Source of the DNA: Oscillibacter sp. 1-3
GTDB lineage: Bacteria; Bacillota; Clostridia; Oscillospirales; Oscillospiraceae
Direction of reading: 5' to 3'
DNA: 64,000 nt
Assembly: GCF_000403435.2 (NCBI RefSeq)
Contig: NZ_KE159707.1
Location: 359,607 to 423,606, forward strand
A program made the translations under genes and the position numbers. Position 1 is the first letter of the stretch. Every line of letters begins with the position of its first letter. Below the pieces are notes generated by a model. It was not told where the DNA came from, ran no database searches, and worked only from the letters and a program-made list of their open reading frames with translations. This document shows positions 1-64,000 of the stretch, one piece after another.

Positions 1-3000
1 ACCGCCATGTGGACGGGCCTCAACCCCGGCGCGTATGTGCTGGAGGAAGTAGACGCTGCGGACGGGTACAACATTATCCAGTCCTCCGAAACCATCATGC
101 TGGCTGACAGTGGGGAGCAGAGCGTTGTCACTGTCAGATTTTCCAACGCCCCGGACGGAATTTTGCTTATCCGCAAGGTCTGTTCGGTGAACCCCTCCGT
201 CACCTTGCAGAACGCCGAGTTTAAGGTTTTGTATGCGGACGGCACCGTTGTGGGCGACAGCAACGGCATTTTCAGAACGGATGAAGCGGGGGAAATCCGC
301 ATCACCGGCCTGACCCCCGGTAAGAGCGTCGTTGTCACCGAGACACGCGCCCCCGCTGGCTTTATTCTGGACACGCAGAGCCAGACCGTCCAGATCAAGG
401 AGGGCCGTACCGTCAGCTTGACGTTCAAAAACCAGCCGAAAGGGGCCATCATTATCCAGAAACGGGACAGCGCCACCGGCCAGCCTTTGAGCGGGGCCGA
501 GTTCCGCGTGACCACCGCCGCAGGCTGTGAGGTAGGGCTGGACGGCGTGATCGGTACGTCTACGTTGACCCAAAACGGCATCTTCACCACCGACGCCCAG
601 GGTGAGATCAAGATCACCAACCTCGCCCCCGGCGCTTACGTCCTGACTGAAATCAAGGCCCCGACCGGCTATGTGATGGACAGGGCCAGCACCAATGTCG
701 TCATCGGGCAGGGCGGCGACACGCAGACCGTTGTTGTCACCAATTCCAAGGCGGGTACGCTGGTGATCGACAAACGGGACGCCCTCACCGGGAAGCCCTT
801 GCAAGGCGTCACCTTCAAGGTGACTACCTCCACAGGGGAGTTCGTACCGGCTGAAAACGGACAGATCAGCAGCAACGGCTTGTACTTCACCGACAAGGAC
901 GGCAAGATCACCATTAACGGCGTTGTCGGTACGCTGGTAGTGACGGAAACGGCCACCATTCCCGGCTACACCATCGACGAGGCCACCCGGACGCAGACGG
1001 TGGTGGTGAACCCCAACGACACCCAGACCCTCCACTTCACCAACACCCCCAGCACGACCCTTGTAATTGAGAAGTATATTGAGGGCACCACCACACCGCT
1101 GAAAGGCGTCACGTTCCTTGTCACCGACAGCTCTGGCGCGGTAGTGGGCAACTCCAACGGCGAGTTCATCACTGACGAGAACGGGCGCATCGTTCTGAAC
1201 GACCTGACCCCCGGCACCACCGTTACCGCACGGGAGGTCAAGGCGTTGGAGGGCTATGTGCTGGACGGCCAGCCTAAATCCATTTTGATTAAGGCAGGTG
1301 AAGTTCAGACCCTCCGTTTTTACAACGCCAAGCAGGGCTGTATCGTGGTGAAGAAGCTGGACAAGCAGACCGGCGAACCGCTGGCCGGGGTGGAGTTCCA
1401 GATCACCTACTCGGACGGGAGCTACTTGGACGACGACTACGGCCACCTGTCCAGCAAGGGCCTTTACAAGACCGACGCCAACGGCGAAATCCGCATTTCC
1501 GGCGTGGTGGGTACGCTGGTCATCACGGAAACCAAGCCCCTGCCCGGTTACGTCATGGACGAGGGCACCAGGACACAGACCGTCAAGGTGAACGCCAGCG
1601 ACACCCAAACCATTACCGTCTACAACACAAAGGTGGGCGGTTTGACCATCATCAAGACAGACGAGGAAACCGGGGAGCGTATCAGCGGCGTCCAGTTTGA
1701 AATCCGCAAGCTCAACGGGGAGATCGTCGGCACCTACACCACCGACCGCTCCGGCGTCATTTCCCTGCCCGAAGCGGAAAAAGGCTGGTATCAGGTCACG
1801 GAGCTGAAAGCCGCCAAGGGCTATCAGTTGGACAGCCAGCCCTATCAGATCGAGGTGAAGGACGGCGGCACCGCCACCCTGGAGATCACCAACCGGCAGA
1901 CCGGCAGCGCCATCATCCACAAGATCGACAGCGTGACCGGCAAGGGCATTTTCGGCGTGAAGTTCCTGCTTTCCGACGCCAAGGGCAACCCCGTGGGCAC
2001 CTATGAGAGCGACAATGAGGGGTATGTCTATGTGGACGGCGGGCTTGCGGACGGCAAGTACACCGTCCGGGAGATCGAGTGCGCGGAAGGCTATATCCTG
2101 GACACCCAGCCCAAGACCATCTATGTGGAGTACGGCGGCTGTACCACCATCACCTGGAAAAACACCGCCGTCACCGGGCAAATTCAGATCACCAAGACCA
2201 GCGCCGACTACAACAGCATGAACGGTTGGCCCGCTGGCACCCCCATCCCCGGCACCGTGTTTGAGGTCTACCACTACCGCACCGGGAACCTTGTTGACAC
2301 CATCCGCACCGACAAAAACGGCGTGGCCGTGTCCAAGCCCCTGCCCCTGGGCCGGTACAAGGTGGTGGAATCCCAGGCGGCGGACTTCTACGCCCTGGAC
2401 AAGACCCCCATTGACGTGGAGATCGAACACGCCGGCCAGATCGTCAAAGCGGCTATGACCAACAAGAGCCTTTACACCAATGTGTCCATTGAGAAAACCG
2501 GCTATAAAGAGGTCATGCCCGGTCAGAACATCCGCTACACGTTCAGCGGCATCGGCAACAACTCCACCACGGCGCTCACCTCTTTCTATTGGAGGGACAC
2601 TCTGCCCGTGGAGGCGGTTCGGCTGGCGAAGATCACCACCGGCACCTACAATGCCGCTGGCAGCTACAAGATCGTCTACAAGACCAATCTCTCCGGGGCC
2701 GACTACCGTGTGCTGGCGGACAGCCTGAACACCCAGCAGAACTATGTGCTGGAGGCGTCCCCCGTGGCCCTGCGGCTGGCGTCCAACGAGTACGTCACAG
2801 AGATGATGTTCGTGTTCGGCGTCGTTCCCGCCAACTTCCGGCAGGTGGAAGCCCCCAAAATTGACTGCACCGTTGTGTCCTGGGCCAAGGGCGGCAGTCA
2901 GTTTGTGAACCAGGCGGACGTGGGCGGCGTCTACAACGGCCAGTGGATCATGGCTACCACCCGCTGGGTGACGAAGGTCTACGCACCTCCCACGACCCTC

Positions 3001-3018
3001 CCCCGGACAGGGTATTAA
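1..3018 (+). CDS. SpaA/Cna-B repeat surface adhesin, 3' part (5' end outside window)
   Basis: The reading frame is open from base 1, so the true start lies upstream. Counting from the first in-window Met (base 7), about 1003 residues hold at least eight prealbumin-like (SpaA/Cna-B) repeats, beginning near residues 51, 146, 250, 350, 444, 544, 633 and 724. Most open with a beta strand ending in K, then TG.PL.GV.F, and close with PGxYxxxE and Y.LD. A different domain starts near residue 824. Such proteins are wall-anchored adhesins or pilus-like subunits, and ICEs of this class often carry one, probably for mating-pair contact. The protein stops at LPRTGY, a sortase-like LPxTG motif with no following membrane helix or basic tail, so covalent anchoring is doubtful. 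A hairpin follows the stop. Confidence 0.85.
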   Translation, partial: TAMWTGLNPGAYVLEEVDAADGYNIIQSSETIMLADSGEQSVVTVRFSNAPDGILLIRKVCSVNPSVTLQNAEFKVLYADGTVVGDSNGIFRTDEAGEIRITGLTPGKSVVVTETRAPAGFILDTQSQTVQIKEGRTVSLTFKNQPKGAIIIQKRDSATGQPLSGAEFRVTTAAGCEVGLDGVIGTSTLTQNGIFTTDAQGEIKITNLAPGAYVLTEIKAPTGYVMDRASTNVVIGQGGDTQTVVVTNSKAGTLVIDKRDALTGKPLQGVTFKVTTSTGEFVPAENGQISSNGLYFTDKDGKITINGVVGTLVVTETATIPGYTIDEATRTQTVVVNPNDTQTLHFTNTPSTTLVIEKYIEGTTTPLKGVTFLVTDSSGAVVGNSNGEFITDENGRIVLNDLTPGTTVTAREVKALEGYVLDGQPKSILIKAGEVQTLRFYNAKQGCIVVKKLDKQTGEPLAGVEFQITYSDGSYLDDDYGHLSSKGLYKTDANGEIRISGVVGTLVITETKPLPGYVMDEGTRTQTVKVNASDTQTITVYNTKVGGLTIIKTDEETGERISGVQFEIRKLNGEIVGTYTTDRSGVISLPEAEKGWYQVTELKAAKGYQLDSQPYQIEVKDGGTATLEITNRQTGSAIIHKIDSVTGKGIFGVKFLLSDAKGNPVGTYESDNEGYVYVDGGLADGKYTVREIECAEGYILDTQPKTIYVEYGGCTTITWKNTAVTGQIQITKTSADYNSMNGWPAGTPIPGTVFEVYHYRTGNLVDTIRTDKNGVAVSKPLPLGRYKVVESQAADFYALDKTPIDVEIEHAGQIVKAAMTNKSLYTNVSIEKTGYKEVMPGQNIRYTFSGIGNNSTTALTSFYWRDTLPVEAVRLAKITTGTYNAAGSYKIVYKTNLSGADYRVLADSLNTQQNYVLEASPVALRLASNEYVTEMMFVFGVVPANFRQVEAPKIDCTVVSWAKGGSQFVNQADVGGVYNGQWIMATTRWVTKVYAPPTTLPRTGY
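150..2460 (+). repeat. Tandem protein-level array of about eight SpaA/Cna-B units
   Basis: Units of roughly 90-105 codons repeat with protein-level conservation but diverged DNA. Units 3 and 5 are closest: both contain a G.L/S..GLY.TD segment followed by G.VGTLV.TET and MDE/IDE.TRTQTV.V. This suggests duplication of paired units. Confidence 0.75.
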
Positions 3019-3028
3019 GCATTTCCCC

Positions 3029-3049
3029 GTGGCCCGCACAGCGGGCCAC
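3029..3049 (+). terminator. Hairpin after adhesin gene
   Basis: A 9-bp perfect stem (GTGGCCCGC/GCGGGCCAC) with a 3-nt loop starts 10 bases after the adhesin stop. No long T tract follows, so it may act as a weak terminator or an mRNA-stabilising hairpin. Confidence 0.5.
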
Positions 3050-3124
3050 TTACATACCCATTCGCACATTTGAAACTGCTTGCTTTTTCCTGTACTATGG
3101 GGATAAGGAAGGGAGCTGTTTCAA

Positions 3125-3277
3125 ATGTTCAAACGGGAAAAGAAGGTCTATCTTGAATTGACGGATAAGGAATACCGGCTTGTGCGGAAGTACCTGATGG
3201 ACTGGCGGAACAAGCTGACCGCCCAGGGCCGGGACGCTGGGCCAGTGAACGAGCTTCTGATAAAACTGATGGCCTGA
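3125..3277 (+). CDS. Conserved 50-residue microprotein
   Basis: ATG at 3125 is preceded by a GAAGGGAG-type ribosome site and encodes 50 residues starting MFKREKKVYLEL. The protein is basic and probably helical. It matches the small ORF at 33590-33748 over most of its length (shared RNKL.AQGR, then ELL.K near the end), which is good evidence that both are real. Function is unknown. One copy sits in the ICE backbone and the other directly after the outer element's recombinase, so a role in element regulation is possible but inferred only from position. Confidence 0.65.
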   Translation: MFKREKKVYLELTDKEYRLVRKYLMDWRNKLTAQGRDAGPVNELLIKLMA

Positions 3278-3308
3278 TAAAACCACGTTCCTCCATATAT
3301 ATCGTACA

Positions 3309-3352
3309 TACACCGCTCTTTGTCTGCTGGACATGGGGCGGTGTAAATTTTT
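3309..3352 (+). terminator. Hairpin with T tract
   Basis: An 8-bp stem (TACACCGC/GCGGTGTA) with a long loop is followed by AATTTTT. It separates the microprotein from the modification gene cluster. Confidence 0.45.
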
Positions 3353-3371
3353 GGACAAGGAGGAACCAACA

Positions 3372-3446
3372 TTGAGCATTAAGTACAGTTTGCGGCTTTA
3401 CGAGGAACCGCCTGACCGGGAGAGGGGGCGGGAGCATGAACGCTGA
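3372..3446 (+). CDS. Possible 24-residue leader ORF
   Basis: A TTG start lies 6 nt after a strong AAGGAGG. The short frame (begins LSIKYSLRLYEEPP) ends 11 nt inside the next gene, which starts at 3436. The ribosome site and the overlap suggest translational coupling to the PP-loop gene. The peptide matches nothing I recognise. Confidence 0.4.
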   Translation: MSIKYSLRLYEEPPDRERGREHER

Positions 3447-4239
3447 CGGCAAGAAACCCATAGAGGGCAATTTCCACGCTGTCTCCTGCTCAGGTGGCAA
3501 GGACTCGACAGCCATGCTTCTGCTGATGATCGAACGGGATATGCCTATTGACGTAGTGCTGACCGCCGATACCGGCATGGAGTTCCCGGAGATGTACGAG
3601 CATATGCAAAAGCTGGACGACCTGCTCTACCGGGAGCGCGGCATCCACATCACCACCCTGCGGCACCCCAGGGGCTTTGAATGGCTCATGTTTGAGGAAC
3701 CGAAGGTGAAGCAGTCCAGCATTGAAAACCGGCAAAGGCTGGGGGTGTCCCTCTATGGGAACGGCTGGCCCGGTGCCCGTGTGCGCTGGTGTACGGGTCA
3801 GTTAAAAACACATCTTATCCACAAAGAAGTGAACCGGCTGAAAAAAGAGCGGAACGCCCTGCACTATGTCGGGATCGCCGCCGACGAGCCGAAGCGCATC
3901 AAGGACGACCAATATCCCCTAGTGGATTGGGGTATCACCGAAGCCGAAGCCTTGCAGATCAGCTATGACCGGGGCTTTGATTGGGGCGGTCTGTATCGGA
4001 TATACAACCGCTGCTCCTGCTGGTGCTGTCCCCTCCAACGAATCGGGGAGCTGAAAAAACTGCGTGCCCATCACCCTGAATTATGGGCGCGGCTCCGGGA
4101 GATGGACAGACGGGCTATCGCGCAGTTTGGTCAAAACCCCCTGGGGCAATTCACAAAAAATTGGACAGTGGAACAGTTAGAAGGTCGATTTGCCAACGAG
4201 GACAGGCAAATCGACCTTTCTGTCAGAGGGGAGCGATAA
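3436..4239 (+). CDS. PAPS-reductase-family PP-loop protein (DndC/IbrA-like)
   Basis: This 267-residue protein has the PP-loop ATP pyrophosphatase signature SGGKDST at residues 19-25. Its C-terminal half has a Cys cluster (CSCWCCP) followed by a helical region typical of mobile-element members of the PAPS reductase/DndC family. Family enzymes adenylate a substrate and often handle sulfur. Members on phages and ICEs have been linked to DNA phosphorothioation (DndC) or regulation (IbrA), but nothing here proves either. It opens a tightly spaced cluster with two unknown genes and a DNA methyltransferase, suggesting a DNA-modification or anti-defence role by inference. No dndA/B/D/E partners are visible. 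Confidence 0.75.
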   Translation: MNADGKKPIEGNFHAVSCSGGKDSTAMLLLMIERDMPIDVVLTADTGMEFPEMYEHMQKLDDLLYRERGIHITTLRHPRGFEWLMFEEPKVKQSSIENRQRLGVSLYGNGWPGARVRWCTGQLKTHLIHKEVNRLKKERNALHYVGIAADEPKRIKDDQYPLVDWGITEAEALQISYDRGFDWGGLYRIYNRCSCWCCPLQRIGELKKLRAHHPELWARLREMDRRAIAQFGQNPLGQFTKNWTVEQLEGRFANEDRQIDLSVRGER

Positions 4240-4241
4240 TC

Positions 4242-4421
4242 ATGGATAAAGGAAAAGACATGGATAAGGAGCTGTCCGGGATGCTGCGGGGCGTTCCGCC
4301 GCAAAACATTATGATCTCGTTTGACGATAAGCCCGCCAAGTCCCTGGCAGATCATGTGAAGGAGCAGCAGGAAAAGGCCAGACAGAAGAAGCGCAGGCCG
4401 CGTGACGACCGGGAGAGGTGA
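4242..4421 (+). CDS. Small charged hypothetical protein (59 aa)
   Basis: ATG at 4242 is two bases after the PP-loop gene's stop and has a GAGGGGAG ribosome site. The product is hydrophilic, with a Lys/Arg/Glu-rich C-terminus (QKKRRPRDDRER) that suggests nucleic-acid or protein contact. No family was recognised. Tight packing between the PP-loop gene and the next unknown gene indicates one operon. Confidence 0.6.
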   Translation: MDKGKDMDKELSGMLRGVPPQNIMISFDDKPAKSLADHVKEQQEKARQKKRRPRDDRER

Positions 4422-4426
4422 CGGAA

Positions 4427-5017
4427 ATGCCGGACAAAAAACGGATGATTGAAAATTTTGAGGTCATCCACTCGCTCCAGATCGGGGCGCGTGAGGTGGT
4501 GGTGGGCGTCAGCCCGGAACAGGAGTTCATGTGCTGCTTCTGCACCCAGGACGGGATGAACGAGTATTACGCCGAGGCGATGGCAAGTGACGACTACCTG
4601 GAGATCATGGAGCTTTACACGGACAGGCTGAAAGGGCAGGTGGCGGCTTTGCAGGCCCAGCGTAAGACCCTCCATATCCCGCTGGAATTACTGAACAGTG
4701 AACAGTGTTTTCCGCTGAACGACATCGACGACATCACCGGCAAGGTGGTGGCGGTCAAGCCAAGTTCTCTCCGCTATGAGTACCGGCGGGCAGACTGCCA
4801 GCTTATCCTTGTAACGAATGGCAGCGGGGCGCGGGGGTATTCACGGGGCACATCGGTCTATGGCGTCAACGTGTTCACGGGCCGCAGGGATGGCCGGTGG
4901 GAACGCAGGGACGTTTTGGGCGAAGTCAGGCCGGAGTGTATGCCACAGTGGGCAAACGACCATTTGCAGGTCATTCAGCGGGAGCGGGCGCTGGAAAAGG
5001 GGCGTGACAGCCGATGA
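4427..5017 (+). CDS. Conserved ICE hypothetical protein
   Basis: The frame gives about 196 residues from ATG 4427, which has GGGAGAGG eight bases upstream. A GTG at 4418 overlaps the previous stop and is an alternative start. The sequence is soluble with no signal peptide or membrane segment. It has a mixed N-terminal half and a glycine-rich stretch (NGSGARGYSRGTSVYGVN). I recognise no catalytic motif. Its stop overlaps the methyltransferase start by four bases, so it is translationally coupled to DNA methylation. Confidence 0.65.
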   Translation: MPDKKRMIENFEVIHSLQIGAREVVVGVSPEQEFMCCFCTQDGMNEYYAEAMASDDYLEIMELYTDRLKGQVAALQAQRKTLHIPLELLNSEQCFPLNDIDDITGKVVAVKPSSLRYEYRRADCQLILVTNGSGARGYSRGTSVYGVNVFTGRRDGRWERRDVLGEVRPECMPQWANDHLQVIQRERALEKGRDSR

Positions 5018-6477
5018 AACTTCTGCTGGGCGGCTCCCCCTACACCCATTGGAGCATAGCGCAGACCCGGAACCGGGAAACACAGCCGGAGGGCCTGGGC
5101 TGGGAGCTGTTTCGCAACTATCTGATCGCCAGGGAGCGGTACGGGCCGGACTTCTATTTATACGAGAACAACAAGAGCATGGCCCCGGCGATACGGGCGC
5201 AGATCACGGCGGAGCTGGGTGTGGAACCTATTTTGATAAACTCCGCCCTTGTGTCCGCCCAAAGCCGTCAGCGGCTCTACTGGACGAATATCCCCGGCGT
5301 GGAACTGCCGGAGGATCGGGGCCTTATCCTGTTGGACGTTCTGGAAAGCGGCCTACCCCTCCATGAAAAGGGCTACACGCTGAAAGCAAATTACAGCAGG
5401 GCCAGCGCCGTGAACGCCCTGGACGGCGGGCACTTCCCCGCGCCTATGGCAATAGAGCCGGTGAATATCACCGCAGACGGGAAGGCCCAATGCCTGCGGG
5501 CGACCTATTATAAAGACGGCATCCGCAATATGGTGGGCAATACCATAGACCGCAAGACCTGTGTGGCCGAGGCGGTCAGTGTCAACCGGCTGGGTGGTCT
5601 TTACGGCCAGCATACCCGCTGGGGCGTGTTTGATGTGGATGGAAAAGTCCCCTGCCTGACCGCATCGGCGGGAATGGGCGGCGGGCATATCCCCATGTTC
5701 CCCATCCGCGTGGGCACCATAGAGAGCGGCACCGGCTCCGAGGGCCAGGGCCACCGGGTATATTCAGCGGACGGCAAGAGCAAGACCCTTTGTGGGAACG
5801 GCGGCGGAGCCGGGGCGAAAACCGGGCTTTACACCGTCCCCACCGGCTGTCCCGCTCTGCGGGTGGCGGAGGCCACCGCAAAAGGGTACACCGACATTCT
5901 TCCCGGCGAGTGCGTTGACTTGACCATACCCAACAGCAAGACCCGCAAGGGCCGCGCCATGAGGGAAAAAGCGAATTGCCTGACCACCTCCTGCCAGTAT
6001 TATCAGTATTGCGGGACGCTGGACAGGCCCATCTACGATGTCCGGGACGGCCAGATCACGATAAAGGGCCAGCAGTACCCCATCAAACTGGTGGACGGCT
6101 ACTATATCATCCGCAAGCTGACGGTGCGGGAGTGTATGCGCCTCCAAACGGTGCCGGAGGGCTTTGTGTTTCCCGTGTCGGACACCCAGGCGTATAAGAT
6201 GCTGGGCAACGGCTGGACGGTGGAGGTGATCGCCCACATCCTGTCCTACTGTCCCGGCATCACCGTGAAGCCACTGGAAGTGCTGTCCATGTACGACGGC
6301 ATGAGCTGCGGCCACCTTGCCCTGGATAAGCTGGGGGCCACTGTTCTCCGCTACTACGCCACCGAGATCGACAAATACGCCATCAAGACCACCCAATCAA
6401 ACTTCCCTGACACCATCCAATTAGGCGACGCTTTTCAGGTGCGGGAGGATGAATGGTGGTCTTTTTTGAGCAAGTAA
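5014..6477 (+). CDS. Circularly permuted C5-cytosine DNA methyltransferase, catalytic Cys replaced by Tyr
   Basis: The 487-residue product has C5-methyltransferase motifs in rotated order. Motif IV-like GGSPY is at residues 6-10, ENN (motif VI) at 51-53, the SAQSRQRLYW block (motif VIII) at 81-90, then a long target-recognition region. GNGWTVEVI (motif X) is at 398-406. The SAM-binding motif I (MYDGMSCGHLAL) is only at about 426-437, with ATEIDKYA (motif II) after it. Classical enzymes start with motif I, so this is a permutation like that described for M.BssHII. The nucleophile Cys expected after GGSP is Tyr (codon TAC, one base from TGC), so catalysis may be lost. It may protect the ICE from host restriction, or be a dead relic. 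Confidence 0.8.
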   Translation: MKLLLGGSPYTHWSIAQTRNRETQPEGLGWELFRNYLIARERYGPDFYLYENNKSMAPAIRAQITAELGVEPILINSALVSAQSRQRLYWTNIPGVELPEDRGLILLDVLESGLPLHEKGYTLKANYSRASAVNALDGGHFPAPMAIEPVNITADGKAQCLRATYYKDGIRNMVGNTIDRKTCVAEAVSVNRLGGLYGQHTRWGVFDVDGKVPCLTASAGMGGGHIPMFPIRVGTIESGTGSEGQGHRVYSADGKSKTLCGNGGGAGAKTGLYTVPTGCPALRVAEATAKGYTDILPGECVDLTIPNSKTRKGRAMREKANCLTTSCQYYQYCGTLDRPIYDVRDGQITIKGQQYPIKLVDGYYIIRKLTVRECMRLQTVPEGFVFPVSDTQAYKMLGNGWTVEVIAHILSYCPGITVKPLEVLSMYDGMSCGHLALDKLGATVLRYYATEIDKYAIKTTQSNFPDTIQLGDAFQVREDEWWSFLSK

Positions 6478-6492
6478 AAGGAGTGTGACATT

Positions 6493-7488
6493 ATGGAATT
6501 GACATTCCAGACCGCTACCCCTGCGGAGCGGCTTTACACCGCCCGTCAGAGTACGCAGATTGCGGGCCAGACCGGGAGCATCGGCCACCTGCGGGCCGAC
6601 ATGGGCGGGGACGGCATGGGCTTTTTCCCCAAGTGGAGCAGTCACCGTGAGAACCTGGACACCGAGGAATTTCAGCAGGAGTTGGAGGGCGTCATGGAGG
6701 CCCTGGTGGGCGACGAGCAGTACGGCGGCTTTTTGAAAAGCCGGGACGCCATGCGGGACTTCTGCCAGGGGCACCCGGAGAGCGGCTTTAACGACGGCTT
6801 TGCGTTCGGCTTCCGGGCGGACACGGCGCAGTATGCCTACCTGATACGGCTGCAACCCTACAAGGGGGAGGAAAACCTGTTCATCTATTGCTACCGCCGG
6901 GACTGGCTTGACCGCCACATGAAACAGGCTGAAAAGGGCATCCGCTTCATTACTCCGCACTATGAGGAAAAATTCAGAGTTGCGGACGGCGACAAGGTAC
7001 GGATCAGGCGGTTTGATGGGCGAGACTTTGAACGGGTATGCCGCTATATTGATGACTGCCACGTTGAAATCGGCAACGAACTCTACCACATCTGCCAGTT
7101 TGCCGAGATAATGGAGCGCAACAGCAACTCCGTTATCCCCCTCAGAAGCTCCCTGCCAGCGGTATGCTACGGCAAGGTGCCGGAGAAGCGGGCCATCGTA
7201 ATGTTTGAGCGGGGCTTTGATGGCTACCGCTCCGCGTCCTTTGCGACAAAGGGCCGCACCAGCCAGAAGCTGGTTGACGAGCTGAACGGCGAGTTGGGTG
7301 TCACCAAGGCACAGGCGGCAGCGATGCTGGCCGGGGTCATGCGGGGCTGGGCCGACCCCGCCGCCGACCCGAAGAACTACGACGAGCAGGGCCAGCCTAT
7401 CAAGCCCATGTCAGCGCCAGTGATAAAATGTAAGAAAACGCCGAGGAAAAAATGTAGTTTAGTGGCGGAGGTGAAGGGAAAAAGATAG
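6493..7488 (+). CDS. ICE conserved hypothetical protein, C-terminus replaced by IS21 end
   Basis: The ribosome site AAGGAGTG precedes ATG 6493. About 305 residues of native sequence run to KNYDEQGQPIKP. The frame then enters the IS at 7409 and picks up about 26 IS-encoded residues before its stop. Visible features are an N-terminal region with GGDGMGFFPKW, a central acidic/aromatic domain and a C-terminal helical segment. It resembles the large unknown proteins downstream of ICE methyltransferases (DUF3849/DUF4316-YodL neighbourhoods), but I cannot assign the family. The lost tail is probably short, so partial function is possible. Confidence 0.6.
   Translation: MELTFQTATPAERLYTARQSTQIAGQTGSIGHLRADMGGDGMGFFPKWSSHRENLDTEEFQQELEGVMEALVGDEQYGGFLKSRDAMRDFCQGHPESGFNDGFAFGFRADTAQYAYLIRLQPYKGEENLFIYCYRRDWLDRHMKQAEKGIRFITPHYEEKFRVADGDKVRIRRFDGRDFERVCRYIDDCHVEIGNELYHICQFAEIMERNSNSVIPLRSSLPAVCYGKVPEKRAIVMFERGFDGYRSASFATKGRTSQKLVDELNGELGVTKAQAAAMLAGVMRGWADPAADPKNYDEQGQPIKPMSAPVIKCKKTPRKKCSLVAEVKGKR
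7409..7468 (+). repeat. IS21 left terminal inverted repeat
   Basis: It aligns with the reverse complement of 9563-9622. Long identical blocks include TGTAAGAAAACGCCGA and TGTAGTTT, with scattered mismatches, giving the multi-block ends expected for IS21 transposase binding. Confidence 0.85.
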
Positions 7489-7550
7489 ACTCCCAATCAG
7501 GGCGAGAAAGAGCCCGGAAAGGGAGTCAGAAAATGAAAGGAGCACAGTGG

Positions 7551-8756
7551 ATGGATATCCGAAGCGACAGACAAAAAGGGCTGAGCTATGTGGAGCTGGG
7601 ACGGAAGTACCACATGGACCCGCGGACGGCAAAGCGGTACGCGGAATCGCCGCAGAAGCCGGAGTACACATTGAGCGAACCCAAGCCAACAAAGATGGAC
7701 CCGTACAAGCAGATCGTGGACGAGTGGCTGGAAGAGGCGCCGTATTCAGCGTTGCGGATACTGGAGAAGCTGCGGGAGATGGGGTTTGACGGAGGTTACA
7801 GTATTGTCAAGGCGTATGTGAGCAGCCGGAAGATGGACTTGAATGAGAAAGCAACGGTGCGGTTTGAGACGATGCCAGGAAAGCAAGGGCAGATGGACTG
7901 GGGATTCTTCGAGGATCACCTGGTATACGAGGACGGAAAGTGGAAGAAGCTGTACTGCTTTCTCATGATTCTGGGGTACTCAAGGATGCGGTACATCGAA
8001 TTTGTCACAGATATGAGCACAAACACGTTGATACGGTGCCATCAGAACGCGTTTCGGTATTTCGGAGGCTACCCGGAGGAGATTCTGTACGATAACATGA
8101 AGCAGGTAGTCATCAAGCGGCTTTTGAAGCAGGAGGACTCCACACTAAACCGGCAGTTTGAGGACTTCGCGGGATTCTATGGATTCAAACCCATCCTGTG
8201 CCGGCCATATCGTGGTCAGACGAAAGGAAAAGTGGAGCGGACGGTGCAGTTTGTGCGGGACAACTTCATGGTCGGGATCAAGTACAACAGCCTGGCAGAT
8301 TTGAATGGACAAGCCTTGGCTTGGTGTAATAAGGTCAATGGCAAAGTCCATGCCACCACCAACGAGATTCCCTTTGAGCGGCTGCAAAAAGAGGGGCTGA
8401 GTCCTCTTTCCCGTGAGTACATCATCGACAAGATCAACCTTAGGCGGGTACAAAAAGACTGCCTCATCTCATACGCCGGGAATCAGTACTCCGTGCCAGC
8501 GGAGTACATCGGCAAAGATGTGGCAGTCGTGGCCCTCGACAGTATGCTGGCCGCCTACTATGAGGGAAAGCAGATCGCTCTGCATCGAATATCGTATCAA
8601 AGGAAGGACATGGTTGTCAATCCTCAGCACTATAGAAGGATTACGCTGAAACAGACAATAGATGCGGAAAATGTTCTGCTGGAACAGGGCAAAGTAATAG
8701 ATTTCCCCTTGAAGCCCTCCGATTTATCCAGATATGACGAGGTGCTGTATGACTGA
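7551..8756 (+). CDS. istA: IS21 transposase IstA (DDE)
   Basis: ATG 7551 is preceded by AAAGGAG at ideal spacing and begins MDIRSDRQKG like other IstA proteins. An upstream ATG at 7533 is possible. The 401-residue product has an N-terminal helix-turn-helix (LSYVELGRKYHMDPRTAKRY) and an RNase-H-fold catalytic core. Candidate DDE residues are D116 (QMDWG), D181 (YDNMK) and E229 (KGKVERTV). The C-terminal part has the NQYSVP segment seen in Mu-type transposases. Length matches the family and nothing is interrupted, so the IS looks active. Confidence 0.93.
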   Translation: MDIRSDRQKGLSYVELGRKYHMDPRTAKRYAESPQKPEYTLSEPKPTKMDPYKQIVDEWLEEAPYSALRILEKLREMGFDGGYSIVKAYVSSRKMDLNEKATVRFETMPGKQGQMDWGFFEDHLVYEDGKWKKLYCFLMILGYSRMRYIEFVTDMSTNTLIRCHQNAFRYFGGYPEEILYDNMKQVVIKRLLKQEDSTLNRQFEDFAGFYGFKPILCRPYRGQTKGKVERTVQFVRDNFMVGIKYNSLADLNGQALAWCNKVNGKVHATTNEIPFERLQKEGLSPLSREYIIDKINLRRVQKDCLISYAGNQYSVPAEYIGKDVAVVALDSMLAAYYEGKQIALHRISYQRKDMVVNPQHYRRITLKQTIDAENVLLEQGKVIDFPLKPSDLSRYDEVLYD

Positions 8757-9546
8757 ATTTACTATGGACAGGCTGAGGGAAAACCTGGAAGCCCTTAAAA
8801 TGAAAAACACCCTGGAGATTCTGGACAACTACCTGGAACGGGCGGTGGCGGACAAGCTCAACATTGTGGAGGTTTTGGATCACATTTTCTCAGAAGAAGC
8901 CAAATCCAAGCGGAGACGGGCCTATGAGAAGCAGATCCAGATGTCTGGCTTTCCCATTAAGAAAACCCTGGACGACTTCGATTTCTCTTTCCAGCCCTCC
9001 ATCGACAAGCGCCAGATCGATGAGTTGGCTACCATGCGCTTCCTGGAAAACGGGGAGAATGTGGTCTTCCTCGGCCCGCCCGGCGTGGGCAAGACCCATC
9101 TGGCCTCCGCTTTGGGCCTGGTGGCGGCACAGCACCGTTTCTCCACCTACTACATCAACTGCCACCAGCTCATTGAACAGCTCAAGAAGGCCCATTTTGA
9201 GAACCGTCTGCCGGACAAGCTCAAGGTTCTGGCCAAGTACAGGATGCTCATCATCGACGAAATCGGCTACCTCCCCATGGACATCCAGGGTGCAAACCTG
9301 TTCTTTCAGCTCATTGCCAGGCGGTACGAGAAAACATCCACCGTCTTCACCTCCAACAAAACCTTCTCCCAGTGGAACGAGGTCTTTGCCGACGTCACCA
9401 TCGCCTCCGCCATCCTGGATCGTGTACTGCATCACTGCACCGTTATCAACATCAAGGGTGAGTCTTACCGCCTGAAGGAGCGCAAGGAATTTATGCGCCA
9501 GAAACAGCAAATCGTAAATACTCTTTTCCTGCAAGGAAATAACTGA
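8749..9546 (+). CDS. istB: IS21 helper ATPase IstB
   Basis: ATG 8749 overlaps the istA stop by eight bases, the translational coupling usual in IS21. The 265-residue AAA+ protein has Walker A GPPGVGKT at residues 109-116 and Walker B LIIDE with D170/E171. A DnaC-like fold follows, with sensor segments TVFTSNK and ILDRVLHH. IstB assembles on target DNA and stimulates IstA. It is full length. Confidence 0.93.
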   Translation: MTEFTMDRLRENLEALKMKNTLEILDNYLERAVADKLNIVEVLDHIFSEEAKSKRRRAYEKQIQMSGFPIKKTLDDFDFSFQPSIDKRQIDELATMRFLENGENVVFLGPPGVGKTHLASALGLVAAQHRFSTYYINCHQLIEQLKKAHFENRLPDKLKVLAKYRMLIIDEIGYLPMDIQGANLFFQLIARRYEKTSTVFTSNKTFSQWNEVFADVTIASAILDRVLHHCTVINIKGESYRLKERKEFMRQKQQIVNTLFLQGNN

Positions 9547-9562
9547 TTCTGTTACCCCCCCC

Positions 9563-9622
9563 CCGCCGAAAAACTACAAAATTTCTTCGGCGTTTTCTTA
9601 CAATTTCAAATTGGCGTTGACA
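9563..9622 (-). repeat. IS21 right terminal inverted repeat
   Basis: This is the counterpart of 7409-7468. A run of ten C residues (9555-9564) sits between the istB stop and the terminal repeat, a possible slippage site. Confidence 0.85.
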
Positions 9623-10040
9623 CCTCACGAAAGGGGTGTATCTGCCAAATTTTCGCAAAGCACCGGGACACGGCTGGCACAAAGGCTCCTCTTGAAAGAG
9701 CGTTCCAATCCTGGGCGTGAATATCCTGAAAGACAGACGCTAAATCATCACTGATCGCTTCATCATTGCTGTACCACACGCTGCGGCCCGCAAGAAGCCG
9801 TTCCCGTTTCTCAATGTTGATGATACGAAACTGGCCCGCCCAATCGTAAAGGTCGCCAAACAAAAAGCGGTGGATGCTTTGCAGGCCCTCCGGCGTAAAG
9901 TCGTGGAAGCCCTGTTCGTAGAGCAGCATCATATTTGCGCGGGACTGTTCTGCCTCGATCAAATCCAGCGTCTTTTCATCTTTGATGGAAAGTGCGTTCC
10001 GCAGGACAGGAACATCATCATAGAGATAAGGATCAGCCAT
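9606..10040 (-). pseudogene. Fic-domain toxin, truncated by IS21 inside the catalytic motif
   Basis: The frame reads leftward from ATG 10040 and shows Fic features: LIEAEQSR near the N-terminus, then HRFLFGDLYDWAGQFR, then IHPFRE. The Fic catalytic motif HPFx(D/E)GNGR stops after HPFRE. The next base of native sequence is the G of the expected Gly codon, and the IS end (TGTCAACG) begins immediately. The alpha-helix carrying GNGRxxR and everything after it is absent and is not found on the other side of the IS. The ATP phosphate-binding loop is therefore missing and AMP-transfer activity should be lost. Confidence 0.88.
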
Positions 10041-10236
10041 GCTTTCGTACCTGTGCGGCCAGTTTTGCGTGAGAAGCCAAGAGCGCCTGTTTCATCTGTT
10101 CGCCCGTGATCTCGCCTTTTGCCCAACTGCGGGAAAGCACTTGGGCATACCGGGAAACCGGCACACCTTCAATGGCATTGATGGCGTCAGCCGTTTTTAC
10201 TGCCGCAATTCTCCGCCGAATTTGTGCTGCTGTCAT
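10033..10236 (-). CDS. VbhA-like antitoxin of the Fic pair
   Basis: This 67-residue protein starts at ATG 10236 with GAGGTGG upstream, and its stop overlaps the fic start by eight bases. It has the layout of small Fic antitoxins of the VbhA class: a basic N-terminal helix, AINAIEG, then a helix with WAKGEITGEQMKQAL. The inhibitory helix motif is usually (S/T)xxxE(G/N). Here Glu-Gly is present but the position four before Glu is Ile. Since the toxin is truncated, the antitoxin is probably a free-standing remnant. Confidence 0.75.
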   Translation of the reverse strand: MTAAQIRRRIAAVKTADAINAIEGVPVSRYAQVLSRSWAKGEITGEQMKQALLASHAKLAAQVRKHG

Positions 10237-10323
10237 ATCGACCACCTCTTTTATAGGATAGCACACAATCGACGAAAAGAAAAGACGATTTTCCAACCAC
10301 TGAAAAATGATTAAGGAGGCAAT
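10237..10323. promoter_or_regulatory. Divergent promoter region, possible ICE oriT
   Basis: 87 bp of AT-rich sequence separates the leftward antitoxin operon from the rightward mobC-relaxase genes. MOBP origins of transfer usually lie next to mobC. I see only a short AATCG/CGATT inverted repeat and cannot point to the nick. TAAGGAGG serves mobC. Confidence 0.35.
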
Positions 10324-10647
10324 ATGAGAAAACGTAATTGCAGGGTGGAGATTTACTTCACCAAGACCGAACTGGAAACTCTGACAAAAAAGGTCAGAAA
10401 GAGCGGCCTGTCCCGTGAGGGCTACTGCCGCCGCATCCTCAACGGCGCAGTTGTGAAGGAGGCCCCGCCCGCCGAGCTGCCGCTGCTGATCCGGGAGGTG
10501 CGGCGTGTGGGCTATAACATCGACCAGCTTTTGAAGCGGGCCAACTCCATCGGCCTGCTGGACGTGCCCCAGCTCCGCAAGGCCCTGGAGGACAACCGGG
10601 CCGTGGAGAAGATGATCGTGGACACCTACACCACCCCCTCTGACTGA
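10324..10647 (+). CDS. mobC: MobC-type relaxosome accessory protein
   Basis: The 107-residue protein has an N-terminal beta strand and ribbon-helix-helix pattern (RVEIYFTKTELETLTKKVRK, then LSREGYCRRIL). The C-terminus has the conserved IREVRRVGYNIDQLLKRAN block of bacterial mobilization proteins. MobC proteins bind oriT and help the relaxase nick. It begins after TAAGGAGG and ends one base before the relaxase gene, so the two are co-expressed. Confidence 0.88.
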   Translation: MRKRNCRVEIYFTKTELETLTKKVRKSGLSREGYCRRILNGAVVKEAPPAELPLLIREVRRVGYNIDQLLKRANSIGLLDVPQLRKALEDNRAVEKMIVDTYTTPSD

Positions 10648-10648
10648 T

Positions 10649-12073
10649 ATGGCCGTGACCTCTATCTGGCCCATCAAGGGGCGCGTGGACAGGGTGATAA
10701 ACTACGCCCGGAACCCGGAAAAGACCACCGAGGCCAGCTATGAGGAACTGGCGTCCCTCCATGCTGTTGACAATGTGGTGGAGTACGCCGCCGATGATAT
10801 GAAAACGGAGCGCCGCTCCTATGTGTCTTGCCTGAACTGCCGGGAGGACACCGCCGCCGCCCAATTCATGGAGACAAAGCGGTTATGGGGCAAGCTGGGG
10901 GGCCGGGTGTGCTACCACGGGTATCAGTCCTTTCAGGCGGACGAGGTAACGGCGGAAACCGCCCATGAGATCGGCGTCAAGCTGGCCCAGGAATTGTGGG
11001 GCGACCGCTTTGAGGTGGTGGTAGCCACCCACTGTAACACCGGCCATTACCATACCCATTTTGTGATAAATTCAGTGTCCTGGGCGGACGGCTACAAATT
11101 CTACAATTCCCCCGCCGACTATGCCCATATGCGGGAGGCGTCAGACCGGCTTTGCCGGGAGTACGCCATTTCCGTGATAGAGAACCACGGCGGGCGGGCC
11201 AAGCACTACGCCGAATGGCAGGCCGAGCAGAACGGCAAACCCACCCACCGGGGCACCATCCGGGCCGACATTGATCGGGCCATCTGCGCTTCCACCACCG
11301 AGCGCGACTTTCTGCGGGTGATGGGTGAAATGGGCTACCAGCTCAAAACAAGGGGCAAGGGCGGCAAGACCTTGAAATACCCGGCGCTGAAACCGCCCGA
11401 TGCTGGCGGCTACTTCCGCTTCCACAAGCTGGGCGAGGGCTACTCGTTGGAGCAGATCAAGGAACGCATTTTGCAGAACCTCCAAAAACAAGTCCCATTC
11501 CCGGAGGCGGTGCATCGTCCGCCCCGCCGTTACCGGGTGCGGGGCAAGCCGAGGAAGAAAGTCACTGGCTTGCGGGCGTTGTACTTCCGTTACTGTTACG
11601 AACTTCACATTATCGTCAAACGACCGGCATCCGTCAAGCGGGTGTCTTTTTTGTTGCGGGAGGACATCGCCAAGCTGGACAGGCTGGACGCAGAAACCCG
11701 GTTTTTAGGGAAACGGCACATCGACACCATCGGAGAGCTGACCGCCCACCGGGAAACGGCGTCGGCGGAGGTGGACGCCCTGACCTCCCAGCGGCAGGAA
11801 CTCCGTAAGGAACTGCGGCGGCTGAATCGGCAGGGCGACCCCCTGGCCGTGGATGAGGTGAAGCAGAAGATCAGCGCCCTCTCCACCCGGATCAGGGCGG
11901 CACGAAAGGAGGTGGTCTTATGTGACGGCATCGCCCAGCGTTCCGGGCAGGTCAAGGAAAAGCTGGAACGGCTGATAGAGCAAAAGGAAACCGAACGAAA
12001 GGAGTTGACACAGCATGAGCTATTCAGGCGACGCGGCGGAGCAGGTCGTGAGGCTGTCCCTGGAAACAGGTGA
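10649..12073 (+). CDS. Conjugative relaxase, MOBP/VirD2-like
   Basis: The 474-residue relaxase has a probable catalytic Tyr19 (INYARNPEKT) and the three-His metal motif as H133, H135 and H137 (HYHTHFVINS). A coiled-coil C-terminal region follows (about residues 335-460). Relaxases nick oriT and pilot the single strand through the channel. It follows mobC directly. Its last 59 bases overlap the pcfB-like gene in another frame, so the end may have been extended by mutation, or the two are coupled. Confidence 0.9.
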   Translation: MAVTSIWPIKGRVDRVINYARNPEKTTEASYEELASLHAVDNVVEYAADDMKTERRSYVSCLNCREDTAAAQFMETKRLWGKLGGRVCYHGYQSFQADEVTAETAHEIGVKLAQELWGDRFEVVVATHCNTGHYHTHFVINSVSWADGYKFYNSPADYAHMREASDRLCREYAISVIENHGGRAKHYAEWQAEQNGKPTHRGTIRADIDRAICASTTERDFLRVMGEMGYQLKTRGKGGKTLKYPALKPPDAGGYFRFHKLGEGYSLEQIKERILQNLQKQVPFPEAVHRPPRRYRVRGKPRKKVTGLRALYFRYCYELHIIVKRPASVKRVSFLLREDIAKLDRLDAETRFLGKRHIDTIGELTAHRETASAEVDALTSQRQELRKELRRLNRQGDPLAVDEVKQKISALSTRIRAARKEVVLCDGIAQRSGQVKEKLERLIEQKETERKELTQHELFRRRGGAGREAVPGNR

Positions 12074-12890
12074 AGTGGCGGTGAAGCTGGCCGGTGAGGG
12101 TGCCAAACAGCTTGCCATCCTCTTGTACGCCATCCTGCGGGAGCAGAAGAAAACCAAGGGCAAGACCCGGCTGACCAATATGCTCCGCAGCGGCAAGGAG
12201 CTGAAGGTGTTCGCCGTGAAGGACAGCGATCTTCAGCTTTTTTGCCGGGAGGCCAAGAAGTACGGTGTCCTCTACTGCGTCCTGAAAGACCGGGACGCCA
12301 CGGACGGGCTGACCGACATCATGGTACGGGCGGAGGACGCCAGCAAGATCAACCGCATCATTGAGCGGTTCGGCCTTGCCACCGTGGATATGGCCGAGGT
12401 CAGGCGGGAGATCGAACAGAGCCGTCAGGAACAGCAGAACGACGCCCCGGAAGCGCCAGCGGCGGCAGAGCCGATGACCGAGCAGGAGGTGGACGATCTG
12501 CTGGACGCTATGCTCTCCCCCGCCCCGGAACAGGAGGGCGAGCTGCCCGTCCCGGAGCGCACCGCCCCCGAACAAGACAACGATGATTTTTGGGAGGCGG
12601 TGTTGGGCGTTTCCCCCACCAGGGAGGAAGGGCAGACCGAAAACCCCACCGAGGGCCGGATCGAGAAATCCCGTCAGTCCGAGCCTACCTCAAAGCCCAA
12701 AGAGCCAACCGCACCGGGTACTTCTGAACCGCAGGAGCGTTCCCGCCGTTCTGTCCGGCAGGAGTTGAACGACATCAAGGCGGAACAGAGGGAAAAGGCG
12801 GCAAAGGGCAGGGAGCAGTCCAAGCCCACCAAGGGGCCGAAACACAAGGCCCCGCGAAAGTATAAACCCAAACGGTTAAAGGAGCGATAA
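12015..12890 (+). CDS. PcfB-like conjugation protein (DUF3801)
   Basis: The 291-residue protein has an N-terminal globular part (about 1-130) with the DUF3801 pattern ending in IERFGLATVDM. A long low-complexity acidic/Pro tail and a Lys/Arg-rich C-terminus (KAPRKYKPKRLKER) follow. PcfB of pCF10 docks the relaxosome to the coupling protein. Position between relaxase and VirD4 agrees. The tail is probably disordered. Confidence 0.8.
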   Translation: MSYSGDAAEQVVRLSLETGEVAVKLAGEGAKQLAILLYAILREQKKTKGKTRLTNMLRSGKELKVFAVKDSDLQLFCREAKKYGVLYCVLKDRDATDGLTDIMVRAEDASKINRIIERFGLATVDMAEVRREIEQSRQEQQNDAPEAPAAAEPMTEQEVDDLLDAMLSPAPEQEGELPVPERTAPEQDNDDFWEAVLGVSPTREEGQTENPTEGRIEKSRQSEPTSKPKEPTAPGTSEPQERSRRSVRQELNDIKAEQREKAAKGREQSKPTKGPKHKAPRKYKPKRLKER

Positions 12891-12892
12891 CT

Positions 12893-13777
12893 ATGCCGAA
12901 TTATGATGATCTGTTCACCAGCCAGCCCGCCCCGCAGGAGGAATTTGACAAAGACGCATGGGCGGCGAAAAAGCAGGCGGAGCGCGAGGGCGTCTACGCC
13001 ATGATCGACAACTATGTTCACGACATGGGGGTGGACGGCGGCGTGTTCCAAACCTATCTGGACGTGCAGGCCCGCTTTGACCTCTACTCCGTGAGCAACG
13101 CCATCCTGATTTCCGCCCAATGCCCGGAGGCCACCAAGCTGTCCGACTTCGACACCTGGAAGGCCGACGGCGTGTACGTCAAGCGGGGCCAGGACGCCAT
13201 CACCATCCTGGAACCCGGCAAGGAGTACAAAAAGGACGATGGCAGTGTGGGCGTGTCCTACAACGTGAAAAAGGTCTTTGATATTTCTCAGACCAGGGCC
13301 AACCAGCGGCCCGCCCCCGCCGTGGCCCGTGACGAGCGGCTTCTGCTGAAAGCCCTGATGAACAACGCCCCTTGCCGCTTCTCCATCTCCAACGAACTGC
13401 CGGAGGGCGTCAACGTGGCCTATCACCCGCAGAACAGCGTGATCTATGTGCGGCAAGGGCTGGACGCCCCCACCATCTTCCGGGGAGTGGCCCAGGAGCT
13501 GGCCCGCGCCCACATGGACAAGGGCGGGATCGCCTGTGAAAGCCCCGACTTCACGGCATACAGCGTGTCCTATATGCTGTGCAAGCGCAGCGGCGTATCG
13601 GTGGAGGGCTTCTCCTTTGACCGCCTGCCGGAGAGCTATGCCATGATGGACGCCAAGGCGCTCCGGGCCGAGGCGGGCATCATGCGGGACGTGGCTGGCA
13701 CCATCACCGCCGATATGAACCGGCTCTTTGCCGCCCAGGAGAAAGCGCAGAAAAACCGGGACGGCGGCGCGAGGTAA
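12893..13777 (+). CDS. ArdC/LtrC-like protein with degenerate metallopeptidase site
   Basis: In this 294-residue protein residues 20-130 resemble the ArdC-type ssDNA-binding domain (YLDVQARFDLYSVSNAILI.AQ). ArdC proteins protect incoming single-stranded DNA from restriction and usually carry a C-terminal HELAH-type zinc site. Here the matching segment reads AQELARAH, so both His of HExxH are replaced while Glu remains. Metal-dependent peptidase activity is unlikely, and ssDNA binding may remain. It lies 3 bp after the pcfB-like gene. Confidence 0.72.
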   Translation: MPNYDDLFTSQPAPQEEFDKDAWAAKKQAEREGVYAMIDNYVHDMGVDGGVFQTYLDVQARFDLYSVSNAILISAQCPEATKLSDFDTWKADGVYVKRGQDAITILEPGKEYKKDDGSVGVSYNVKKVFDISQTRANQRPAPAVARDERLLLKALMNNAPCRFSISNELPEGVNVAYHPQNSVIYVRQGLDAPTIFRGVAQELARAHMDKGGIACESPDFTAYSVSYMLCKRSGVSVEGFSFDRLPESYAMMDAKALRAEAGIMRDVAGTITADMNRLFAAQEKAQKNRDGGAR

Positions 13778-13789
13778 GGGGGGCGCTCT

Positions 13790-13981
13790 ATGCGTGATGA
13801 AAAACGTGTGGTCACGCTGAACGGCTTCGAGCAGCGGCTTATGGTGGCGGGCCTGACCGATTTCCGCAACGACGCCCTCCGGGACGGCAAGCCTACCGAG
13901 GATGTGGACGACCTCATTCTCAAGGTCATTGACGCGCCGACCAAGCGGGAGAAACGGAGGGCTGACCGTGAGGCAAGATAA
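13790..13981 (+). CDS. Small ICE hypothetical protein (63 aa)
   Basis: It has a GGGGGGCG ribosome site and ATG 13790. The protein is charged, with a helical N-terminal part (MVAGLTDFRNDALRDGK), an acidic VDDLI stretch and a basic tail (KREKRRADREAR). Its last 14 bases overlap the VirD4 gene start. Size and place match the small unknown gene usually found before virD4/traG in these ICEs. Confidence 0.6.
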   Translation: MRDEKRVVTLNGFEQRLMVAGLTDFRNDALRDGKPTEDVDDLILKVIDAPTKREKRRADREAR

Positions 13982-15788
13982 GTTTTCCAAGGCCCACCTG
14001 ACCCTCTACGCCTGCGGCATCATTCCCGTGGTCTGGCTGGCCTTGCTGCTGGCCCCCTATGTGGGCGGCGGTCTGCTGGGGCTGGTGCAGTACGGCGGGG
14101 CGGCGCTGAACGACCCGTTCCACATCGTACTGTGCAGGGACAGCCTGAAAACTGTCCTCGTTTTTCTGCTGTGCTATGGGCTGGGCATCGGTATCTACTT
14201 CTCCACCGACCGCAACTACCGCAGGCGGGAGGAACACGGCTCCGCCAAGTGGGGCACCGCCCAGGCCGTCAGGAAGAAGTACGCCGACAGGAAAGTGACC
14301 GAGAACAAGATACTGACGCAGAACGTAGCCATAGGGCTGGACGGACGCAAACACCGCCGCAACCTCAATATTTTGGTGTGCGGTGGCTCTGGCGCGGGCA
14401 AGACGAGATTTTTCGCAAAGCCCAACATTATGAACGCCAACACCAGCTTTGTTTGCCTCGATCCCAAGGGCGAACTGCTGCGGGACACCGGGAACCTGTT
14501 GAAAGCCAAGGGGTACGACATTAAGGTGATCGACCTTATCAACATGGAGAAAAGCTACTGCTACAACCCGTTTGTCTATCTCCGCAGCGACAACGACATC
14601 CAGCGGCTGGTGACGAACCTGTTCAAGAACACCACGCCCAAGGGCAGTCAGAGCCAAGACCCCTTTTGGGATCAGGCGGCACAAATGCTCCTGCTGGCGC
14701 TGGTGTTCTATCTCCACTATGAAGCCCCGCCTGATGAACAGAACTTCCCGATGGTCATGGAAATGATACGGGCCGGGGAAGTCAGGGAGGACAACGACGA
14801 GTTTCAATCGCCGCTGGATGAACTCTTTGACCGTCTGGAAATGAGGAACCCGGAGCATATCGCCCTGAAATACTACCGCAATTACCGCTCCGGCAGCGGC
14901 AAGACCCTGAAATCCATCCAGATCACGCTGGTGTCCCGGCTGGAAAAGTTCAACCTGGAATCCCTGGCCGGTATGACGCAGACAGACGAGATGGAGCTAT
15001 GGAGCCTGGGCGAGAAAAAGACGGCCATTTTTGCCGTCATTCCAGATAATGATAGCTCATTTAACTTCATCGTGGGGCTTCTCTACACCCAGCTTTTCCA
15101 GCAGCTCTACTATCAGGCGGACGTGGTACACGGCGGGCGTCTGCCCGTCCACGTCCACTTCGTCATGGACGAGTTCGCCAACGTCGCCCTGCCCGATGAA
15201 TTTGACAAGCTGCTGGCTACCATGCGGAGCCGGGAGATCTCCGTGAGCATCATCATCCAGAACCTCGCCCAGCTAAAGGCCCTCTTTGAGAAACAGTGGG
15301 AGAGCATCGTGGGCAACTGCGACGAGTTTATCTATTTGGGTGGAAATGAGCAGGCAACCCACGAGTACGTTTCCAAACTGCTGGGGAAAGAGACAATCGA
15401 CACGAACACCTACGGACAGTCCAGGGGGCGGAGCGGCAGCTACTCCACCAACTGGCAATTAGCGGGCCGCGAATTGCTTATGCCGGATGAAGTGCGTATG
15501 CTGGACAACCAGTATGCGCTTCTTTTTATCCGTGGGGAGCGGCCCATCCAGGACTTCAAGTACGACATTCTGAAACACCCCAACGTGAAACTGACCACAG
15601 ACGGCGGGGCCGAACCGTACCGGCACGGCGAGGACACCCACAGCATCGCGTCCATCCAATTTGACGAGGAACTGCTGAAGCAGGCGGCGAAATCGGACGA
15701 ACAGGACGCCGGAGAACACCGCTTCATTCTTCTCACTGAGGAAGAATTGGAGGAATATATCATCAATCATGGAGGTAACACACAATGA
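13968..15788 (+). CDS. Type IV coupling protein VirD4/TraG
   Basis: GTG 13968 has GGAGGG upstream and gives 606 residues beginning VRQDKFSKAHL. Two N-terminal membrane helices (about 10-35 and 60-85) precede the cytosolic ATPase. Walker A GGSGAGKT is at 139-146 and Walker B VMDE at 399-402. It recruits the relaxase-DNA complex to the transfer channel. The gene is intact and overlaps its upstream and downstream neighbours by a few bases, so the module is one operon. Confidence 0.93.
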   Translation: MRQDKFSKAHLTLYACGIIPVVWLALLLAPYVGGGLLGLVQYGGAALNDPFHIVLCRDSLKTVLVFLLCYGLGIGIYFSTDRNYRRREEHGSAKWGTAQAVRKKYADRKVTENKILTQNVAIGLDGRKHRRNLNILVCGGSGAGKTRFFAKPNIMNANTSFVCLDPKGELLRDTGNLLKAKGYDIKVIDLINMEKSYCYNPFVYLRSDNDIQRLVTNLFKNTTPKGSQSQDPFWDQAAQMLLLALVFYLHYEAPPDEQNFPMVMEMIRAGEVREDNDEFQSPLDELFDRLEMRNPEHIALKYYRNYRSGSGKTLKSIQITLVSRLEKFNLESLAGMTQTDEMELWSLGEKKTAIFAVIPDNDSSFNFIVGLLYTQLFQQLYYQADVVHGGRLPVHVHFVMDEFANVALPDEFDKLLATMRSREISVSIIIQNLAQLKALFEKQWESIVGNCDEFIYLGGNEQATHEYVSKLLGKETIDTNTYGQSRGRSGSYSTNWQLAGRELLMPDEVRMLDNQYALLFIRGERPIQDFKYDILKHPNVKLTTDGGAEPYRHGEDTHSIASIQFDEELLKQAAKSDEQDAGEHRFILLTEEELEEYIINHGGNTQ

Positions 15789-16156
15789 GCATTTTCAAAA
15801 AAAACGAAAAGAAGAACGACAACCGCCTGCCCATGCTCAACAAGGTAAAGCGGGGCTACCGCTGGTACTGTTCCCTGGTGGCGGTGGTGGCCCTGATGGG
15901 CTGCTGCACCATGACGGCCTTTGCCGCCCCCGCCGCTGGCGGCGACCCCCTCACCGTTATCAACAATTTGTCTGAATTCATCTTCGGCCTGATCCGCGCC
16001 GTGGGCTTGATCCTGCTGGGCTGGGGCATTGTCCAGGTGGGCCTCTCCCTCCAGAGCCACGACCCCTCCCAGCGTTCCAACGGCTTCCTGACCCTGGCGG
16101 GCGGCGTCATTATCACTTTTGCCAAGGAGATTTTGACCCTTATCACCGGCGCATAA
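15785..16156 (+). CDS. Maff2-family small membrane protein (VirB2-like position)
   Basis: The 123-residue protein has a basic start, a signal-like hydrophobic segment and a cleavage-like AFAAPAAGG near residues 45-53. A second hydrophobic helix (FGLIRAVGLILLGWGIVQVG) and a third near the C-terminus follow. Maff2 proteins occupy the pilin/VirB2 position of Gram-positive ICE channels. A strong hairpin follows, which would favour high expression of this small subunit relative to the channel protein downstream. Confidence 0.85.
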   Translation: MSIFKKNEKKNDNRLPMLNKVKRGYRWYCSLVAVVALMGCCTMTAFAAPAAGGDPLTVINNLSEFIFGLIRAVGLILLGWGIVQVGLSLQSHDPSQRSNGFLTLAGGVIITFAKEILTLITGA

Positions 16157-16178
16157 GCACTCATTATCCACTGACACG

Positions 16179-16208
16179 GGGGCAGACCCGCAAGGACGGG
16201 TCTGCCCC
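16179..16208 (+). promoter_or_regulatory. Perfect 12-bp hairpin between Maff2 and trbL-like genes
   Basis: GGGGCAGACCCG pairs perfectly with CGGGTCTGCCCC across a 6-nt loop, six bases ahead of AAGGAGG for the next gene. It has no T tract. It could stabilise the upstream mRNA end or partly attenuate read-through. Confidence 0.6.
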
Positions 16209-16226
16209 TAAAAGGAGGTGCTTTGC

Positions 16227-16448
16227 GTGTCGGATAATTGGGTAGTCCAGAATTTGGAGAACGCTTTGGAGGTCTGGAACGGCAAGTTGAGCGAGATATG
16301 GCAACTCATTACGCAATCCCCCCAGGACTTCAAGGGCGGCGCGATCTGGAACGTGGTGGTGGACATCCACGGCGCGTTGCAGGCTATCGGCTACGCCCTG
16401 CTGGTGCTGTTCTTTGTGGTGGGCGTGGTCAAGACCTGCGGCAGTTTT
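16227..16448 (+). pseudogene. TrbL/VirB6-like channel protein, 5' fragment (interrupted)
   Basis: GTG 16227 has AAAGGAGG upstream. 73 codons run to KTCGS, and the frame then enters foreign DNA and stops at 16469. The fragment has an N-terminal amphipathic region and the first transmembrane helix (IGYALLVLFFVVGVVKTCG). The rest of the gene is at 40704-41321 in the same frame. Joining at the shared TTTT gives a 278-residue polytopic protein of the TrbL/VirB6 kind, which would form the inner-membrane channel. Confidence 0.9.
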
Positions 16449-16465
16449 GTAGATGTAAAACTTTT

Positions 16466-16476
16466 TTAGAGAACAT
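16466..16476 (+). repeat. Outer element left inverted repeat
   Basis: TTAGAGAACAT, inverted copy at 40687-40697. Probably recombinase recognition sequence, though spacing to the core differs (17 versus 5 nt). Confidence 0.6.
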
Positions 16477-16808
16477 AAACGGGAAACAGGCGCTTGCCTT
16501 TGGCTTTACGGCCACGGGTAGGCGCTTTTTCTATATCCTCTGGAAATTTTGCGGTGTGGACTTTCAAAACCGGCTATTCGTGAGTAAACAGGCGGAACTA
16601 CATTCCTCTTTTGAAAACTGAATAGCAGCCGTCAGAGAGATACCTGCCGCAAAGGATAGTGTGCCACGATACGAGCGCGCCCTTTGCTCAATCAGCGCAC
16701 AGCGCCGGCAGAGAAAACCCGGCCAGAGCTGGGCGGGGAACCGTATGGCGGTCTGCGTTACATATCCCGCAAACGCGGGGTGTGAATTTTCAAAGGAGGA
16801 AAACGCCT
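16470..16808 (+). other. Non-coding left end of outer element
   Basis: I find no convincing gene in these about 340 bases. The region has G/C-rich inverted segments (for example AGGCGCTTGCCT and GGGTAGGCGC near 16488-16525) and ends with a ribosome site for the short ORF at 16809. It probably contains the promoter of the replication/mobilization operon. Confidence 0.4.
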
Positions 16809-16901
16809 ATGTATCATATCAGGAAAAAACGCCGGGGGAGGTGCCGCCGTGAAGAAGCTGAAAACTGTGGACGCGGACACGCTGCTGTATCAGCCGCTTG
16901 A
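16809..16901 (+). CDS. Possible 30-residue leader peptide before RepA-like gene
   Basis: ATG 16809 follows AAAGGAGG at good spacing. The 30 residues begin MYHIRKKRRGRCRREE, very basic. It overlaps the helicase start at 16849 in another frame, suggesting translational coupling. Could be only a ribosome-loading leader. Confidence 0.4.
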   Translation: MYHIRKKRRGRCRREEAENCGRGHAAVSAA

Positions 16902-17886
16902 CAAGCCCAGCTTCGTGGTGGACGGCCTGATCCCCACCGGCCTGTCCCTGTTCTGCGGGGCACAGAAAATCGGGAAAAGCTGGCTCATGCTGAAGCTGTG
17001 CCTGTGCGTGTCGGAGGGCAGGCCCCTGTGGGAGCTTCCTACCGCGCCGGGGGACGTGCTGTACCTGTGTTTGGAGGACACCTTTTACCGCATCCAGGAC
17101 AGGTTATTCCGGCTGACAGATGAAGCCAGTGAGCGCCTGCGCTTCGCCGTGGCAAGCTGCAAGCTGACGGACGGGCTGGTGGGCCAGTTAGAGGACTATC
17201 TCAAGGAGCGCCCCGGCACCCGGCTTATCGTCATTGACACGCTACAAAAGGTACGCACCGCGTCCAAGGACAACGCCTATGCCAACGACTACGGGGACAT
17301 ATCGCTGCTCAAGGATTTTGCGGACAGGCACGCCCTGGCGGTGGTGGTCGTCCACCACATCCGCAAGCAGGGGGACAGCGACGTGTTCAACCGGGTATCG
17401 GGGACAACGGGGCTGACCGGCAGCGCCGACGCCACCTTTGTGCTGGAAAAGGAACACCGGGCATCGGACACCGCTTCCCTCTACGCCATCGGCAGGGACA
17501 TCGAGTACCAGGAGTTCACCCTGCGTTTTCGGGATTGCAGTTGGGAGTTGGTGGAACGGAAATCCCAGGAACAGCTTGCGGCGGCGGAGGTGCCGCCTAT
17601 TCTTTTTCGGCTGGTGGCCTTTATGGAGGGGCGGCGGGAGTGGTCGGGGACGGCCACCGAGCTTTTGACGCAGATGGAGGAAACGGACACCGCGCCCAAC
17701 GTCATCACAAAGCTGCTGAACGAGTACCACGCCACCGTCCTGCGCCAGAACAACGTCCGCTATGTGTACCGCCGCACCAAGACGGGGCGGCGCATCGTTC
17801 TTTCGCGGGGTGACGGCGTTGACAGCGGTGACGGCTTATTTGGGATGCCGTCACCGCAGGAAACAACCGTCACCCCCGTCCTGTGA
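16849..17886 (+). CDS. RepA-type AAA/RecA-fold helicase
   Basis: GTG 16849 follows GGGGGAGG. The 345-residue protein has a RecA-like ATPase: Walker A GAQKIGKSW near residue 42, LEDT near 78, Walker B LIVIDTLQKV near 126-135 and VVHHIRKQG (sensor) near 166. It resembles hexameric RepA helicases of RSF1010-type replicons found in IMEs. The C-terminal 100 residues look like a winged-helix domain. It implies a replicating circular intermediate for the outer element. Confidence 0.85.
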   Translation: MKKLKTVDADTLLYQPLDKPSFVVDGLIPTGLSLFCGAQKIGKSWLMLKLCLCVSEGRPLWELPTAPGDVLYLCLEDTFYRIQDRLFRLTDEASERLRFAVASCKLTDGLVGQLEDYLKERPGTRLIVIDTLQKVRTASKDNAYANDYGDISLLKDFADRHALAVVVVHHIRKQGDSDVFNRVSGTTGLTGSADATFVLEKEHRASDTASLYAIGRDIEYQEFTLRFRDCSWELVERKSQEQLAAAEVPPILFRLVAFMEGRREWSGTATELLTQMEETDTAPNVITKLLNEYHATVLRQNNVRYVYRRTKTGRRIVLSRGDGVDSGDGLFGMPSPQETTVTPVL

Positions 17887-17939
17887 CCCGGAGGGTCACG
17901 CGAGGCGCAGCCCCCCCAAAAAGGGAGTCCAGAGGGAAC

Positions 17940-17995
17940 GTCTGGCACACGGCCTTGCTTGCAAGGTGTAGTGTGTTACACCCTGGAAACGCAGC
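17940..17995 (+). other. oriT: oriT of MobV type
   Basis: 17969-17978 reads TAGTGTGTTA, identical to the nick region of the pMV158 MobV family (cut TAGTGTG/TTA). It lies in a hairpin GGTGTA-GTGTGT-TACACC. It is 235 bp upstream of the mobV gene in the 328-bp gene-free interval 17887-18214, exactly where such origins occur. The rest of that interval has G/C-rich inverted repeats and no gene. Confidence 0.85.
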
Positions 17996-18214
17996 CGGAA
18001 AAATCGGAGATTTTTTCGGCCGCAGGGGTGGCGCTTTCCGAGCCGTGGCGCGAGGAAAGACCCGCCCCTGCACCATGCGTTTCCGGGGTGTTCTCCCGTC
18101 AGGGTGACAGCGGCGGGGGGCATCCCAAAATAACCGTCACCGCCGTCACCGCTGTCAACCTGATGGGCGGACGCGCCCCCGGTCTGCCCGCACATTTCGA
18201 TTGGAGGGATGACC

Positions 18215-19180
18215 ATGCCCTATGCGATATTGCGCTTCCAGAAGCGCAAGGCCGGTTCCGTCGCGGCCTGTGAGCGCCACAACGAGCGGAAGAAAGAAGC
18301 GTACAAAAGCAACCCGGATATTGACATGGAGCGTTCCAGGGAGAATTATCATCTTGTGGCCCCGCCCCGGTACACCTACAAAAAGGAGATCAACCGCATG
18401 ACGGCAGCGGCGGGGTGCCGGGTGCGCCGGGACAGTGTGATGCTGGTGGAAACGCTCATCACAGCGTCCCCGGAGTTTATGAACAGTCTACCACCGGCGG
18501 AGCAGAGGGCCTATTTTGCGGCGGCGCTGGATTTTATTTCTGAGCGTGTTGGAAAACAGAATATCATATCCGCCATGGTGCATATGGACGAGACAACGCC
18601 CCATATGCACCTTTGTTTTGTCCCCATCACAAAGGAGGGCAAGCTGTCGGCTAAAACCATGCTGGGCAACCAAAGGAGCCTGTCGGAGTGGCAGACGGCC
18701 TACCATGCCCATATGTCAGCCAGGTGGCCGGAGTTGGAGCGCGGGGAGTCCTCTATGATAACCAGGCGTAAGCACATCCCCACATGGCTGTTCAAGCTGG
18801 GCGGCAGGCTGGACAAGCAGCATGACGAGATCGTAAAGGCCCTGTCCGACATCAACGCCTTTAACGCCGGGAAGAAGCGGGACAAGGCGCTGGCGCTGCT
18901 GTCCGCATGGCTGCCTGACATGGAGCGGTTTTCACGGGAAATCCAGAAGCAGAGCGATTATATCAACAGCCTGAAACAGCGGGTCAGCCAGTCGGAGCAG
19001 TACGCCGACCATCTGCGGGATGGGTGCTATGCGGAGGAATTAAAGGTGCAGGAGGCCAACAAGCGTATTTTTGAGTTGCAGCGCACCAATCAGCAGTTGG
19101 AACGGCTGGTGAAGCTGATACCGCCCGAAGTGCTGGCGGAACTGCAAAAAAGCGGCAGGGATAGGCCGCGAGGGAGGTAA
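18215..19180 (+). CDS. mobV: MobV-family relaxase (Pre/Mob)
   Basis: ATG 18215 (MPYAILRFQKRK) has GGAGGG six bases ahead, while the ATG at 18209 is too close. 321 residues. The N-terminus carries the Pre/Mob pattern, and the HUH metal and active-site motif appears as H123-MDETTP-H130-M-H132 (HMDETTPHMHLCFV). A long coiled coil covers about 245-300. It nicks the upstream oriT, so the element can be mobilized by a helper conjugation system, such as a working copy of the ICE it has entered. Confidence 0.9.
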   Translation: MPYAILRFQKRKAGSVAACERHNERKKEAYKSNPDIDMERSRENYHLVAPPRYTYKKEINRMTAAAGCRVRRDSVMLVETLITASPEFMNSLPPAEQRAYFAAALDFISERVGKQNIISAMVHMDETTPHMHLCFVPITKEGKLSAKTMLGNQRSLSEWQTAYHAHMSARWPELERGESSMITRRKHIPTWLFKLGGRLDKQHDEIVKALSDINAFNAGKKRDKALALLSAWLPDMERFSREIQKQSDYINSLKQRVSQSEQYADHLRDGCYAEELKVQEANKRIFELQRTNQQLERLVKLIPPEVLAELQKSGRDRPRGR

Positions 19181-19185
19181 GCACG

Positions 19186-20040
19186 ATGGAAAAGCAGGAA
19201 TTAACTGTGCTGAAAATAGAGGATTTACGCCCATTTCCGGGCAATCCCTTTCATTTGGTGGAGGATGAACAGCTTATGGAGTTATCGGAGAGTATCAAGG
19301 AATTTGGCATGGCCGCGCCCATCCTCACCCGGCCCACGGATGACAAAAGCGGCTACGAGGTCATATCGGGACAGCGGCGTGTCCGGGCGGCGGAGTTAGC
19401 GGGGATTGAGAGCGTCCCCGCCTTTGTTCTGCCCATAGACCGTGACCGGGCCATCATCACCCTTGTGGACAGCAACATCCAGCGGGAGAACATTCTCCCG
19501 TCTGAGCAGGCCTTTGCCTACAAGATGAAACTGGACGCCATGAAGCGGCAGGGCTACCGCACCGATCTAACATTGTCCCAAGTTGGTACGAAGTCCCGGA
19601 CGGATGAAATCGTGGCAAAGGGCTTTGGTGTCAGCAAGTCCACGGTACACCGCTTTATCCGTCTGACCGAGTTATTGCCGCCTATTTTGCAGATGGTGGA
19701 CGAGGGCAGGATCGCCCTCACGCCGGGGGCGGAGCTGTCCTTTTTGACCCTGGAGGAACAGGAAAATCTGTTCACCACGATGGAGAGCGAGGATGCCACG
19801 CCCTCGCTGGCCCAGGCCCAGCGCATGAAGAAACTGAGCCAGGCGGGACAGCTTGATATGGACGCCATTTTCGCCATTATGACGGAGGAAAAGGGCAATC
19901 AGAAAGAAACCGTCAAAATCGGCATGGACAAGCTGCGGAAGTATTTCCCCAGGGGGACAACGCCCCAGCAGATGGAGGAAACCATTATCCGGCTTCTGGA
20001 ACGGGAATTGCGGCGCAAGCGGAACCGGGAGAGCCGGTAA
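19186..20040 (+). CDS. ParB/RepB/Spo0J-type protein
   Basis: The 284-residue protein has an N-terminal ParB nuclease-like domain (DLRPFPGNPFHLVEDEQL, then ISGQRRVRAAELAG) and SNIQRENILPSEQAFAYK. A central helix-turn-helix (FGVSKSTVHRFIRLTELLP) follows. No ParA partner is present, so it may regulate or support element replication rather than partition. It begins five bases after mobV. Confidence 0.85.
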   Translation: MEKQELTVLKIEDLRPFPGNPFHLVEDEQLMELSESIKEFGMAAPILTRPTDDKSGYEVISGQRRVRAAELAGIESVPAFVLPIDRDRAIITLVDSNIQRENILPSEQAFAYKMKLDAMKRQGYRTDLTLSQVGTKSRTDEIVAKGFGVSKSTVHRFIRLTELLPPILQMVDEGRIALTPGAELSFLTLEEQENLFTTMESEDATPSLAQAQRMKKLSQAGQLDMDAIFAIMTEEKGNQKETVKIGMDKLRKYFPRGTTPQQMEETIIRLLERELRRKRNRESR

Positions 20041-20057
20041 TTAAAAAGGGTGGTCTG

Positions 20058-20285
20058 ATGATGAAGAATATTGATATAAAAATCACGGAAGAACTCGCCG
20101 TTTTGTCTGTCAGCGGCAGCGGCTACACCAAGGAAATCAACCTGGTATCGTGGAATGGCGCGGAGCCAAAGTACGATATTCGCAGTTGGTCGCCGGGGAG
20201 GGAGAAATGCGGCAAGGGTATTACGCTGACGCAGGCCGAAGTAAAAAATCTCTTTCTTGCCTTGCAAAAAGTATTGTCTGAATGA
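20058..20285 (+). CDS. YdbC/PC4-like ssDNA-binding protein
   Basis: The 75-residue protein matches the small YdbC family related to the PC4 coactivator fold. It has alternating beta strands with EINLVSWNGAEPKYDIR and a C-terminal helix (LTQAEVKNLFLALQKVL). Such proteins bind single-stranded DNA and are common IME passengers. Either of two adjacent ATGs could start it. Confidence 0.7.
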   Translation: MMKNIDIKITEELAVLSVSGSGYTKEINLVSWNGAEPKYDIRSWSPGREKCGKGITLTQAEVKNLFLALQKVLSE

Positions 20286-20293
20286 TGTTTACG

Positions 20294-20321
20294 AGGGGGA
20301 ACGCCTGCGGGCGCTCCCCCT
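20294..20321 (+). terminator. Hairpin between YdbC and next small gene
   Basis: AGGGGGA-CGCC pairs with GGCG-CTCCCCCT around a TGCG loop. There is no T tract, so it may be a processing or partial termination signal. Confidence 0.4.
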
Positions 20322-20348
20322 CTGCGCTTGATGGGAGGATATACGGCT

Positions 20349-20540
20349 ATGGCAAAAAAGGTCACACGCCCGAAGATAAAGGTACAGCCGGTCTATTCGG
20401 GCGGCGCGGATATGCGGGAGGTATTCATCTCCCTGCTGGTGGACGCTGTGCGGCGGGGAAAATGCCCTGTTCGCACCTTTGAGAATTTGAAAGAACCGCA
20501 ATACAATAAGGGCAGAAATCAGGAAAAGGAGGTCATCTGA
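20349..20540 (+). CDS. Small hypothetical protein upstream of recombinase (63 aa)
   Basis: ATG 20349 is preceded by GGGAGG. The protein has a basic N-terminus (MAKKVTRPKIKVQ) and one helical segment (REVFISLLVDAVRRG). Its stop is adjacent to the recombinase ATG, with AAAGGAGG inside its last codons. Probably a recombination-directionality or regulatory helper by position, but no family was recognised. Confidence 0.6.
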   Translation: MAKKVTRPKIKVQPVYSGGADMREVFISLLVDAVRRGKCPVRTFENLKEPQYNKGRNQEKEVI

Positions 20541-20710
20541 ATGGGTGTTTTACGGACAGCCCTCTACTGCCGCCTGTCGAAAGACGACATGGCCCAAGGG
20601 GACAGCGAGAGCATTAAAACGCAAAAGGCCATGCTGACCCAATACGCCAGGGAGCATAATTTTTTGGTGGTAGAGGTCTATGTGGACGATGGATGGAGCG
20701 GCCTTAATTT
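20541..20710 (+). pseudogene. Outer element serine recombinase, 5' fragment (interrupted)
   Basis: It begins MGVLRTALYCRLSKDD with catalytic Ser13 and runs 56 codons to WSGLN. The frame then enters the inner element and stops at TAG 20724-20726. The remainder is at 32113-33615. Rejoining at the shared TTT gives codons AAT TTC GAC, reading SGLNFDRPDF, a perfect family match, in a 556-residue enzyme. Confidence 0.9.
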
Positions 20711-20768
20711 TGCTGGGGTAAGATAGCGTAACCACAAAAGATGGTGCGCTGTCTTACCCCAGCATTTT
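20711..20768. terminator. Bidirectional terminator at inner element left end
   Basis: TGCTGGGGTAAGA-AGCG pairs with CGCT-TCTTACCCCAGCA and is followed by TTTTG. It terminates the leftward recombinase gene and would also block transcription entering from the broken outer recombinase. Part of it may be the att arm. Confidence 0.75.
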
Positions 20769-20774
20769 GTATTA

Positions 20775-22451
20775 TCAGACGGCAAAACTCTTGACATCAG
20801 CGCCAATCTGCCGGAAATAGGATATGCTTTCCGTCGGTTCCTCACCGCTGTCCACTTTGCCCACGAAGCTGTAAAAGATTTCGATTTTTCGGGTGTTTGT
20901 TTCCCTGTCCAGCTCATGGACTAAAATGCGGTCGATAAACTCATGGACGCTCTCATAGGTCAGTTCGCTGATCTCCGAGTAGCGGCGCACTAGGGCGACA
21001 AACCGTTTCACATCCGCCCCACGCTCCGCAGCGGTGTCGATCTCTTTCCGCAACTCCGCAGTCCGTTTCGTCAACGCCGCTTTCTCGTCCTCATAGCCGG
21101 AGGTCAGAAGCGCAAACTGCTCATTTGACAAGCGGCCCAGGGCCATGTCCTCATAGAGTTTACGGAACAACAGGTTCAGTTCATCCATCCGGCGTTCTGC
21201 CTTATCCAGTTCTTTCCGCTGCTGGGAAAGGGCCTTTTTCGTGGCCTGCTCCCCGCACTCGGCGGCAGTACGAATAAACTCCTGCTCATGCTCTTTCACA
21301 TAGGCCAAAACCCGCTGTAAATCGGCAAGGACAAGCTCTTTCAGAACGCTTTTGCGGATGTAATGCGTCGTGCAGAGAAAATCGTTTCTGGCCCGGTTGC
21401 GGTAGTTGCCGCAGGTATAAGCGTGTTTCCGCTCCGGCGTTCCAGCTCCCTTTTGGAGATACATTTTGTAGCCGCAGTCCCCGCAGAACAACAGCCCGGA
21501 AAACAAGTCGATTTCCTCGGACTTGGTAGGGCGGTGGCGGGTAGCAATACGCTTTTGAGCAAGGGCAAAGGTTTCTTCATCAATCAGCGGTTCGTGAGTG
21601 TTGGGGAAGAAATACCGCTTGTCCTCTGGATTTTTCCGTGTCTTTTTGGACTTATAGGACACCTTGCAGGTTTTCGCCGTGATGGTATGGCCCAGGTACT
21701 CCTGCCGGGTGAGGATGTCATACAGCGTTTTGTCCGGCCAAGTATACCAGGCGTTAAGCTGGGGGCGAGGAAATTTCTTTCCGCCTTTTCTGCGGTAGCG
21801 CAGTTCGCCAACAGTCAAAACCTCGTTATCCCGCAGCCAGTTCTGGATTTCACACATACGGTCGCCCCGCACATACATGGCGAAAATCTGCTTGACAACA
21901 TGGGCCGTTTCTGGGTCGGGAATAAGATGATTGCGGTCGTTCGGGTCTGCGATATACCCATAGGGAACTTCCCCGTTGACACGCTCTCCCCGCTGGGCCT
22001 TGGCCTGCTTGACAGCCCGGATTTTCTTGGATGTATCGCGGGCGTAAAACTCATTAAACCAATTTCTCAGCGGAGTAAACTCGTTATCTTCCCTTGCCGT
22101 GTCCACACCGTCATTGATAGCGATATAGCGCACATCGTACTCCGGGAAAATGATTTCGATAAGCTCCCCGGTTTTCAGATAATTCCGGCCCAAGCGGGAA
22201 AGGTCTTTTGTTATGACCGTCGCCACATTTCCGGCTTCAACTTCACGCAGCATGGCTTGAAGCCCCTCACGCTCAAAGCTGACCCCAGAAAACCCATCAT
22301 CCACGAAAAAGCGGGTGTTCAGGAAAAAATGTTCATCAGCGTACCGTTGTAAAATCAGCTTTTGATTTTGGATGCTCTCGCTCTCCCCAGCCTGCATATC
22401 CTCTTGGCTCAACCTGCAATAGAGGGCGGTGATTTTGCCTGCCTGCAACAT
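20775..22451 (-). CDS. Large serine recombinase (TnpX-like), intact
   Basis: ATG 22451 has AAAGGAGG at good spacing; the upstream ATG at 22502 lacks this. The 558-residue enzyme has a resolvase domain with catalytic Ser15 (ALYCRLSQED) and VITKDLSRLGRNYLKTG. A recombinase domain, zinc ribbon (CGDCGYKM, then CGNYRNRARNDFLC), coiled coil and C-terminal DUF4368-like region (YSEISELTYESVHEFIDRI) follow. This family (Tn4451 TnpX, Tn5397 TndX) excises and inserts elements as circles. It is presumably responsible for the inner element. Confidence 0.93.
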   Translation of the reverse strand: MLQAGKITALYCRLSQEDMQAGESESIQNQKLILQRYADEHFFLNTRFFVDDGFSGVSFEREGLQAMLREVEAGNVATVITKDLSRLGRNYLKTGELIEIIFPEYDVRYIAINDGVDTAREDNEFTPLRNWFNEFYARDTSKKIRAVKQAKAQRGERVNGEVPYGYIADPNDRNHLIPDPETAHVVKQIFAMYVRGDRMCEIQNWLRDNEVLTVGELRYRRKGGKKFPRPQLNAWYTWPDKTLYDILTRQEYLGHTITAKTCKVSYKSKKTRKNPEDKRYFFPNTHEPLIDEETFALAQKRIATRHRPTKSEEIDLFSGLLFCGDCGYKMYLQKGAGTPERKHAYTCGNYRNRARNDFLCTTHYIRKSVLKELVLADLQRVLAYVKEHEQEFIRTAAECGEQATKKALSQQRKELDKAERRMDELNLLFRKLYEDMALGRLSNEQFALLTSGYEDEKAALTKRTAELRKEIDTAAERGADVKRFVALVRRYSEISELTYESVHEFIDRILVHELDRETNTRKIEIFYSFVGKVDSGEEPTESISYFRQIGADVKSFAV

Positions 22452-22467
22452 GGTAGTCCTCCTTTCC

Positions 22468-22493
22468 GGCGGCAGGCAAGCATGGTTATGTAC
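22468..22493 (-). repeat. Recombinase leader sequence, inverted copy at 32035-32059
   Basis: GGCGGCAGGCAAGCATGGT-ATGTAC here is repeated in opposite orientation near the right end with one base deleted. It lies just upstream of the recombinase ribosome site, so the right-end copy may be a leftover of another recombinase leader or an end-binding site. Confidence 0.6.
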
Positions 22494-22538
22494 TGATGCC
22501 ATTTTACCATAGACCGCCGCCCGTGTCAGCTCAAAAAT

Positions 22539-22706
22539 TCACTGTTTATCAAATATTTTGCTTTGTTCCATGTCCTTTTTGATAAGTTTGCGGATTTTCC
22601 TGTCCAGGCTGTCCGTGGCCCGGTCGCTGGGTGAGGCACAAACAAGATAGGTCGTTTTGCCGATTTGATACTCCGTCAAGGTGACTTCACGCTGATTTTT
22701 CGGCAA
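22539..22706 (-). CDS. TnpW-like transposon protein
   Basis: TTG start at 22706 with AAAGGGGG upstream. 55 residues with pattern TEYQIGKTTYLVCASPS, then DSLDRKIRKLIKK, matching the small TnpW proteins encoded beside TnpX recombinases (Tn4451 group). Function is unknown, possibly assisting excision. It is too short and unusual in start codon for most gene callers. Confidence 0.65.
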   Translation of the reverse strand: MPKNQREVTLTEYQIGKTTYLVCASPSDRATDSLDRKIRKLIKKDMEQSKIFDKQ

Positions 22707-22748
22707 AGGTGTTCCCCCTTTCCAAAACGCAGGACAAGGCCCGCAGGG

Positions 22749-22784
22749 GGGGAGGAACAGGGAAAGGGTAAGCTGTTCCTCCCA
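22749..22784 (-). terminator. Hairpin between HTH gene and tnpW
   Basis: GGAGGAACAG pairs with CTGTTCCTCC (11 bp with flanks) around a 12-nt loop. It is placed to separate regulator and recombinase transcripts. Confidence 0.45.
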
Positions 22785-22797
22785 CCGGGGCCGGTTA

Positions 22798-23034
22798 TCA
22801 GTTCACGCCGAGAATGGCGCGGATTAGTTTGTTTTCCAGACGGCTTTTCATGTACTCGTCCAGGCAGGCGTGGGGACAGCCGCTTTCGTCGTAGACCGTT
22901 CGGGTGCAGAGCTTGCTTATGTAGCCCTCATAGTACCGCAAGACCTGCTCCACGGCATCGGCGTCCCCGGCGCGGGCCGCATCGCTCACCGCCAGCGGCA
23001 GCAGTTCACGGCCTTTGTAGTTACGGCGCTTCAT
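22798..23034 (-). CDS. Tn916 Orf8-like helix-turn-helix protein
   Basis: The 78-residue protein has the HTH_16 layout: GRELLPLAVSDAARAGDADAV, then VLRYYEGYISKLC, and ends RLENKLIRAIL. In Tn916-type elements the equivalent gene pairs with a sigma-like regulator to control excision. It follows the sigma gene by four bases. Confidence 0.82.
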   Translation of the reverse strand: MKRRNYKGRELLPLAVSDAARAGDADAVEQVLRYYEGYISKLCTRTVYDESGCPHACLDEYMKSRLENKLIRAILGVN

Positions 23035-23038
23035 AGTG

Positions 23039-23464
23039 CTAACCTCCTTTCCTCGCTGTCAATTTTGTCCGCAGGACCTTCAGCGATTTTGTTCTGCGCC
23101 GCTGGACGGCACTCCGGGACAGTCCCAGGGCCTCGCCGATCTCGCTGTCCGTCAAGTCCAAAACCAGGCGCAAAATTAAAATGCTTTGCTCCTGCTCCGG
23201 CAGACTGGCAAAGGCGTCGGCCACCTGTTGGCTTCTGATCGGCAGGTCGCAGCCACAGTAAGAGAACACATAGCTGTCGCTGGGGTAGTCGTCAGCCGAA
23301 CACAGCTTGTCCATCGCCGTTTGAGGCAGACGCTCCAACGACGTTTCCCGGCTGGCCCGCCGCTTCATTTCCCGGATATAGTCGATTGCCTCATGCTTCA
23401 ATACGGTCTTGCAAAAGGCATCAAACCTGTACCGTTCGCCATAGTCGCGGGGGTTGGTTTCCAT
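23039..23464 (-). CDS. Tn916 Orf7-like sigma factor
   Basis: ATG 23464 has GGGGGTGAG upstream. 141 residues: an N-terminal region 2-like part (FDAFCKTVLKHEAIDYIREMKRR) and a C-terminal sigma region 4 helix-turn-helix (LTDSEIGEALGLSRSAVQRRRTKSL). It probably activates the element's own recombination genes. It forms an operon with the HTH gene. Confidence 0.85.
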   Translation of the reverse strand: METNPRDYGERYRFDAFCKTVLKHEAIDYIREMKRRASRETSLERLPQTAMDKLCSADDYPSDSYVFSYCGCDLPIRSQQVADAFASLPEQEQSILILRLVLDLTDSEIGEALGLSRSAVQRRRTKSLKVLRTKLTARKGG

Positions 23465-23647
23465 CTTCTCACCCCCTTTCGTTTGGGGATGGTGGTGGTA
23501 CTTTCCCTTTCCGCTAACAGAGCGTTCAGCGGCACAGGTTTTGCGCGCAAAACCGCTTTCCGCAGAGAAAAAATCAAAGAAAAATTTCCGGGCCGCAGGA
23601 AACGACAAAAACCGCCCGGCAGGTCATAGACCCACCGGGCGATTTGC

Positions 23648-23680
23648 ACTGTATAGTTTACTTTATTTGTACTGTATAGT
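23648..23680. promoter_or_regulatory. Paired ACTGTATAGT boxes, putative operator
   Basis: ACTGTATAGT occurs at 23648-23657 and 23671-23680 (23-bp period), about 190 bp upstream of the sigma gene. A TATACT-like -10 overlaps on the minus strand. Likely a regulator binding site controlling the sigma-HTH operon. Confidence 0.5.
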
Positions 23681-23774
23681 ATAATCTCGTGGCCGCAATT
23701 CCCCCAGGCGGGGGACGGGCTTTTTTTGACAAGTCAAGAGCTGTCAGATTGTGTCGAATAGCTGCATATTTCAT
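23658..23774 (-). CDS. Possible 38-residue leader ORF
   Basis: ATG 23774 lies eight bases after CAGGAGG. The peptide begins MKYAAIRHNLTALDLSKKAR and ends inside the paired operator boxes. Short ORFs with hairpins precede cargo and regulators in Tn916-like elements and can act as attenuators. Here this is only a suggestion. Confidence 0.35.
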   Translation of the reverse strand: MKYAAIRHNLTALDLSKKARPPPGGIAATRLYYTVQIK

Positions 23775-23893
23775 GGCGGCTGCCTCCTGTCAGCCGCCGC
23801 ACTTTCCAGCGTTACCGCGTCATTATTTTAGGTGATAAAAGAACGGCGGCTTTGATTTGTAAGCCGTCGTTCGCAAATGAGCGTGATTATAGA

Positions 23894-23940
23894 CTGCTGC
23901 ACGACGGCTTTTTTTCTTTTGCCGTCGTGCGGCAGTTTTT
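23894..23940. terminator. Strong bidirectional terminator after transporter operon
   Basis: GCACGACGGC pairs with GCCGTCGTGC around a T-rich loop, extended by CTGC/GCAG, with T5 on the right. It ends the leftward transporter operon at 23977. Confidence 0.8.
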
Positions 23941-23976
23941 CAAATATTGGCTATATGGCAGTTTTCCAATCTGATA

Positions 23977-24276
23977 TTACTGCAAAAAGTTGAGAACCAG
24001 GGCAAGGGCGACAATCCCCAGCATCATCAGCACCAGCGCCACGCTGATTACTGTGGACATGATATTGACGGCGCTCCGGCTTTCCTCGCTCTTTACGCAG
24101 ATCACGGAGAGCAAGAGGCCCGCCAGCGCAAGGACGATGTTGCAGACCGCCCAAACCATGCGTACTCCATCCGGCAGAGTGATTTTCAGAAACACCGGGA
24201 CAAGGGTTGCCAGCGGCAGCAGACTGACAATCAGCGCCGCCAGACTGAGCTTTTGAAGTTTTTTTGTGACTTCCAT
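23977..24276 (-). CDS. Small three-helix membrane protein of immunity operon
   Basis: 99 residues, with three hydrophobic segments (about 12-30, 40-60 and 70-97) and a short basic N-terminus (MEVTKKLQK). It starts 4 bp after the second permease gene. Position suggests an accessory immunity or transporter subunit. No family recognised. Confidence 0.65.
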   Translation of the reverse strand: MEVTKKLQKLSLAALIVSLLPLATLVPVFLKITLPDGVRMVWAVCNIVLALAGLLLSVICVKSEESRSAVNIMSTVISVALVLMMLGIVALALVLNFLQ

Positions 24277-24280
24277 ACGA

Positions 24281-25045
24281 TTACCTCATTTCCTTTTTTC
24301 CAAATTGTGTGATTGACAGGGCAAGCAGGACAGCGAATACAGCGATTGCACAGGGTAGGAACGGTATCAAATCAAATGCGGCGTCAGAGGTTTCCGCTGT
24401 AAAATCATGCAGGGAGCAGGACACCAGATAGCCGCTGTAACAGTAGGGATAAGCAATCCAGAGCGGTGTGTTGGCAACCAGGATGCCGGGAATAACCAGC
24501 AACAGATTTAGTCCTACGGAAAGCAGAGGTTTTTCAAATAGCACTGTAATCGCCCACATCGTCGCCAAGCAGGGGAGCATCGTCAGAAACAGCCCGACAC
24601 ACCATTTCAAAAGGTAGAGAACAGGTAAAGTTTCTGTAACACCCAGTGTTGAAGTCGCCACCATGCCAGCGACTATGAATACTGCCAGAAAAACGACCAT
24701 CTCCATGAACAGATAGAACATCAGGACGCAAAACTTTGCCAGGGAAAGGGCTTGACCGCTGACTGGCAGGGCCAGCATTTTCAGGATGCCATTGTTCTGT
24801 GTTTCCCGCCCTGCAATCATCACGCAAACCACGATCATGCTGAATGGCAGCAGATAGTAAGCGTAGACCAAGGCGCTCTGAATGAACATAGCGGGCCATG
24901 CGTTGGTGTACTCCGGCGTGAAATACCGGCTTAACGCCGCCACCCCGGAAGCCACTACCAGCAGCGGGGCAATAAAAATCAGCGGAACGATCTTTGAGCG
25001 TTTCACTTTCATAAACTCAATGCCAAGCAAATCTAAAAAGTTCAT
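24281..25045 (-). CDS. LanG-type ABC permease (lantibiotic immunity)
   Basis: 254 residues with six hydrophobic segments, start MNFLDLLGIEFMKVKRSK, typical of MutG/SpaG/NisG-like permeases. With LanE and LanF it would form an exporter that removes lantibiotics from the membrane, giving immunity or resistance. No lantibiotic precursor or modification gene is visible nearby, so it acts as resistance cargo. Confidence 0.82.
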   Translation of the reverse strand: MNFLDLLGIEFMKVKRSKIVPLIFIAPLLVVASGVAALSRYFTPEYTNAWPAMFIQSALVYAYYLLPFSMIVVCVMIAGRETQNNGILKMLALPVSGQALSLAKFCVLMFYLFMEMVVFLAVFIVAGMVATSTLGVTETLPVLYLLKWCVGLFLTMLPCLATMWAITVLFEKPLLSVGLNLLLVIPGILVANTPLWIAYPYCYSGYLVSCSLHDFTAETSDAAFDLIPFLPCAIAVFAVLLALSITQFGKKEMR

Positions 25046-25057
25046 GCGGATCCTCCC

Positions 25058-25783
25058 TTACTCATAGCGCAGATTTTTTGCCATCCACAGTCCAACACCG
25101 AGGAAAAGGAGCGTTTCGATTAGAGCAAACAGCACCACCAGCATATCCGGCTGTGCGCTCATAGCCACCGCAGGCTTAAACATCACAATGAACGGATGCA
25201 CCATCAGAACCGTTGCGGCTGACGGCGCCAGGGCCATCCCGCTCAAAAAACCGGCAACTCCCACGCCAAGAGGAACCCACATATTTTCAAAGCGTGAGGA
25301 AATCAGCACCATAAAGGACAGCACCGGCATGGATGTGATAAACGAAAAGGCCGTAAAGCGGAGCAGCGTTCCCATTTCAAATGTTCCCTGCGGCAGATCG
25401 CTCATACCGATTTTCATGAGCGCCAGATTTTCCAGAGCTACCGCCACAAAGAGCATGACGGTCAAGATCAGGAATTTGCAGAGATACATCCCCGGTACGC
25501 TCATGGGGAGCATATACATTTTTTTGATTGCGCTGCCCTTAAACTCCATGTTGTAGACCATGCAGGAGGCGACAACGATACCGAACAGGTTCAGTATCAT
25601 AATCATGCCGTAAAGCTGGGTCAGCAGTACGTCCATCGGGGCCAGCGGAAGATTGAGCAGCGTATCTTTTCGGACAAGGAAGTTGACAAAGGCATAGGCC
25701 GCGCCTAAAATACCGACAGCCAGCAGCACCGGGATCACCCCTGTCCGCTTTTCTTTCCGCAGTTCGATTACAAGCGCCCTCAT
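25058..25783 (-). CDS. LanE-type ABC permease (lantibiotic immunity)
   Basis: 241 residues, six hydrophobic segments, beginning MRALVIELRKEKRTGVIPVL, a LanE/MutE-like N-terminus. The start overlaps the ATPase stop by four bases (ATGA), so the order is LanF-LanE-LanG. Confidence 0.83.
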   Translation of the reverse strand: MRALVIELRKEKRTGVIPVLLAVGILGAAYAFVNFLVRKDTLLNLPLAPMDVLLTQLYGMIMILNLFGIVVASCMVYNMEFKGSAIKKMYMLPMSVPGMYLCKFLILTVMLFVAVALENLALMKIGMSDLPQGTFEMGTLLRFTAFSFITSMPVLSFMVLISSRFENMWVPLGVGVAGFLSGMALAPSAATVLMVHPFIVMFKPAVAMSAQPDMLVVLFALIETLLFLGVGLWMAKNLRYE

Positions 25784-26544
25784 AGCTTTGCCCTCTGCTT
25801 TCTGGCGGCGTTGTCCTGTTCCACGATGGAGAGGAACACATCTTCCAGGTTATCGGCGGACATTCCTGCCTGCCTTGCGCTGTGCCGCAGATCGTCCAGG
25901 CTGCCCTCAAACAGCAGCCGTCCATGATTGAGGATGCCGATGTCGTCCGCCATCAGCTCAATTTCCGACAGCATATGAGAGGAAATGAGGATGGTGCAGT
26001 CGTACAGATCAGGCAGGGATTTTACCAGATTGCGAATTTCATGGATGCCGGAGGGGTCAAGGCCGTTGGTCGGTTCGTCCAGAATGAGGATAGGCGGACG
26101 GCCCAGCAGCGCCCCGGCGAGGCCAAGCCGCTGTTTCATACCCAGGGAATACTTCTTTGCGAGGCGATCTCCAAATTCGGACAGCCCTACCAGCTCCAGG
26201 GCGTCCTCCACGGTGTTTTGACCCAGGCCCAAAATCCGGCGTATCACATCCAGATTTTCCCGGCCCGTCAGGTTGGCGTAGAACGAGGGGGCCTCAATGA
26301 AAGAGCCGATCTCCCGCAGAATTTTCAGCCGGTCGTTGGGAAACTGCTTCCCATCAATGATGAAACGGCCCTTTGTGGGGGCGGTCAGCCCCAGGAGCAT
26401 CTTCATGGTGGTGGATTTGCCCGCTCCGTTTGGGCCGAGAAAACCGTAAATACTGCCCCTGCGGACGTGGATAGAAACATGGTTGACGGAGGTGAAACTT
26501 TTGTATTTCTTCGTCAACTGCTCTGTGGCGATGATATAGTCCAT
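25780..26544 (-). CDS. LanF-type ABC ATPase (lantibiotic immunity)
   Basis: ATG 26544 has AAAGGAG eight bases upstream; the GTG at 26550 is less well placed. 254 residues with Walker A GPNGAGKST, signature YSLGMKQRLGLAGALL, Walker B ILILDEPTNGLDP and H-loop ISSHMLSEIE. The BcrA/NisF/MutF subfamily energises LanEG export. Regulation is probably by the response regulator at 27503, given the paired upstream boxes. Confidence 0.92.
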   Translation of the reverse strand: MDYIIATEQLTKKYKSFTSVNHVSIHVRRGSIYGFLGPNGAGKSTTMKMLLGLTAPTKGRFIIDGKQFPNDRLKILREIGSFIEAPSFYANLTGRENLDVIRRILGLGQNTVEDALELVGLSEFGDRLAKKYSLGMKQRLGLAGALLGRPPILILDEPTNGLDPSGIHEIRNLVKSLPDLYDCTILISSHMLSEIELMADDIGILNHGRLLFEGSLDDLRHSARQAGMSADNLEDVFLSIVEQDNAARKQRAKL

Positions 26545-26604
26545 AGACACATCTCCTTTCTGCCCCTATGGTACAGCATCAACCTGACTTCTACATTCTC
26601 GCGT

Positions 26605-26625
26605 CCTTACTTTTACCTTACTTTT
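26605..26625 (-). promoter_or_regulatory. Paired 11-bp boxes upstream of lanFEG
   Basis: Reading on the minus strand, AAAAGTAAGG occurs twice with an 11-bp period (26605-26614 and 26616-26625), about 60 bp before the LanF start. This is the geometry of an OmpR-family activator site. The cognate regulator is likely encoded at 27503. Confidence 0.55.
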
Positions 26626-26636
26626 TCATAATGGCG

Positions 26637-26665
26637 TTCACAAAGCGGGTGGGCCGTGTTATAAT
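26637..26665 (+). promoter_or_regulatory. Promoter for 26714 gene
   Basis: TTCACA and TATAAT separated by 17 bp, 48 bp upstream of the ATG. Confidence 0.6.
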
Positions 26666-26713
26666 CAAGTTGCAAGTTGACAAATCGGAGTTAATAATAA
26701 GGAGGAGACTGAA

Positions 26714-27418
26714 ATGCTGGAATTGTACGATATACCACTCACCTACAGAGAAGGTACGTACCGTGTGATTGATTTTAGTAAGGACATTGACAGAGATGGC
26801 GTTATCTCCTTTGACTATGACACACAGTATCAAATGCTTGAATATGACATTCCTGTTGGGAAAGAGCGGCGTGAGATGACTCTGTACAGCGTACCGGAGG
26901 ATGAATTCATTCGGACGCTGCGTGCCGTCTATGACAAGGATGGAACACTTCAGAAGATCACAGCTGTGCTTGAGGGCTGCGAAACACTTTTATACATCCG
27001 CTATGAAAGCGAGGAGGATGCTAAGGAGAAAATTCGGAAATTTGCTATCCGAAATGCAGATGTCATAATCGAGCAGATTCAACAATGCACAGATGCTATA
27101 GCAAGGCTTTTTATCGACTACTACTGTGACAGCGATAACATGGATTACCATGCAGTGGTTGGCACTGCGGCGCAAATGGAGGAGGTAAGACAGAAAGGGC
27201 TTTATGAGGATTCCTGCGACTATTCCGGCAACTACTCGTCTGAATATATGGAAGGCGACGATAGGATGCTGATTACGATGGTGCGCTGTGCCGAGGGGCA
27301 TCCGTCAGAAAATTTTCGGTATGCCATAGAAATCATGTCGCAGCATATTGAGAAATATGCTTTGGAAGCGTTACACAAGACGGAGGATTTCAAATTTATC
27401 TGTGCGGAATATGATTAA
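26714..27418 (+). CDS. Unknown cytosolic protein (234 aa)
   Basis: ATG 26714 follows AAGGAGG. Acidic soluble protein without signal or membrane segment. The N-terminal part is beta-rich (VISFDYDTQYQMLEYD), the C-terminal half helical, with paired Cys (residue 147 region and near the C-terminus). Codon use is more AT-rich than the ICE backbone, as for the rest of the cargo. No family recognised. It sits divergently from lanFEG and before the two-component genes. Confidence 0.6.
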   Translation: MLELYDIPLTYREGTYRVIDFSKDIDRDGVISFDYDTQYQMLEYDIPVGKERREMTLYSVPEDEFIRTLRAVYDKDGTLQKITAVLEGCETLLYIRYESEEDAKEKIRKFAIRNADVIIEQIQQCTDAIARLFIDYYCDSDNMDYHAVVGTAAQMEEVRQKGLYEDSCDYSGNYSSEYMEGDDRMLITMVRCAEGHPSENFRYAIEIMSQHIEKYALEALHKTEDFKFICAEYD

Positions 27419-27502
27419 GAAACGAGTGAAAATAGCGGAAAGAAAAGTGTTATCATGCGTGAGAAATGATGTCAATTTTCCGTTTATTGGGGAGACACTA
27501 CG

Positions 27503-28204
27503 ATGGACAATTCTTTTTTACACAGCAAAAAGCTCCTGCTGGTCGATGACGAGCCGGAGCTTTTGACAATGGTATCAGCTATTTTAGCGGACGAGGGTTT
27601 TTCGCGCCTTGTGACCGCCGCCAATGTGAAAGAGGGAATTGCCGCCGCCAAAGCGGAAAAACCTGATTTAGCGATTTTGGATGTGATGCTTCCGGACGGC
27701 GACGGCTTTTCCCTGATGGAGCAGATACGCGCGTGGACGGATATTCCCGTGATTTTTCTGACGGCCCGTGACGAGGCGGCGGACAAACTGGCGGGGCTGG
27801 GCCTTGGAGCGGACGATTATATCGCAAAACCCTTTCTGCCCCAGGAATTTCTGCTGCGGGTTTACGCCGTTCTGCGCCGGTGCTACAAAGAGGACGCAGC
27901 CGTTTTGAAGCTGGATAGCTGTACGGTAGATTTCAGCCGGGCCGAAGTGGATAAGGGCGGTGAGATACTTCCCTTGACAGCGATGGAGCATAGGCTGCTG
28001 GAAACTCTTGCGAAGAATGAGGGTCGCATTGTGACCGTGGACACGCTTTGCGAGGCCCTATGGGGCGACAATCCTTTTGGCTATGAAAACAGCTTGAACG
28101 CCCATGTGCGGCGCGTCCGGGAGAAAATCGAGGCAGACCCGTCAAAGCCAGTCTCCCTGCTGACAGTCAAAGGGCTGGGCTATAAGCTGCTGGCGAGGAA
28201 ATAA
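27503..28204 (+). CDS. OmpR-family response regulator
   Basis: 233 residues: receiver domain with DDE near 13-15, phosphorylation Asp in LAILDVMLPDGDGF (about D54) and Lys in YIAKPF (about 107). The C-terminal winged helix has LTAMEHRLLETLAKN and SLNAHVRRVREKIE. The start follows GGGGAG. The partner kinase is at 29115. It probably controls the divergent lanFEG operon. Confidence 0.92.
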   Translation: MDNSFLHSKKLLLVDDEPELLTMVSAILADEGFSRLVTAANVKEGIAAAKAEKPDLAILDVMLPDGDGFSLMEQIRAWTDIPVIFLTARDEAADKLAGLGLGADDYIAKPFLPQEFLLRVYAVLRRCYKEDAAVLKLDSCTVDFSRAEVDKGGEILPLTAMEHRLLETLAKNEGRIVTVDTLCEALWGDNPFGYENSLNAHVRRVREKIEADPSKPVSLLTVKGLGYKLLARK

Positions 28205-28227
28205 TGCGTGGGGGATAAACAAGGGCC

Positions 28228-29091
28228 ATGAAAAAAAGCCATTCCAAAACACATTTGCTTTTCTATGTCCTGATAACAATGCTGCTTGCCTTGATCGTAT
28301 GGACGATTTGGGGAAATACAGCGCTAATGGCAAATTCAATTACTCTTTCCGGCAATCAGATACCCTCGGAGTTTTCCGGGTTTAGAATTGCACAGATTTC
28401 TGATCTGCATAACGCTGAATTTGGAGAAGAAAACTCGAATTTATTAAACAGCCTTTCCGAGAGCAAGCCGGATATGATTGCAATAACGGGCGATCTGGTA
28501 GATGCACAGCATACGAACATAGATGTTGCTCTTTCTTTTGCTGAAAAGGCGGTTCAAATTGCGCCGGTCTATTATGTGACGGGCAATCACGAAGCCAGCC
28601 TGTCACAGTACAGTGAGCTTAAAACAGGTCTTGAAGCCGTTGGCGTGATCGTTCTTGAGGACAAAGCAATACAGCTTGAACACAATGGCTGTATTGTCAC
28701 TTTGATGGGACTTTCAGACCCTAATTTTACAATCAAAAGTAATATCTTCGATGAAGTCCCCGCTATTATAAGCACCAAGTTGAATGACCTGATGGAAGAT
28801 AAGGCTGGCTATACGATTTTGCTTTCACACAGGCCGGAATTGTTTGATACCTATGTAAGCTGTGGTGTTGATTTAGTTTTAAGCGGTCACGCACACGGCG
28901 GGCAATTTCGGCTGCCGCTGATTGGCGGGCTGGTTGCGCCCAATCAGGGATTTTTCCCAAGGTACGATGCTGGCCTATATACAAACGGCGGCACAAATAT
29001 GGTTGTCAGCCGTGGTCTTGGAAACAGTATCATACCGCTTCGTTTCAATAATCAGCCTGAAATCGTATTAGTGGAGCTTACGGCAGATTGA
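28228..29091 (+). CDS. Membrane-anchored metallophosphoesterase
   Basis: 287 residues: one N-terminal membrane anchor (about 11-30), then calcineurin-like motifs DLH (QISDLHNAEFG), GDLVDA, GNHEAS, LLSHRPE and GHAHGGQ. It resembles YkuE/YaeI-type phosphoesterases that act on the outer membrane face or on lipid substrates. Its place between regulator and kinase genes of a lantibiotic-response module is unusual and suggests an envelope-stress role. Confidence 0.85.
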   Translation: MKKSHSKTHLLFYVLITMLLALIVWTIWGNTALMANSITLSGNQIPSEFSGFRIAQISDLHNAEFGEENSNLLNSLSESKPDMIAITGDLVDAQHTNIDVALSFAEKAVQIAPVYYVTGNHEASLSQYSELKTGLEAVGVIVLEDKAIQLEHNGCIVTLMGLSDPNFTIKSNIFDEVPAIISTKLNDLMEDKAGYTILLSHRPELFDTYVSCGVDLVLSGHAHGGQFRLPLIGGLVAPNQGFFPRYDAGLYTNGGTNMVVSRGLGNSIIPLRFNNQPEIVLVELTAD

Positions 29092-29114
29092 CAGGCAAAG
29101 GGGTGAAATAACCG

Positions 29115-30488
29115 ATGAAAGCATTTGGAAAATATATCGCAAAATATCTTCTCTCCTTTTTTGCCTTTGCGCTGGTGCTCCTGCTTGTCAACATTCTGGC
29201 GTTTGCTTTGACGTTCGGAGGTATCGTATTCAGGGAATACGGTTCGGCATCACCGGCAAATATGTTAGAGGCCGTGGCCGCTGATCTGTCAGCATCCGGC
29301 ATATCGGAAGAAAGGTTGCAAGAATTAAACCGCAATCAGATTTGGGCTATGCTATTGGATGCAAGCGGGCGCTGTATTTGGGAGGTATCTTTGCCGGAAG
29401 AAATACCGACACAGTACACCATTCAGAATGTGGCCGTGTTCTCGAAAGGCTATCTGCAAGACTATCCTGTTTTTGTGCGGAACACAGATAATGGTCTGTT
29501 GGTGTTGGGCTACCCAAAAGACAGCTTTATGAAGCTGACAGGAAACTATTTCCCAATACGGGCAATCAGGATTTTCCCGCTCTTTGTAACCGGCATCCTG
29601 GCAATAGACATCGTGCTTCTGTTTTTGGTCTACTACTTCTCAAAAAGAAGAATTGCAGAAAATACGGAGCCGATTATGGCCTCTATTAAAACACTGTCCG
29701 CTGGCAAACCTGTTGATCTGTCCATTCGGGGCGAGTTGTCGGAAATTGCGGATAGCGTTAATCAGGCATCCCAGGTGTTGAGCAGACAAAACCAGGCCCG
29801 CGCCAACTGGATCAGCGGCGTTTCTCACGACATCCGTACACCGCTCTCTATGATTATGGGATACGCCCAGCGGATTGCCGGAGATCACGGGGCCAGTGGG
29901 AATATTCAGCAGGAGGCAGAAATCATCCGGGCGCAGAGCGCAAAAATCAAAGACTTGGTGCAGGACTTGAATTTAGTGTCGCAGTTGGAATATGAAATGC
30001 AGCCGCTCCATAAAGAGCCGGTACGCCTGTCCAAACTGTTGCGCTCTTATGCGGCGGATTTGCTTAATGCAGGTATCGGTGAGAAACATTCTATTGGGGT
30101 TGATGTTTCTTCCGAAGCGGAAACCGCAGTTATAGAGTGTGACGCCCGTTTGATTTCGCGGGCTATCGGTAACTTGGTGCAGAACAGCATCAACCACAAT
30201 CCGCAGGGGTGCGATATTTTCCTGTCCCTTGATTGTTCATCGGAAGATGTTTCAATCACAGTTGCGGACAATGGCGTGGGTATGTCCGCTGAAAAATTGC
30301 GGGAATTGGAAGAAAAGCCACACTATATGGAAAGCACCGATGAACGGCTGGACTTACGGCATGGGCTGGGGCTACTGCTTGTACGGCAAATCGTAGAGGC
30401 GCACGATGGGATAATGAAGATCGAAAGTACGCCGCAAAGTGGATATAAAACAATTTTGACATTTCGCTGGCCGCGTTCTCTCAAGTGA
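29115..30488 (+). CDS. Sensor histidine kinase
   Basis: 457 residues with two membrane helices (about 11-35 and 160-178) flanking an extracellular sensor of about 125 residues. HAMP-like linker, H-box SHDIRTPLSM, N-box NLVQNSINHN, then VADNGVGMS and GLGLLLV. Pairs with the regulator at 27503. The sizeable extracellular domain suggests direct ligand sensing, unlike the small BceS-type sensors. Confidence 0.9.
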   Translation: MKAFGKYIAKYLLSFFAFALVLLLVNILAFALTFGGIVFREYGSASPANMLEAVAADLSASGISEERLQELNRNQIWAMLLDASGRCIWEVSLPEEIPTQYTIQNVAVFSKGYLQDYPVFVRNTDNGLLVLGYPKDSFMKLTGNYFPIRAIRIFPLFVTGILAIDIVLLFLVYYFSKRRIAENTEPIMASIKTLSAGKPVDLSIRGELSEIADSVNQASQVLSRQNQARANWISGVSHDIRTPLSMIMGYAQRIAGDHGASGNIQQEAEIIRAQSAKIKDLVQDLNLVSQLEYEMQPLHKEPVRLSKLLRSYAADLLNAGIGEKHSIGVDVSSEAETAVIECDARLISRAIGNLVQNSINHNPQGCDIFLSLDCSSEDVSITVADNGVGMSAEKLRELEEKPHYMESTDERLDLRHGLGLLLVRQIVEAHDGIMKIESTPQSGYKTILTFRWPRSLK

Positions 30489-30508
30489 TGTATTTTACAA
30501 ATAATCAT

Positions 30509-30536
30509 AAACACTTGCTTCTGGTGAGTGTTTTAT
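30509..30536 (+). terminator. Terminator of kinase operon
   Basis: AAACACT pairs with AGTGTTT around an 11-nt loop, followed by a T-rich run (TTTTATTT). Confidence 0.6.
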
Positions 30537-30597
30537 TTCTCGAAAACGCTTTGAGAGCAGGACGGAGAAACGGGAAAACGCTAACGTAGCAAGCATA

Positions 30598-30617
30598 GGG
30601 AGTGTGGCCACACTCCC
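30598..30617. repeat. Perfect 20-bp palindrome
   Basis: GGGAGTGTGGCCACACTCCC, no loop. Could be a protein-binding dyad or cruciform. Confidence 0.7.
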
Positions 30618-31022
30618 GAAAAACGGCCAAATCCGGCCCCTGTCGGGCCGTGTCCGTTTTTGCTTGTTGGGATAATCCCAAACCCTTATGAAGAACGTAA
30701 ACGGCAACCACAGAAATAATGCGGATGCAACGATGTATTTTCGTCAGGGTAATCCCAAAAAATCTGCATCAAGACCCGAGAACAGCAAGAGGAAAAATTT
30801 ATGGGTCAGGCGTAGAAAAAGCAACTCCCGGAGGTATTGAAAACACAGATTTTTTTCGTGGGTGTCGGAGAGTGGCGAGGTGTTTATATCTGTTTCCCCG
30901 AAAATTGGGGTAACTCTTTCTACATAGCCCCTCCGGCACTTTGACTGACAGCCCTAAACAAGCTCACCAGCCTACGCATTTAGGCCCTGTCCAGCGGCCT
31001 GTTTTCAGGGCTTCCAGGTGGC

Positions 31023-31091
31023 GGTCAGATAGGGGGTAATACGATTTGACCTGCACCCTCGAAAATGAACTTCTAACTGCGTAGAAACGGG
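31023..31091 (+). repeat. 69-bp direct repeat, copy 1
   Basis: It matches 31178-31246, same length, no net gaps, about three quarters identical. Shared core AATACGATTTGAC, then TCTAAC.GCGTA.AAACGGG. Spaced 155 bp apart. Confidence 0.7.
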
Positions 31092-31177
31092 AGAGGAAAG
31101 CCCTGCGGCCAATATAGGGCTGCTATGTAACGCTTTAGGAGCAAAACGGCCCTGTTATTGCAAGGGTTTCCGGCTGT

Positions 31178-31246
31178 GGTCAATAGGGAGGCAATACGAT
31201 TTGACTTGAACCTGTCAAAACGGGCCTCTAACGGCGTACAAACGGG
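31178..31246 (+). repeat. 69-bp direct repeat, copy 2
   Basis: Second copy; see 31023-31091. Iteron-like candidates beside the decayed replication gene. Confidence 0.7.
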
Positions 31247-31252
31247 CAAAAA

Positions 31253-31293
31253 GCCAGGACAGGAGGCCGACACCCCGGCGCTTCTGTCCTGGC
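31253..31293. repeat. Inverted repeat, strong stem
   Basis: GCCAGGACAG pairs with CTGTCCTGGC, extended inward with mismatches. A stable hairpin without T tract. Confidence 0.65.
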
Positions 31294-31323
31294 TTATTCT
31301 GATCTGCAAAGCTGTGCTGTCAC

Positions 31324-31347
31324 GCAAGAGGGCCGCGGCCCTCTTGC
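31324..31347. repeat. Perfect 24-bp palindrome
   Basis: 12-bp arms GCAAGAGGGCCG and CGGCCCTCTTGC, no loop. Confidence 0.75.
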
Positions 31348-31350
31348 GGC

Positions 31351-31399
31351 ACCCGCTGGAAGCGTACACCCGCTTCGCGTCTGTACGCTTCCAGCGGGT
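31351..31399. repeat. 18-bp perfect stem, 13-nt loop
   Basis: ACCCGCTGGAAGCGTACA pairs perfectly with 31382-31399. It lies 3 bp after the palindrome, so the two form a double structure. Confidence 0.75.
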
Positions 31400-31654
31400 C
31401 AGATAACGGTCATGATAACCCCTGCTGCTATATGACCGCTCTGCTTCTCCCTTCCGTTCCATTCCTTTCCGGCGGCTTTGCCGCCCATTTCCCCAGGGAG
31501 GGGGGTAAGGGAAAGGATAGGAAAGGAATGGGTACTTGATAAATCTTTAATTGATTTTTCTGTATTTACTTCTATCTTTATTTTATTGCGTCGGATTTAC
31601 CTACGTTGGATTTTCCGACATTGGTTTTCCCGACGCAGGTTATTCCAATGCCGG

Positions 31655-31963
31655 TTAATCGGACGGCAACTGGGGTTCTTCGTAGATGGTGTATTCCGCT
31701 CCCCGCAGCCGTCCCCGGCTGTCCCGCTCTCTTGTCCGTACGATATATCCAGCCTGTTCCAGCTCGTGAACGGCTTGGCGGATAGCGTCAATCTGCTCCC
31801 GGTTGATATAGGCCAGCCCTTGCAGGGTGTAGTCCCACTTTTCCGGGAGGCTAAGCATCTGCGACAGCAGACCCTTGGCCTTTAGGGACAACTCCCGGTT
31901 CCGCAGATGGTGGTTGGACATGACTGTGTAATTTGTGTTCTTTGCGATATGAAATACTGTCAT
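31655..31963 (-). pseudogene. Decayed replication-initiator-like gene (N-terminal 102 residues)
   Basis: ATG 31963 has AAAGGAG. The N-terminus (NYTVMSNHHLRNRELSLKAK, then GLLSQMLSLPEKWDYT and AEYTIYEEPQ) is that of RepA-like winged-helix proteins on IMEs (DUF6017 group). The frame stops at LPSD. Directly after, another frame encodes VGKTNVGKSNVGKSDAIK, and a third frame encodes EVNTEKSIKDLSSTHSFP and GEMGGKAAGKE. That is the tail expected of such proteins. Two frameshifts and loss of the distal domain indicate a pseudogene extending to about 31400. Confidence 0.7.
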
Positions 31964-32034
31964 TTCTGCTCCTTTCAGCGCATATAGCGGTGCCCTCGAC
32001 CAGATTGGGCAGAGAACACCGCTTTTGTGTTTTC

Positions 32035-32059
32035 GTACATACCATGCTTGCCTGCCGCC
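32035..32059 (+). repeat. Right-end copy of recombinase leader sequence
   Basis: GTACATACCATGCTTGCC and GCCGCC match the complement of 22468-22493 except one deleted base, about 55 bp from the right junction. Confidence 0.6.
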
Positions 32060-32111
32060 CATCCCCATTGATTTTCCTATGTTTTTGGAAGTATCGTTAT
32101 CTAACGCCGCC

Positions 32112-33615
32112 TTTCGACCGTCCAGATTTTAACCGTATGCTGGACGACATCGAAGCGGGCAAAATTGATGTGGTCATCACAAAGGATTTATCCAGGCTGG
32201 GCCGCGACCATTTGAAGGTGGGGCATTTTACAGAAATTTACTTTCCGATGAAGAATGTCCGCTATATCGCGGTCAACGACTGCGTGGACACCGCCAACAA
32301 GAACAACGACATAGCGGCGCTGAAAAACGTCATGAACGAGTTTTACAGCCGGGACAATTCCCGCAAAATCCGTTCGTCCATACGGGCCAGGGCAAAGGCA
32401 GGGCTTTACCGTTCATCCTTTAATCCCATCGGCTACCGCAAGGCCCCGGATAACCACAATAAGCTGATTGTGGACGAGGAAACGGCATGGATCGTGAAGC
32501 GGATATTCGAGTATGCCAATGCTGGTATGGGGCCGAACAAAATCGCCACGTTATTCCGTCAAGAGCAAGTGCCCTGTCCCTCCTGGTGGCTCCATCAACG
32601 AGGGGAGAAACAGTATCAGAAACGCTTTGAAAATCCGGCTAATAAATATGAGTGGTCGCACACTGTAATTCGGGGTATCATCGGAAATCCCGTTTACCTC
32701 GGCCATACAGTGATGTGCAAAACAGAGGTCGTGTTTAAGGTCGGAAAATACAAAAAAGTTCCAGAAACCGAGCAGATACGGGTGGACAACACCCATGAGC
32801 CGCTGGTGTCACAGGAAGTCTTTGACGGGGCAAATGCTAAAATTTTGAGCCGACGGCGTGACACTACGGATAATTTTGTATCTATTTTTTCCGGGCTGGT
32901 GAAGTGTGGGACGTGCGGGAAGGCGCTGGGCCTGCGCTACTGGACGGGAAAGAGGCACAGGGTTTACGTCTGTACCACCTATGCCCATAACACGAAAGCG
33001 TGTACCGACCACCGCATTTTTTACGATGACCTGTACGACGCGGTTTTGGCCGACATCCAGTACCACGCCCAGCTTGCCTATGAGGACAGGGACAAGGCCG
33101 TTGCCCTGGCAATCAGGATGAACGACAAAGCGGAGGGCAGCAGGGCAAAAAGCAGCGAGGGAAAGCTGAAGCAGGCCCGGAAACGCTATGATGAAGTGAC
33201 CAGGATGTTCGACCGGCTGTATGAGGATTCCCTGTCCGGGCGTATCTCCAACGACAATTTCACCCGGCTGGTGGACAAGTATCAGGCGGAGCAGGCCCAG
33301 CTTCTGGAGCAGATCGACGCGCTGGAGCGGGCCATGCAGGAGGTCAGGGATACCCGGCAGAACGCCGTACAGTGGGCCGACCTGATGGCGGAGTACGCCG
33401 GTATCCAGGAATTGACCGCCGAAAACCTCAATCTCCTTGTAGAGCGTATTGAGGTTTTTGACCGGGCGGCGACAGATGACGGAGTGGAGCAGACCATCCG
33501 TATCTGTTACCGCTTCGGCGGTTACATAGGGGAGCGGTGTTTCAGGGCAAGGGTGCTGAAACATCCCTCCCGAAAGAGGGGGGCGGACGATGAAAAAGCA
33601 TTACTTGTATCTTGA
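32112..33615 (+). pseudogene. Outer element serine recombinase, 3' fragment
   Basis: From TTC 32113 the frame reads FDRPDFNRMLDDIEAG and VVITKDLSRLGRDH, continuing through the recombinase domain, zinc ribbon (CGTCGKALG, then CTTYAHNTKAC), coiled coil and DUF4368-like end. It lacks the N-terminal 56 residues including the catalytic Ser, which lie at 20541. The upstream part of this frame is inner-element DNA. The fragment has no own ribosome site and should be inactive until the inner element leaves. Confidence 0.9.
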
Positions 33616-33748
33616 TGAAGCGGAGTGGCGGCGGCTGGTGTTCTATCTGAACGAGTTCCGCAACAAGCTGATCGCCCAGGGCCGCTACACCGACTGCATG
33701 GATGAATTGCTGGTAAAGACAATCAGCGCAAAGACAGTAAAAATATGA
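33590..33748 (+). CDS. Conserved 52-residue microprotein, paralogue of 3125-3277
   Basis: ATG 33590 lies in GGGCGGACG-ATG and overlaps the recombinase end. It encodes MKKHYLYLDEAEWRRLVFYL, then NEFRNKLIAQGR and ELLVK. Similarity to the ICE copy at 3125 (RNKL.AQGR and ELL.K at equal spacing) supports both as genes. Its last codons overlap the ATGATG preceding tnpV. Function unknown. Confidence 0.65.
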   Translation: MKKHYLYLDEAEWRRLVFYLNEFRNKLIAQGRYTDCMDELLVKTISAKTVKI

Positions 33749-33765
33749 TGATGGAGGTATTTATC

Positions 33766-34137
33766 ATGGAAAAATCTCTTTTTGAGCGGATGGGCGGTAC
33801 ATATGAAATGCGGGGCGATTACCGGCTCCCCTGCCTTGCTCTACCGGCTGAAGAAAAGCCGGTAGGGGTATGGGGCCAGCGGCACCTGCGGTACATCAGG
33901 CAGCACCGCAAGGCCCTTTACACGGCCCTCTGGATGGGCGGCGGGCTGCATGATTATCTCGCCGACATTGACCGGCAGGCCGAGGAAATGTTCTTTCAGT
34001 TGGTAAAAGATTACGCCCAGCGGCAGGGCATAACGGAGCGGTTAAAGGCTGAAAATCAAATGGAATGGGTAGGCCGGATGAATAATTGCAAGGCCCAGGC
34101 GGAGGAAGTCATTCTGGCGGAATTGATTTATGTTTAG
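33766..34137 (+). CDS. TnpV-like transposon protein
   Basis: ATG 33766 follows GGAGG at 8 nt. 123 residues matching the TnpV pattern: an early Y-x-P-x-L stretch (DYRLPCLALP), GVWGQRHLRYIRQHRKALYT and a helical C-terminus ending EEVILAELIYV. TnpV genes accompany Tn4451-type elements. Role unknown. Confidence 0.82.
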   Translation: MEKSLFERMGGTYEMRGDYRLPCLALPAEEKPVGVWGQRHLRYIRQHRKALYTALWMGGGLHDYLADIDRQAEEMFFQLVKDYAQRQGITERLKAENQMEWVGRMNNCKAQAEEVILAELIYV

Positions 34138-34148
34138 GGGGATTATCT

Positions 34149-34448
34149 ATGTTGACATTTGAAAAGGTATTAGAGGTTTTCGGAGATTATCTGCAACAAG
34201 ACCCGCTCTATGAGGTCATCACCACCAGCCACGGCTATACGCTGATGGCCTGGGAACCGAGAAGGAACGACTGGTACAAGGCCAGATATATGGAAACCCC
34301 GGAAATTTTGATGGATAGTCTGTTAGATACCTACGCAAATTTCATGGAAGATCAGATAACCGACAATGAGCGGGATTTGACCGAACAGGAAACCGACGAG
34401 ATAAAAAGACAGTGTGATTTGCTCCGGGCCAAGTGCATGAGCAAATAG
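34149..34448 (+). CDS. Hypothetical IME protein (99 aa)
   Basis: ATG 34149, GGGGGATT ribosome site. An acidic helical protein (FGDYLQQDPLYEVITTSHGY, then EILMDSLLDTYANFMED). It starts 11 bases after tnpV and is probably co-transcribed. No family assigned with confidence. Confidence 0.6.
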   Translation: MLTFEKVLEVFGDYLQQDPLYEVITTSHGYTLMAWEPRRNDWYKARYMETPEILMDSLLDTYANFMEDQITDNERDLTEQETDEIKRQCDLLRAKCMSK

Positions 34449-34474
34449 CGGCAAAGCGAAACGGGAGGGCGCGG

Positions 34475-34846
34475 TTAAGCGTCCTCCTTTCCGTTTGATT
34501 GGGCCTGTTCAATCTGCACGATTTCTTTTGCTGTTGCGGTCACGATCCGCAGCCCATCATCACCCATACCATCCAGCAGAACATCAAGCTGGCGGCGCTG
34601 GGTGTTCTTCCCTGTGGGCCGTTCCAAAAGGAATTGGTCAACGGATATGTTGTAGCGCAGCATTAACTCGAAAAAGATTTGCAGACTTGGGTGCTGGCCT
34701 TTGTTCTCAATGTTGGCAAGATAGCGCGGGGATAAGTACATCTCGTCACATACCTTTTTCCGGCTCTCTTTACGTTCCAGCCGCGCCGCTTTGATTGCCG
34801 CCCCAAACGCTTTGAAATCATATCGTGGTACAGGCCTTTTTGCCAT
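34475..34846 (-). CDS. XRE-family regulator
   Basis: ATG 34846 (MAKRPVPRYDF) has AGGGTG at better spacing than the ATG at 34852. About 123 residues; the N-terminal HTH (IKAARLERKESRKKVCDEMY and YLANIENKGQHPSLQ) is followed by a helical dimerisation tail. Likely controls the adjacent element genes, and is divergent from the two-component operon. Confidence 0.82.
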   Translation of the reverse strand: MAKRPVPRYDFKAFGAAIKAARLERKESRKKVCDEMYLSPRYLANIENKGQHPSLQIFFELMLRYNISVDQFLLERPTGKNTQRRQLDVLLDGMGDDGLRIVTATAKEIVQIEQAQSNGKEDA

Positions 34847-34990
34847 ATTCATATCACCCTGTTACATTCTACTGTTCATCTCTTGATTTAGATATGTCTA
34901 TATAATTCTATTCTTTAGCTTTAATAATTCCCATTGCTGGGAGAATGATTTAATCACATTTAATTGACCGTACATATTTTTGCTGTTAGA

Positions 34991-35024
34991 ATTTCATATA
35001 CATTCCACATTTGTGTGCTACACT
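34991..35024 (+). promoter_or_regulatory. Response-regulator promoter P1 (two 11-bp boxes)
   Basis: Boxes ATTTCATATAC and ATTCCACATTT abut at 34991-35012. Six bases later comes -10 TACACT at 35019. The same arrangement recurs at 36851 and 39303. Likely autoregulation of the two-component operon. Confidence 0.65.
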
Positions 35025-35046
35025 GCATCCAAAAGGAGGTGCGCTG

Positions 35047-35712
35047 ATGGCAACACTGCTGATTGTCGAGGACGACTGCAAAACCAACGATGCAATTTGT
35101 GAATACCTAAAGCCAGCGGGCCACAAGGTTATCCCAGCATACGACGGTGGAGAAGCGTTACAGCTTTTCCGTGAGAACAGCATCGACCTTGTTGTGCTGG
35201 ACATTATGCTGCCCCACGTCAGCGGCCTGTCTGTCCTGCATGAGATACGGCAAACAAACGCAACACCTATTCTGATGCTCACAGCTATTGAGGACGAATA
35301 TACCCAAGTCAGAAGTTTTGACGAGCAGGCCGATGACTACATGACAAAGCCCTTTTCTATGGTATTGCTGGGGAGGCGGATTACCGCCCTTTTGCGTCGA
35401 AGCGGGCAGGCCCCGTTACCCCAAACAATCACCTTTGGGGACGTGACTGTTGATTTCTCCGGCTACACCGCCAACGACAGCGCCGGGAAAATCGACATCA
35501 TGCCAAAGGAAATTGATTTGCTCCGGCTGCTGGTGGAGCATAAAGGGCTGGTGTTGACCCGTTCGCAGATTTTGGACGAACTGTGGGGCGCTGACTATCC
35601 GATCATCGACCGAACCGTGGACACCTACATCAAAAATCTGCGGAAGAAGCTGCGGCTTGACTGTATCGTGACGGTCAAGGGCATCGGTTATAAATACGAG
35701 GTACAGCCATGA
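35047..35712 (+). CDS. OmpR-family response regulator (outer element)
   Basis: ATG 35047 follows AAAAGGAGG. 221 residues: receiver with VEDD near 8-11, phospho-Asp in VVLDIMLPHVSG (about D52) and Lys in YMTKPF (about 101). Winged-helix output with LTRSQILDELWG and TVDTYIKNLRKKL. Proposed regulator of three promoters with 11-bp boxes. Confidence 0.92.
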   Translation: MATLLIVEDDCKTNDAICEYLKPAGHKVIPAYDGGEALQLFRENSIDLVVLDIMLPHVSGLSVLHEIRQTNATPILMLTAIEDEYTQVRSFDEQADDYMTKPFSMVLLGRRITALLRRSGQAPLPQTITFGDVTVDFSGYTANDSAGKIDIMPKEIDLLRLLVEHKGLVLTRSQILDELWGADYPIIDRTVDTYIKNLRKKLRLDCIVTVKGIGYKYEVQP

Positions 35713-36806
35713 GACGATTAAAACTGTTTCCAAAAATATTCCTCTATACCATGAGCATCATGCTCTTTGTCATTGTTGTCACGCATGGATTGATTTATCT
35801 GCTTGCCCCACGGTTGCAGCTTGCGGTGAGTACCCAGGAAGATGTTGTTGTCAGTATCCGACAGGAGCAATTTGTGACCGAGGCAGTAGAAAAAGCCCTG
35901 CCCATCTCGTTAAGCTGTTCCCTGCTGATTTCCGTTGTCTGTTCCCTCCTGTTTTCCAAAGCGATTGCCGACCCTATCAAGAAAATTTCTGCGTCAACCG
36001 AGCAGATGATGAAATTAGACCACGGAGCAAGCTGCCCTATCCATACAAAGGATGAAATTGGTACACTGGCGCAGAACGTCAATGATCTGTACTCTAATCT
36101 GCTGTCTACCATTGAACATTTAGAACGGGAAAAAGACGCTGTGCGTGATATGGAGCGGGCCAAGGTGGACTTCCTGCGGGCGGCGTCCCATGAACTGAAA
36201 ACACCTGTGACCGCATTGAACGCCACACTGGAAAACATGATTTTAGGCGTTGGAAAGTATCAGGACTACGCAACATACCTCCCGGAGTGCAAGGAAATGG
36301 TAGAGCAGCTTTCCGGTATGATACATGAAATATTGGAAACCTCCAAGCTGAATTTGACTGCCGAAGCGCCAAAACAGGTTGATGTGTCTGAACTGCTGGC
36401 GGAACTGTGCGAACCCTACCAACTGATTGCGGCGGCACATCAAATTACGTTCTCTCTTGACCTGCCGGTACAATTCCCCGCGACACTTCCGGCTGGCCCG
36501 TTCAGTAAGGCGGTATCAAATGTTCTCGCAAACGCTGTTGCCTATACGGAGGCCGGGAAAGTGGTTTCCGTCTACATGGAGGGGCGCAGCCTCGTGGTAG
36601 AAAATGAGTGCCAGCCTATCCCTGACGATGAAATTCGCCGTCTGTTTGAGCCGTTCTACCGTCCAGATTTCTCCCGGAGCCGGGAGAGTGGAGGCAACGG
36701 CCTGGGCCTCTATATCGTGGACACGCTTTTGACCTCTATGGACGTTCCCTATTCTTTTAAGCCGATGAAGTCCCCGACTGGGATGTGTTTTACCATTCAG
36801 CTATAA
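35709..36806 (+). CDS. Sensor histidine kinase (outer element)
   Basis: 365 residues; the start overlaps the regulator stop by four bases. Two membrane helices (about 9-32 and 64-84) surround a short extracellular loop of about 30 residues, as in intramembrane-sensing kinases tied to ABC exporters. H-box SHELKTPVTAL, N-box NVLANAVAYTE and G-box GGNGLGLYIV are present. Confidence 0.9.
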   Translation: MRRLKLFPKIFLYTMSIMLFVIVVTHGLIYLLAPRLQLAVSTQEDVVVSIRQEQFVTEAVEKALPISLSCSLLISVVCSLLFSKAIADPIKKISASTEQMMKLDHGASCPIHTKDEIGTLAQNVNDLYSNLLSTIEHLEREKDAVRDMERAKVDFLRAASHELKTPVTALNATLENMILGVGKYQDYATYLPECKEMVEQLSGMIHEILETSKLNLTAEAPKQVDVSELLAELCEPYQLIAAAHQITFSLDLPVQFPATLPAGPFSKAVSNVLANAVAYTEAGKVVSVYMEGRSLVVENECQPIPDDEIRRLFEPFYRPDFSRSRESGGNGLGLYIVDTLLTSMDVPYSFKPMKSPTGMCFTIQL

Positions 36807-36812
36807 ATGCGG

Positions 36813-36837
36813 AAAACTCCCCGGCTGGGGAGTTTTT
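36813..36837 (+). terminator. Rho-independent terminator of two-component operon
   Basis: AAAACTCCCC pairs with GGGGAGTTTT around GGCT, ending in T5. Confidence 0.88.
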
Positions 36838-36850
36838 CATTTCTGCCTAA

Positions 36851-36895
36851 ATTCCATATACGTTTCATACCCATTCCACATTGGGATGCTATTCT
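36851..36895 (+). promoter_or_regulatory. Response-regulator promoter P2 (three 11-bp boxes)
   Basis: ATTCCATATAC, GTTTCATACCC and ATTCCACATTG run without gaps at 36851-36883; -10 TATTCT at 36890 is again six bases after the last box. Drives the ABC permease gene. Confidence 0.68.
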
Positions 36896-36941
36896 GCGAG
36901 TGCGTTCAGAAGAACAGCACAACAATATGGAGGTATCGACC

Positions 36942-38378
36942 ATGAGCATTTTCAAAAGGGCGTTTTTATACGTCACGCGAAAACGGGGGAAAACACTTCT
37001 CCTGTTCGCCATCCTGCTGATTATGGCAACCTTTGTCCTGACGGGCCTCTCCATCTGGAAAGCGTCGGAAGCCGCGCAGCTTGACCTGCGGCAGAGCTTG
37101 GGCGGCAAATTTGACGTTTTCGTGGATTGGAGCAACAGCCCCTATGTAGTGAAAGAACCCGTCAAAGATGAAGTGGACGAGGAAACCGGCAAAACATCAA
37201 GCAGCTTTCTCATGTATTCCACCGTACAATTTACCCCGGAGAACATCGCCGCCATCAAAGGCGTTTCCGGGGTCAAGTATTGCAGCGCAAGGCAGGACAG
37301 TCTTCTCCCATTTGACGAGCTTTCCCTGTTCCCTGGGACAATCGCAACCGATGCGAAGTATCAGGGCTACACAAAGGCGCTGGGCGTCTGCAACACGGAA
37401 GATGATGAACTTTTCACCACCGGCACACTGACGCTGGCAGAGGGACGGCATATTACCACCGACGATACCCATGTGGCAATCATCAGCCAGGACTTGGCGG
37501 AAAGAAACGAGTTGAAGATCGGGGATTATCTCACCGCCCACAGTTACAGCGTGGAAGATCAGGGCTTTACCGGGCTGGAAATCAGGATACAAATTATTGG
37601 ACTGTTTACCCCTCATGCGGTGGAGCAGTTTGGGGAAACCGTCACCACCTACGACAAAATCCAGAACCGTGTATTTGTGGATTTGCAGTCCTCAAAAGAA
37701 TTTGACGGCGGAGAAATCAACTACGGCTTTTCCGCGCTCCACGTTACCATAGACGACCCGCAGGACATGGCGCGGGTGGTGGCCGAAGTCAAGGCCCTGC
37801 CGGGTATTGACTGGAAAGCCTTTACCGTGGAGGTGGACAATGAAACCTACGAAAACGCCGCCGCTCCGCTGGCTACGCTGAATGAATTGGTCGTGACCCT
37901 GCTGGTGGTGATTATCGTTGTCAGCGCCATCATTCTGGCCCTGATATTGACCCTTTGGACAAAGACCCGCATCCATGAGATCGGCGTATTCCTGTCTGTG
38001 GGTATCAGGAAATCGGCTATTATCGGGCAGTATTTGATTGAGGTGCTGCTGATTGCCGTCCTCGCCTTTGGCCTGTCCTACTTCACCAGCAACGCCATAG
38101 CGGGGCAGATCGGCAACCACCTGTTGGAGCAGAGTATGCAGACCGGGCCGGAGGACGATAACGATGTTGTTTCCGTTGCCGCCTCCGTTGAGATAGGCGC
38201 GGATAATCTCGTGCAAAAGCCCTTACCCACTGAAAACGGCATCCAGGTATCGGTTGGGCTGGATAACCTTGCCCAGCTCTACTTGATCGGATTTGCCATC
38301 ATCATTGTGGCGGTCAGCGCATCGTCTATCACGGTCATGCGGCTGAAACCCCGTGAAATCCTGTCAAAAATGAGCTGA
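36942..38378 (+). CDS. FtsX/MacB-like ABC permease
   Basis: ATG 36942 (MSIFKRAFLYVTRKRGK) with ATGGAGG upstream as ribosome site. 478 residues: first membrane helix about 19-42, large extracellular domain to about 315, then three helices near 325-345, 370-390 and 445-467, the classic FtsX topology. With the next ATPase it forms an efflux or peptide-sensing exporter. Confidence 0.88.
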   Translation: MSIFKRAFLYVTRKRGKTLLLFAILLIMATFVLTGLSIWKASEAAQLDLRQSLGGKFDVFVDWSNSPYVVKEPVKDEVDEETGKTSSSFLMYSTVQFTPENIAAIKGVSGVKYCSARQDSLLPFDELSLFPGTIATDAKYQGYTKALGVCNTEDDELFTTGTLTLAEGRHITTDDTHVAIISQDLAERNELKIGDYLTAHSYSVEDQGFTGLEIRIQIIGLFTPHAVEQFGETVTTYDKIQNRVFVDLQSSKEFDGGEINYGFSALHVTIDDPQDMARVVAEVKALPGIDWKAFTVEVDNETYENAAAPLATLNELVVTLLVVIIVVSAIILALILTLWTKTRIHEIGVFLSVGIRKSAIIGQYLIEVLLIAVLAFGLSYFTSNAIAGQIGNHLLEQSMQTGPEDDNDVVSVAASVEIGADNLVQKPLPTENGIQVSVGLDNLAQLYLIGFAIIIVAVSASSITVMRLKPREILSKMS

Positions 38379-38391
38379 AGGAGGGACTATC

Positions 38392-39027
38392 ATGCCTACA
38401 CTGGAATTGAAAAATGTTTCTTACGCCTACGAAAAGGGAAAGGCAGTTTTGCAGAACGTCAGCGGGTTACTGGAAACCGGGAAAATGTACGCCATCCTCG
38501 GCCCGTCCGGGTCTGGCAAGACCACGCTTCTGTCCCTGCTGGGCGGACTGGATGTGCCGACACAGGGCAGCGTCCTGTTTGACGGCGAGGACATTACGTC
38601 AAAGGGGCTGGAACACCACCGCAGGAACCATATTTCACTGATTTTCCAAAGCTATAACCTGATTGACTACATGACGCCCGTTGAAAATGTGCGGCTTACC
38701 GCCAAGCTGGACGCCGCCCCCATTCTGGAACGGCTGGGGCTGGAGCAGGACGAGATCACCCGGAATGTGCTGAAACTGTCCGGCGGACAGCAACAGCGGG
38801 TGGCGATTGCGCGGGCACTGGCCTCCGATGCCCCGGTCATTCTGGCGGACGAGCCGACCGGGAACTTGGACGCCGACACCGCCGAGGAAATCACGGCGAT
38901 TTTGAAAGAGAGCGCCCATACGTTCGGGAAGTGCGTGGTGGTCGTAACGCACTCTGGCGAGGTGGCAAAACAGGCGGATGTGGTGCTGGAAATCAAACGA
39001 GGACATTTGAAAGAGAGGGAAATGTGA
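38392..39027 (+). CDS. ABC ATPase (LolD/MacB type)
   Basis: 211 residues with Walker A GPSGSGKT near 38-45, Q-loop LIFQSYNLID, signature LSGGQQQRVAIARAL, Walker B VILADEPTGNLD and H-loop VVVTHSGE. Partner of the FtsX-like permease 13 bp upstream. Confidence 0.93.
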   Translation: MPTLELKNVSYAYEKGKAVLQNVSGLLETGKMYAILGPSGSGKTTLLSLLGGLDVPTQGSVLFDGEDITSKGLEHHRRNHISLIFQSYNLIDYMTPVENVRLTAKLDAAPILERLGLEQDEITRNVLKLSGGQQQRVAIARALASDAPVILADEPTGNLDADTAEEITAILKESAHTFGKCVVVVTHSGEVAKQADVVLEIKRGHLKEREM

Positions 39028-39290
39028 TGAAGAAAATTACTGCTATTTTGGCGTGTATGGTGGTCTGCTTCTTGCTGTTCACCGGCTGTACCAATCAGAA
39101 AGACGGCAGCGATCAGGACACAAATTTGGGGAACTCCGTGGAAATTGATGATACGGATATTGATATTGACGCCGGAACAAAGCCGGGTGCCGAGGACAAC
39201 TCTGACAATGTTTCCCTGCCAGATGGCTACACTTACAGTTTCAAAGACCCGGATAATGCGGACGGTATTGTAGTCACGCCGAGGGAGTAA
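39027..39290 (+). CDS. Small lipoprotein of ABC operon
   Basis: ATG 39027 overlaps the ATPase stop (TGATG). 87 residues with a lipoprotein signal and lipobox LFTGC (Cys at about 21). The mature part is strongly acidic (DDTDIDIDAG) and ends with DGYTYSFKDPDNADG. Probably a surface accessory of the exporter or sensor. Confidence 0.8.
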   Translation: MKKITAILACMVVCFLLFTGCTNQKDGSDQDTNLGNSVEIDDTDIDIDAGTKPGAEDNSDNVSLPDGYTYSFKDPDNADGIVVTPRE

Positions 39291-39302
39291 GAAAAAATTC
39301 CC

Positions 39303-39358
39303 GTTTCACACAGGTTCCATATTGGCTTTATATAGGTTCCACATGGCGGCGGTACTTT
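39303..39358 (+). promoter_or_regulatory. Response-regulator promoter P3 (four 11-bp boxes)
   Basis: GTTTCACACAG, GTTCCATATTG, GCTTTATATAG and GTTCCACATGG run head to tail at 39303-39346; -10 TACTTT at 39353 keeps the 6-nt spacing. A hairpin (GGCGGCGGTACTTT/AAAAGTGCCGCC, about 39345-39376) overlaps the -10 and could terminate the upstream transcript. Confidence 0.65.
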
Positions 39359-39409
39359 GGTAAAAAGTGCCGCCGTCTTTGAACTGGGCGGCTTGGGGAG
39401 GTAGCCGCT

Positions 39410-39508
39410 GTGGATCGCAGAATGTTCTTGCCAGATTTGAATATTGATTTGTCAAAAAAATCCTGGCTACTGATAACAGCTACCCTGCCTTTAATGATGA
39501 ACTCTTAA
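39410..39508 (+). CDS. Possible 32-residue peptide under P3
   Basis: A GTG start 8 nt after GGGGAGG encodes VDRRMFLPDLNIDLSKKSW, then a hydrophobic tail LLITATLPLMMNS. It is the first ORF behind the four-box promoter, so it may be a regulated membrane-active micropeptide. Small and unmatched, so tentative. Confidence 0.4.
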   Translation: MDRRMFLPDLNIDLSKKSWLLITATLPLMMNS

Positions 39509-39528
39509 ATCATAGCAATACGTTTAAC

Positions 39529-39576
39529 AAAGCAACTGCTCTTATCTGTCCCGTACAGATAGGCGCAGTTGCTTTT
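39529..39576 (+). terminator. Long interrupted hairpin with T tract
   Basis: AAAGCAACTGC pairs with GCAGTTGCTTT and inner ATCTGT pairs with ACAGAT, ending TTTT. Terminator of the P3 transcript or an attenuator before the sigma-like gene. The rest of 39291-39655 holds no other gene. Confidence 0.65.
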
Positions 39577-39655
39577 ATACATGGCTTTTCAGCAGGTTGT
39601 CGCTCCCCGCCCTCCTATCTGTATTTTCAAAAAATTCAGATGGGAGGGAACGGCC

Positions 39656-40084
39656 ATGTCATACAATCATGGCAAAGAAGAACGCAGATGGAAGCGTTGG
39701 AAACTGGCTGAAGAAAAGGTGCTGCGGGCCTGCAGCATGGATGAAAACACTATCGAACAGCTTCGCCTTTGGGACAGGGCTATGTTCAATTCGGACAGGC
39801 GCTTTTATGAGAAGTTGCAGGATACGGGTACATACCTGGACAGTGTTGCCGGGAGTGAAGCGCCAACTGAGATTTACACGGTGGAGGATCTGCTGAATGA
39901 TATTGAAAATGCGGAACTGCTCAAAGCCCTGCTGATGGTGGACAAGCTCACTCTGCAAATCACTTTGCTGAAAATGAATGGGTACTCCGCCAATGAGATC
40001 GCCATACTCATTCACCTGTCCACGGACGCCATTTATAAGCGGATCGCTGTACTGAAAAAGAAATTAAAGAAATTTCAAGGGTAG
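39656..40084 (+). CDS. Sigma-like HTH regulator 1
   Basis: ATG 39656 follows GGGAGGG. 142 residues; acidic N-terminal half, C-terminal sigma-70 region 4-type HTH (MNGYSANEIAILIHLSTDAI, YKRIAVLKKKLKKF). No region 2 is evident, so it may act as an activator. Paired with the next gene. Confidence 0.7.
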   Translation: MSYNHGKEERRWKRWKLAEEKVLRACSMDENTIEQLRLWDRAMFNSDRRFYEKLQDTGTYLDSVAGSEAPTEIYTVEDLLNDIENAELLKALLMVDKLTLQITLLKMNGYSANEIAILIHLSTDAIYKRIAVLKKKLKKFQG

Positions 40085-40112
40085 CTCCAAAATCGCACGT
40101 CCCTACGGGCTG

Positions 40113-40148
40113 CTGGGTGAGAGGTCAAGTCCTCTCACCCAGTTTTTT
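40113..40148 (+). terminator. Rho-independent terminator
   Basis: CTGGGTGAGAGG pairs with CCTCTCACCCAG around TCAAGT, followed by T6. Confidence 0.9.
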
Positions 40149-40165
40149 CGTAGGAGGACGGGCAA

Positions 40166-40642
40166 ATGACGTTTATGGATAAGGTCTACACGCTTCGGAC
40201 AGAGGTGCATAGCGAGGGCGGAACAGCGTATTTCATCAGCTTTACGGATGGGCAAGGCGAGTTTTACGATTTGGAGGTATCTGAGCCTTTCTTCATGGAA
40301 TTTCGTCAAATGGAGCGCAAAAACCGTAATCTCCAACAGTCCGATTGGCGGCATGGGGAGGGCTGGGATTTGTGGGATGAAACACTCTATAAGCGGGCGT
40401 TCAGAGTTCCCAAAAGTGTTGAGGAATTGATTTTTGATGCAGAGCAGCGGGAACTGCTCAATAAAGCTATTGCCGCGCTCCCGGAAATCCAGCGGCGGCG
40501 GTTTCTGCTCTACCATGAGTATGACCTCAACTACCGCCAGATTGGTGAGATGGAGCATTGTAGGCCGCAGTCAATCAGGCACTCGGTTATTCGGGCCAGA
40601 GAAAAGATAAAGGCCGAGATAGAAAAGTATCGGGCTGGGTGA
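40166..40642 (+). CDS. Sigma-70-family regulator 2
   Basis: 158 residues; ATG 40166 follows GTAGGAGG. C-terminal region 4 (LPEIQRRRFLLYHEYDLNYR, QIGEMEHCRPQSIRHSVIRA). This type of element-borne sigma protein usually activates recombinase or regulatory genes. It is the last gene before the outer element's right end. Confidence 0.78.
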   Translation: MTFMDKVYTLRTEVHSEGGTAYFISFTDGQGEFYDLEVSEPFFMEFRQMERKNRNLQQSDWRHGEGWDLWDETLYKRAFRVPKSVEELIFDAEQRELLNKAIAALPEIQRRRFLLYHEYDLNYRQIGEMEHCRPQSIRHSVIRAREKIKAEIEKYRAG

Positions 40643-40648
40643 TATTGA

Positions 40649-40680
40649 GATACCCTCATATCTTTGGATATGGGGGTATC
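40649..40680. terminator. Hairpin at outer element right end
   Basis: GATACCCTCATATC pairs with GATATGGGGGTATC (one G.T), TTTG loop. Insulates the element from ICE DNA. Confidence 0.65.
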
Positions 40681-40686
40681 TGCTAA

Positions 40687-40697
40687 ATGTTCTCTAA
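40687..40697 (-). repeat. Outer element right inverted repeat
   Basis: ATGTTCTCTAA, complement of the left-end 11-mer at 16466-16476. Confidence 0.6.
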
Positions 40698-40703
40698 TGG
40701 AAT

Positions 40704-41321
40704 TTTACTGAGGTCAAAAAGCCGGAACACGCATTAAAGCTGTTTGTCCGCTTTGCGCTGGCAAAGGCCCTTATCACCTATGGTATGGAGCTGATGCTGG
40801 CCCTGTTGAGTATCATCCAGGGTATCGTGTCGTCCATTATGAACGCGGCGGGCTTCGGAGCGCCGCAATCCACCGTCCTGCCCGCCGAGATCGTGACGGC
40901 CATTGAGGACTGCGGCTTTTTTGAGAGCATACCCCTATGGGCGGTGACGCTGATCGGCGGGCTGTTCATTTGGGTGCTGTCCTTCGTCATGATTTTGAGC
41001 GTCTACGGGCGCTTCTTCAAGATGTATATGTACGCTGCGCTGGCCCCCATCCCCCTGTCCAGCTTTGCCGGGGAACCCAGCCAGAATGTGGGCAAGAGCT
41101 TTTTGAAAAGCTACGCCGCCGTCTGTCTGGAGGGGGCCGTCATCGTGTTGGCCTGCATCATCTTCTCCGTGTTTGCCAGTTCCCCGCCCGCCGTTGACCC
41201 GGACGCGGCGGCGGCTTCTATGGTGTGGAGCTATATCGGGGAATTGGTGTTTCATATGCTTATCTTGGTGGGCAGCGTCAAAATGTCCGACCATGTTGTG
41301 CGTGAAATGATGGGGCTGTAA
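40704..41321 (+). pseudogene. TrbL/VirB6-like channel protein, 3' fragment
   Basis: The frame begins FTEVKKPEHALKLFVRFALA directly at the junction and runs 205 codons with several membrane helices (MLALLSIIQGIVSSIM, LWAVTLIGGLFIWVLSFVMI, AVIVLACIIFSVF, and one near the C-terminus). It continues the 5' fragment at 16227 in frame. An ATG at 40785 could start a shorter protein but has no good ribosome site. Confidence 0.9.
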
Positions 41322-41335
41322 AAAAGAGCAGAGCG

Positions 41336-41734
41336 TCAAAGCTCCACTCCTTCTTCCTCTAAAAACTGTGCCGCCGTCAGGCATCGGGGATGTTCCATTT
41401 CAAGACTTAAAAAATCCTTGTCGCCGGTCAGTATCGCATCAACATCCGCAACGATAGCGGCGTTCAGGATGGGCTGGTCTTTTGCATCGCGGATCAGCTT
41501 TTCCGCATGGTCTACCGCTGGGATTAGCTCATAGGGCAGTTCGGCAATCAGAACTTCCGCATCCGGCAGATACTTGGGAGCCTTGCGTTTCAGAATATCC
41601 CGGAGTTCCGTAATATTGCGGTCGCAAAGTACAATCTCATGGTGATCGACCGCATACAAGAGGGCCTGCGCCGGTTTGGAATGAGGAAACAACAAAGCGG
41701 AAAACAGGATGTTCGTATCAACTAAAATCCGCAT
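41336..41734 (-). CDS. PIN-domain toxin
   Basis: 132 residues with PIN acidic residues in LVDTNILFSALL (D6), TELRDIL (E43), DAKDQPILNAA (D91 region) and LTGDKDF (D108 region). VapC-like ribonuclease, in operon 5 bp after the AbrB-type antitoxin. Inserted leftward among rightward transfer genes; may stabilise the ICE. Confidence 0.85.
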   Translation of the reverse strand: MRILVDTNILFSALLFPHSKPAQALLYAVDHHEIVLCDRNITELRDILKRKAPKYLPDAEVLIAELPYELIPAVDHAEKLIRDAKDQPILNAAIVADVDAILTGDKDFLSLEMEHPRCLTAAQFLEEEGVEL

Positions 41735-41739
41735 CGCAC

Positions 41740-41994
41740 CTATTCCTTCCCATAGCGGACTTCATCTACAAGAGCCTGCACATCGTCCTCGTTAGCCACG
41801 CCAAGTTCTTCCGCAAGTCCGGCGAACGCGGCCTGGGCCTTGCGGATAGCGGTTGCGGAGGCGTTGCTTAGAACAACCTCGCCGCCCTGATTTTGAAAGA
41901 ACAAAATCTTATCCCCCGACTTCAAACCGAGTAGGCGGCGAATCTCTGCGGGAACCGTGATCTGTCCATTGGCGGAGAGTTTGGCTAAATTCAT
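41740..41994 (-). CDS. AbrB/SpoVT-type antitoxin
   Basis: ATG 41994 (MNLAKLSANGQITVPAEIRR) has AAAGG nine bases upstream. 84 residues with a swapped-hairpin AbrB fold N-terminus (LLGLKSGDKILFF) and a helical toxin-binding tail. Antidote and repressor for the PIN toxin. Confidence 0.85.
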   Translation of the reverse strand: MNLAKLSANGQITVPAEIRRLLGLKSGDKILFFQNQGGEVVLSNASATAIRKAQAAFAGLAEELGVANEDDVQALVDEVRYGKE

Positions 41995-42115
41995 AACTGC
42001 CATCCTTTCTGTCCTTGAAATCTAAAGAATTCTTTAGTCATATCTATTATACGCGGTACAGAGGAAAAAGTAAACCATTTTCGCATTGATTTTATCACGT
42101 CAGGAGGTCTAAATT

Positions 42116-42481
42116 TTGGAAGTCAAAATTAACCGAGAAATCCGCAACTACACGGAGAGTATGTTTTTCGGGCTGTCCCTGCGGCAGCTCGTTTTTTCTG
42201 CCCTGGCGGTGGCCGTGGCTGTGGGGCTGTACTTTCTGCTGAAACCCTGCGTCGGCACGGAAACCGTGTCCTGGATGTGCATTGTGGGCGCGGCCCCCTT
42301 TGCCGCCCTGGGCTTCTTCACCTACCACGGCATGACGGCGGAGCAGTTCATTTGGGCGTGGCTGCGCTCGGAGGTGCTGGAACCCAGGGAACTGCGCTTT
42401 GAATCGTCCACGCTGTACTACGACCTTTTGAAGTCCAGCATGGAAAAGCGTGAAAAGGAGGAATACAAGCGCCATGATTAA
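42116..42481 (+). CDS. PrgI-family membrane protein (VirB3-like)
   Basis: TTG 42116 follows AGGAGG. 121 residues: N-terminal EVKINREIRNYTESMFFGLS, two adjacent membrane helices (about 25-70), then a cytosolic tail with VLEPRELRFES. A typical PrgI/VirB3 partner of VirB4. Overlaps the next gene by eight bases. Confidence 0.85.
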   Translation: MEVKINREIRNYTESMFFGLSLRQLVFSALAVAVAVGLYFLLKPCVGTETVSWMCIVGAAPFAALGFFTYHGMTAEQFIWAWLRSEVLEPRELRFESSTLYYDLLKSSMEKREKEEYKRHD

Positions 42482-44807
42482 GAGCATCAAGACCATCATG
42501 CGGCAGGATCGGGAGCCGTACCGCGTCCCCCGCAGGGTGCAGGACGTGATACCCATTCAATGCGTCTGGCCGGACGGCATTTTTAAGGTGGGCATCAAGT
42601 TCTCCAAGACCTACCGTTTCACCGACATCAATTACAAGGTGGCAAGCCGGGAGGACAAGGAAACCATGTTCCTGGCCTACTCGGAGCTGTTGAACGGCCT
42701 GGACAGCGCCGCCACCACCAAGCTGACTATTTGCAACCGCCGCCAGAGCCAAGCGGACTTTGAGCAGTCTGTCCTTATGGCTATGCGGGGGGACGGCCTG
42801 GACAAGTACCGCCAGGAGTACAACCAAATGCTCATTGACAAGGCGACCGGGGCCAACGGCATCATCCAGGAGAAACTTGTCACCGTGACCGTCTACAAGC
42901 GGGATATTGAGGACGCCCGCGCCTACTTCACCCGGATCGGGGCCGACCTGACCGCCCGCTTTGCCGCCCTCGGCTCCAAGTGCGTGGAGCTGGACGCCGC
43001 TGACCGTCTGCGTATCCTCCACGACTTCTACCGGGCCGGGGACGAGGGCAGTTTTCACTTCGATATGGCGGATATGGCCCGGAAGGGCCACGACTTCAAG
43101 GACTATATCTGCCCGGATGGTATTGAGAAGCACAGCGACTATTTGAAGCTGGGCGACCGCTATTGCCGGATACTGTTCCTGAAGGACTACGCCAACTATA
43201 TCCAGGACGAGATCGTGGCGGACTTGACCGACCTGAACCGCAATATGATGTTGTCCATTGACATCCTCTCCGTGCCCACCGACGAGGCCGTGCGGGAGGT
43301 GGAGAACCGTCTGCTGGGGGTTGAAACCAATATCACAAACTGGCAGCGCCGCCAGAATCAGAACAACAACTTCTCCGCCATCGTCCCCTACGACATGGAG
43401 TTGCAGCGCAAGGAGAGCAAGGAGTTTTTGGCCGACCTCACCACCCGCGACCAGCGGATGATGCAGGCCGTCCTCACCCTTGTCATCACCGCCGACAGCA
43501 AACAGCAGCTTGACAGCGACACGGAAAAGGTGCGCTCCCTGTCCGGGCGGTGCCAGTTGGCGGTGCTAAAATACCAGCAGCTTGACGGCCTGAATACCGT
43601 CCTGCCCATCGGCACCCGGAAGATCGACGCTTTCCGCACGCTGACCACGGAATCGCTTGCCGTATTCATGCCCTTTAAGGTGCAGGAGATCATGGACAGG
43701 GGCGGCATCTACTTCGGGGAGAACGCCATTTCCCATAACCTTATCATGTGCAACAAGGCGAACCTGCTCAATCAGTCGTCCTTCCGGCTGGGCGTCCCCG
43801 GCTCCGGCAAATCGTTCAGTGTGAAAGAGGAAATCGCGTTCCTGATCCTTAACACGGACGATGATATTCTCATAGCAGACCCGGAGGGCGAGTACGCCCC
43901 CCTCATTGAAGCGATGGATGGCCTGGGCAGCGTTGTCCGGGTGGCCGCTGGCGGCAAAGACCGCTTGAACGCCATGTATATGGTGGACGGCTACGGTGAG
44001 AACAACCCCATCGTGGTGAAATCGCAGTTTATCATGTCCCTGGTGGAACGCATTGACCCCAAGGGTGTAGGCCCCCAGCACAACTCCATTATCGACCGCT
44101 GTACGGGGGATTTGTACGAGAACGCAAAACACGGTGGCCCCGCTCCCACGCTGACAGCCCTCCGGGAAATGCTGCTGGAACAGCCGGAGAGCGAGGCAAG
44201 GGGGATCGCCCTGGCCCTGGAACTGTTCACCACCGGCTCCCTTGACATTTTCGGCCATGAAAGCACCGTTGACCTGGACAAGCGGGTGGTGGTGTTCGAC
44301 ATCCACGGCCTGGGCGAACAGTTGAAGCCCATCGGCCACCTTGTTATCACCGACACCATGCTCAACCGCGTCACCCTGAACTGGAAGAAGGGCAAGCGCA
44401 CCCACGTCTTTATCGACGAGTTCCATGTCATGTTTGAGAACGAGTTTTCCGCCGCCTTTTTCAACTCCGCGTGGCGGCAGTTCCGCAAGCGTAACGCCTA
44501 CCCCACCGCCATCACGCAGAACGTAGAGTATCTTCTGGACTCCGTGCAGGCCAGTACCATGCTGTCCAACTCCGAGTTTATTGTCATGCTGAACCAGGCG
44601 GCAAGCGACCGGGAGAAGTTGGCCCGCCTGCTGAATATCTCCGAGGAACAGATGGGCCACATCACCAACGCCCCCGCCGGGTGCGGGCTTATCAAGTACG
44701 GCTCGGCCCTGGTGCCCTTCGTCAACCGCTTCCCCTCTAACACCGAACTGTACCGCTTGATGACCACCCGGCCCGGTGAGGGCCGCTTTGCGGGGGGACA
44801 GGCATGA
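42474..44807 (+). CDS. VirB4/TrbE-type conjugation ATPase
   Basis: 777 residues from ATG 42474. N-terminal VirB4 domain; Walker A GVPGSGKS at about 440-447; VVVFDIHGLG near 605; Walker B VFIDEFH near 645. It powers assembly and substrate transfer in the type IV channel. The GTG at 42450 is an alternative start. Complete, with normal length. Confidence 0.93.
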   Translation: MIKSIKTIMRQDREPYRVPRRVQDVIPIQCVWPDGIFKVGIKFSKTYRFTDINYKVASREDKETMFLAYSELLNGLDSAATTKLTICNRRQSQADFEQSVLMAMRGDGLDKYRQEYNQMLIDKATGANGIIQEKLVTVTVYKRDIEDARAYFTRIGADLTARFAALGSKCVELDAADRLRILHDFYRAGDEGSFHFDMADMARKGHDFKDYICPDGIEKHSDYLKLGDRYCRILFLKDYANYIQDEIVADLTDLNRNMMLSIDILSVPTDEAVREVENRLLGVETNITNWQRRQNQNNNFSAIVPYDMELQRKESKEFLADLTTRDQRMMQAVLTLVITADSKQQLDSDTEKVRSLSGRCQLAVLKYQQLDGLNTVLPIGTRKIDAFRTLTTESLAVFMPFKVQEIMDRGGIYFGENAISHNLIMCNKANLLNQSSFRLGVPGSGKSFSVKEEIAFLILNTDDDILIADPEGEYAPLIEAMDGLGSVVRVAAGGKDRLNAMYMVDGYGENNPIVVKSQFIMSLVERIDPKGVGPQHNSIIDRCTGDLYENAKHGGPAPTLTALREMLLEQPESEARGIALALELFTTGSLDIFGHESTVDLDKRVVVFDIHGLGEQLKPIGHLVITDTMLNRVTLNWKKGKRTHVFIDEFHVMFENEFSAAFFNSAWRQFRKRNAYPTAITQNVEYLLDSVQASTMLSNSEFIVMLNQAASDREKLARLLNISEEQMGHITNAPAGCGLIKYGSALVPFVNRFPSNTELYRLMTTRPGEGRFAGGQA

Positions 44808-45712
44808 AGATCGGCCTGATAGATGTGGACGGGCATAACTGGCCCAACCTTTGCCTGATGAAACTGTCTGCCTACCACAAAGCGCATGGGGATGATGTTG
44901 AGTGGTGGATGCCGGAGGGCCGCTATGACCGGGTGTATAAGAGCCGGGTGTTTACGGACACCTATTCCAAAGACACGATCACGGTTGACAACGCCGGTGA
45001 AGTCATTAAGGGCGGCACCGGCTATGGCCCCGGCCCCAACCTGCCCGACGAGGTGGAACACACCCGCCCGGACTACGCCTTATATCCGCAGTTTTCCGGC
45101 ACGGCCTACGGCTTTATGACCCGTGGCTGTCCCCGGAACTGCGGATTTTGCATTGTGTCCAAGAAAGAGGGGCGGCGCAGTACCCACATCGCTGACCTGT
45201 CCGAATTTTGGGACGGGCAAAAGGAGGTCAAGCTGTTGGACGCGAACCTGCTGGCCTGTCCTGACCATGAAAGGCTGATTTTGCAGCTTGCGGAAAGCGG
45301 GGCGTGGGTGGACTTTACCCAAGGGCTGGATGTGCGCCTGATTACCCCGGACAATGTTTCCCTGCTGAACCGGGTAAAGACAAAAATGCTCCATTTCGCG
45401 TGGGACGACCCCAACACGGACTTGACGGGCTGTTTCAGGCGGTTTTCGGAGCTGACCTCCATCCGGGACTTTCGGCGGCGGCGTGTGTATGTCCTGACCA
45501 ACTATGGCAGCACCCATGAACAAGACCTTTACCGGGTGGAAACCCTGCGGGACATGGGCTACGACCCCTTTGTGATGATCTACGAGCGACCCAGCGCCCC
45601 GCCCATCACCTGCCAGCTTGCCCGGTGGGTGAACAACAAGCGGATATTCCGTGTTGTCCCGAATTTTGCCGACTATATCCCCAATCCCAACAAAAAGAGC
45701 GCCAGACCGTGA
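44804..45712 (+). CDS. Radical SAM protein in transfer operon
   Basis: 302 residues; start overlaps the VirB4 stop (ATGA). CxxxCxxC cluster as GCPRNCGFC near residues 108-116, followed by LLDANLLACPDHE and WVDFTQGLDVRLI, typical of the B12-binding-like radical SAM group, but the N-terminal domain is short. Substrate unknown. Its coupling to VirB4 suggests that it modifies a transfer component or DNA, an inference only. Confidence 0.85.
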   Translation: MKIGLIDVDGHNWPNLCLMKLSAYHKAHGDDVEWWMPEGRYDRVYKSRVFTDTYSKDTITVDNAGEVIKGGTGYGPGPNLPDEVEHTRPDYALYPQFSGTAYGFMTRGCPRNCGFCIVSKKEGRRSTHIADLSEFWDGQKEVKLLDANLLACPDHERLILQLAESGAWVDFTQGLDVRLITPDNVSLLNRVKTKMLHFAWDDPNTDLTGCFRRFSELTSIRDFRRRRVYVLTNYGSTHEQDLYRVETLRDMGYDPFVMIYERPSAPPITCQLARWVNNKRIFRVVPNFADYIPNPNKKSARP

Positions 45713-45779
45713 ACAGGATAAGACCCGGAGGGGGACAGGCTTGAAGCCTGTCCCTCTCCCTTTGAATGGAGGGATGAAA

Positions 45780-46238
45780 ATGCCATTGAAAATCAAGCCC
45801 TGCCACCTGCGGGCCGCGAGGGAGTATGTGGGCCGGTATCACCGGCACAGCATCCCGCCCGTGGGCGGCAAGTTCGCCGTGGCCTGTTATGATGGGGACA
45901 ACCTGTGCGGCGTCGCCATTTGTGGCCGTCCCGTCGCCCGGTATCTGGACGATGGGCTGACCCTGGAAATCCTGCGCTGCTGTACGGATGGGACGGACAA
46001 CGCCTGTTCCAAGCTCTACGGGGCCTGCTGCCGCATTGGGTTTGAGATGGGCTATGAGCGAATCGTCACCTATACGCTGGCATCCGAGAACGGAGCATCT
46101 TTGCGGGCCGCTGGCTTTGCCTTTGACGGCGAGGCCGGGGGCCGGGAGTGGACAGGCCAGCGCCGCAGGGACTACTATGTGGCCCCCGCCGAACTGAAAC
46201 ACCGCTGGATGAAAAGACGGGCAGGTGAGCGGCCATGA
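45780..46238 (+). CDS. XF1762-family GNAT-like protein
   Basis: ATG 45780 has GGAGGG six bases upstream. 152 residues beginning MPLKIKPCHLRAAREYVGRYHRHS, with GKFAVACYDGDNLCGVAICG and ERIVTYTLASENGASLRAAG, resembling the GNAT-like XF1762 proteins of phages and ICEs. A 7-bp hairpin (ACAGGC/GCCTGT, near 45735) precedes it. Substrate unknown. Confidence 0.72.
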   Translation: MPLKIKPCHLRAAREYVGRYHRHSIPPVGGKFAVACYDGDNLCGVAICGRPVARYLDDGLTLEILRCCTDGTDNACSKLYGACCRIGFEMGYERIVTYTLASENGASLRAAGFAFDGEAGGREWTGQRRRDYYVAPAELKHRWMKRRAGERP

Positions 46239-48409
46239 GCAAGATCAAGACCCGTGAAAAGGGTAAGGACATTAAGGTGTTGGATAAATCCGCTGTCGTG
46301 GGCCAGCGCATGAAAAACGCCTTTATCCGCTCCAAGCGGAACGCGGCGGCGCTGATGGATGACCGGCAGGCTACTCCCAGCGAATACGCCGAGGATAAGG
46401 TGGAGTTTGCTGCCGATGATCTGGCCCATGATACGGCGAATGTGGCGGTGTCTGGCACGAAAACGGCAGCACGCCAGGGGCGAAAGCTGTTCCAGCGCCA
46501 GCGGGAGAAACGGGCGGCGGAGAAGCGCCGGGAAAACACCGCCCCCACGGAACAGGCTCCCGCCCCCGAACCGTCCCAGGGTACGGCCCCGGAGGGCCAG
46601 CCCCCGCAGCGGCACAGCGGGACAGCCCCGGAGGGACGGCTCCCGCGTCAGCGCACCGACCCGCCCAGGGATGGGCAGCGCCCCCGGCAGGGCACCGGCT
46701 CCGCCCAGGACAGACGGCTCCCACGCCAGCGAACCGGGACAGCCCCGGAGCGTCAGCACCTCCCACGGTATGAGCGCACAGCGGAGCGGCCCCCGGCCCG
46801 CGCTGACATTGAGCGCCCTGTTGATACCGCAAACTCCATTGTGGAGCGTGGGCGGGCCTTTGCCAAGAAGCAGGCCGCAAAGTGGGCCGAGCGGAAACGG
46901 CAGGTGAAAAACCGGCCTGTCCAGCCTGACCGGCCACCGCAGGTAAAGCCCCAGGACGCCGCCAAAGCGCCCCATCAGGTGGAAACAGCGGTCAATAACC
47001 TGGAAACGCCCATAAAAACGGCGAAACGGCCCGCCCAGGCTATGGGGCAGACCGCAAAGGCCACCGGCAGGGGCGCAAAGGGCACTGTTAAGAGCGCCCA
47101 GCGGACGGTAAAGACGGCACAGCGTACCGCAAAGGGCACCGTGAAAACCGCCCAGCATACGTCTAAAACCGCCATCAAGACCGCAGACCATACGGCAAAG
47201 GCGGCACAGAAAACGGCCCAGGCCACCGCAAAGGCGGCGAAAATGACCGCCCACGCCGCCCGTGCCACGGCCAAGACCGCCGCCGCCACCGCGAAAGCCG
47301 CCGCAAAGGGCGTTTCCGCTACGGTAAAAGCCATGATCGCATCCGTCAAGGCACTTGTGGCCGCTATTGCCGCTGGGGGCTGGGTTGCCATCCTTGCTAT
47401 CGTGATTATCTGCTTGATTGGCCTGATCGTCGGCTCCTGCTTCGGTATCTTCTTTTCGGGAGAGGACAGCGGCACGGGACAGACCATGCCCGCCGTTGTC
47501 CGGGAGATCAATCAAGAGTATGAGGGCAAGCTGGACGAGATCAAGAACAGCACCGCCCATGACACGCTTGAAATGTCCGGCTCCCGCGCCGTCTGGCCGG
47601 AGGTGCTGGCAATATACGCCGTTAAGACCACCACCGACCCGAACAACCCCCAGGAAGTCGCCACGATGGACGACAGCAAAAAAGAGCTGTTGAAAGAGAT
47701 ATTTTGGGCTATGAACGAGATAAGTAGCCGCACCGAAACCGCCACCACCACCCAAACCGTGGAAACCGACGATGGGGCGGGCAACATCATTGAGGAAGAA
47801 GTTGAGGTAACGACAACGACCCTCTATATCACCGTGACCCACAAGACCGCCGATGAAATGGCGGACGCCTACAACTTCACTGCCGACCAGCGGGCGCAGC
47901 TTGCGGAATTACTGGCTGAAGAAAACCGCAGTATGTGGAGCAGCGCCCTATACGGTATCGGCGTAGGCGATGGAGAGATCGTGGTGGTGGCTCTCTCCCA
48001 ACTCGGCAACGTGGGGGGCCAGCCCTATTGGTCATGGTACGGCTTCAACTCCCGCGTGGAGTGGTGCGCCTGCTTTGTCAGTTGGTGCGCCAACGAGTGC
48101 GGGTATCTGGACGCTGGCGTGATCCCCAGGACAGCGGGCTGTATCTCCGGCTCTGATTGGTTCAAAGACCGGGGACTCTGGCAGGACAACAGCTATGAAC
48201 CCCGTCCCGGTGACATCATCTACTTTGATTGGGACAACAAGGGCAACTCTGGCCCCCAGGACGGCCTTGCCGACCATGTGGGCATTGTGGAGAAGGTGGA
48301 GAACGGTCTTGTCTACACCGTGGAGGGCAACTCCGGCGATAGCTGCCGGGAGAACCGCTACGCCATAGGCCATTATGAAATTTATGGATACGGCACACCT
48401 GCCTACTGA
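46235..48409 (+). CDS. Conjugation cell-wall hydrolase with CHAP domain
   Basis: 724 residues. About 1-270 is basic and Pro-rich. About 275-370 is an extreme Ala/Lys/Thr repeat (units like KTAQRTAKGT and KAAKMTAHAA). One membrane helix (about 375-405) precedes an extracellular part ending in a CHAP amidase/peptidase domain (EWCACFVSWCANECGY, with catalytic Cys; DHVGIVEKVENG, His). Such proteins open peptidoglycan for the channel. Start overlaps the previous stop. Confidence 0.85.
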   Translation: MSKIKTREKGKDIKVLDKSAVVGQRMKNAFIRSKRNAAALMDDRQATPSEYAEDKVEFAADDLAHDTANVAVSGTKTAARQGRKLFQRQREKRAAEKRRENTAPTEQAPAPEPSQGTAPEGQPPQRHSGTAPEGRLPRQRTDPPRDGQRPRQGTGSAQDRRLPRQRTGTAPERQHLPRYERTAERPPARADIERPVDTANSIVERGRAFAKKQAAKWAERKRQVKNRPVQPDRPPQVKPQDAAKAPHQVETAVNNLETPIKTAKRPAQAMGQTAKATGRGAKGTVKSAQRTVKTAQRTAKGTVKTAQHTSKTAIKTADHTAKAAQKTAQATAKAAKMTAHAARATAKTAAATAKAAAKGVSATVKAMIASVKALVAAIAAGGWVAILAIVIICLIGLIVGSCFGIFFSGEDSGTGQTMPAVVREINQEYEGKLDEIKNSTAHDTLEMSGSRAVWPEVLAIYAVKTTTDPNNPQEVATMDDSKKELLKEIFWAMNEISSRTETATTTQTVETDDGAGNIIEEEVEVTTTTLYITVTHKTADEMADAYNFTADQRAQLAELLAEENRSMWSSALYGIGVGDGEIVVVALSQLGNVGGQPYWSWYGFNSRVEWCACFVSWCANECGYLDAGVIPRTAGCISGSDWFKDRGLWQDNSYEPRPGDIIYFDWDNKGNSGPQDGLADHVGIVEKVENGLVYTVEGNSGDSCRENRYAIGHYEIYGYGTPAY

Positions 48410-48430
48410 CCCCGCAGACGTATAATTTTC

Positions 48431-48473
48431 GCCCTGGACTGACTGGAAACAGTTCGTCCAGGGCGGCTTTTTT
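48431..48473 (+). terminator. Terminator at end of transfer operon
   Basis: GCCCTGGAC pairs with GTCCAGGGC followed by a T7 run. Confidence 0.85.
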
Positions 48474-48700
48474 CATTCCTCAAACAGCTTTGAAACGGGA
48501 ACTTCCAGTACATCCGCGATCTTAAACAGCGTTTCCAACGACACGCCAAAGACCCGCGTGGGGCTTTCAATTTTAGAGACATACGACCATGACCGCCCGA
48601 TCTTATCCGCAAACGCCTCCTGCGTCAGCCCCTGCAATTTTCGGTAGTATTGCACCTTCAATCCGAAGCGGATGTACTGTTCCCGATATTCCGTTTCCAT
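48473..48700 (-). CDS. XRE-family regulator (75 aa)
   Basis: ATG 48700 (METEYREQYIRFG) follows AGAGGGG. A single-domain HTH: LQGLTQEAFADKIGRSWSYV, SKIE, and DVLEVPVSKLFEE. The intergenic dyad at 48762 is a likely operator for it and for the divergent SLOG gene. Confidence 0.85.
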   Translation of the reverse strand: METEYREQYIRFGLKVQYYRKLQGLTQEAFADKIGRSWSYVSKIESPTRVFGVSLETLFKIADVLEVPVSKLFEE

Positions 48701-48761
48701 AGCGCACCCCTCTTTCCGATAAAAGGGTAACACGAAAACGGGGATTTATTTAGAGAATGTA

Positions 48762-48792
48762 ATTGCTATTTATAGCAATACAATGATATAAT
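48762..48792 (+). promoter_or_regulatory. Operator dyad and promoter
   Basis: ATTGCTA-TTTA-TAGCAAT (48762-48779) is a perfect 7-bp dyad, followed by -10 TATAAT at 48787. It lies between the XRE gene and the SLOG gene. Confidence 0.65.
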
Positions 48793-48856
48793 AGGGCAAT
48801 CACAGGTCAAGTATTCCCGCCGTCCGGCGAACGGGCGGGCACAAGGAGGTCATGCG

Positions 48857-49309
48857 ATGGAGAAAACCTGCTTTTTTATCGGCCACCGGGACGCGCCGGA
48901 CAGTCTGGCCCCGGTACTGGACGCCCTGGTGGAGCGGCATATCACGGAGTATGGTGTGGGGGAGTTTGTGGTAGGGCGCTACGGCGGGTTTGACGCGCTG
49001 GCGGCAAGCGCGGTGAAGCGGGCCAAGGTGCGCCACCCGGACGTGCGGCTGATCTGCCTGCGGCCCTACCACCCGGCTGAACGGACTGAAAAGACACCCA
49101 GCGGCTTTGACGGCTCCTTTTACCCTCCGGGGATAGAGCAAGTGCCAAGGAAGCTGGCTATCGTCCGGGCCAACCGCTACATGGTGGACAACAGCGACTT
49201 TCTGATTGCCTACGCATGGCACCCCGGCAACGCCCGTGAGTTGGTAGAGTACGCCCAGCGGCGAGAGCGGCGGGGATTATTGCGTGTGAATGTGCTGGGC
49301 CAAGCGTAG
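48857..49309 (+). CDS. SLOG-family (YpsA/DUF1273-like) protein
   Basis: 150 residues; ATG 48857 with AAGGAGG. It begins MEKTCFFIGHRDAPDSL (GHR motif) and has FVVGRYGGFDALAASAV and ADNSDFLIAYAWHPGNARE-like segments of Rossmann-type SLOG domains. SLOG proteins sense or process nucleotide signals and occur with defence or stress modules. Its XRE-controlled setting suggests inducible use. Confidence 0.75.
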   Translation: MEKTCFFIGHRDAPDSLAPVLDALVERHITEYGVGEFVVGRYGGFDALAASAVKRAKVRHPDVRLICLRPYHPAERTEKTPSGFDGSFYPPGIEQVPRKLAIVRANRYMVDNSDFLIAYAWHPGNARELVEYAQRRERRGLLRVNVLGQA

Positions 49310-49375
49310 GTCGTAACCTACCGCTGAAGATAAGGGCATACGAATAAGAGCCATTGACCTCGCAATCAACGGCTC

Positions 49376-49720
49376 TTACTCTTTCATTCTGATTGCCCCA
49401 TCCAAAGTGGCTTCTACGATAGGAAGATATTTTTCCGGGCATAGTTGCATTTTGTGACGCACTCTCTGGCGTACTTCACTGTTTTCCTGCATTAGCGCAG
49501 GATTGAAGTAGCGTTCCATAGGTAAATGACAAATTTGTATCAGTCGCAACATGACCGGGACGCTGGGAATTATTAGACCTAATTCAATGTTGGCGAGATA
49601 GCGAGTTGATACGCTTACTTCCTCTGCCAACGCTCTGCGTGTCATTCCTTGCGCTTCACGCCCTGCTCGTACATCCTCTCCAAAAGTTTCAAAACCGGGA
49701 CAATCCTTGACCTCTGCCAT
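49376..49720 (-). CDS. XRE-family regulator (114 aa)
   Basis: HTH in GREAQGMTRRALAEEVSVST with RYLANIELGLIIPS, then a helical C-terminus. Similar in design to the regulator at 34475 (shared RYLANIE). Divergent from the FAD oxidoreductase and probably its regulator. The hairpin AAGAGCC.TTGA/TCAACGGCTCTT at 49347-49378 ends it. Confidence 0.82.
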   Translation of the reverse strand: MAEVKDCPGFETFGEDVRAGREAQGMTRRALAEEVSVSTRYLANIELGLIIPSVPVMLRLIQICHLPMERYFNPALMQENSEVRQRVRHKMQLCPEKYLPIVEATLDGAIRMKE

Positions 49721-49833
49721 ATTACATCACCCAAGCACATTGTATAGTTCATACTCATTCTTTTGAATGATGTAATTTTCTCTTTACTTCCCTTTATAAT
49801 TCATCTTTGTTGAATCGAAAGCCCTGTCTTACG

Positions 49834-49862
49834 TTGTATCAGCCATGAAATTGTGCTATAAT
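49834..49862 (+). promoter_or_regulatory. Promoter of oxidoreductase gene
   Basis: TTGTAT, 17-bp spacer, TATAAT, 32 bp upstream of ATG. Confidence 0.65.
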
Positions 49863-49894
49863 CGAAGCGAAACTTTAGAAAAACGGGGTGCCCC

Positions 49895-50923
49895 ATGTAC
49901 GATGTAATTGTTGTCGGTGCTGGCCCTGCCGGAAGTACCGCCGCAAAGGTACTGGCTGAAAGAGGTCTTCACGTCCTGCTGGTAGAACGGCACAAACTCC
50001 CCCGCTATAAATCATGCTCCGGCATCCTGATCCAGAAGTCAATGGATTTGGTGCGGCGTTACTATGGACAGGATGTACCGCTGTCCGCAACGTGTACCCC
50101 GGCAGAAAATCGGGGCATGATCTTCACAGATGATAAAGGCCGGGAGTTCCGCTTTGAACAAGGCGGCTTGAACGTGTGGCGCAGTTCCTTTGATAACTGG
50201 CTGACGGAACAGGCGGCAGCGTCCGGCGCGGAAGTCCGGGACAACACCAGCGCCGTTTCCTGTGAGGAACAGCCCGATTTGATTTCTGTCACGCTGCGGG
50301 GGGAATCCTCTTGCACAGAACAGGCCAGATACATCATTGATTGTGAGGGTGTCACCGGCGTATTAAAGCGGCAGTTACTTGGAAACAACCGGGATTTTAT
50401 CACGACTTTCCAGACGTTCAACCGGGGAACAATCCAGTTAGACCCGCACTACTTCTATGCCTACTTACAGCCGGAGCTGTCCGAGTATGACGCATGGTTC
50501 AATGTGAAAGATGAAATGCTGGTGCTGGGCGTTTCAGTCAAGGACACCAGCAGGATCGAGCAGTTCTATCAGCGGTTCATCTCCTACATGGAAACCCACC
50601 ACGGCTTGCAGATCGGGCAGCAGGTCAAGGCGGAAAAGTGGCTGATGCCCCATATCCGGCCCGGTTGCTCCGTCACCTATGGACAGGGCCGGGTACTGTT
50701 CGCCGGTGAGATCGCTGGGTTCCTCAATCCGATGGGCGAGGGGATTTCGGCGGGGATGGAGAGCGGCTACTGCGTGGCCCAGGCCATAGCGAATCACTTT
50801 GACGCTTTGGATATGATTTATACAGACTACCAGCGAGACACCCAGCAGCTAAAGTCCTACATGAAACGTCAGTGGAATTTTGTCGGGCGGATGGCCGTTA
50901 CATTTTCGGACATGACTATCTAA
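49895..50923 (+). CDS. FAD-dependent oxidoreductase (geranylgeranyl-reductase-like)
   Basis: 342 residues with N-terminal dinucleotide motif VVGAGPAGSTAA, then ERHKLPRYKSCSG (conserved RxKxC in the GGR family) and a second FAD motif VLFAGEIAGFLNPMGEGISA. The substrate is probably a lipid or aromatic compound but cannot be read from sequence. It stands alone between its promoter and a strong terminator. Confidence 0.85.
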   Translation: MYDVIVVGAGPAGSTAAKVLAERGLHVLLVERHKLPRYKSCSGILIQKSMDLVRRYYGQDVPLSATCTPAENRGMIFTDDKGREFRFEQGGLNVWRSSFDNWLTEQAAASGAEVRDNTSAVSCEEQPDLISVTLRGESSCTEQARYIIDCEGVTGVLKRQLLGNNRDFITTFQTFNRGTIQLDPHYFYAYLQPELSEYDAWFNVKDEMLVLGVSVKDTSRIEQFYQRFISYMETHHGLQIGQQVKAEKWLMPHIRPGCSVTYGQGRVLFAGEIAGFLNPMGEGISAGMESGYCVAQAIANHFDALDMIYTDYQRDTQQLKSYMKRQWNFVGRMAVTFSDMTI

Positions 50924-50926
50924 ACG

Positions 50927-50980
50927 AAAGGTGCGGGGACAAAACACAAATGAGTTTTGTCCCCTGCACTTTATTTTTTG
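50927..50980 (+). terminator. Terminator after oxidoreductase
   Basis: AAAGGTGCGGGGACAAAAC pairs with GTTTTGTCCCCTGCACTTT, ending ATTTTTTG. Confidence 0.85.
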
Positions 50981-51055
50981 AAAAAATGTGACCTGCCATA
51001 GAGGTTTCCTGTCTATATGGGTGAAGAGCCTTATCGCAAGGGGAAGGAGGTTCGT

Positions 51056-51616
51056 GTGGAGGATAAGCAAATTATAGATTTGTATTGGAGGCGCGCCGAA
51101 ACTGCTATATCTGAAACTGCGAAGAAGTACGGGAGGTACTGTCATTCTATCGCATTTAATATCCTGCACAGCCATGAGGATAGCGAGGAATGTGTGAACG
51201 ATACGTTCTTCAACGCTTGGAGGACGATGCCGCCCCAGCGTCCGAGTAAATTTGCGGCTTTTCTTGGAACGATCACCCGGCATCTATCGCTTAACAGGTG
51301 GGAGCAATACAGCGCAGAAAAACGTGGCTGCGGACAAGTGCCGCTTGTGCTGGAGGAATTGAATGATTGTATCCCAGCTTCAGAAAATGTGGAACAGGTT
51401 GTCGATGATCTTGCTTTGACAGAACTGCTCAATCGGTTCCTGGGTACTCTTTCAACGGACAGTCGCAAAATATTCATGCGTAGATATTGGTATATGAACA
51501 CAATTAAAGAAATTGCGAAAGGCTATTCAATGAGTGAGAGCAAAGTGAAAATGTCTTTGTTCCGCTCCCGAAACGAACTGAAACAATTATTGGAGAAAGA
51601 AGGTTTTGATCTATGA
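51056..51616 (+). CDS. ECF-type sigma factor
   Basis: GTG 51056 follows AAGGAGG. 186 residues: region 2 (ILHSHEDSEECVNDTFFNAW) and region 4 (YWYMNTIKEIAKGYSMSESK). Overlaps the following membrane protein gene by four bases, so the two form a sigma/anti-sigma-like pair. Confidence 0.88.
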   Translation: MEDKQIIDLYWRRAETAISETAKKYGRYCHSIAFNILHSHEDSEECVNDTFFNAWRTMPPQRPSKFAAFLGTITRHLSLNRWEQYSAEKRGCGQVPLVLEELNDCIPASENVEQVVDDLALTELLNRFLGTLSTDSRKIFMRRYWYMNTIKEIAKGYSMSESKVKMSLFRSRNELKQLLEKEGFDL

Positions 51617-52350
51617 AAGAAAAGCGTTTGTTGAAGGCTATGGGCAAAGTGGACGAAAAGTACATCGAAGAAGCGTCCCCTGCCCAGCACGCCAAAAGAC
51701 CCGGCTGGTTGAAACGGGGGGCCATCGCAGCTTGTTTATGCGTAGCTTTGTTAGCCGGAGTGCTTTTCAAAATTCCTGGTCCAGACGTTACCATTGCACC
51801 GGGCTTTTTGGTAGTCACAGCGTATGCCGCTTCATCAGATGAAGAAATAACCATGCAGGAAGGTATAGAGTTGCCAACAGATTATAAGTGGAGCCTTGCT
51901 ATGAGCAGCCGACCGGGACTTCCATTGAAACTATCCACTACGGAATACGACGATTTAAGTTTTGAGGTATCAGTTGATGGCGGGACATTGCTTTTTTGGG
52001 AGGGTAACAAAATAACATATTTAGACTCGTCGTTCAACACTGGAAATGATACTACTGTATATTGGACTAACCTATCGCGAACAGGCGAGAGCGATTTTGA
52101 ACGGTATATGGGAACTACGGCATATATCAACATCGTAATTTACGAGGGAGATAACATTGTTGGATATGCTGTTGTTGAAATATACACAAATGACCTTGAA
52201 AATGAACCTGCACAGACTTACTCTGCCAAGTTGCTCAAGTCAGTATCTTTCCCAAAAGCTAATAGGGAATATCAAAAGATAACCGCTGAATATGTAGCGA
52301 CGGAAATGGAACAAATCAAAAACGAAACACAAGCCGGACAGAGGTGGTAG
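51613..52350 (+). CDS. Single-pass membrane protein, probable anti-sigma or sigma-controlled sensor
   Basis: 245 residues: short cytosolic basic N-terminus (MKEKRLLKAMGKVDEKY), one membrane helix (about 36-53), then an extracellular domain of about 190 residues with beta-rich sequence. The N-terminal cytosolic part is of the size used by anti-sigma proteins in clostridial ECF pairs. Translational coupling to the sigma gene supports this. Signal unknown. Confidence 0.72.
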   Translation: MKEKRLLKAMGKVDEKYIEEASPAQHAKRPGWLKRGAIAACLCVALLAGVLFKIPGPDVTIAPGFLVVTAYAASSDEEITMQEGIELPTDYKWSLAMSSRPGLPLKLSTTEYDDLSFEVSVDGGTLLFWEGNKITYLDSSFNTGNDTTVYWTNLSRTGESDFERYMGTTAYINIVIYEGDNIVGYAVVEIYTNDLENEPAQTYSAKLLKSVSFPKANREYQKITAEYVATEMEQIKNETQAGQRW

Positions 52351-52501
52351 GGGCCGATATTACCGACCAGAGCGGCAACGAGCATCTTGGCGTCATCGAA
52401 TTTCCTGTGCCGATCCTGTGGGGTTCGCCGGAGATTATCAAGCAGATTAGGATGGTATTACTAAGAGAGACTACCGCAGAATGGTCTATAAATAGAGTGA
52501 A

Positions 52502-52540
52502 CGGACAAGGCCCAACCGAGCCTTGTCCGCTTACTTTTTT
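52502..52540. terminator. Terminator between convergent operons
   Basis: CGGACAAGGC pairs with GCCTTGTCCG, followed by TTACTTTTTT. Serves the sigma operon and possibly the leftward DUF6033-like operon. Confidence 0.85.
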
Positions 52541-52551
52541 GAGAGGGATAA

Positions 52552-53568
52552 TTACAACATCGCTCCGCCGCCCCAAACTTGGGACTGCGTGATCGCCAGA
52601 ACGGTTTCAGTAGGAATACCGGCAATCTCGCTGCCAAAAATCTCCCGCAGGTTCCCGCCCGTCAGCATGGCGGCAAGCTGGGATTTCGCCGCAGCGGACG
52701 CGGCCAGCTCGGAAGCCTGGATGTGCCGCTGAATTTGCTTTTCCACCGCCAGTTTCATAAACTCGGCGTGGCGGGCCATACGCAAATCCCACCAGCTTTC
52801 TTCATCGTCAGAACCGCTCTTGGAGTAGGTGATCTCCCCGCCTGCGCTGGAGGAACAGGCATTACAGATGTTCCCGTCCTCCCCGATGGCAACGGCCTGG
52901 GACATATCCCAGGTACTACCGGGCATAATGGCCTCGTTTCGCGCTACGTCAAATGCAAACCATGTGTCGATCTTCGCAAAAATCTCCTGGGCATAGGCCG
53001 GGTCTTGCTCCATGCGCTCCTGCACCTTGGGATGAATGACCACGGCTTTGCTCCCAGGCGGGACGTTGCCCAGGGCGTGAATCTCTTTCGGAGCGGTGAA
53101 CCTGCCTTCTATGGAGCCGTAGAAGGGATTGGCCCCGGTGGGCTGCCAATTCTCCAGCGTTTCCTTTGCCTTGTCCCCGTCCTGGTACAACAGGTAATGA
53201 GGGTAGTCGTTCCGTGTTCTCCAATAGCCGCTGCTGGCGTCAAAGACGTGATAATGGATGTTGGGATATTTGGCCTTCAGCATGGTTTCCAGAGAAGGAG
53301 CCTCCGTTGCTTCTGTTGCCTCCACATCCCCCGTCTGAACCTGCCCGGCAGCCCGCACCGACAAATCCATCATAAGGCTGGTAGGCAGACCCGCCATACC
53401 CATAAGGCCGCTCATGCCGGTTGTCAGCGTGTCCGTTCTGCCCCGGCTGGCCTGCGCCGCCATATCAAGAAAACGGTTGGCCTGTGTCCCGGTCTGCTTG
53501 GCTTCACGGGCCTTTGTGGGGGCGCTATATGTCTGTGTCCCATAACCCGGCTGAATCGTATTGCTCAC
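52552..53568 (-). CDS. DUF6033-like protein 1 (338 aa)
   Basis: GTG start at 53568 with GGGAGG. The N-terminus (NTIQPGYGTQTYSAPTKARE, then RFLDMAAQAS) is shared with the two genes upstream. The mid region has VVIHPKVQERMEQDPAYAQE and IFAKIDTWF, also shared. The C-terminal part is an Ala-rich amphipathic helix (QASELAASAAAKSQLAAML), ending GGGAML. No signal peptide or catalytic motif. Last gene of the LytTR-GHKL operon. It resembles DUF6033 proteins of unknown function. Confidence 0.75.
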   Translation of the reverse strand: MSNTIQPGYGTQTYSAPTKAREAKQTGTQANRFLDMAAQASRGRTDTLTTGMSGLMGMAGLPTSLMMDLSVRAAGQVQTGDVEATEATEAPSLETMLKAKYPNIHYHVFDASSGYWRTRNDYPHYLLYQDGDKAKETLENWQPTGANPFYGSIEGRFTAPKEIHALGNVPPGSKAVVIHPKVQERMEQDPAYAQEIFAKIDTWFAFDVARNEAIMPGSTWDMSQAVAIGEDGNICNACSSSAGGEITYSKSGSDDEESWWDLRMARHAEFMKLAVEKQIQRHIQASELAASAAAKSQLAAMLTGGNLREIFGSEIAGIPTETVLAITQSQVWGGGAML

Positions 53569-53581
53569 ACTATTTCCTCCC

Positions 53582-54211
53582 TTAAAGCAACCCCATCAAA
53601 AGTTCTGCGGCGCTGACGGAACCGCCGTTCATACGGAGTTTCATCATCAACCGCCGTTTCGCTGCGGCTTCCTCGGCAAGTTCCATATATTTTTTATGGC
53701 GTTCCATGCGTTGCTCCCAAAAACTGCCCTCTGATCGCGTATGAAATTCCGAATCGTTTCCAACGGGCCAGGAATCAGCCCTGTATTGGTCAAGCGAAGT
53801 TCCAACTGTAATTAAGACAGAACAATTCCGCGGAGCATAGGAGGCCCCCAAATCCCTTTGAAGCAAGGCGAGAACCTGTGCCCTATATTCTGGATCATCT
53901 TTCATCGCTTGAAATGCTGCGTCCGATATATTGACAGCCGCATTACTTACTGTTGGATTGCAGATTATTTTCGACAAGTCCTCATAAAACTCTTTCTTAA
54001 AGAGCTGCATTTCCTCTGCTTTCGATAGCTCCGCTTTCTGCTGGGTGGCCTCTGTTCCGTTGACCTCAAATACATCATTTTTCTTTTCACCGGCCCGTGC
54101 CGCCATATCCATGAAGCTGCTACCCTGCGTCCCGGTCTGCCTTGCTTTACGGGCCTTTGTAGGGGAGCTGTATGTTCGCATTCCGTAACCCGGTTGAATC
54201 ATATTGCTCAT
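53582..54211 (-). CDS. DUF6033-like protein 2 (209 aa)
   Basis: The N-terminal 35 residues are nearly identical to protein 1 (IQPGYG..TYS.PTKAR, then FMDMAARA). The middle section is shorter and keeps the ISDAAFQAMKDDPEYRAQV motif. Basic-helical C-terminus ending ELLMGLL. It starts 21 bases after gene 3 and ends 13 bases before gene 1. Likely a shortened paralogue. Confidence 0.72.
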   Translation of the reverse strand: MSNMIQPGYGMRTYSSPTKARKARQTGTQGSSFMDMAARAGEKKNDVFEVNGTEATQQKAELSKAEEMQLFKKEFYEDLSKIICNPTVSNAAVNISDAAFQAMKDDPEYRAQVLALLQRDLGASYAPRNCSVLITVGTSLDQYRADSWPVGNDSEFHTRSEGSFWEQRMERHKKYMELAEEAAAKRRLMMKLRMNGGSVSAAELLMGLL

Positions 54212-54232
54212 TGTATCACCCTTCCTGTTTCA

Positions 54233-55006
54233 TTACATATTGAGGAAAAACATATTTGCTCCTGCTGGTAAAGAAATCTCCGGCGTGATAGCGGGGGCAG
54301 ATACCATCCGCGTTTTCAGCAGATCACCGATATTGGAAAAGGATTTTTCCAATACCTCCGCCCCTGCGGTACGCTCCCACATGGCCCTGCGCTGTGCCGC
54401 CGCTGCTGCGGCCTGCTCCTGATACTGCCGCTGCTGTTCCGCTTTTTTCTTTGCCTTTTCCGCATTGATCCTGTTTACCTCGGCCACACGCTCCGGGGAA
54501 TCGCCACAGCCGCCGATATAGGTCACACTTCCATCCTCATGGATTACCACGCCACAAGGCTCATAGTTAAGACCCCGGGCGGCGAACTGTGCTTTCAATC
54601 TTGGAGTAGCATTGAAAAAATCATCAATCTTCTGCTCATAATACGCGGCCTTTTCCGGGTCATTCGCCATATCCTCTAAAATGTTGGGCGCAATCACAAC
54701 GCTGTTGCCGTTCATGCGACCGCCCGCTTTTTGAAGGCTGGCTTGGTCTTTTCCGACGCTCTGAATCGTAACCTGTCCGTATTTGTTTTCCAGGTGTTTC
54801 TTGTAAGCATCAACATTTGATGTTTCGCCCTCGTTGGTGACTTCCGGCCTGCTGCTGATCTCCAGCACGTCAGCCGTGCCTCTGCTGGCCTTTGCAGCCA
54901 TATCCAGAAAACTGGAAGTCCGTGCCGCCGTACTCCGAACGGTGCGGTTTTCGGGTAGGGGGCTATACATCCTGTTCAAATATCTGCAATCGATCATGCC
55001 GCTCAT
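54233..55006 (-). CDS. DUF6033-like protein 3 (257 aa)
   Basis: Same plan: N-terminal YSPLPENRTV and SSFLDMAAKASRGTADVLEI, then NSVVIAPNILEDMANDPEKA and YEQKIDDFF, CGVVIHEDGSVTYIGGC, an Ala/Gln helix, and hydrophobic end GANMFFLNM. ATG 55006 overlaps the kinase stop by four bases, placing all three proteins in the signalling operon. Confidence 0.75.
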   Translation of the reverse strand: MSGMIDCRYLNRMYSPLPENRTVRSTAARTSSFLDMAAKASRGTADVLEISSRPEVTNEGETSNVDAYKKHLENKYGQVTIQSVGKDQASLQKAGGRMNGNSVVIAPNILEDMANDPEKAAYYEQKIDDFFNATPRLKAQFAARGLNYEPCGVVIHEDGSVTYIGGCGDSPERVAEVNRINAEKAKKKAEQQRQYQEQAAAAAAQRRAMWERTAGAEVLEKSFSNIGDLLKTRMVSAPAITPEISLPAGANMFFLNM

Positions 55007-56382
55007 AAACTGCTCCTTTCCTGCAATAGAACTGTTGCGGAAAATTCCTGCTGAACTGCTTTCAGCTCCAATTCTCCCATGTACTTCTCCGCCTCCCGGC
55101 GCACGTTGGCAAGGCCGATGCCGTGCATGGGAACATCCTCCTGTTTCGTTGTGACAGGCAAGCCGTCCTGCCCGAATACCACCTCACCCGTGAAAGAGTT
55201 TTTGACCTCTATCAGAAAGAAACGTCCTTTTCTCTTTCCAGTCAGTACAATAAACCGTTCACCCTCGCCCACCTTCTCGCAAGCCTCCACCGCGTTTTGC
55301 AGAAGATTTTGAAGGATGATACCCACATCAAAGGCATCATAGGCCCCCGGATCGGGGTAATGGAACTCCACCTGGAAACAGATGCCCAGGTCAAGGCTCC
55401 GCCGCCGTGTCTCGTTGACAATCACATCCGTGACCGGGTTGCCCGTCTGAAGCGTCAGCTCAAAGCCGCTCATACTCTCGTCCATTTTGGCGATATAGTC
55501 CTCCAGGCTGGCATATTCGCCGCTCTGCGCCAGACCCTTGATGTTGGTCAGATGGCCCCGCATCTCGTGTTTCAGCCCACGGATGCGGGCGTAGAACTGT
55601 TCCGCCTCATGGATACGCGCCCGGATCGCCTGTGTCTGCTGGTACTCCATGTAGTGCGTGGCCTGTTCAGCCCGGAGCGCCGCCATACCTTGCTGAAAAG
55701 TGATGGTCAGATAGGCCCCGGCGTAGAACAGCAGGGCCAGCACCGGGATTACCGCCAAAAACGCCGGGTGGCGCTCATAGAGCTGGAGCAGAACGCCGTC
55801 CTTGAACTCCACCAGCAGCCGGGAGATCACCTGTCCGAACAGAATCCCCGCTGTTGGCACCAGGGCGAGATAGCACAGCTCCCGCCGGTGGAGCGTCATA
55901 CGCTGTTTCCGCATTTGATGCTGGAGGGCATAGAGCATGACGGCCAGCATAGAGGCGTGGGACAGCAGGAACAGCATGACCAGCAGGGCGGCGCGGAGAA
56001 AGACCGCCTCCGGCGGTTCCAGGCGGTAGGGGACTGACCGCTCCACAATAAAATACAGACTTTGCACCATCAGGCCGCTGGAAATCCTGGCGTTGAAGTA
56101 GAGCAGCGTCAGGAGGAACACAGACGGCTTTTCCAGTCCGATCCACCTGGATACCACCAGCAGCATCGCCATCAGGATCAGCCCAAAGGAGCCTTGGGGC
56201 AGCGCCGCCCGGTTGCAGACGATCTCAAACAGAATGTAGACGAAAAAAACAAGGAGCAGCCCGCACCGCCGTTTGTCCTGCGGAACGAAAGGCCGGAAAA
56301 AGGCGGTGAGCAGGGCGGCGTATGTCAATTCTGCCCCGGCGGAAAATGCCTGATTGAATATCCGAAACCCTGTCTCGCTCAT
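55003..56382 (-). CDS. GHKL-type sensor kinase (AgrC-like)
   Basis: ATG 56382 (MSETGFRIFNQAFSAG) overlaps the regulator stop. 459 residues: about six membrane helices to residue 225, coiled-coil, H-box RGLKHEMRGHLTNIKGLAQ, N-box IILQNLLQNAVEAC and ATP site GIGLANVRREAEK. AgrC-type kinases usually sense peptides, yet no agrB/agrD is visible here. Confidence 0.88.
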   Translation of the reverse strand: MSETGFRIFNQAFSAGAELTYAALLTAFFRPFVPQDKRRCGLLLVFFVYILFEIVCNRAALPQGSFGLILMAMLLVVSRWIGLEKPSVFLLTLLYFNARISSGLMVQSLYFIVERSVPYRLEPPEAVFLRAALLVMLFLLSHASMLAVMLYALQHQMRKQRMTLHRRELCYLALVPTAGILFGQVISRLLVEFKDGVLLQLYERHPAFLAVIPVLALLFYAGAYLTITFQQGMAALRAEQATHYMEYQQTQAIRARIHEAEQFYARIRGLKHEMRGHLTNIKGLAQSGEYASLEDYIAKMDESMSGFELTLQTGNPVTDVIVNETRRRSLDLGICFQVEFHYPDPGAYDAFDVGIILQNLLQNAVEACEKVGEGERFIVLTGKRKGRFFLIEVKNSFTGEVVFGQDGLPVTTKQEDVPMHGIGLANVRREAEKYMGELELKAVQQEFSATVLLQERSSL

Positions 56383-57104
56383 AGGCCAGCCCCCCTTTTC
56401 ACAAAGCGGAGGTAGGCTTTCACGAAGTCCTGGTACTTGTATTTGGAGATCAGCAGCTTTTCCCCATTGGTCAGCGTCAGCTCCGTCTTGCTGTACCCCT
56501 CCACATAGGCGAGATTGACCAGATAGCCCTTGTGGACACGGAAGAACTGATCGCCCAGCTCCGCCTCTAAATCCCGAATTTTCGCGTAGCAGGAAAATGC
56601 CCCGTCTTTCAGACACAGCACAACCTTGTGATTGCTGCTTTCGATGTAATAAATGTTGTCCAGCGGTACGGTTCGGCTGGTGCCAGCAGATTGAAGCGTG
56701 AGCGCATGGGAAAGCTGCGGCCGAACACGGCCCACCTCGATCTGTTCCACGGCGCGGGCAAAGACCTGGGCAAGCTTTTCCTCGTCCACCGGCTTCAGCA
56801 GATATTGGAACGCGCCCACGTCAAAGGCATCGAACACATACCGCTCATAGCCGGTCACAAAGATAATGACCGGCTGGGTCACGGCTGACTGTTCCCTGAT
56901 CTGGCGGGCCAGCGCCATACCATCCGGGCCGGTGGCGTTCAGCTCAATGTCCAGAAAGAGCAGGTCAATTCCCCGGTGGTCTGCGAGGCAGTCACTGGCG
57001 GAGGCGTACTCCACGACCTCACAGGGGCAGTCCTGCGCCCGGATCAGGGACGTAAGATAGGCGCGGGTGGGGGCTTCATCATCACAAATTGATATTCTCA
57101 TCAT
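56379..57104 (-). CDS. LytTR response regulator (AgrA-like)
   Basis: 241 residues: receiver with DDE near 9-11 and phospho-Asp in LLFLDIELNATG, and Lys in YLLKPVD; LytTR DNA-binding domain (VPLDNIYYIESSNHKVVL, then FFRVHKGYLVNLAYVEGY). First gene of the operon with the kinase and three DUF6033-like genes. Paired boxes 60-90 bp upstream fit its site. Confidence 0.92.
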   Translation of the reverse strand: MMRISICDDEAPTRAYLTSLIRAQDCPCEVVEYASASDCLADHRGIDLLFLDIELNATGPDGMALARQIREQSAVTQPVIIFVTGYERYVFDAFDVGAFQYLLKPVDEEKLAQVFARAVEQIEVGRVRPQLSHALTLQSAGTSRTVPLDNIYYIESSNHKVVLCLKDGAFSCYAKIRDLEAELGDQFFRVHKGYLVNLAYVEGYSKTELTLTNGEKLLISKYKYQDFVKAYLRFVKRGAGL

Positions 57105-57162
57105 GGCGATATTCCTCTACCTGTTTATTCGTTCAAATGGCTATCAGGGTAAGCCCGGTTGA

Positions 57163-57192
57163 CGTGACTGGACAGTTTGATAGCGTAACTGG
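57163..57192 (-). promoter_or_regulatory. LytTR-type direct repeats
   Basis: On the minus strand CCAGTTACG and CCAGTCACG occur at 57184-57192 and 57163-57171, exactly 21 bp apart, the spacing typical of LytTR/AgrA half-sites. A TATAAT on the minus strand (57214-57219) lies upstream. The boxes would be between that -10 and the gene. Confidence 0.65.
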
Positions 57193-57236
57193 ACGGCACA
57201 ACCTGTCCCTGGCATTATATCATAAGAGGAAAAGAC

Positions 57237-57264
57237 GGGGAGCCGCCTTTTCAAGCAGCTCCCC
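57237..57264 (-). terminator. Hairpin after 57285 gene
   Basis: GGGGAGC pairs with GCTCCCC; T-rich loop. Confidence 0.5.
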
Positions 57265-57284
57265 AATAAACATATAAGTTCCAT

Positions 57285-57704
57285 TTACTGTTTCGTAATC
57301 CCTAAAATATACTGATAAGCAAACTCAATTCCATTACAAGTCAGGTTTTCACATAGATGTGGCGGATCGCTTTCTGAAAAACCCGAAGGACGCAGTTCAA
57401 GGCATCTTAATGACCCAAATGTTTTCTCAAAGGCAGACGCAAAATTATAACAGGCAGATACGATTTCATCTTCTGATTTTCCCAGCCCATGAAGATAAAT
57501 CCCTATGAACATAAGCGAACCTTCCACCAAACCACATTGCGCTCTATATCCGCCTGCGCCATGCAGTCCAACCGCAGACCAAATTGTTTGCGGCTCAATG
57601 GTAATTTCAAATAATTCGCTCAAACAGACGAGTGCTGTCCTTGCACAATTTATATCTTCCTTCCAGTACAAATCATGTACCCGATTTGTTATGTATTCGT
57701 TCAT
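57285..57704 (-). CDS. C_GCAxxG_C_C-type redox protein
   Basis: ATG 57704 (MNEYITNRVHDLYWKED) with AAAAGGTG. 139 residues; helical start with INCARTALVCLSELF, then HGAGGYRAQCGLVEGSLMFI, resembling the C_GCAxxG_C_C family. Not all family Cys are present: the usual GCG core reads GAGGYRAQCG. Probably iron-sulfur or thiol redox, low certainty. Confidence 0.65.
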   Translation of the reverse strand: MNEYITNRVHDLYWKEDINCARTALVCLSELFEITIEPQTIWSAVGLHGAGGYRAQCGLVEGSLMFIGIYLHGLGKSEDEIVSACYNFASAFEKTFGSLRCLELRPSGFSESDPPHLCENLTCNGIEFAYQYILGITKQ

Positions 57705-57864
57705 CAAAACACCTTTTCTCAAAAAAATTTACCGTTTGAATTATAGCATAGGCCCAGCCGCAATTCAATTCCTGGAGAGAAACTTTTCGTTCAGACTTCC
57801 ATTTATCCGCTCGATATGTTATAATGGATTTCTGAGTTGTTAAAACATACGGGACGGATATAAA

Positions 57865-58422
57865 ATGGAACCTATGAATTTGAGAATTGGCGAGAAATTG
57901 AAAAGCATCCGCATGGCCCGCACTCTTTCCCTGGACGATACTGCGGCGCTGACGGGCGTGAGCAAGCCCATGTTAGGCCAGATCGAACGCGGACAGTCCG
58001 TCCCAACGGTGACAACCCTCTGGAAGATTGCCACAGGGCTGAAAACACCGCTGTCCGCGTTCCTGGAAGAACCGCAGACGGAATACACCGTCACCGGCCC
58101 GGACGAGGCAAACGTGGTCTTGGGGGACGGCGGCAAAATGAGGGCCTATCCGCTGTTCACCTATGACCCGGTGCGGAGCGTGGAGACATTCTACATTGAG
58201 TTTGACCCGGAGTGCCGCCATTCTTCTGACAAGCACGATGAGGGTGTGGAGGAACACATCTTTGTCCTGCGGGGGACGCTGCGGCTCGTCCTGGGGGACA
58301 GGCCGGTGGAGGTCAGCGAGAGACAGGCTATCCGTTTCCGAGCCGACGTTCCCCACGCCTATCAGAACGTGACCGGGGACAGGTGTGAGGTCTACAACAC
58401 CATATTCTATCCAAGCCATTAA
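57865..58422 (+). CDS. XRE-cupin regulator
   Basis: 185 residues: N-terminal HTH (LKSIRMARTLSLDDTAALTG, SKPMLGQIERGQSVPTV), C-terminal cupin (DEGVEEHIFVLRGTLRLVLG, PHAYQNV). It probably regulates the MBL hydrolase gene 14 bp downstream in response to a small ligand. Confidence 0.9.
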   Translation: MEPMNLRIGEKLKSIRMARTLSLDDTAALTGVSKPMLGQIERGQSVPTVTTLWKIATGLKTPLSAFLEEPQTEYTVTGPDEANVVLGDGGKMRAYPLFTYDPVRSVETFYIEFDPECRHSSDKHDEGVEEHIFVLRGTLRLVLGDRPVEVSERQAIRFRADVPHAYQNVTGDRCEVYNTIFYPSH

Positions 58423-58436
58423 GGAGGACGCTGATT

Positions 58437-59315
58437 ATGTACGAACTGATTCAGGTTTCGGAGCAAAGCTATTACATCCAAAGTCCGGCGAAGATCGGGC
58501 TGGTGCGGTTGGACGGGCAGGAGGTCTGCCTGATCGACAGCGGCAATGATAAGGACGCGGGGCGTAAAGTCCGGCAGATTCTGGACGCCAACGGCTGGCA
58601 CCTCACCGCCATCTACAACACCCACTCCAACGCTGACCACATCGGCGGCAACAGGTATTTGCAAGGACAGACCGGGTGCAAAATCTACGTGCCGGGGATT
58701 GACTGTGCTCTTACCTGCCACCCCATTCTGGAGCCGTCCTTTTTGTACGGCGGCTATCCGTGTAAGGAGCTGCGGCATAAATTTCTCATGGCCCAGGAGA
58801 GTGATGCCCAGGAATTGATGAAGGAATGTCTGCCGGAGGGCTTTACAATCATCCCCCTGCCGGGACATTTCTTTGATATGGTGGGCTTTCGGACACCTGA
58901 TGATGTGGTCTATCTGGCGGATTGCCTGTCCAGCCGGGAAACATTGGACAAGTATCAGATTGGCTTTATCTACGATGTTGCCGCCTATCTGAACACGCTG
59001 GAAATGGTGAAGTCCTTGCAAGCGAAGGTATTTGTCCCGGCCCACGCCGCCGCCTCCGAGGACATAGCTGACCTCGCACAGTACAACATCGACAAGGTGC
59101 TGGAGATTGCGGATAAGATCATTGGTATCTGTAAGGAACCGCTCTGCTTTGAGGCCATTCTGCAACGGTTGTTTACGGACTACGGGCTGACCATGAACTT
59201 TGAGCAATACGTCCTGGTGGGCAGCACCGTCCGCTCCTATCTGGCGTGGCTGAAGGACACCGGCAGGCTGAACGGCCTGTTTGAAAACAATATGCTGCTC
59301 TGGCAGCGGGTATAG
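58437..59315 (+). CDS. MBL-fold metallohydrolase
   Basis: 292 residues. Metal motif appears as THSNADHIGGN (first His of HxHxDH read as H, then S-N-A-D-H), plus PLPGHFFDMVGF, LADCLSS and VFVPAHAA. C-terminal helical extension. Glyoxalase-II-like hydrolase of unknown substrate. Operon with the XRE-cupin and NTF2-like genes. Confidence 0.85.
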   Translation: MYELIQVSEQSYYIQSPAKIGLVRLDGQEVCLIDSGNDKDAGRKVRQILDANGWHLTAIYNTHSNADHIGGNRYLQGQTGCKIYVPGIDCALTCHPILEPSFLYGGYPCKELRHKFLMAQESDAQELMKECLPEGFTIIPLPGHFFDMVGFRTPDDVVYLADCLSSRETLDKYQIGFIYDVAAYLNTLEMVKSLQAKVFVPAHAAASEDIADLAQYNIDKVLEIADKIIGICKEPLCFEAILQRLFTDYGLTMNFEQYVLVGSTVRSYLAWLKDTGRLNGLFENNMLLWQRV

Positions 59316-59324
59316 GAGGACACT

Positions 59325-59738
59325 ATGGATCAGCGAGAGAAAATCATCAGGCTATGGTTTGATATGTGGCTACAAAAGAAAGACCTGGGCATAGAGGACA
59401 TATTTTCTGCTGATGCCCTTTACATCGAAAGCTGGGGGCCGCAGTATCAGGGTGTTGCCAAAGTGAAGCATTGGTTTGAGGAATGGAATACACGCGGAAA
59501 TGTCCTCCAGTGGGACATCAAACAGTATTTCCACAAAGGGTATCAGACTATCGTTGAATGGTATTTCAAGAATAAAATGGACGACGGCAGGGTGGAATCC
59601 TTTGACGGCATGACCCTTGTAAAATGGACGGCGGACAATACGATCTGCTTTTTGCAGGAGTTTGGTTGTAATGAGCATCGCTATGACCCATATCAGGACG
59701 GGCCGGTTCCGAAATTTAGAGATGAACAAGCTATGTAG
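59325..59738 (+). CDS. NTF2-like/SnoaL protein
   Basis: 137 residues with a SnoaL-type pattern (YIESWGPQYQGVAKVKHWFE, VEWYFKNKMDDGRVESFDGM). Ten bases after the MBL gene. Small-molecule-binding fold; function unknown. Confidence 0.8.
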   Translation: MDQREKIIRLWFDMWLQKKDLGIEDIFSADALYIESWGPQYQGVAKVKHWFEEWNTRGNVLQWDIKQYFHKGYQTIVEWYFKNKMDDGRVESFDGMTLVKWTADNTICFLQEFGCNEHRYDPYQDGPVPKFRDEQAM

Positions 59739-59811
59739 TTCTGAATTATGCAAAAGGATTTAGTTTGTCTGTCAAAAAAGTAAGAGCGTTACTTATCAAC
59801 CGAATCAAAAT

Positions 59812-59887
59812 TTAAGACCACAGTAGTATTGACATTCTTTTAAGACTGTGGTAGTATAACGGTGTGGCCACTACTACGGTCTTAAAA
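59812..59887 (+). promoter_or_regulatory. blaI promoter with three operator boxes
   Basis: Three related boxes TTAAGAC(C/T)..(A/G)GTAGTA lie at 59812-59828 and 59839-59856 (direct) and 59870-59887 (inverted). They surround -35 TTGACA (59829) and -10 TAGTAT (59852), 17-bp spacer. A classic repressor-occluded promoter. Confidence 0.8.
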
Positions 59888-59902
59888 AGGAGGTGCTACC
59901 GA

Positions 59903-60262
59903 ATGGAAACTAAACTGTTTGCTTCTGAACTGAAAGTAATGTCTGTCCTTTGGCGCGATGGCGATGTTCCTGCGAAGCATATCGCTAAACTGCTGACCGA
60001 GGAATTGGGTTGGAATGTGAATACGACCTATACCTTGATTAAGCGGTGCATCAAAAAAGGCGCGATTGAACGCTCCGACCCCGGTTTCATGTGTCACGCG
60101 CTTGTGCCGCAGGCAGAAATACAGGAGGCAGAAACAAACGAACTGATCGACAGGGTGTATGACGGATGTGCGGACAAACTGTTTGCGGCTTTGCTGGGGC
60201 GAAAAAAGTTGAGCGCCGAGCAAATCGAAAAGCTGAAGCAGATTGTTGGCGACTTGGAATGA
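59903..60262 (+). CDS. BlaI/MecI-family repressor
   Basis: ATG 59903 with AAAAAGGAGG. 119 residues with winged helix (SELKVMSVLWRDGDVPAKHI, NTTYTLIKRCIKKGAIERSD) and a C-terminal dimerisation helix. Overlaps nothing but runs to 10 bp before the M56 gene. Controls its own promoter through the boxes upstream. Confidence 0.93.
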   Translation: METKLFASELKVMSVLWRDGDVPAKHIAKLLTEELGWNVNTTYTLIKRCIKKGAIERSDPGFMCHALVPQAEIQEAETNELIDRVYDGCADKLFAALLGRKKLSAEQIEKLKQIVGDLE

Positions 60263-60272
60263 GGTGATGCAA

Positions 60273-61589
60273 ATGAGCCTGTTGCAAATGAGTTTTGCGG
60301 GAGGCGTGATGATCTTGGCAATCACCGTCATTCGTACCTTGGCAATCAACCGTCTCCCGAAAAAGACCTTTTTGGCGCTTTGGGGAATAGCCGTTGTGCG
60401 CCTGCTGCTCCCGTTCTCTTTCCCCTCTGTATTTAGTGTCTATTCATTATTAGGCAGTCATGTATCAGGAACAGACGTTGCAGAAAGCCCCCTTGCAGTT
60501 GCGTTGATGCCGGTCGAAGTAGCTGGGCAAAAGGCTACAATGTCCACAAATATAATTTCTGTTTGGGTGGTTGTTTGGGCTGCTGGTGCATTGATTTGTG
60601 CCTTGGCTTTTGGCGTAGCATATTGGAAGTGCCGACAAGAATTTCAAACTTCATTTCCAGTAGAAAATGCCTTCATTAGAAGCTGGCTGAACAAGCATCA
60701 ACAGAAGCGTCCTATTTCCGTTCGGCAATCCAGTAGATTTTCTGCCCCGCTTACCTATGGTGTATTTCACCCCGTAATTCTGATGCCAATATCTACTGAA
60801 TGGGCTAATACAAAGTCACTTCGATATGTTTTGGAGCATGAATATGTGCATATCCGGCGGTTTGACAGCATTACAAAATTAGTGTTGATTACGACGCTGT
60901 GTGTGCATTGGTTTAATCCCTTGGTTTGGGTTATGTATATCCTTGTGAACCGGGATATTGAACTATCGTGCGACGAGGCAGTAGTGCATCTTTTTGGGGA
61001 GAACACAAAAGCGGCTTATGCGCGGACACTCATCAGCATGGAAGAAACTCGAAGCGGCTTTGCTCCCTTGTGCAGCAATTTTAGTAAAAACGCGATTGAA
61101 GAAAGGATAACTGCAATTATGAAAATCAAAAAAGCATCTATTTTCTCTCTTGTTCTGGCCCTGGCCTTGGTTTGTGGAGTAACCACGGCATTTGCGACCT
61201 CCGCAAATGCACAGCAGGCCGATCCCGTGGAGCAGAACGACAATATCAACATTGTGGGTAAACCGGCCTCCACTCCGCAGATTGCGGACACCTTTGGGAC
61301 TTTTTTCAAAGATGATGGCAAGTCTGCTGAATTTGATACAAGTGAGGCTCAAATGGCAACCCCGGTGCAGTCTGGCGATATTTATGGTACGCCCGTGGAC
61401 AAAACCGGCGTAGCAGCAAATGGCCTGCCCGAAAGCAATGTAATCTATTTCGACACCGAAGCCCAGCGCGACGAACATTTTCGCGCTCTGGATGCAAACA
61501 TTAAAAAAGGGCTGGATCGCTATGCGGGCTTTGAAACCATGTATGCTGGCATAGATACCTCCGCACCTATCACCTATATCGTGAAGTAA
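60273..61589 (+). CDS. BlaR1-like M56 metalloprotease without penicillin sensor
   Basis: ATG 60273 with GAGGTG. 438 residues: four or so membrane helices, zinc-protease motif HEYVHIRRFD (HExxH) near residue 191 and NRDIELSCDEAVV. After about 300 comes a membrane helix and a signal-like segment, then a short Ser/Asp-rich extracellular domain, not the BlaR1 beta-lactam-binding domain. So the inducer is probably not a beta-lactam. Confidence 0.88.
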   Translation: MSLLQMSFAGGVMILAITVIRTLAINRLPKKTFLALWGIAVVRLLLPFSFPSVFSVYSLLGSHVSGTDVAESPLAVALMPVEVAGQKATMSTNIISVWVVVWAAGALICALAFGVAYWKCRQEFQTSFPVENAFIRSWLNKHQQKRPISVRQSSRFSAPLTYGVFHPVILMPISTEWANTKSLRYVLEHEYVHIRRFDSITKLVLITTLCVHWFNPLVWVMYILVNRDIELSCDEAVVHLFGENTKAAYARTLISMEETRSGFAPLCSNFSKNAIEERITAIMKIKKASIFSLVLALALVCGVTTAFATSANAQQADPVEQNDNINIVGKPASTPQIADTFGTFFKDDGKSAEFDTSEAQMATPVQSGDIYGTPVDKTGVAANGLPESNVIYFDTEAQRDEHFRALDANIKKGLDRYAGFETMYAGIDTSAPITYIVK

Positions 61590-61610
61590 GTACCTGCGAT
61601 CTGATAAACA

Positions 61611-61647
61611 ACGGGCATAGCCACCTAATGGCGGCTATGCCCGTTTG
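61611..61647 (+). terminator. Terminator of blaI-M56 operon
   Basis: ACGGGCATAGCC pairs with GGCTATGCCCGT followed by TTTG. A related hairpin occurs at 62860. Confidence 0.8.
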
Positions 61648-61820
61648 CCATCAAGGGGCACAGCCTATGTTCAACAATTTTCTAACGTGGTCTGAAACAG
61701 TTATTAACTATGTCAAATAGGTGCTATTGTTTTGGAAAGTACCTTCCCTAAAAGTACGTTCTTGCTCTCCTTTTTATAAGATGGTATGTTTATTGCAATT
61801 ACAATGAAAGGAAACCTCTT

Positions 61821-62846
61821 ATGAAAAATGTAGAGATCGGGCCGATTCGTCCGCCCTCTGAAAGTAACAGCCTGCTGGTTCGCGTCACACGGGGATGCCA
61901 TTGGAACAAATGCTATTTCTGCGGCCTCTATAAATCTATACAGTTTTCCATGCGACCCATTGAGGAAACCATAGAAGATATAGCGAAACAGGCCCAGCTT
62001 TACAAAGGGAGAACTTTCACATCCTGCTTTTTGCAGGACGGCGATGCGCTGGTACTGAAAACCGACTATCTGCTCCGAATACTGGATGCCCTCAATCGCT
62101 ATTTTCCCAGCTTACAATACATCACAACCTATGCCCGCGCTGACAGCATTACCCGCAAGACCTTGCCGGAATTGCAGGCCCTTCGGCAAGCTGGTCTGAA
62201 TCATCTTTACTGCGGGATGGAAACCGGCTCCGATCAGATATTGAAACTCATTAACAAGGGCTTTCAAGCGGATACGGTGGTGCAAAGCGGCTGTATGGCA
62301 AAAGAGGCCGGTATGATTTTGTCCGAGTTTATTCTGCTGGGGATTGGCGGCAGAGAACTGTCCGAGGAAAATGCCGCTGTCACCGCCGAGGCGCTGAATA
62401 TCATCCGGCCCGATTACATTCGCGTTCATGCCACTGGAATAAAGCCGGAATCCAAGTTGGGCGAGTTTGTCCGAAACGGCTCATTTACGCTACAATCAGA
62501 GGAAGAAATCGTAGAGGAACAGAGGCTATTTTTGCAACGGCTTCAGCCAATGGACAGTTTCTATGTGAACGAGCATATCATCAATTTGCTTTTGGAAGTG
62601 CGCGGCAATTTGCAGACGGACAAGGCGCAAATGCTTTCCGTGATCGAACGCTTTTTACAGCTCCCGCCGGATGAAAAGCTCCTGTTCGCAGTCGGCAGGC
62701 GGCTGAATATCTTCCTTCTGCTGGACGATTTGAAAAAGCCTGCCTTGCGTCAACAGGTTGCGGATAATATGCAGAGGATTTTGAAACAGAATCCTAACAC
62801 TGATTTTACGGTACTATGTAACTATATACGGCAGTCACAAATTTGA
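61821..62846 (+). CDS. Radical SAM protein with CX4CX2C cluster
   Basis: 341 residues; TRGCHWNKCYFCGLYK near 28-43 gives C-x4-C-x2-C rather than C-x3-C-x2-C, as in a recognised subfamily with the GC.WN.C.FC pattern. Then SCFLQDGDAL, YCGMETGSDQIL and EFILLGIGG, a standard Elp3/NifB-like barrel. Substrate unknown. AAAGGAAA ribosome site. Confidence 0.87.
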   Translation: MKNVEIGPIRPPSESNSLLVRVTRGCHWNKCYFCGLYKSIQFSMRPIEETIEDIAKQAQLYKGRTFTSCFLQDGDALVLKTDYLLRILDALNRYFPSLQYITTYARADSITRKTLPELQALRQAGLNHLYCGMETGSDQILKLINKGFQADTVVQSGCMAKEAGMILSEFILLGIGGRELSEENAAVTAEALNIIRPDYIRVHATGIKPESKLGEFVRNGSFTLQSEEEIVEEQRLFLQRLQPMDSFYVNEHIINLLLEVRGNLQTDKAQMLSVIERFLQLPPDEKLLFAVGRRLNIFLLLDDLKKPALRQQVADNMQRILKQNPNTDFTVLCNYIRQSQI

Positions 62847-62859
62847 TCGAATATAAAAA

Positions 62860-62895
62860 TGGGCATAGCCACCCAACGGTAGCTATGCCTATTTA
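62860..62895. terminator. Bidirectional terminator
   Basis: GGGCATAGC pairs with GCTATGCCT, T-rich flank; near-copy of the hairpin at 61611. Confidence 0.75.
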
Positions 62896-63246
62896 TTATG
62901 CCCCAGCGTTACAACACGGAGCTTGAACATCCAGCCCGTCCATGTAATTGGTTCCCCATTGACACATAGCATCCAGAACTGGGACGATACTTTCCCCAAA
63001 GGCCGTTAGAGAATACACCGTTTTGGGAGGCTTCTCAGGAATTACTTCTCTATGCACCATACCGCAGTTCTCCAAATCACGGAGCTGTTGGGAGAGCATC
63101 TTGGGTGTGGCGCTTGGAATCCTTCGTTGCAACTCCATATAGTGCAGAGGGCAATCTACCAGATGCCAAAGGATCAATGGCTTATATTTCCCGCCAATCA
63201 GCGACAGAGTTGCCTCAACAGGGCAGTTGAATTGCGTTTGTTTCAT
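62896..63246 (-). CDS. HxlR-family transcription regulator
   Basis: 116 residues: conserved N-terminal Cys (FNCPVEATLSLIGGKYKPLI), winged helix (PKMLSQQLRDLENCGMVHRE) and YSLTAFGESI. HxlR proteins sense electrophiles or quinones, and here probably control the divergent nitroreductase. C-terminal CC pair (APCCNAGA). Confidence 0.92.
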   Translation of the reverse strand: MKQTQFNCPVEATLSLIGGKYKPLILWHLVDCPLHYMELQRRIPSATPKMLSQQLRDLENCGMVHREVIPEKPPKTVYSLTAFGESIVPVLDAMCQWGTNYMDGLDVQAPCCNAGA

Positions 63247-63421
63247 GGAATCACCTCATGAAAATTATATCATATCGTTGCGATTAGGAAAAGGACTTAC
63301 TTTTGGGGAAGTACCTACCTAAAAAGTGCAATCTTGTGTAGATTTCTGGATGTTGCTAAAATCATGGCAGATGGCGCTCTCCATTATCAGCCATCAGACT
63401 ATTCAGAAAGGACAACATATC

Positions 63422-63940
63422 ATGGATTTTATTACGATTGCGAAAACACGCTGCTCCATCCGCAGCTACACCGACAAGAAGGTGGAGCCGGAGAAGTTGG
63501 AGCAAATTTTGGAGGCCGCTCATGTGGCCCCCACCGCCGCCAACCTCCAGCCGGTTCACCTGATTGCCGTCCAGAGCAAGGACGGGCTGGCGAAGACCGG
63601 CAAAGCCGCCAACATCTACGGTGCGCCCCTGGCAATCATTGTCTGCGCCGACCACAACAAGGCGTGGGTGCGGCCCTTTGACCAGAAGCAGACCGGGGAT
63701 ATTGACGCTTCCATTCTGACCGACCACATGATGCTCCAAGCCACAGAGCTGGGCCTGGGCAGCGTATGGGTATGCTACTTCAAGCCGGATGTTCTGCGCC
63801 GGGAGTTCAACCTCCCCGCCAATCTGGAGCCGGTCAATATCCTGGTAGTCGGCTATGCTGGGGAGAACTTCACCGACCCGGAGCGACACAATCAGACACG
63901 AATCCCGATAAGAGAGCTGGTTTCTTACGAGAGCCTGTAA
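63422..63940 (+). CDS. Nitroreductase-family flavoprotein
   Basis: ATG 63422 (MDFITIAKTRCSIRSYTDKK), 172 residues. RCSIRSY flavin motif, APTAANLQPVHL and GLGSVWVC. Shortened nitroreductase using FMN. Pairs with the HxlR regulator as a stress or detoxification unit. Confidence 0.9.
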   Translation: MDFITIAKTRCSIRSYTDKKVEPEKLEQILEAAHVAPTAANLQPVHLIAVQSKDGLAKTGKAANIYGAPLAIIVCADHNKAWVRPFDQKQTGDIDASILTDHMMLQATELGLGSVWVCYFKPDVLRREFNLPANLEPVNILVVGYAGENFTDPERHNQTRIPIRELVSYESL

Positions 63941-63950
63941 ACCGACTAAC

Positions 63951-63978
63951 TGCACCAGGGGGGCGTCCTCCTGGTGCA
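63951..63978 (+). terminator. Hairpin after nitroreductase
   Basis: TGCACCAGG pairs with CCTGGTGCA, followed by ACCTTTAT. Confidence 0.6.
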
Positions 63979-64000
63979 ACCTTTATGGAAAGGCAAATTG

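Follow-up and report, generated by a model that had tools for sequence, protein, structure and literature searches.

A LytTR/GHKL operon of DUF6033-superfamily genes in Oscillibacter sp. 1-3 that is associated with flagella and may supply the flagellar export apparatus

The stretch of Oscillibacter sp. 1-3 DNA analysed here (64,000 nucleotides; the window) carries a single tight operon at 57104-52552, in which a response regulator (RR) and a histidine kinase (HK) are followed by P3, P2 and P1; the operon and all of its elements described below lie on the minus strand. Our explanation, to which we give about an even chance, is that a self-regulated LytTR/GHKL operon yields a few DUF6033-superfamily proteins that are connected with flagella and probably leave the cell through the flagellar type III apparatus. 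The flagellar link of the superfamily is new in this analysis and, being drawn from gene content and gene neighbourhood, is good but correlative.

RR (56379-57104, 241 aa) combines a REC and a LytTR domain (Pfam Response_reg E 2.8e-16, LytTR E 9e-21) and adjoins the GHKL kinase HK (55003-56382, 459 aa; HATPase_c_5 E 6.4e-20). All three matches exceed their cut-offs, which makes the pair a LytTR/GHKL two-component system. The longest mechanical open reading frame for HK is 537 aa, with a start upstream of the ATG chosen here, at 56382, which overlaps the RR stop codon. Four-base overlaps join RR to HK and HK to P3 (54233-55006, 257 aa), and gaps of 21 and 13 bp separate P3 from P2 (53582-54211, 209 aa) and P2 from P1 (52552-53568, 338 aa, GTG start). 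The tandem layout and the paralogue lengths reported in an earlier, sequence-only reading of this DNA hold at these coordinates. Its proposal that the five genes form one regulated operon is also well supported by comparison among loci: at 32 of 35 related loci the family genes have the kinase upstream of them, and a LytTR-type box precedes the regulator.

That box (57163-57194) consists of two direct repeats set 21 bp apart, GTCCAGTTACG and GTCCAGTCACG, and is located 58 bp upstream of the regulator gene; the resemblance in pattern makes it a candidate LytTR binding site. It is present in the window and, with minor sequence changes, in 10 related loci. Allowing up to three mismatches, its only occurrences in this genome are here and before the regulator of a second copy of the system, and a reversed-pattern control gave one match. 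In eight Lachnospiraceae genomes, all 14 matches with no or one mismatch are placed in the same way, 12 before a regulator and two before an apparent regulator remnant. The box also precedes two lone genes, one of DUF6033 (locus L147) and one that is P1-like (L133). An automatic scan for the box together with a -10 element gave no match at 11 of 31 regulators.

Downstream of the box, a candidate -10 region (ACGAATAAA, 57124-57132) aligns among related loci and occupies the position of CGATATAA in the Lachnospiraceae operons. Upstream of the box, a TATAAT at 57214-57219 reads as a possible basal housekeeping promoter, and a similar element is present in several related loci. We rejected CGATATAA before Lachnospiraceae regulators as proof of sigma-28 control: the boxes of L133 and L136 precede a plain TATAAT, so a LytTR-activated housekeeping promoter is equally likely. 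The window contains no TAAAG-N12-17-CCGATA, a sigma-28-type pattern that may not be the consensus of this genome, since two of its three flagellin upstream regions scanned gave no clear match. Exact sigma-28-type promoters precede 3 of 22 DUF6033 genes (two of them in one genome) versus 1 of 287 others. At 14 Lachnospiraceae loci, a sigma-28-type promoter faces away from the regulator or regulator remnant, and by our reading of the folds a strong hairpin follows this divergent promoter at about 10 of the 12 loci folded. A putative divergent small RNA pairing with array translation starts was discarded, as such pairing was no better than with other genes (12 loci, mixed signs). Rfam gave no match in window positions 48000-62000; in three related loci it gave one, pemK, which is unrelated.

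The description of the products as three DUF6033-like paralogues was confirmed. P3 is a true member of DUF6033 (PF19498; 103.6 bits against a cut-off of 25, E 1.7e-29), while P1 scores 13.9 bits, under the same cut-off for curated membership, and P2 matched no Pfam family. Profile-profile comparison nonetheless unites all three (P3/P1 E 1.6e-16, P1/P2 E 1.4e-14, P3/P2 E 1.5e-9), which by this measure places P1 and P2 in the superfamily of P3 as diverged members. The V.I.P...E.M..DP motif ascribed to all three is clear in P1 (VVIHPKVQERMEQDP) and P3 (VVIAPNILEDMANDP) but degenerate in P2 (VNISDAAFQAMKDDP), and the short hydrophobic tails are present but weak (FFLNM, LLMGLL, GGAML). The predicted structure of P3 has a folded core and a long C-terminal helix. 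A fold search with this model found no PDB match at E of 0.001 or below, a result that neither gives a function nor proves a new fold; VIA-align found none at Z of at least 8 (best Z 5.7, to long helices), and a sequence search of solved structures gave nothing convincing (best E 0.043). Two findings would have told against the sequence-only reading, a known unrelated function among homologues or paralogues transcribed separately from the regulator genes; neither emerged from these sequence-based analyses. A defence library yielded just two weak matches (P2 E 0.0066, RR E 0.00094), tblastn with P3 as the query against plasmids and phages found no match, and no paper naming DUF6033 (PF19498) turned up in the library searched.

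The candidate export signals are the N-terminal heads of the three proteins: residues 1-52 of P3 (54851-55006), 1-50 of P2 (54062-54211) and 1-50 of P1 (53419-53568). The N-terminal signature noted earlier reflects a likeness beyond chance in phmmer comparisons, in which residues 1-49 of P1 match the P2-type heads at related loci with E near 1e-20 and the majority of P3-type heads with E between 1e-5 and 1e-9, the P3 head being the most diverged of the three. The heads contain few acidic or hydrophobic residues, and disorder is predicted from the models of P3 and P1, with pLDDT below 50 over residues 1-61 and 1-88 respectively; the P2 head is assigned by resemblance to that of P1. A recurring motif runs through the heads, which are similar atop dissimilar bodies. 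The earlier suggestion that a conserved head on diverging bodies resembles a targeting or export signal is supported by composition, predicted disorder and the recurring motif. Composition and pLDDT are compatible with a type III-like N-terminus, and we infer that the heads may mark the proteins for export by the flagellar type III apparatus.

The survey of genome context for a linked secretion system, suggested by the same reading, points to the flagellar export apparatus as the likely one. Among 393 Clostridia genomes, flhA is found in 20 of the 21 that bear DUF6033 versus 155 overall (Fisher p 5e-8, with genomes treated without regard to ancestry), and FlhA is present in 35 of 39 genomes in a further count. 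Gene content strongly supports the view that the family is all but confined to genomes encoding a flagellar export apparatus. The Oscillibacter genome itself encodes FlhA and flagellins, so the apparatus that a type III substrate needs is at hand. At locus L090, DUF6033 and FlxA-like genes close a fla/che cluster with genes for MotA, MotB, FliM, FliN, FliP, FliR, FlhA and sigma factors. FlxA-like genes (PF14282), members of the flagellar regulon with no known role and of a different family from the window proteins, come after DUF6033 genes at L038, L090 and L113, with the order RR-HK-DUF6033-FlxA at L038 and L113; the Oscillibacter genome has no FlxA match. E. coli flxA is reported to have a FliA promoter but to lack an obvious function in the flagellum (PMC4183435). 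Literature searches on FlxA with Lachnospiraceae found no paper, and those on LytTR and flagella in Clostridia, E. rectale sigma28, E. plexicaudatum, Roseburia flagella and flxA had none on these genes among the matches listed. Two genomes depart from the pattern: G020, rated 100% complete, carries an array of the family's genes but shows neither FlhA nor flagellin, and G259 likewise lacks both.

The second copy of the system in the Oscillibacter genome is 76-82% identical and decayed, and regulator remnants are also present elsewhere. In Lachnospiraceae the operon is enlarged to arrays of some 11 small genes, which span many kilobases in motile mouse-gut members. Members of DUF3879 (PF12995) sit inside these arrays (L029); this is a separate family, to which the window proteins have no match and for which a literature search found no paper.

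On our reading, the kinase would sense a signal, not necessarily a peptide, and phosphorylate the regulator, which would activate its own operon in flagellated cells. The disordered heads would then direct the proteins into the flagellar type III apparatus for export. The folded core and long helix would act at the flagellum or extracellularly, perhaps as a filament or hook accessory, an adhesin or a released factor. A bolder version, which we regard as possible but doubtful, is that the operon and the Lachnospiraceae arrays form a recombining repertoire of proteins exported by the flagellum, which the sensor kinase switches on in flagellated cells, with variable bodies behind a few conserved export heads, making the flagellum a secretion device of gut Clostridia for host- or neighbour-facing proteins.

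The flagellar co-occurrence would be equally expected if P1-P3 were cytoplasmic flagellar partners (chaperones, anti-regulators or motor accessories) that are not exported and whose heads bind a common partner. The long C-terminal helix of the P3 model is in keeping with such a role, as are the core cysteines conserved among P3 relatives, since core cysteines are unusual in exported flagellar proteins. We nevertheless judge it unlikely, because an export signal better fits heads with predicted disorder and few acidic or hydrophobic residues that resemble one another despite differing bodies.

The products might also take another route or action, as toxin-, effector- or peptide-related proteins served by a type VII or RiPP exporter, in which case the flagellar link would only reflect the large genomes of motile bacteria. 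Two Clostridiaceae genomes have DUF6033 copies next to a radical-SAM peptide cluster, at L092 a CcpM radical-SAM cluster with an ABC transporter, and G020 has an array with neither FlhA nor flagellin in the genome. However, the genomes of L092 and L097 also encode FlhA, a DUF6033 relative is linked to fla/che genes together with FlxA, and EssC exceeds its cut-off in just 3 of 13 such genomes and not in that of Oscillibacter, so that we think this route rather improbable. It is more improbable still that the family is selfish or horizontally spreading, carrying its own regulator and kept by mobility without a fixed cellular role. The GC content of the operon (0.553 versus 0.59-0.63 for four stretches elsewhere in the genome), the decayed copy and the scattered regulator remnants would suit such a history, as would a nearby CHAP-domain gene (window 46235-48409) of a kind carried by integrative elements. 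Against it, the box has been kept in front of regulators in lineages that have diverged, and the relatives linked to fla/che and FlxA genes point to a functional tie.

Flagella and a dedicated two-component switch together give DUF6033 and DUF3879, families without an assigned function, one that can be tested. If export is confirmed, commensal flagella would be a regulated export route, beyond their parts as motor and source of flagellin. Among the nearest known systems are the LytTR/GHKL systems of the AgrA/AgrC type. The earlier statement that agrB and agrD are missing stands for agrB: the neighbouring proteins scanned contain no AgrB domain, and hence no adjoining AgrB protease gene of the kind that marks an agr locus was found. 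With no agrB-like neighbour, the idea that the kinase senses an external peptide gained no support. The domain make-up of both proteins and the direct-repeat box before the regulator are shared with the AgrA/AgrC type, whereas the output genes here are relatives of DUF6033.

On the minus strand, a response regulator gene (57104-56379; REC and LytTR domains over the Pfam cut-offs) is followed by a histidine kinase gene (56382-55003; GHKL ATPase domain over the Pfam cut-off) and then by P3 (55006-54233), P2 (54211-53582) and P1 (53568-52552). Neighbouring genes overlap by 4 bases at the first two junctions and are 21 and 13 bp apart at the next two. Pfam places P3 in DUF6033 (E 1.7e-29) and P2 in no family, and P1 falls under the DUF6033 cut-off. 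Profile comparisons using alignments from related loci unite the three (P3/P1, E 1.6e-16; P1/P2, E 1.4e-14; P3/P2, E 1.5e-9), so the sequence-only reading was correct in calling them three tandem paralogues, but as a diverged superfamily. A literature search found no paper naming DUF6033 or DUF3879, a family met in related loci. The AlphaFold2 model of P3 has an alpha/beta core and then a ~65-residue helix (mean pLDDT 69.6), and no convincing fold match was found for P3; the model of P1 is poorer (mean pLDDT 56.2).

Scanning genome contigs yielded 44 loci. By title, most belong to Oscillospiraceae, Lachnospiraceae or unnamed Clostridia, and we take many to be from mouse gut. A kinase lies upstream of the DUF6033 gene in 32 of the 35 loci whose upstream sequence spans 2.5 kb or more (exceptions L030, L051 and L052), and a regulator was recognised in 29 of these 35 by automatic ORF picking, which drops some regulators owing to overlapping frames. 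Oscillospiraceae-type loci carry one to three family genes 3' of the kinase, and Lachnospiraceae-type arrays carry up to ~11 (L042, L048), the script's run counts of 13 (L042) and 15 (L045) being inflated by other genes. The arrays contain P1-, P2- and P3-like genes, DUF3879 and several unnamed families. Some loci are mosaics: in L010, P3 is identical and the P2 tail is similar to P3 tails, and L022 has a P1-type head on a P3 body. A second copy of the system in the genome of the window, on contig C1, is 76% (regulator), 79% (kinase) and 82% (P1) identical; its P3 has kept head and tail, with the middle lost and the frame changed. A Helicobacter contig ends in a 62-residue DUF6033 piece (L052:9297-9485), likely through contamination.

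Before the regulator lie LytTR-type direct repeats, GTCCAGTTACG-N10-GTCCAGTCACG (57194-57163, minus strand), with small changes among the window and 10 related loci. The whole genome of the window holds this pattern twice at up to 3 mismatches, in the window and before the second regulator, versus one match for the reversed-pattern control. An automatic scan found the repeat with CGATA or CGAATA 27-35 nt downstream at 20 of 31 regulators; the 11 misses were L013, L017, L019, L035, L038, L039, L042, L047, L098, L099 and one of L045's two, and repeats are discernible by eye in L013, L017, L019 and L042. When up to 2 mismatches were allowed in eight Lachnospiraceae-type genomes, TTTCGTTCC-N13-TTTCGTTCC was matched 30 times versus 8 for the reversed control, and all 14 with 0-1 mismatch precede a regulator (12) or an apparent remnant of one (L129, L132). 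One of the weaker matches precedes a DUF6033 gene standing alone (L147), another a P1-like gene standing alone (L133), and in L136 and L127 the match precedes a metallo-beta-lactamase-fold gene; several further ones seem unrelated. Such a distribution fits a LytTR regulator that, we infer, would bind the repeats and act on its own operon and a few genes elsewhere. The operon and its regulation are well supported; the suggestion that the kinase senses an external peptide found no support.

Adjoining the operon, 57865-59738 holds an HTH/cupin regulator, a metallo-beta-lactamase-fold hydrolase (58437) and a SnoaL-like gene. The hydrolase is also found near the operon in L010, L016, L019 and L021 (90-100% identical), and a relative lies directly 3' of a LytTR-type box in L136 and L127. 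A BlaI-type repressor (Penicillinase_R) adjoins a BlaR1-type M56 protease gene at 59864-61589. At 51017-52350, convergent with the operon, two genes overlap, one for a sigma-70-family (ECF-like) sigma factor and one that belongs to no family; they are perhaps a sigma/anti-sigma pair.

The evidence linking the system to flagella is good but correlative. FlhA is over cut-off in 35 of 39 genomes, versus 53 of 250 in the window genome's family; the 39 cover 33 of the 44 loci, G044, G053 and G143 have sub-threshold DUF6033 matches only, and L052 counts trivially. Among 393 evenly drawn Clostridia genomes, each at least 90% complete, FlhA occurs in 20 of the 21 with DUF6033 over cut-off versus 155 overall (Fisher p 5e-8, ancestry not corrected for). 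The exceptions among the 39 are G271, with five flagellin matches and FlhA only as a broken piece, and G020, G259 and G143, with neither FlhA nor flagellin; the G020 array is likely foreign or misbinned, because its GC is 0.39 versus 0.52-0.65 on three other sampled contigs. FlhA and six flagellin matches (one partial) are present in the genome of the window, and the three genomes sampled from its genus have no FlhA.

In L090, a flagellar cluster with, by Pfam, MotA, MotB, FliM, FliN-type, FliP, FliR-type and sigma-70-family genes, and also with FlhA, is followed by a DUF6033 gene (E 1.6e-14) and a FlxA-like one (E 2.5e-8); FlhB and CheC in this cluster are assigned by reading. L038 and L113 have regulator and kinase, then DUF6033, then a FlxA-like gene (Pfam); the counterpart in L094 resembles FlxA by phmmer only, without a Pfam match, and the genome of the window has no FlxA match. 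Exact sigma-28-type promoters precede 3 of 22 DUF6033 genes, two of the three sharing a genome, versus 1 of 287 other genes, with none of the form searched in the window. The best indication against a flagellar role of the family in every genome comes from radical-SAM peptide-maturation clusters, in L092 of CcpM type by NCBIfam (TIGR04068) and in L097 recognised by resemblance, which adjoin five DUF6033 copies and one, respectively, though both genomes have FlhA. These contexts (L092:5021-15380, L097:9209-16557) include a subtilase and an ABC transporter.

Separately, a sigma-28-type promoter (TAAAG...CCGATA) is directed away from the regulator or its remnant in L027, L029, L031-L037, L039, L042-L044 and L051, in most with a strong hairpin 3' of it; a short non-coding transcript is possible.

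The first 50 residues are the most similar part of P1-P3, and P1 heads match P2-type heads at ~1e-20. Over the first 40 residues, 120 such proteins have less E (3.9% versus 5.8% in 356 other ORFs), D (3.2 versus 4.2), L (4.8 versus 8.7) and C (0.6 versus 2.1) and more G, N, S and T; AlphaFold2 pLDDT is below 50 up to residue 61 in P3 and up to residue 88 in P1. A head motif picked after the arrays had been seen, M, then [IV].G[IVL], then a small or polar residue, recurs across unlike families: 29 of 53 P3-type proteins, 19 of 26 and 4 of 7 in two unnamed families, and 2 of 3 of one FlxA type, with 0 of 15 DUF3879 and 1 of 27 P1 types. Among 1179 other genes it occurs in 10, of which 7 or more likewise lie within arrays. 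The window heads are of another type (IQPGYG). Head composition, disorder and recurrence on unlike families are as expected of type III export signals, though they fall short of proving export. Type VII secretion is a less likely route: EssC is over cut-off in 3 of 13 genomes, that of the window not among them. We consider the flagellar apparatus the likeliest export route and give this mechanism about an even chance.
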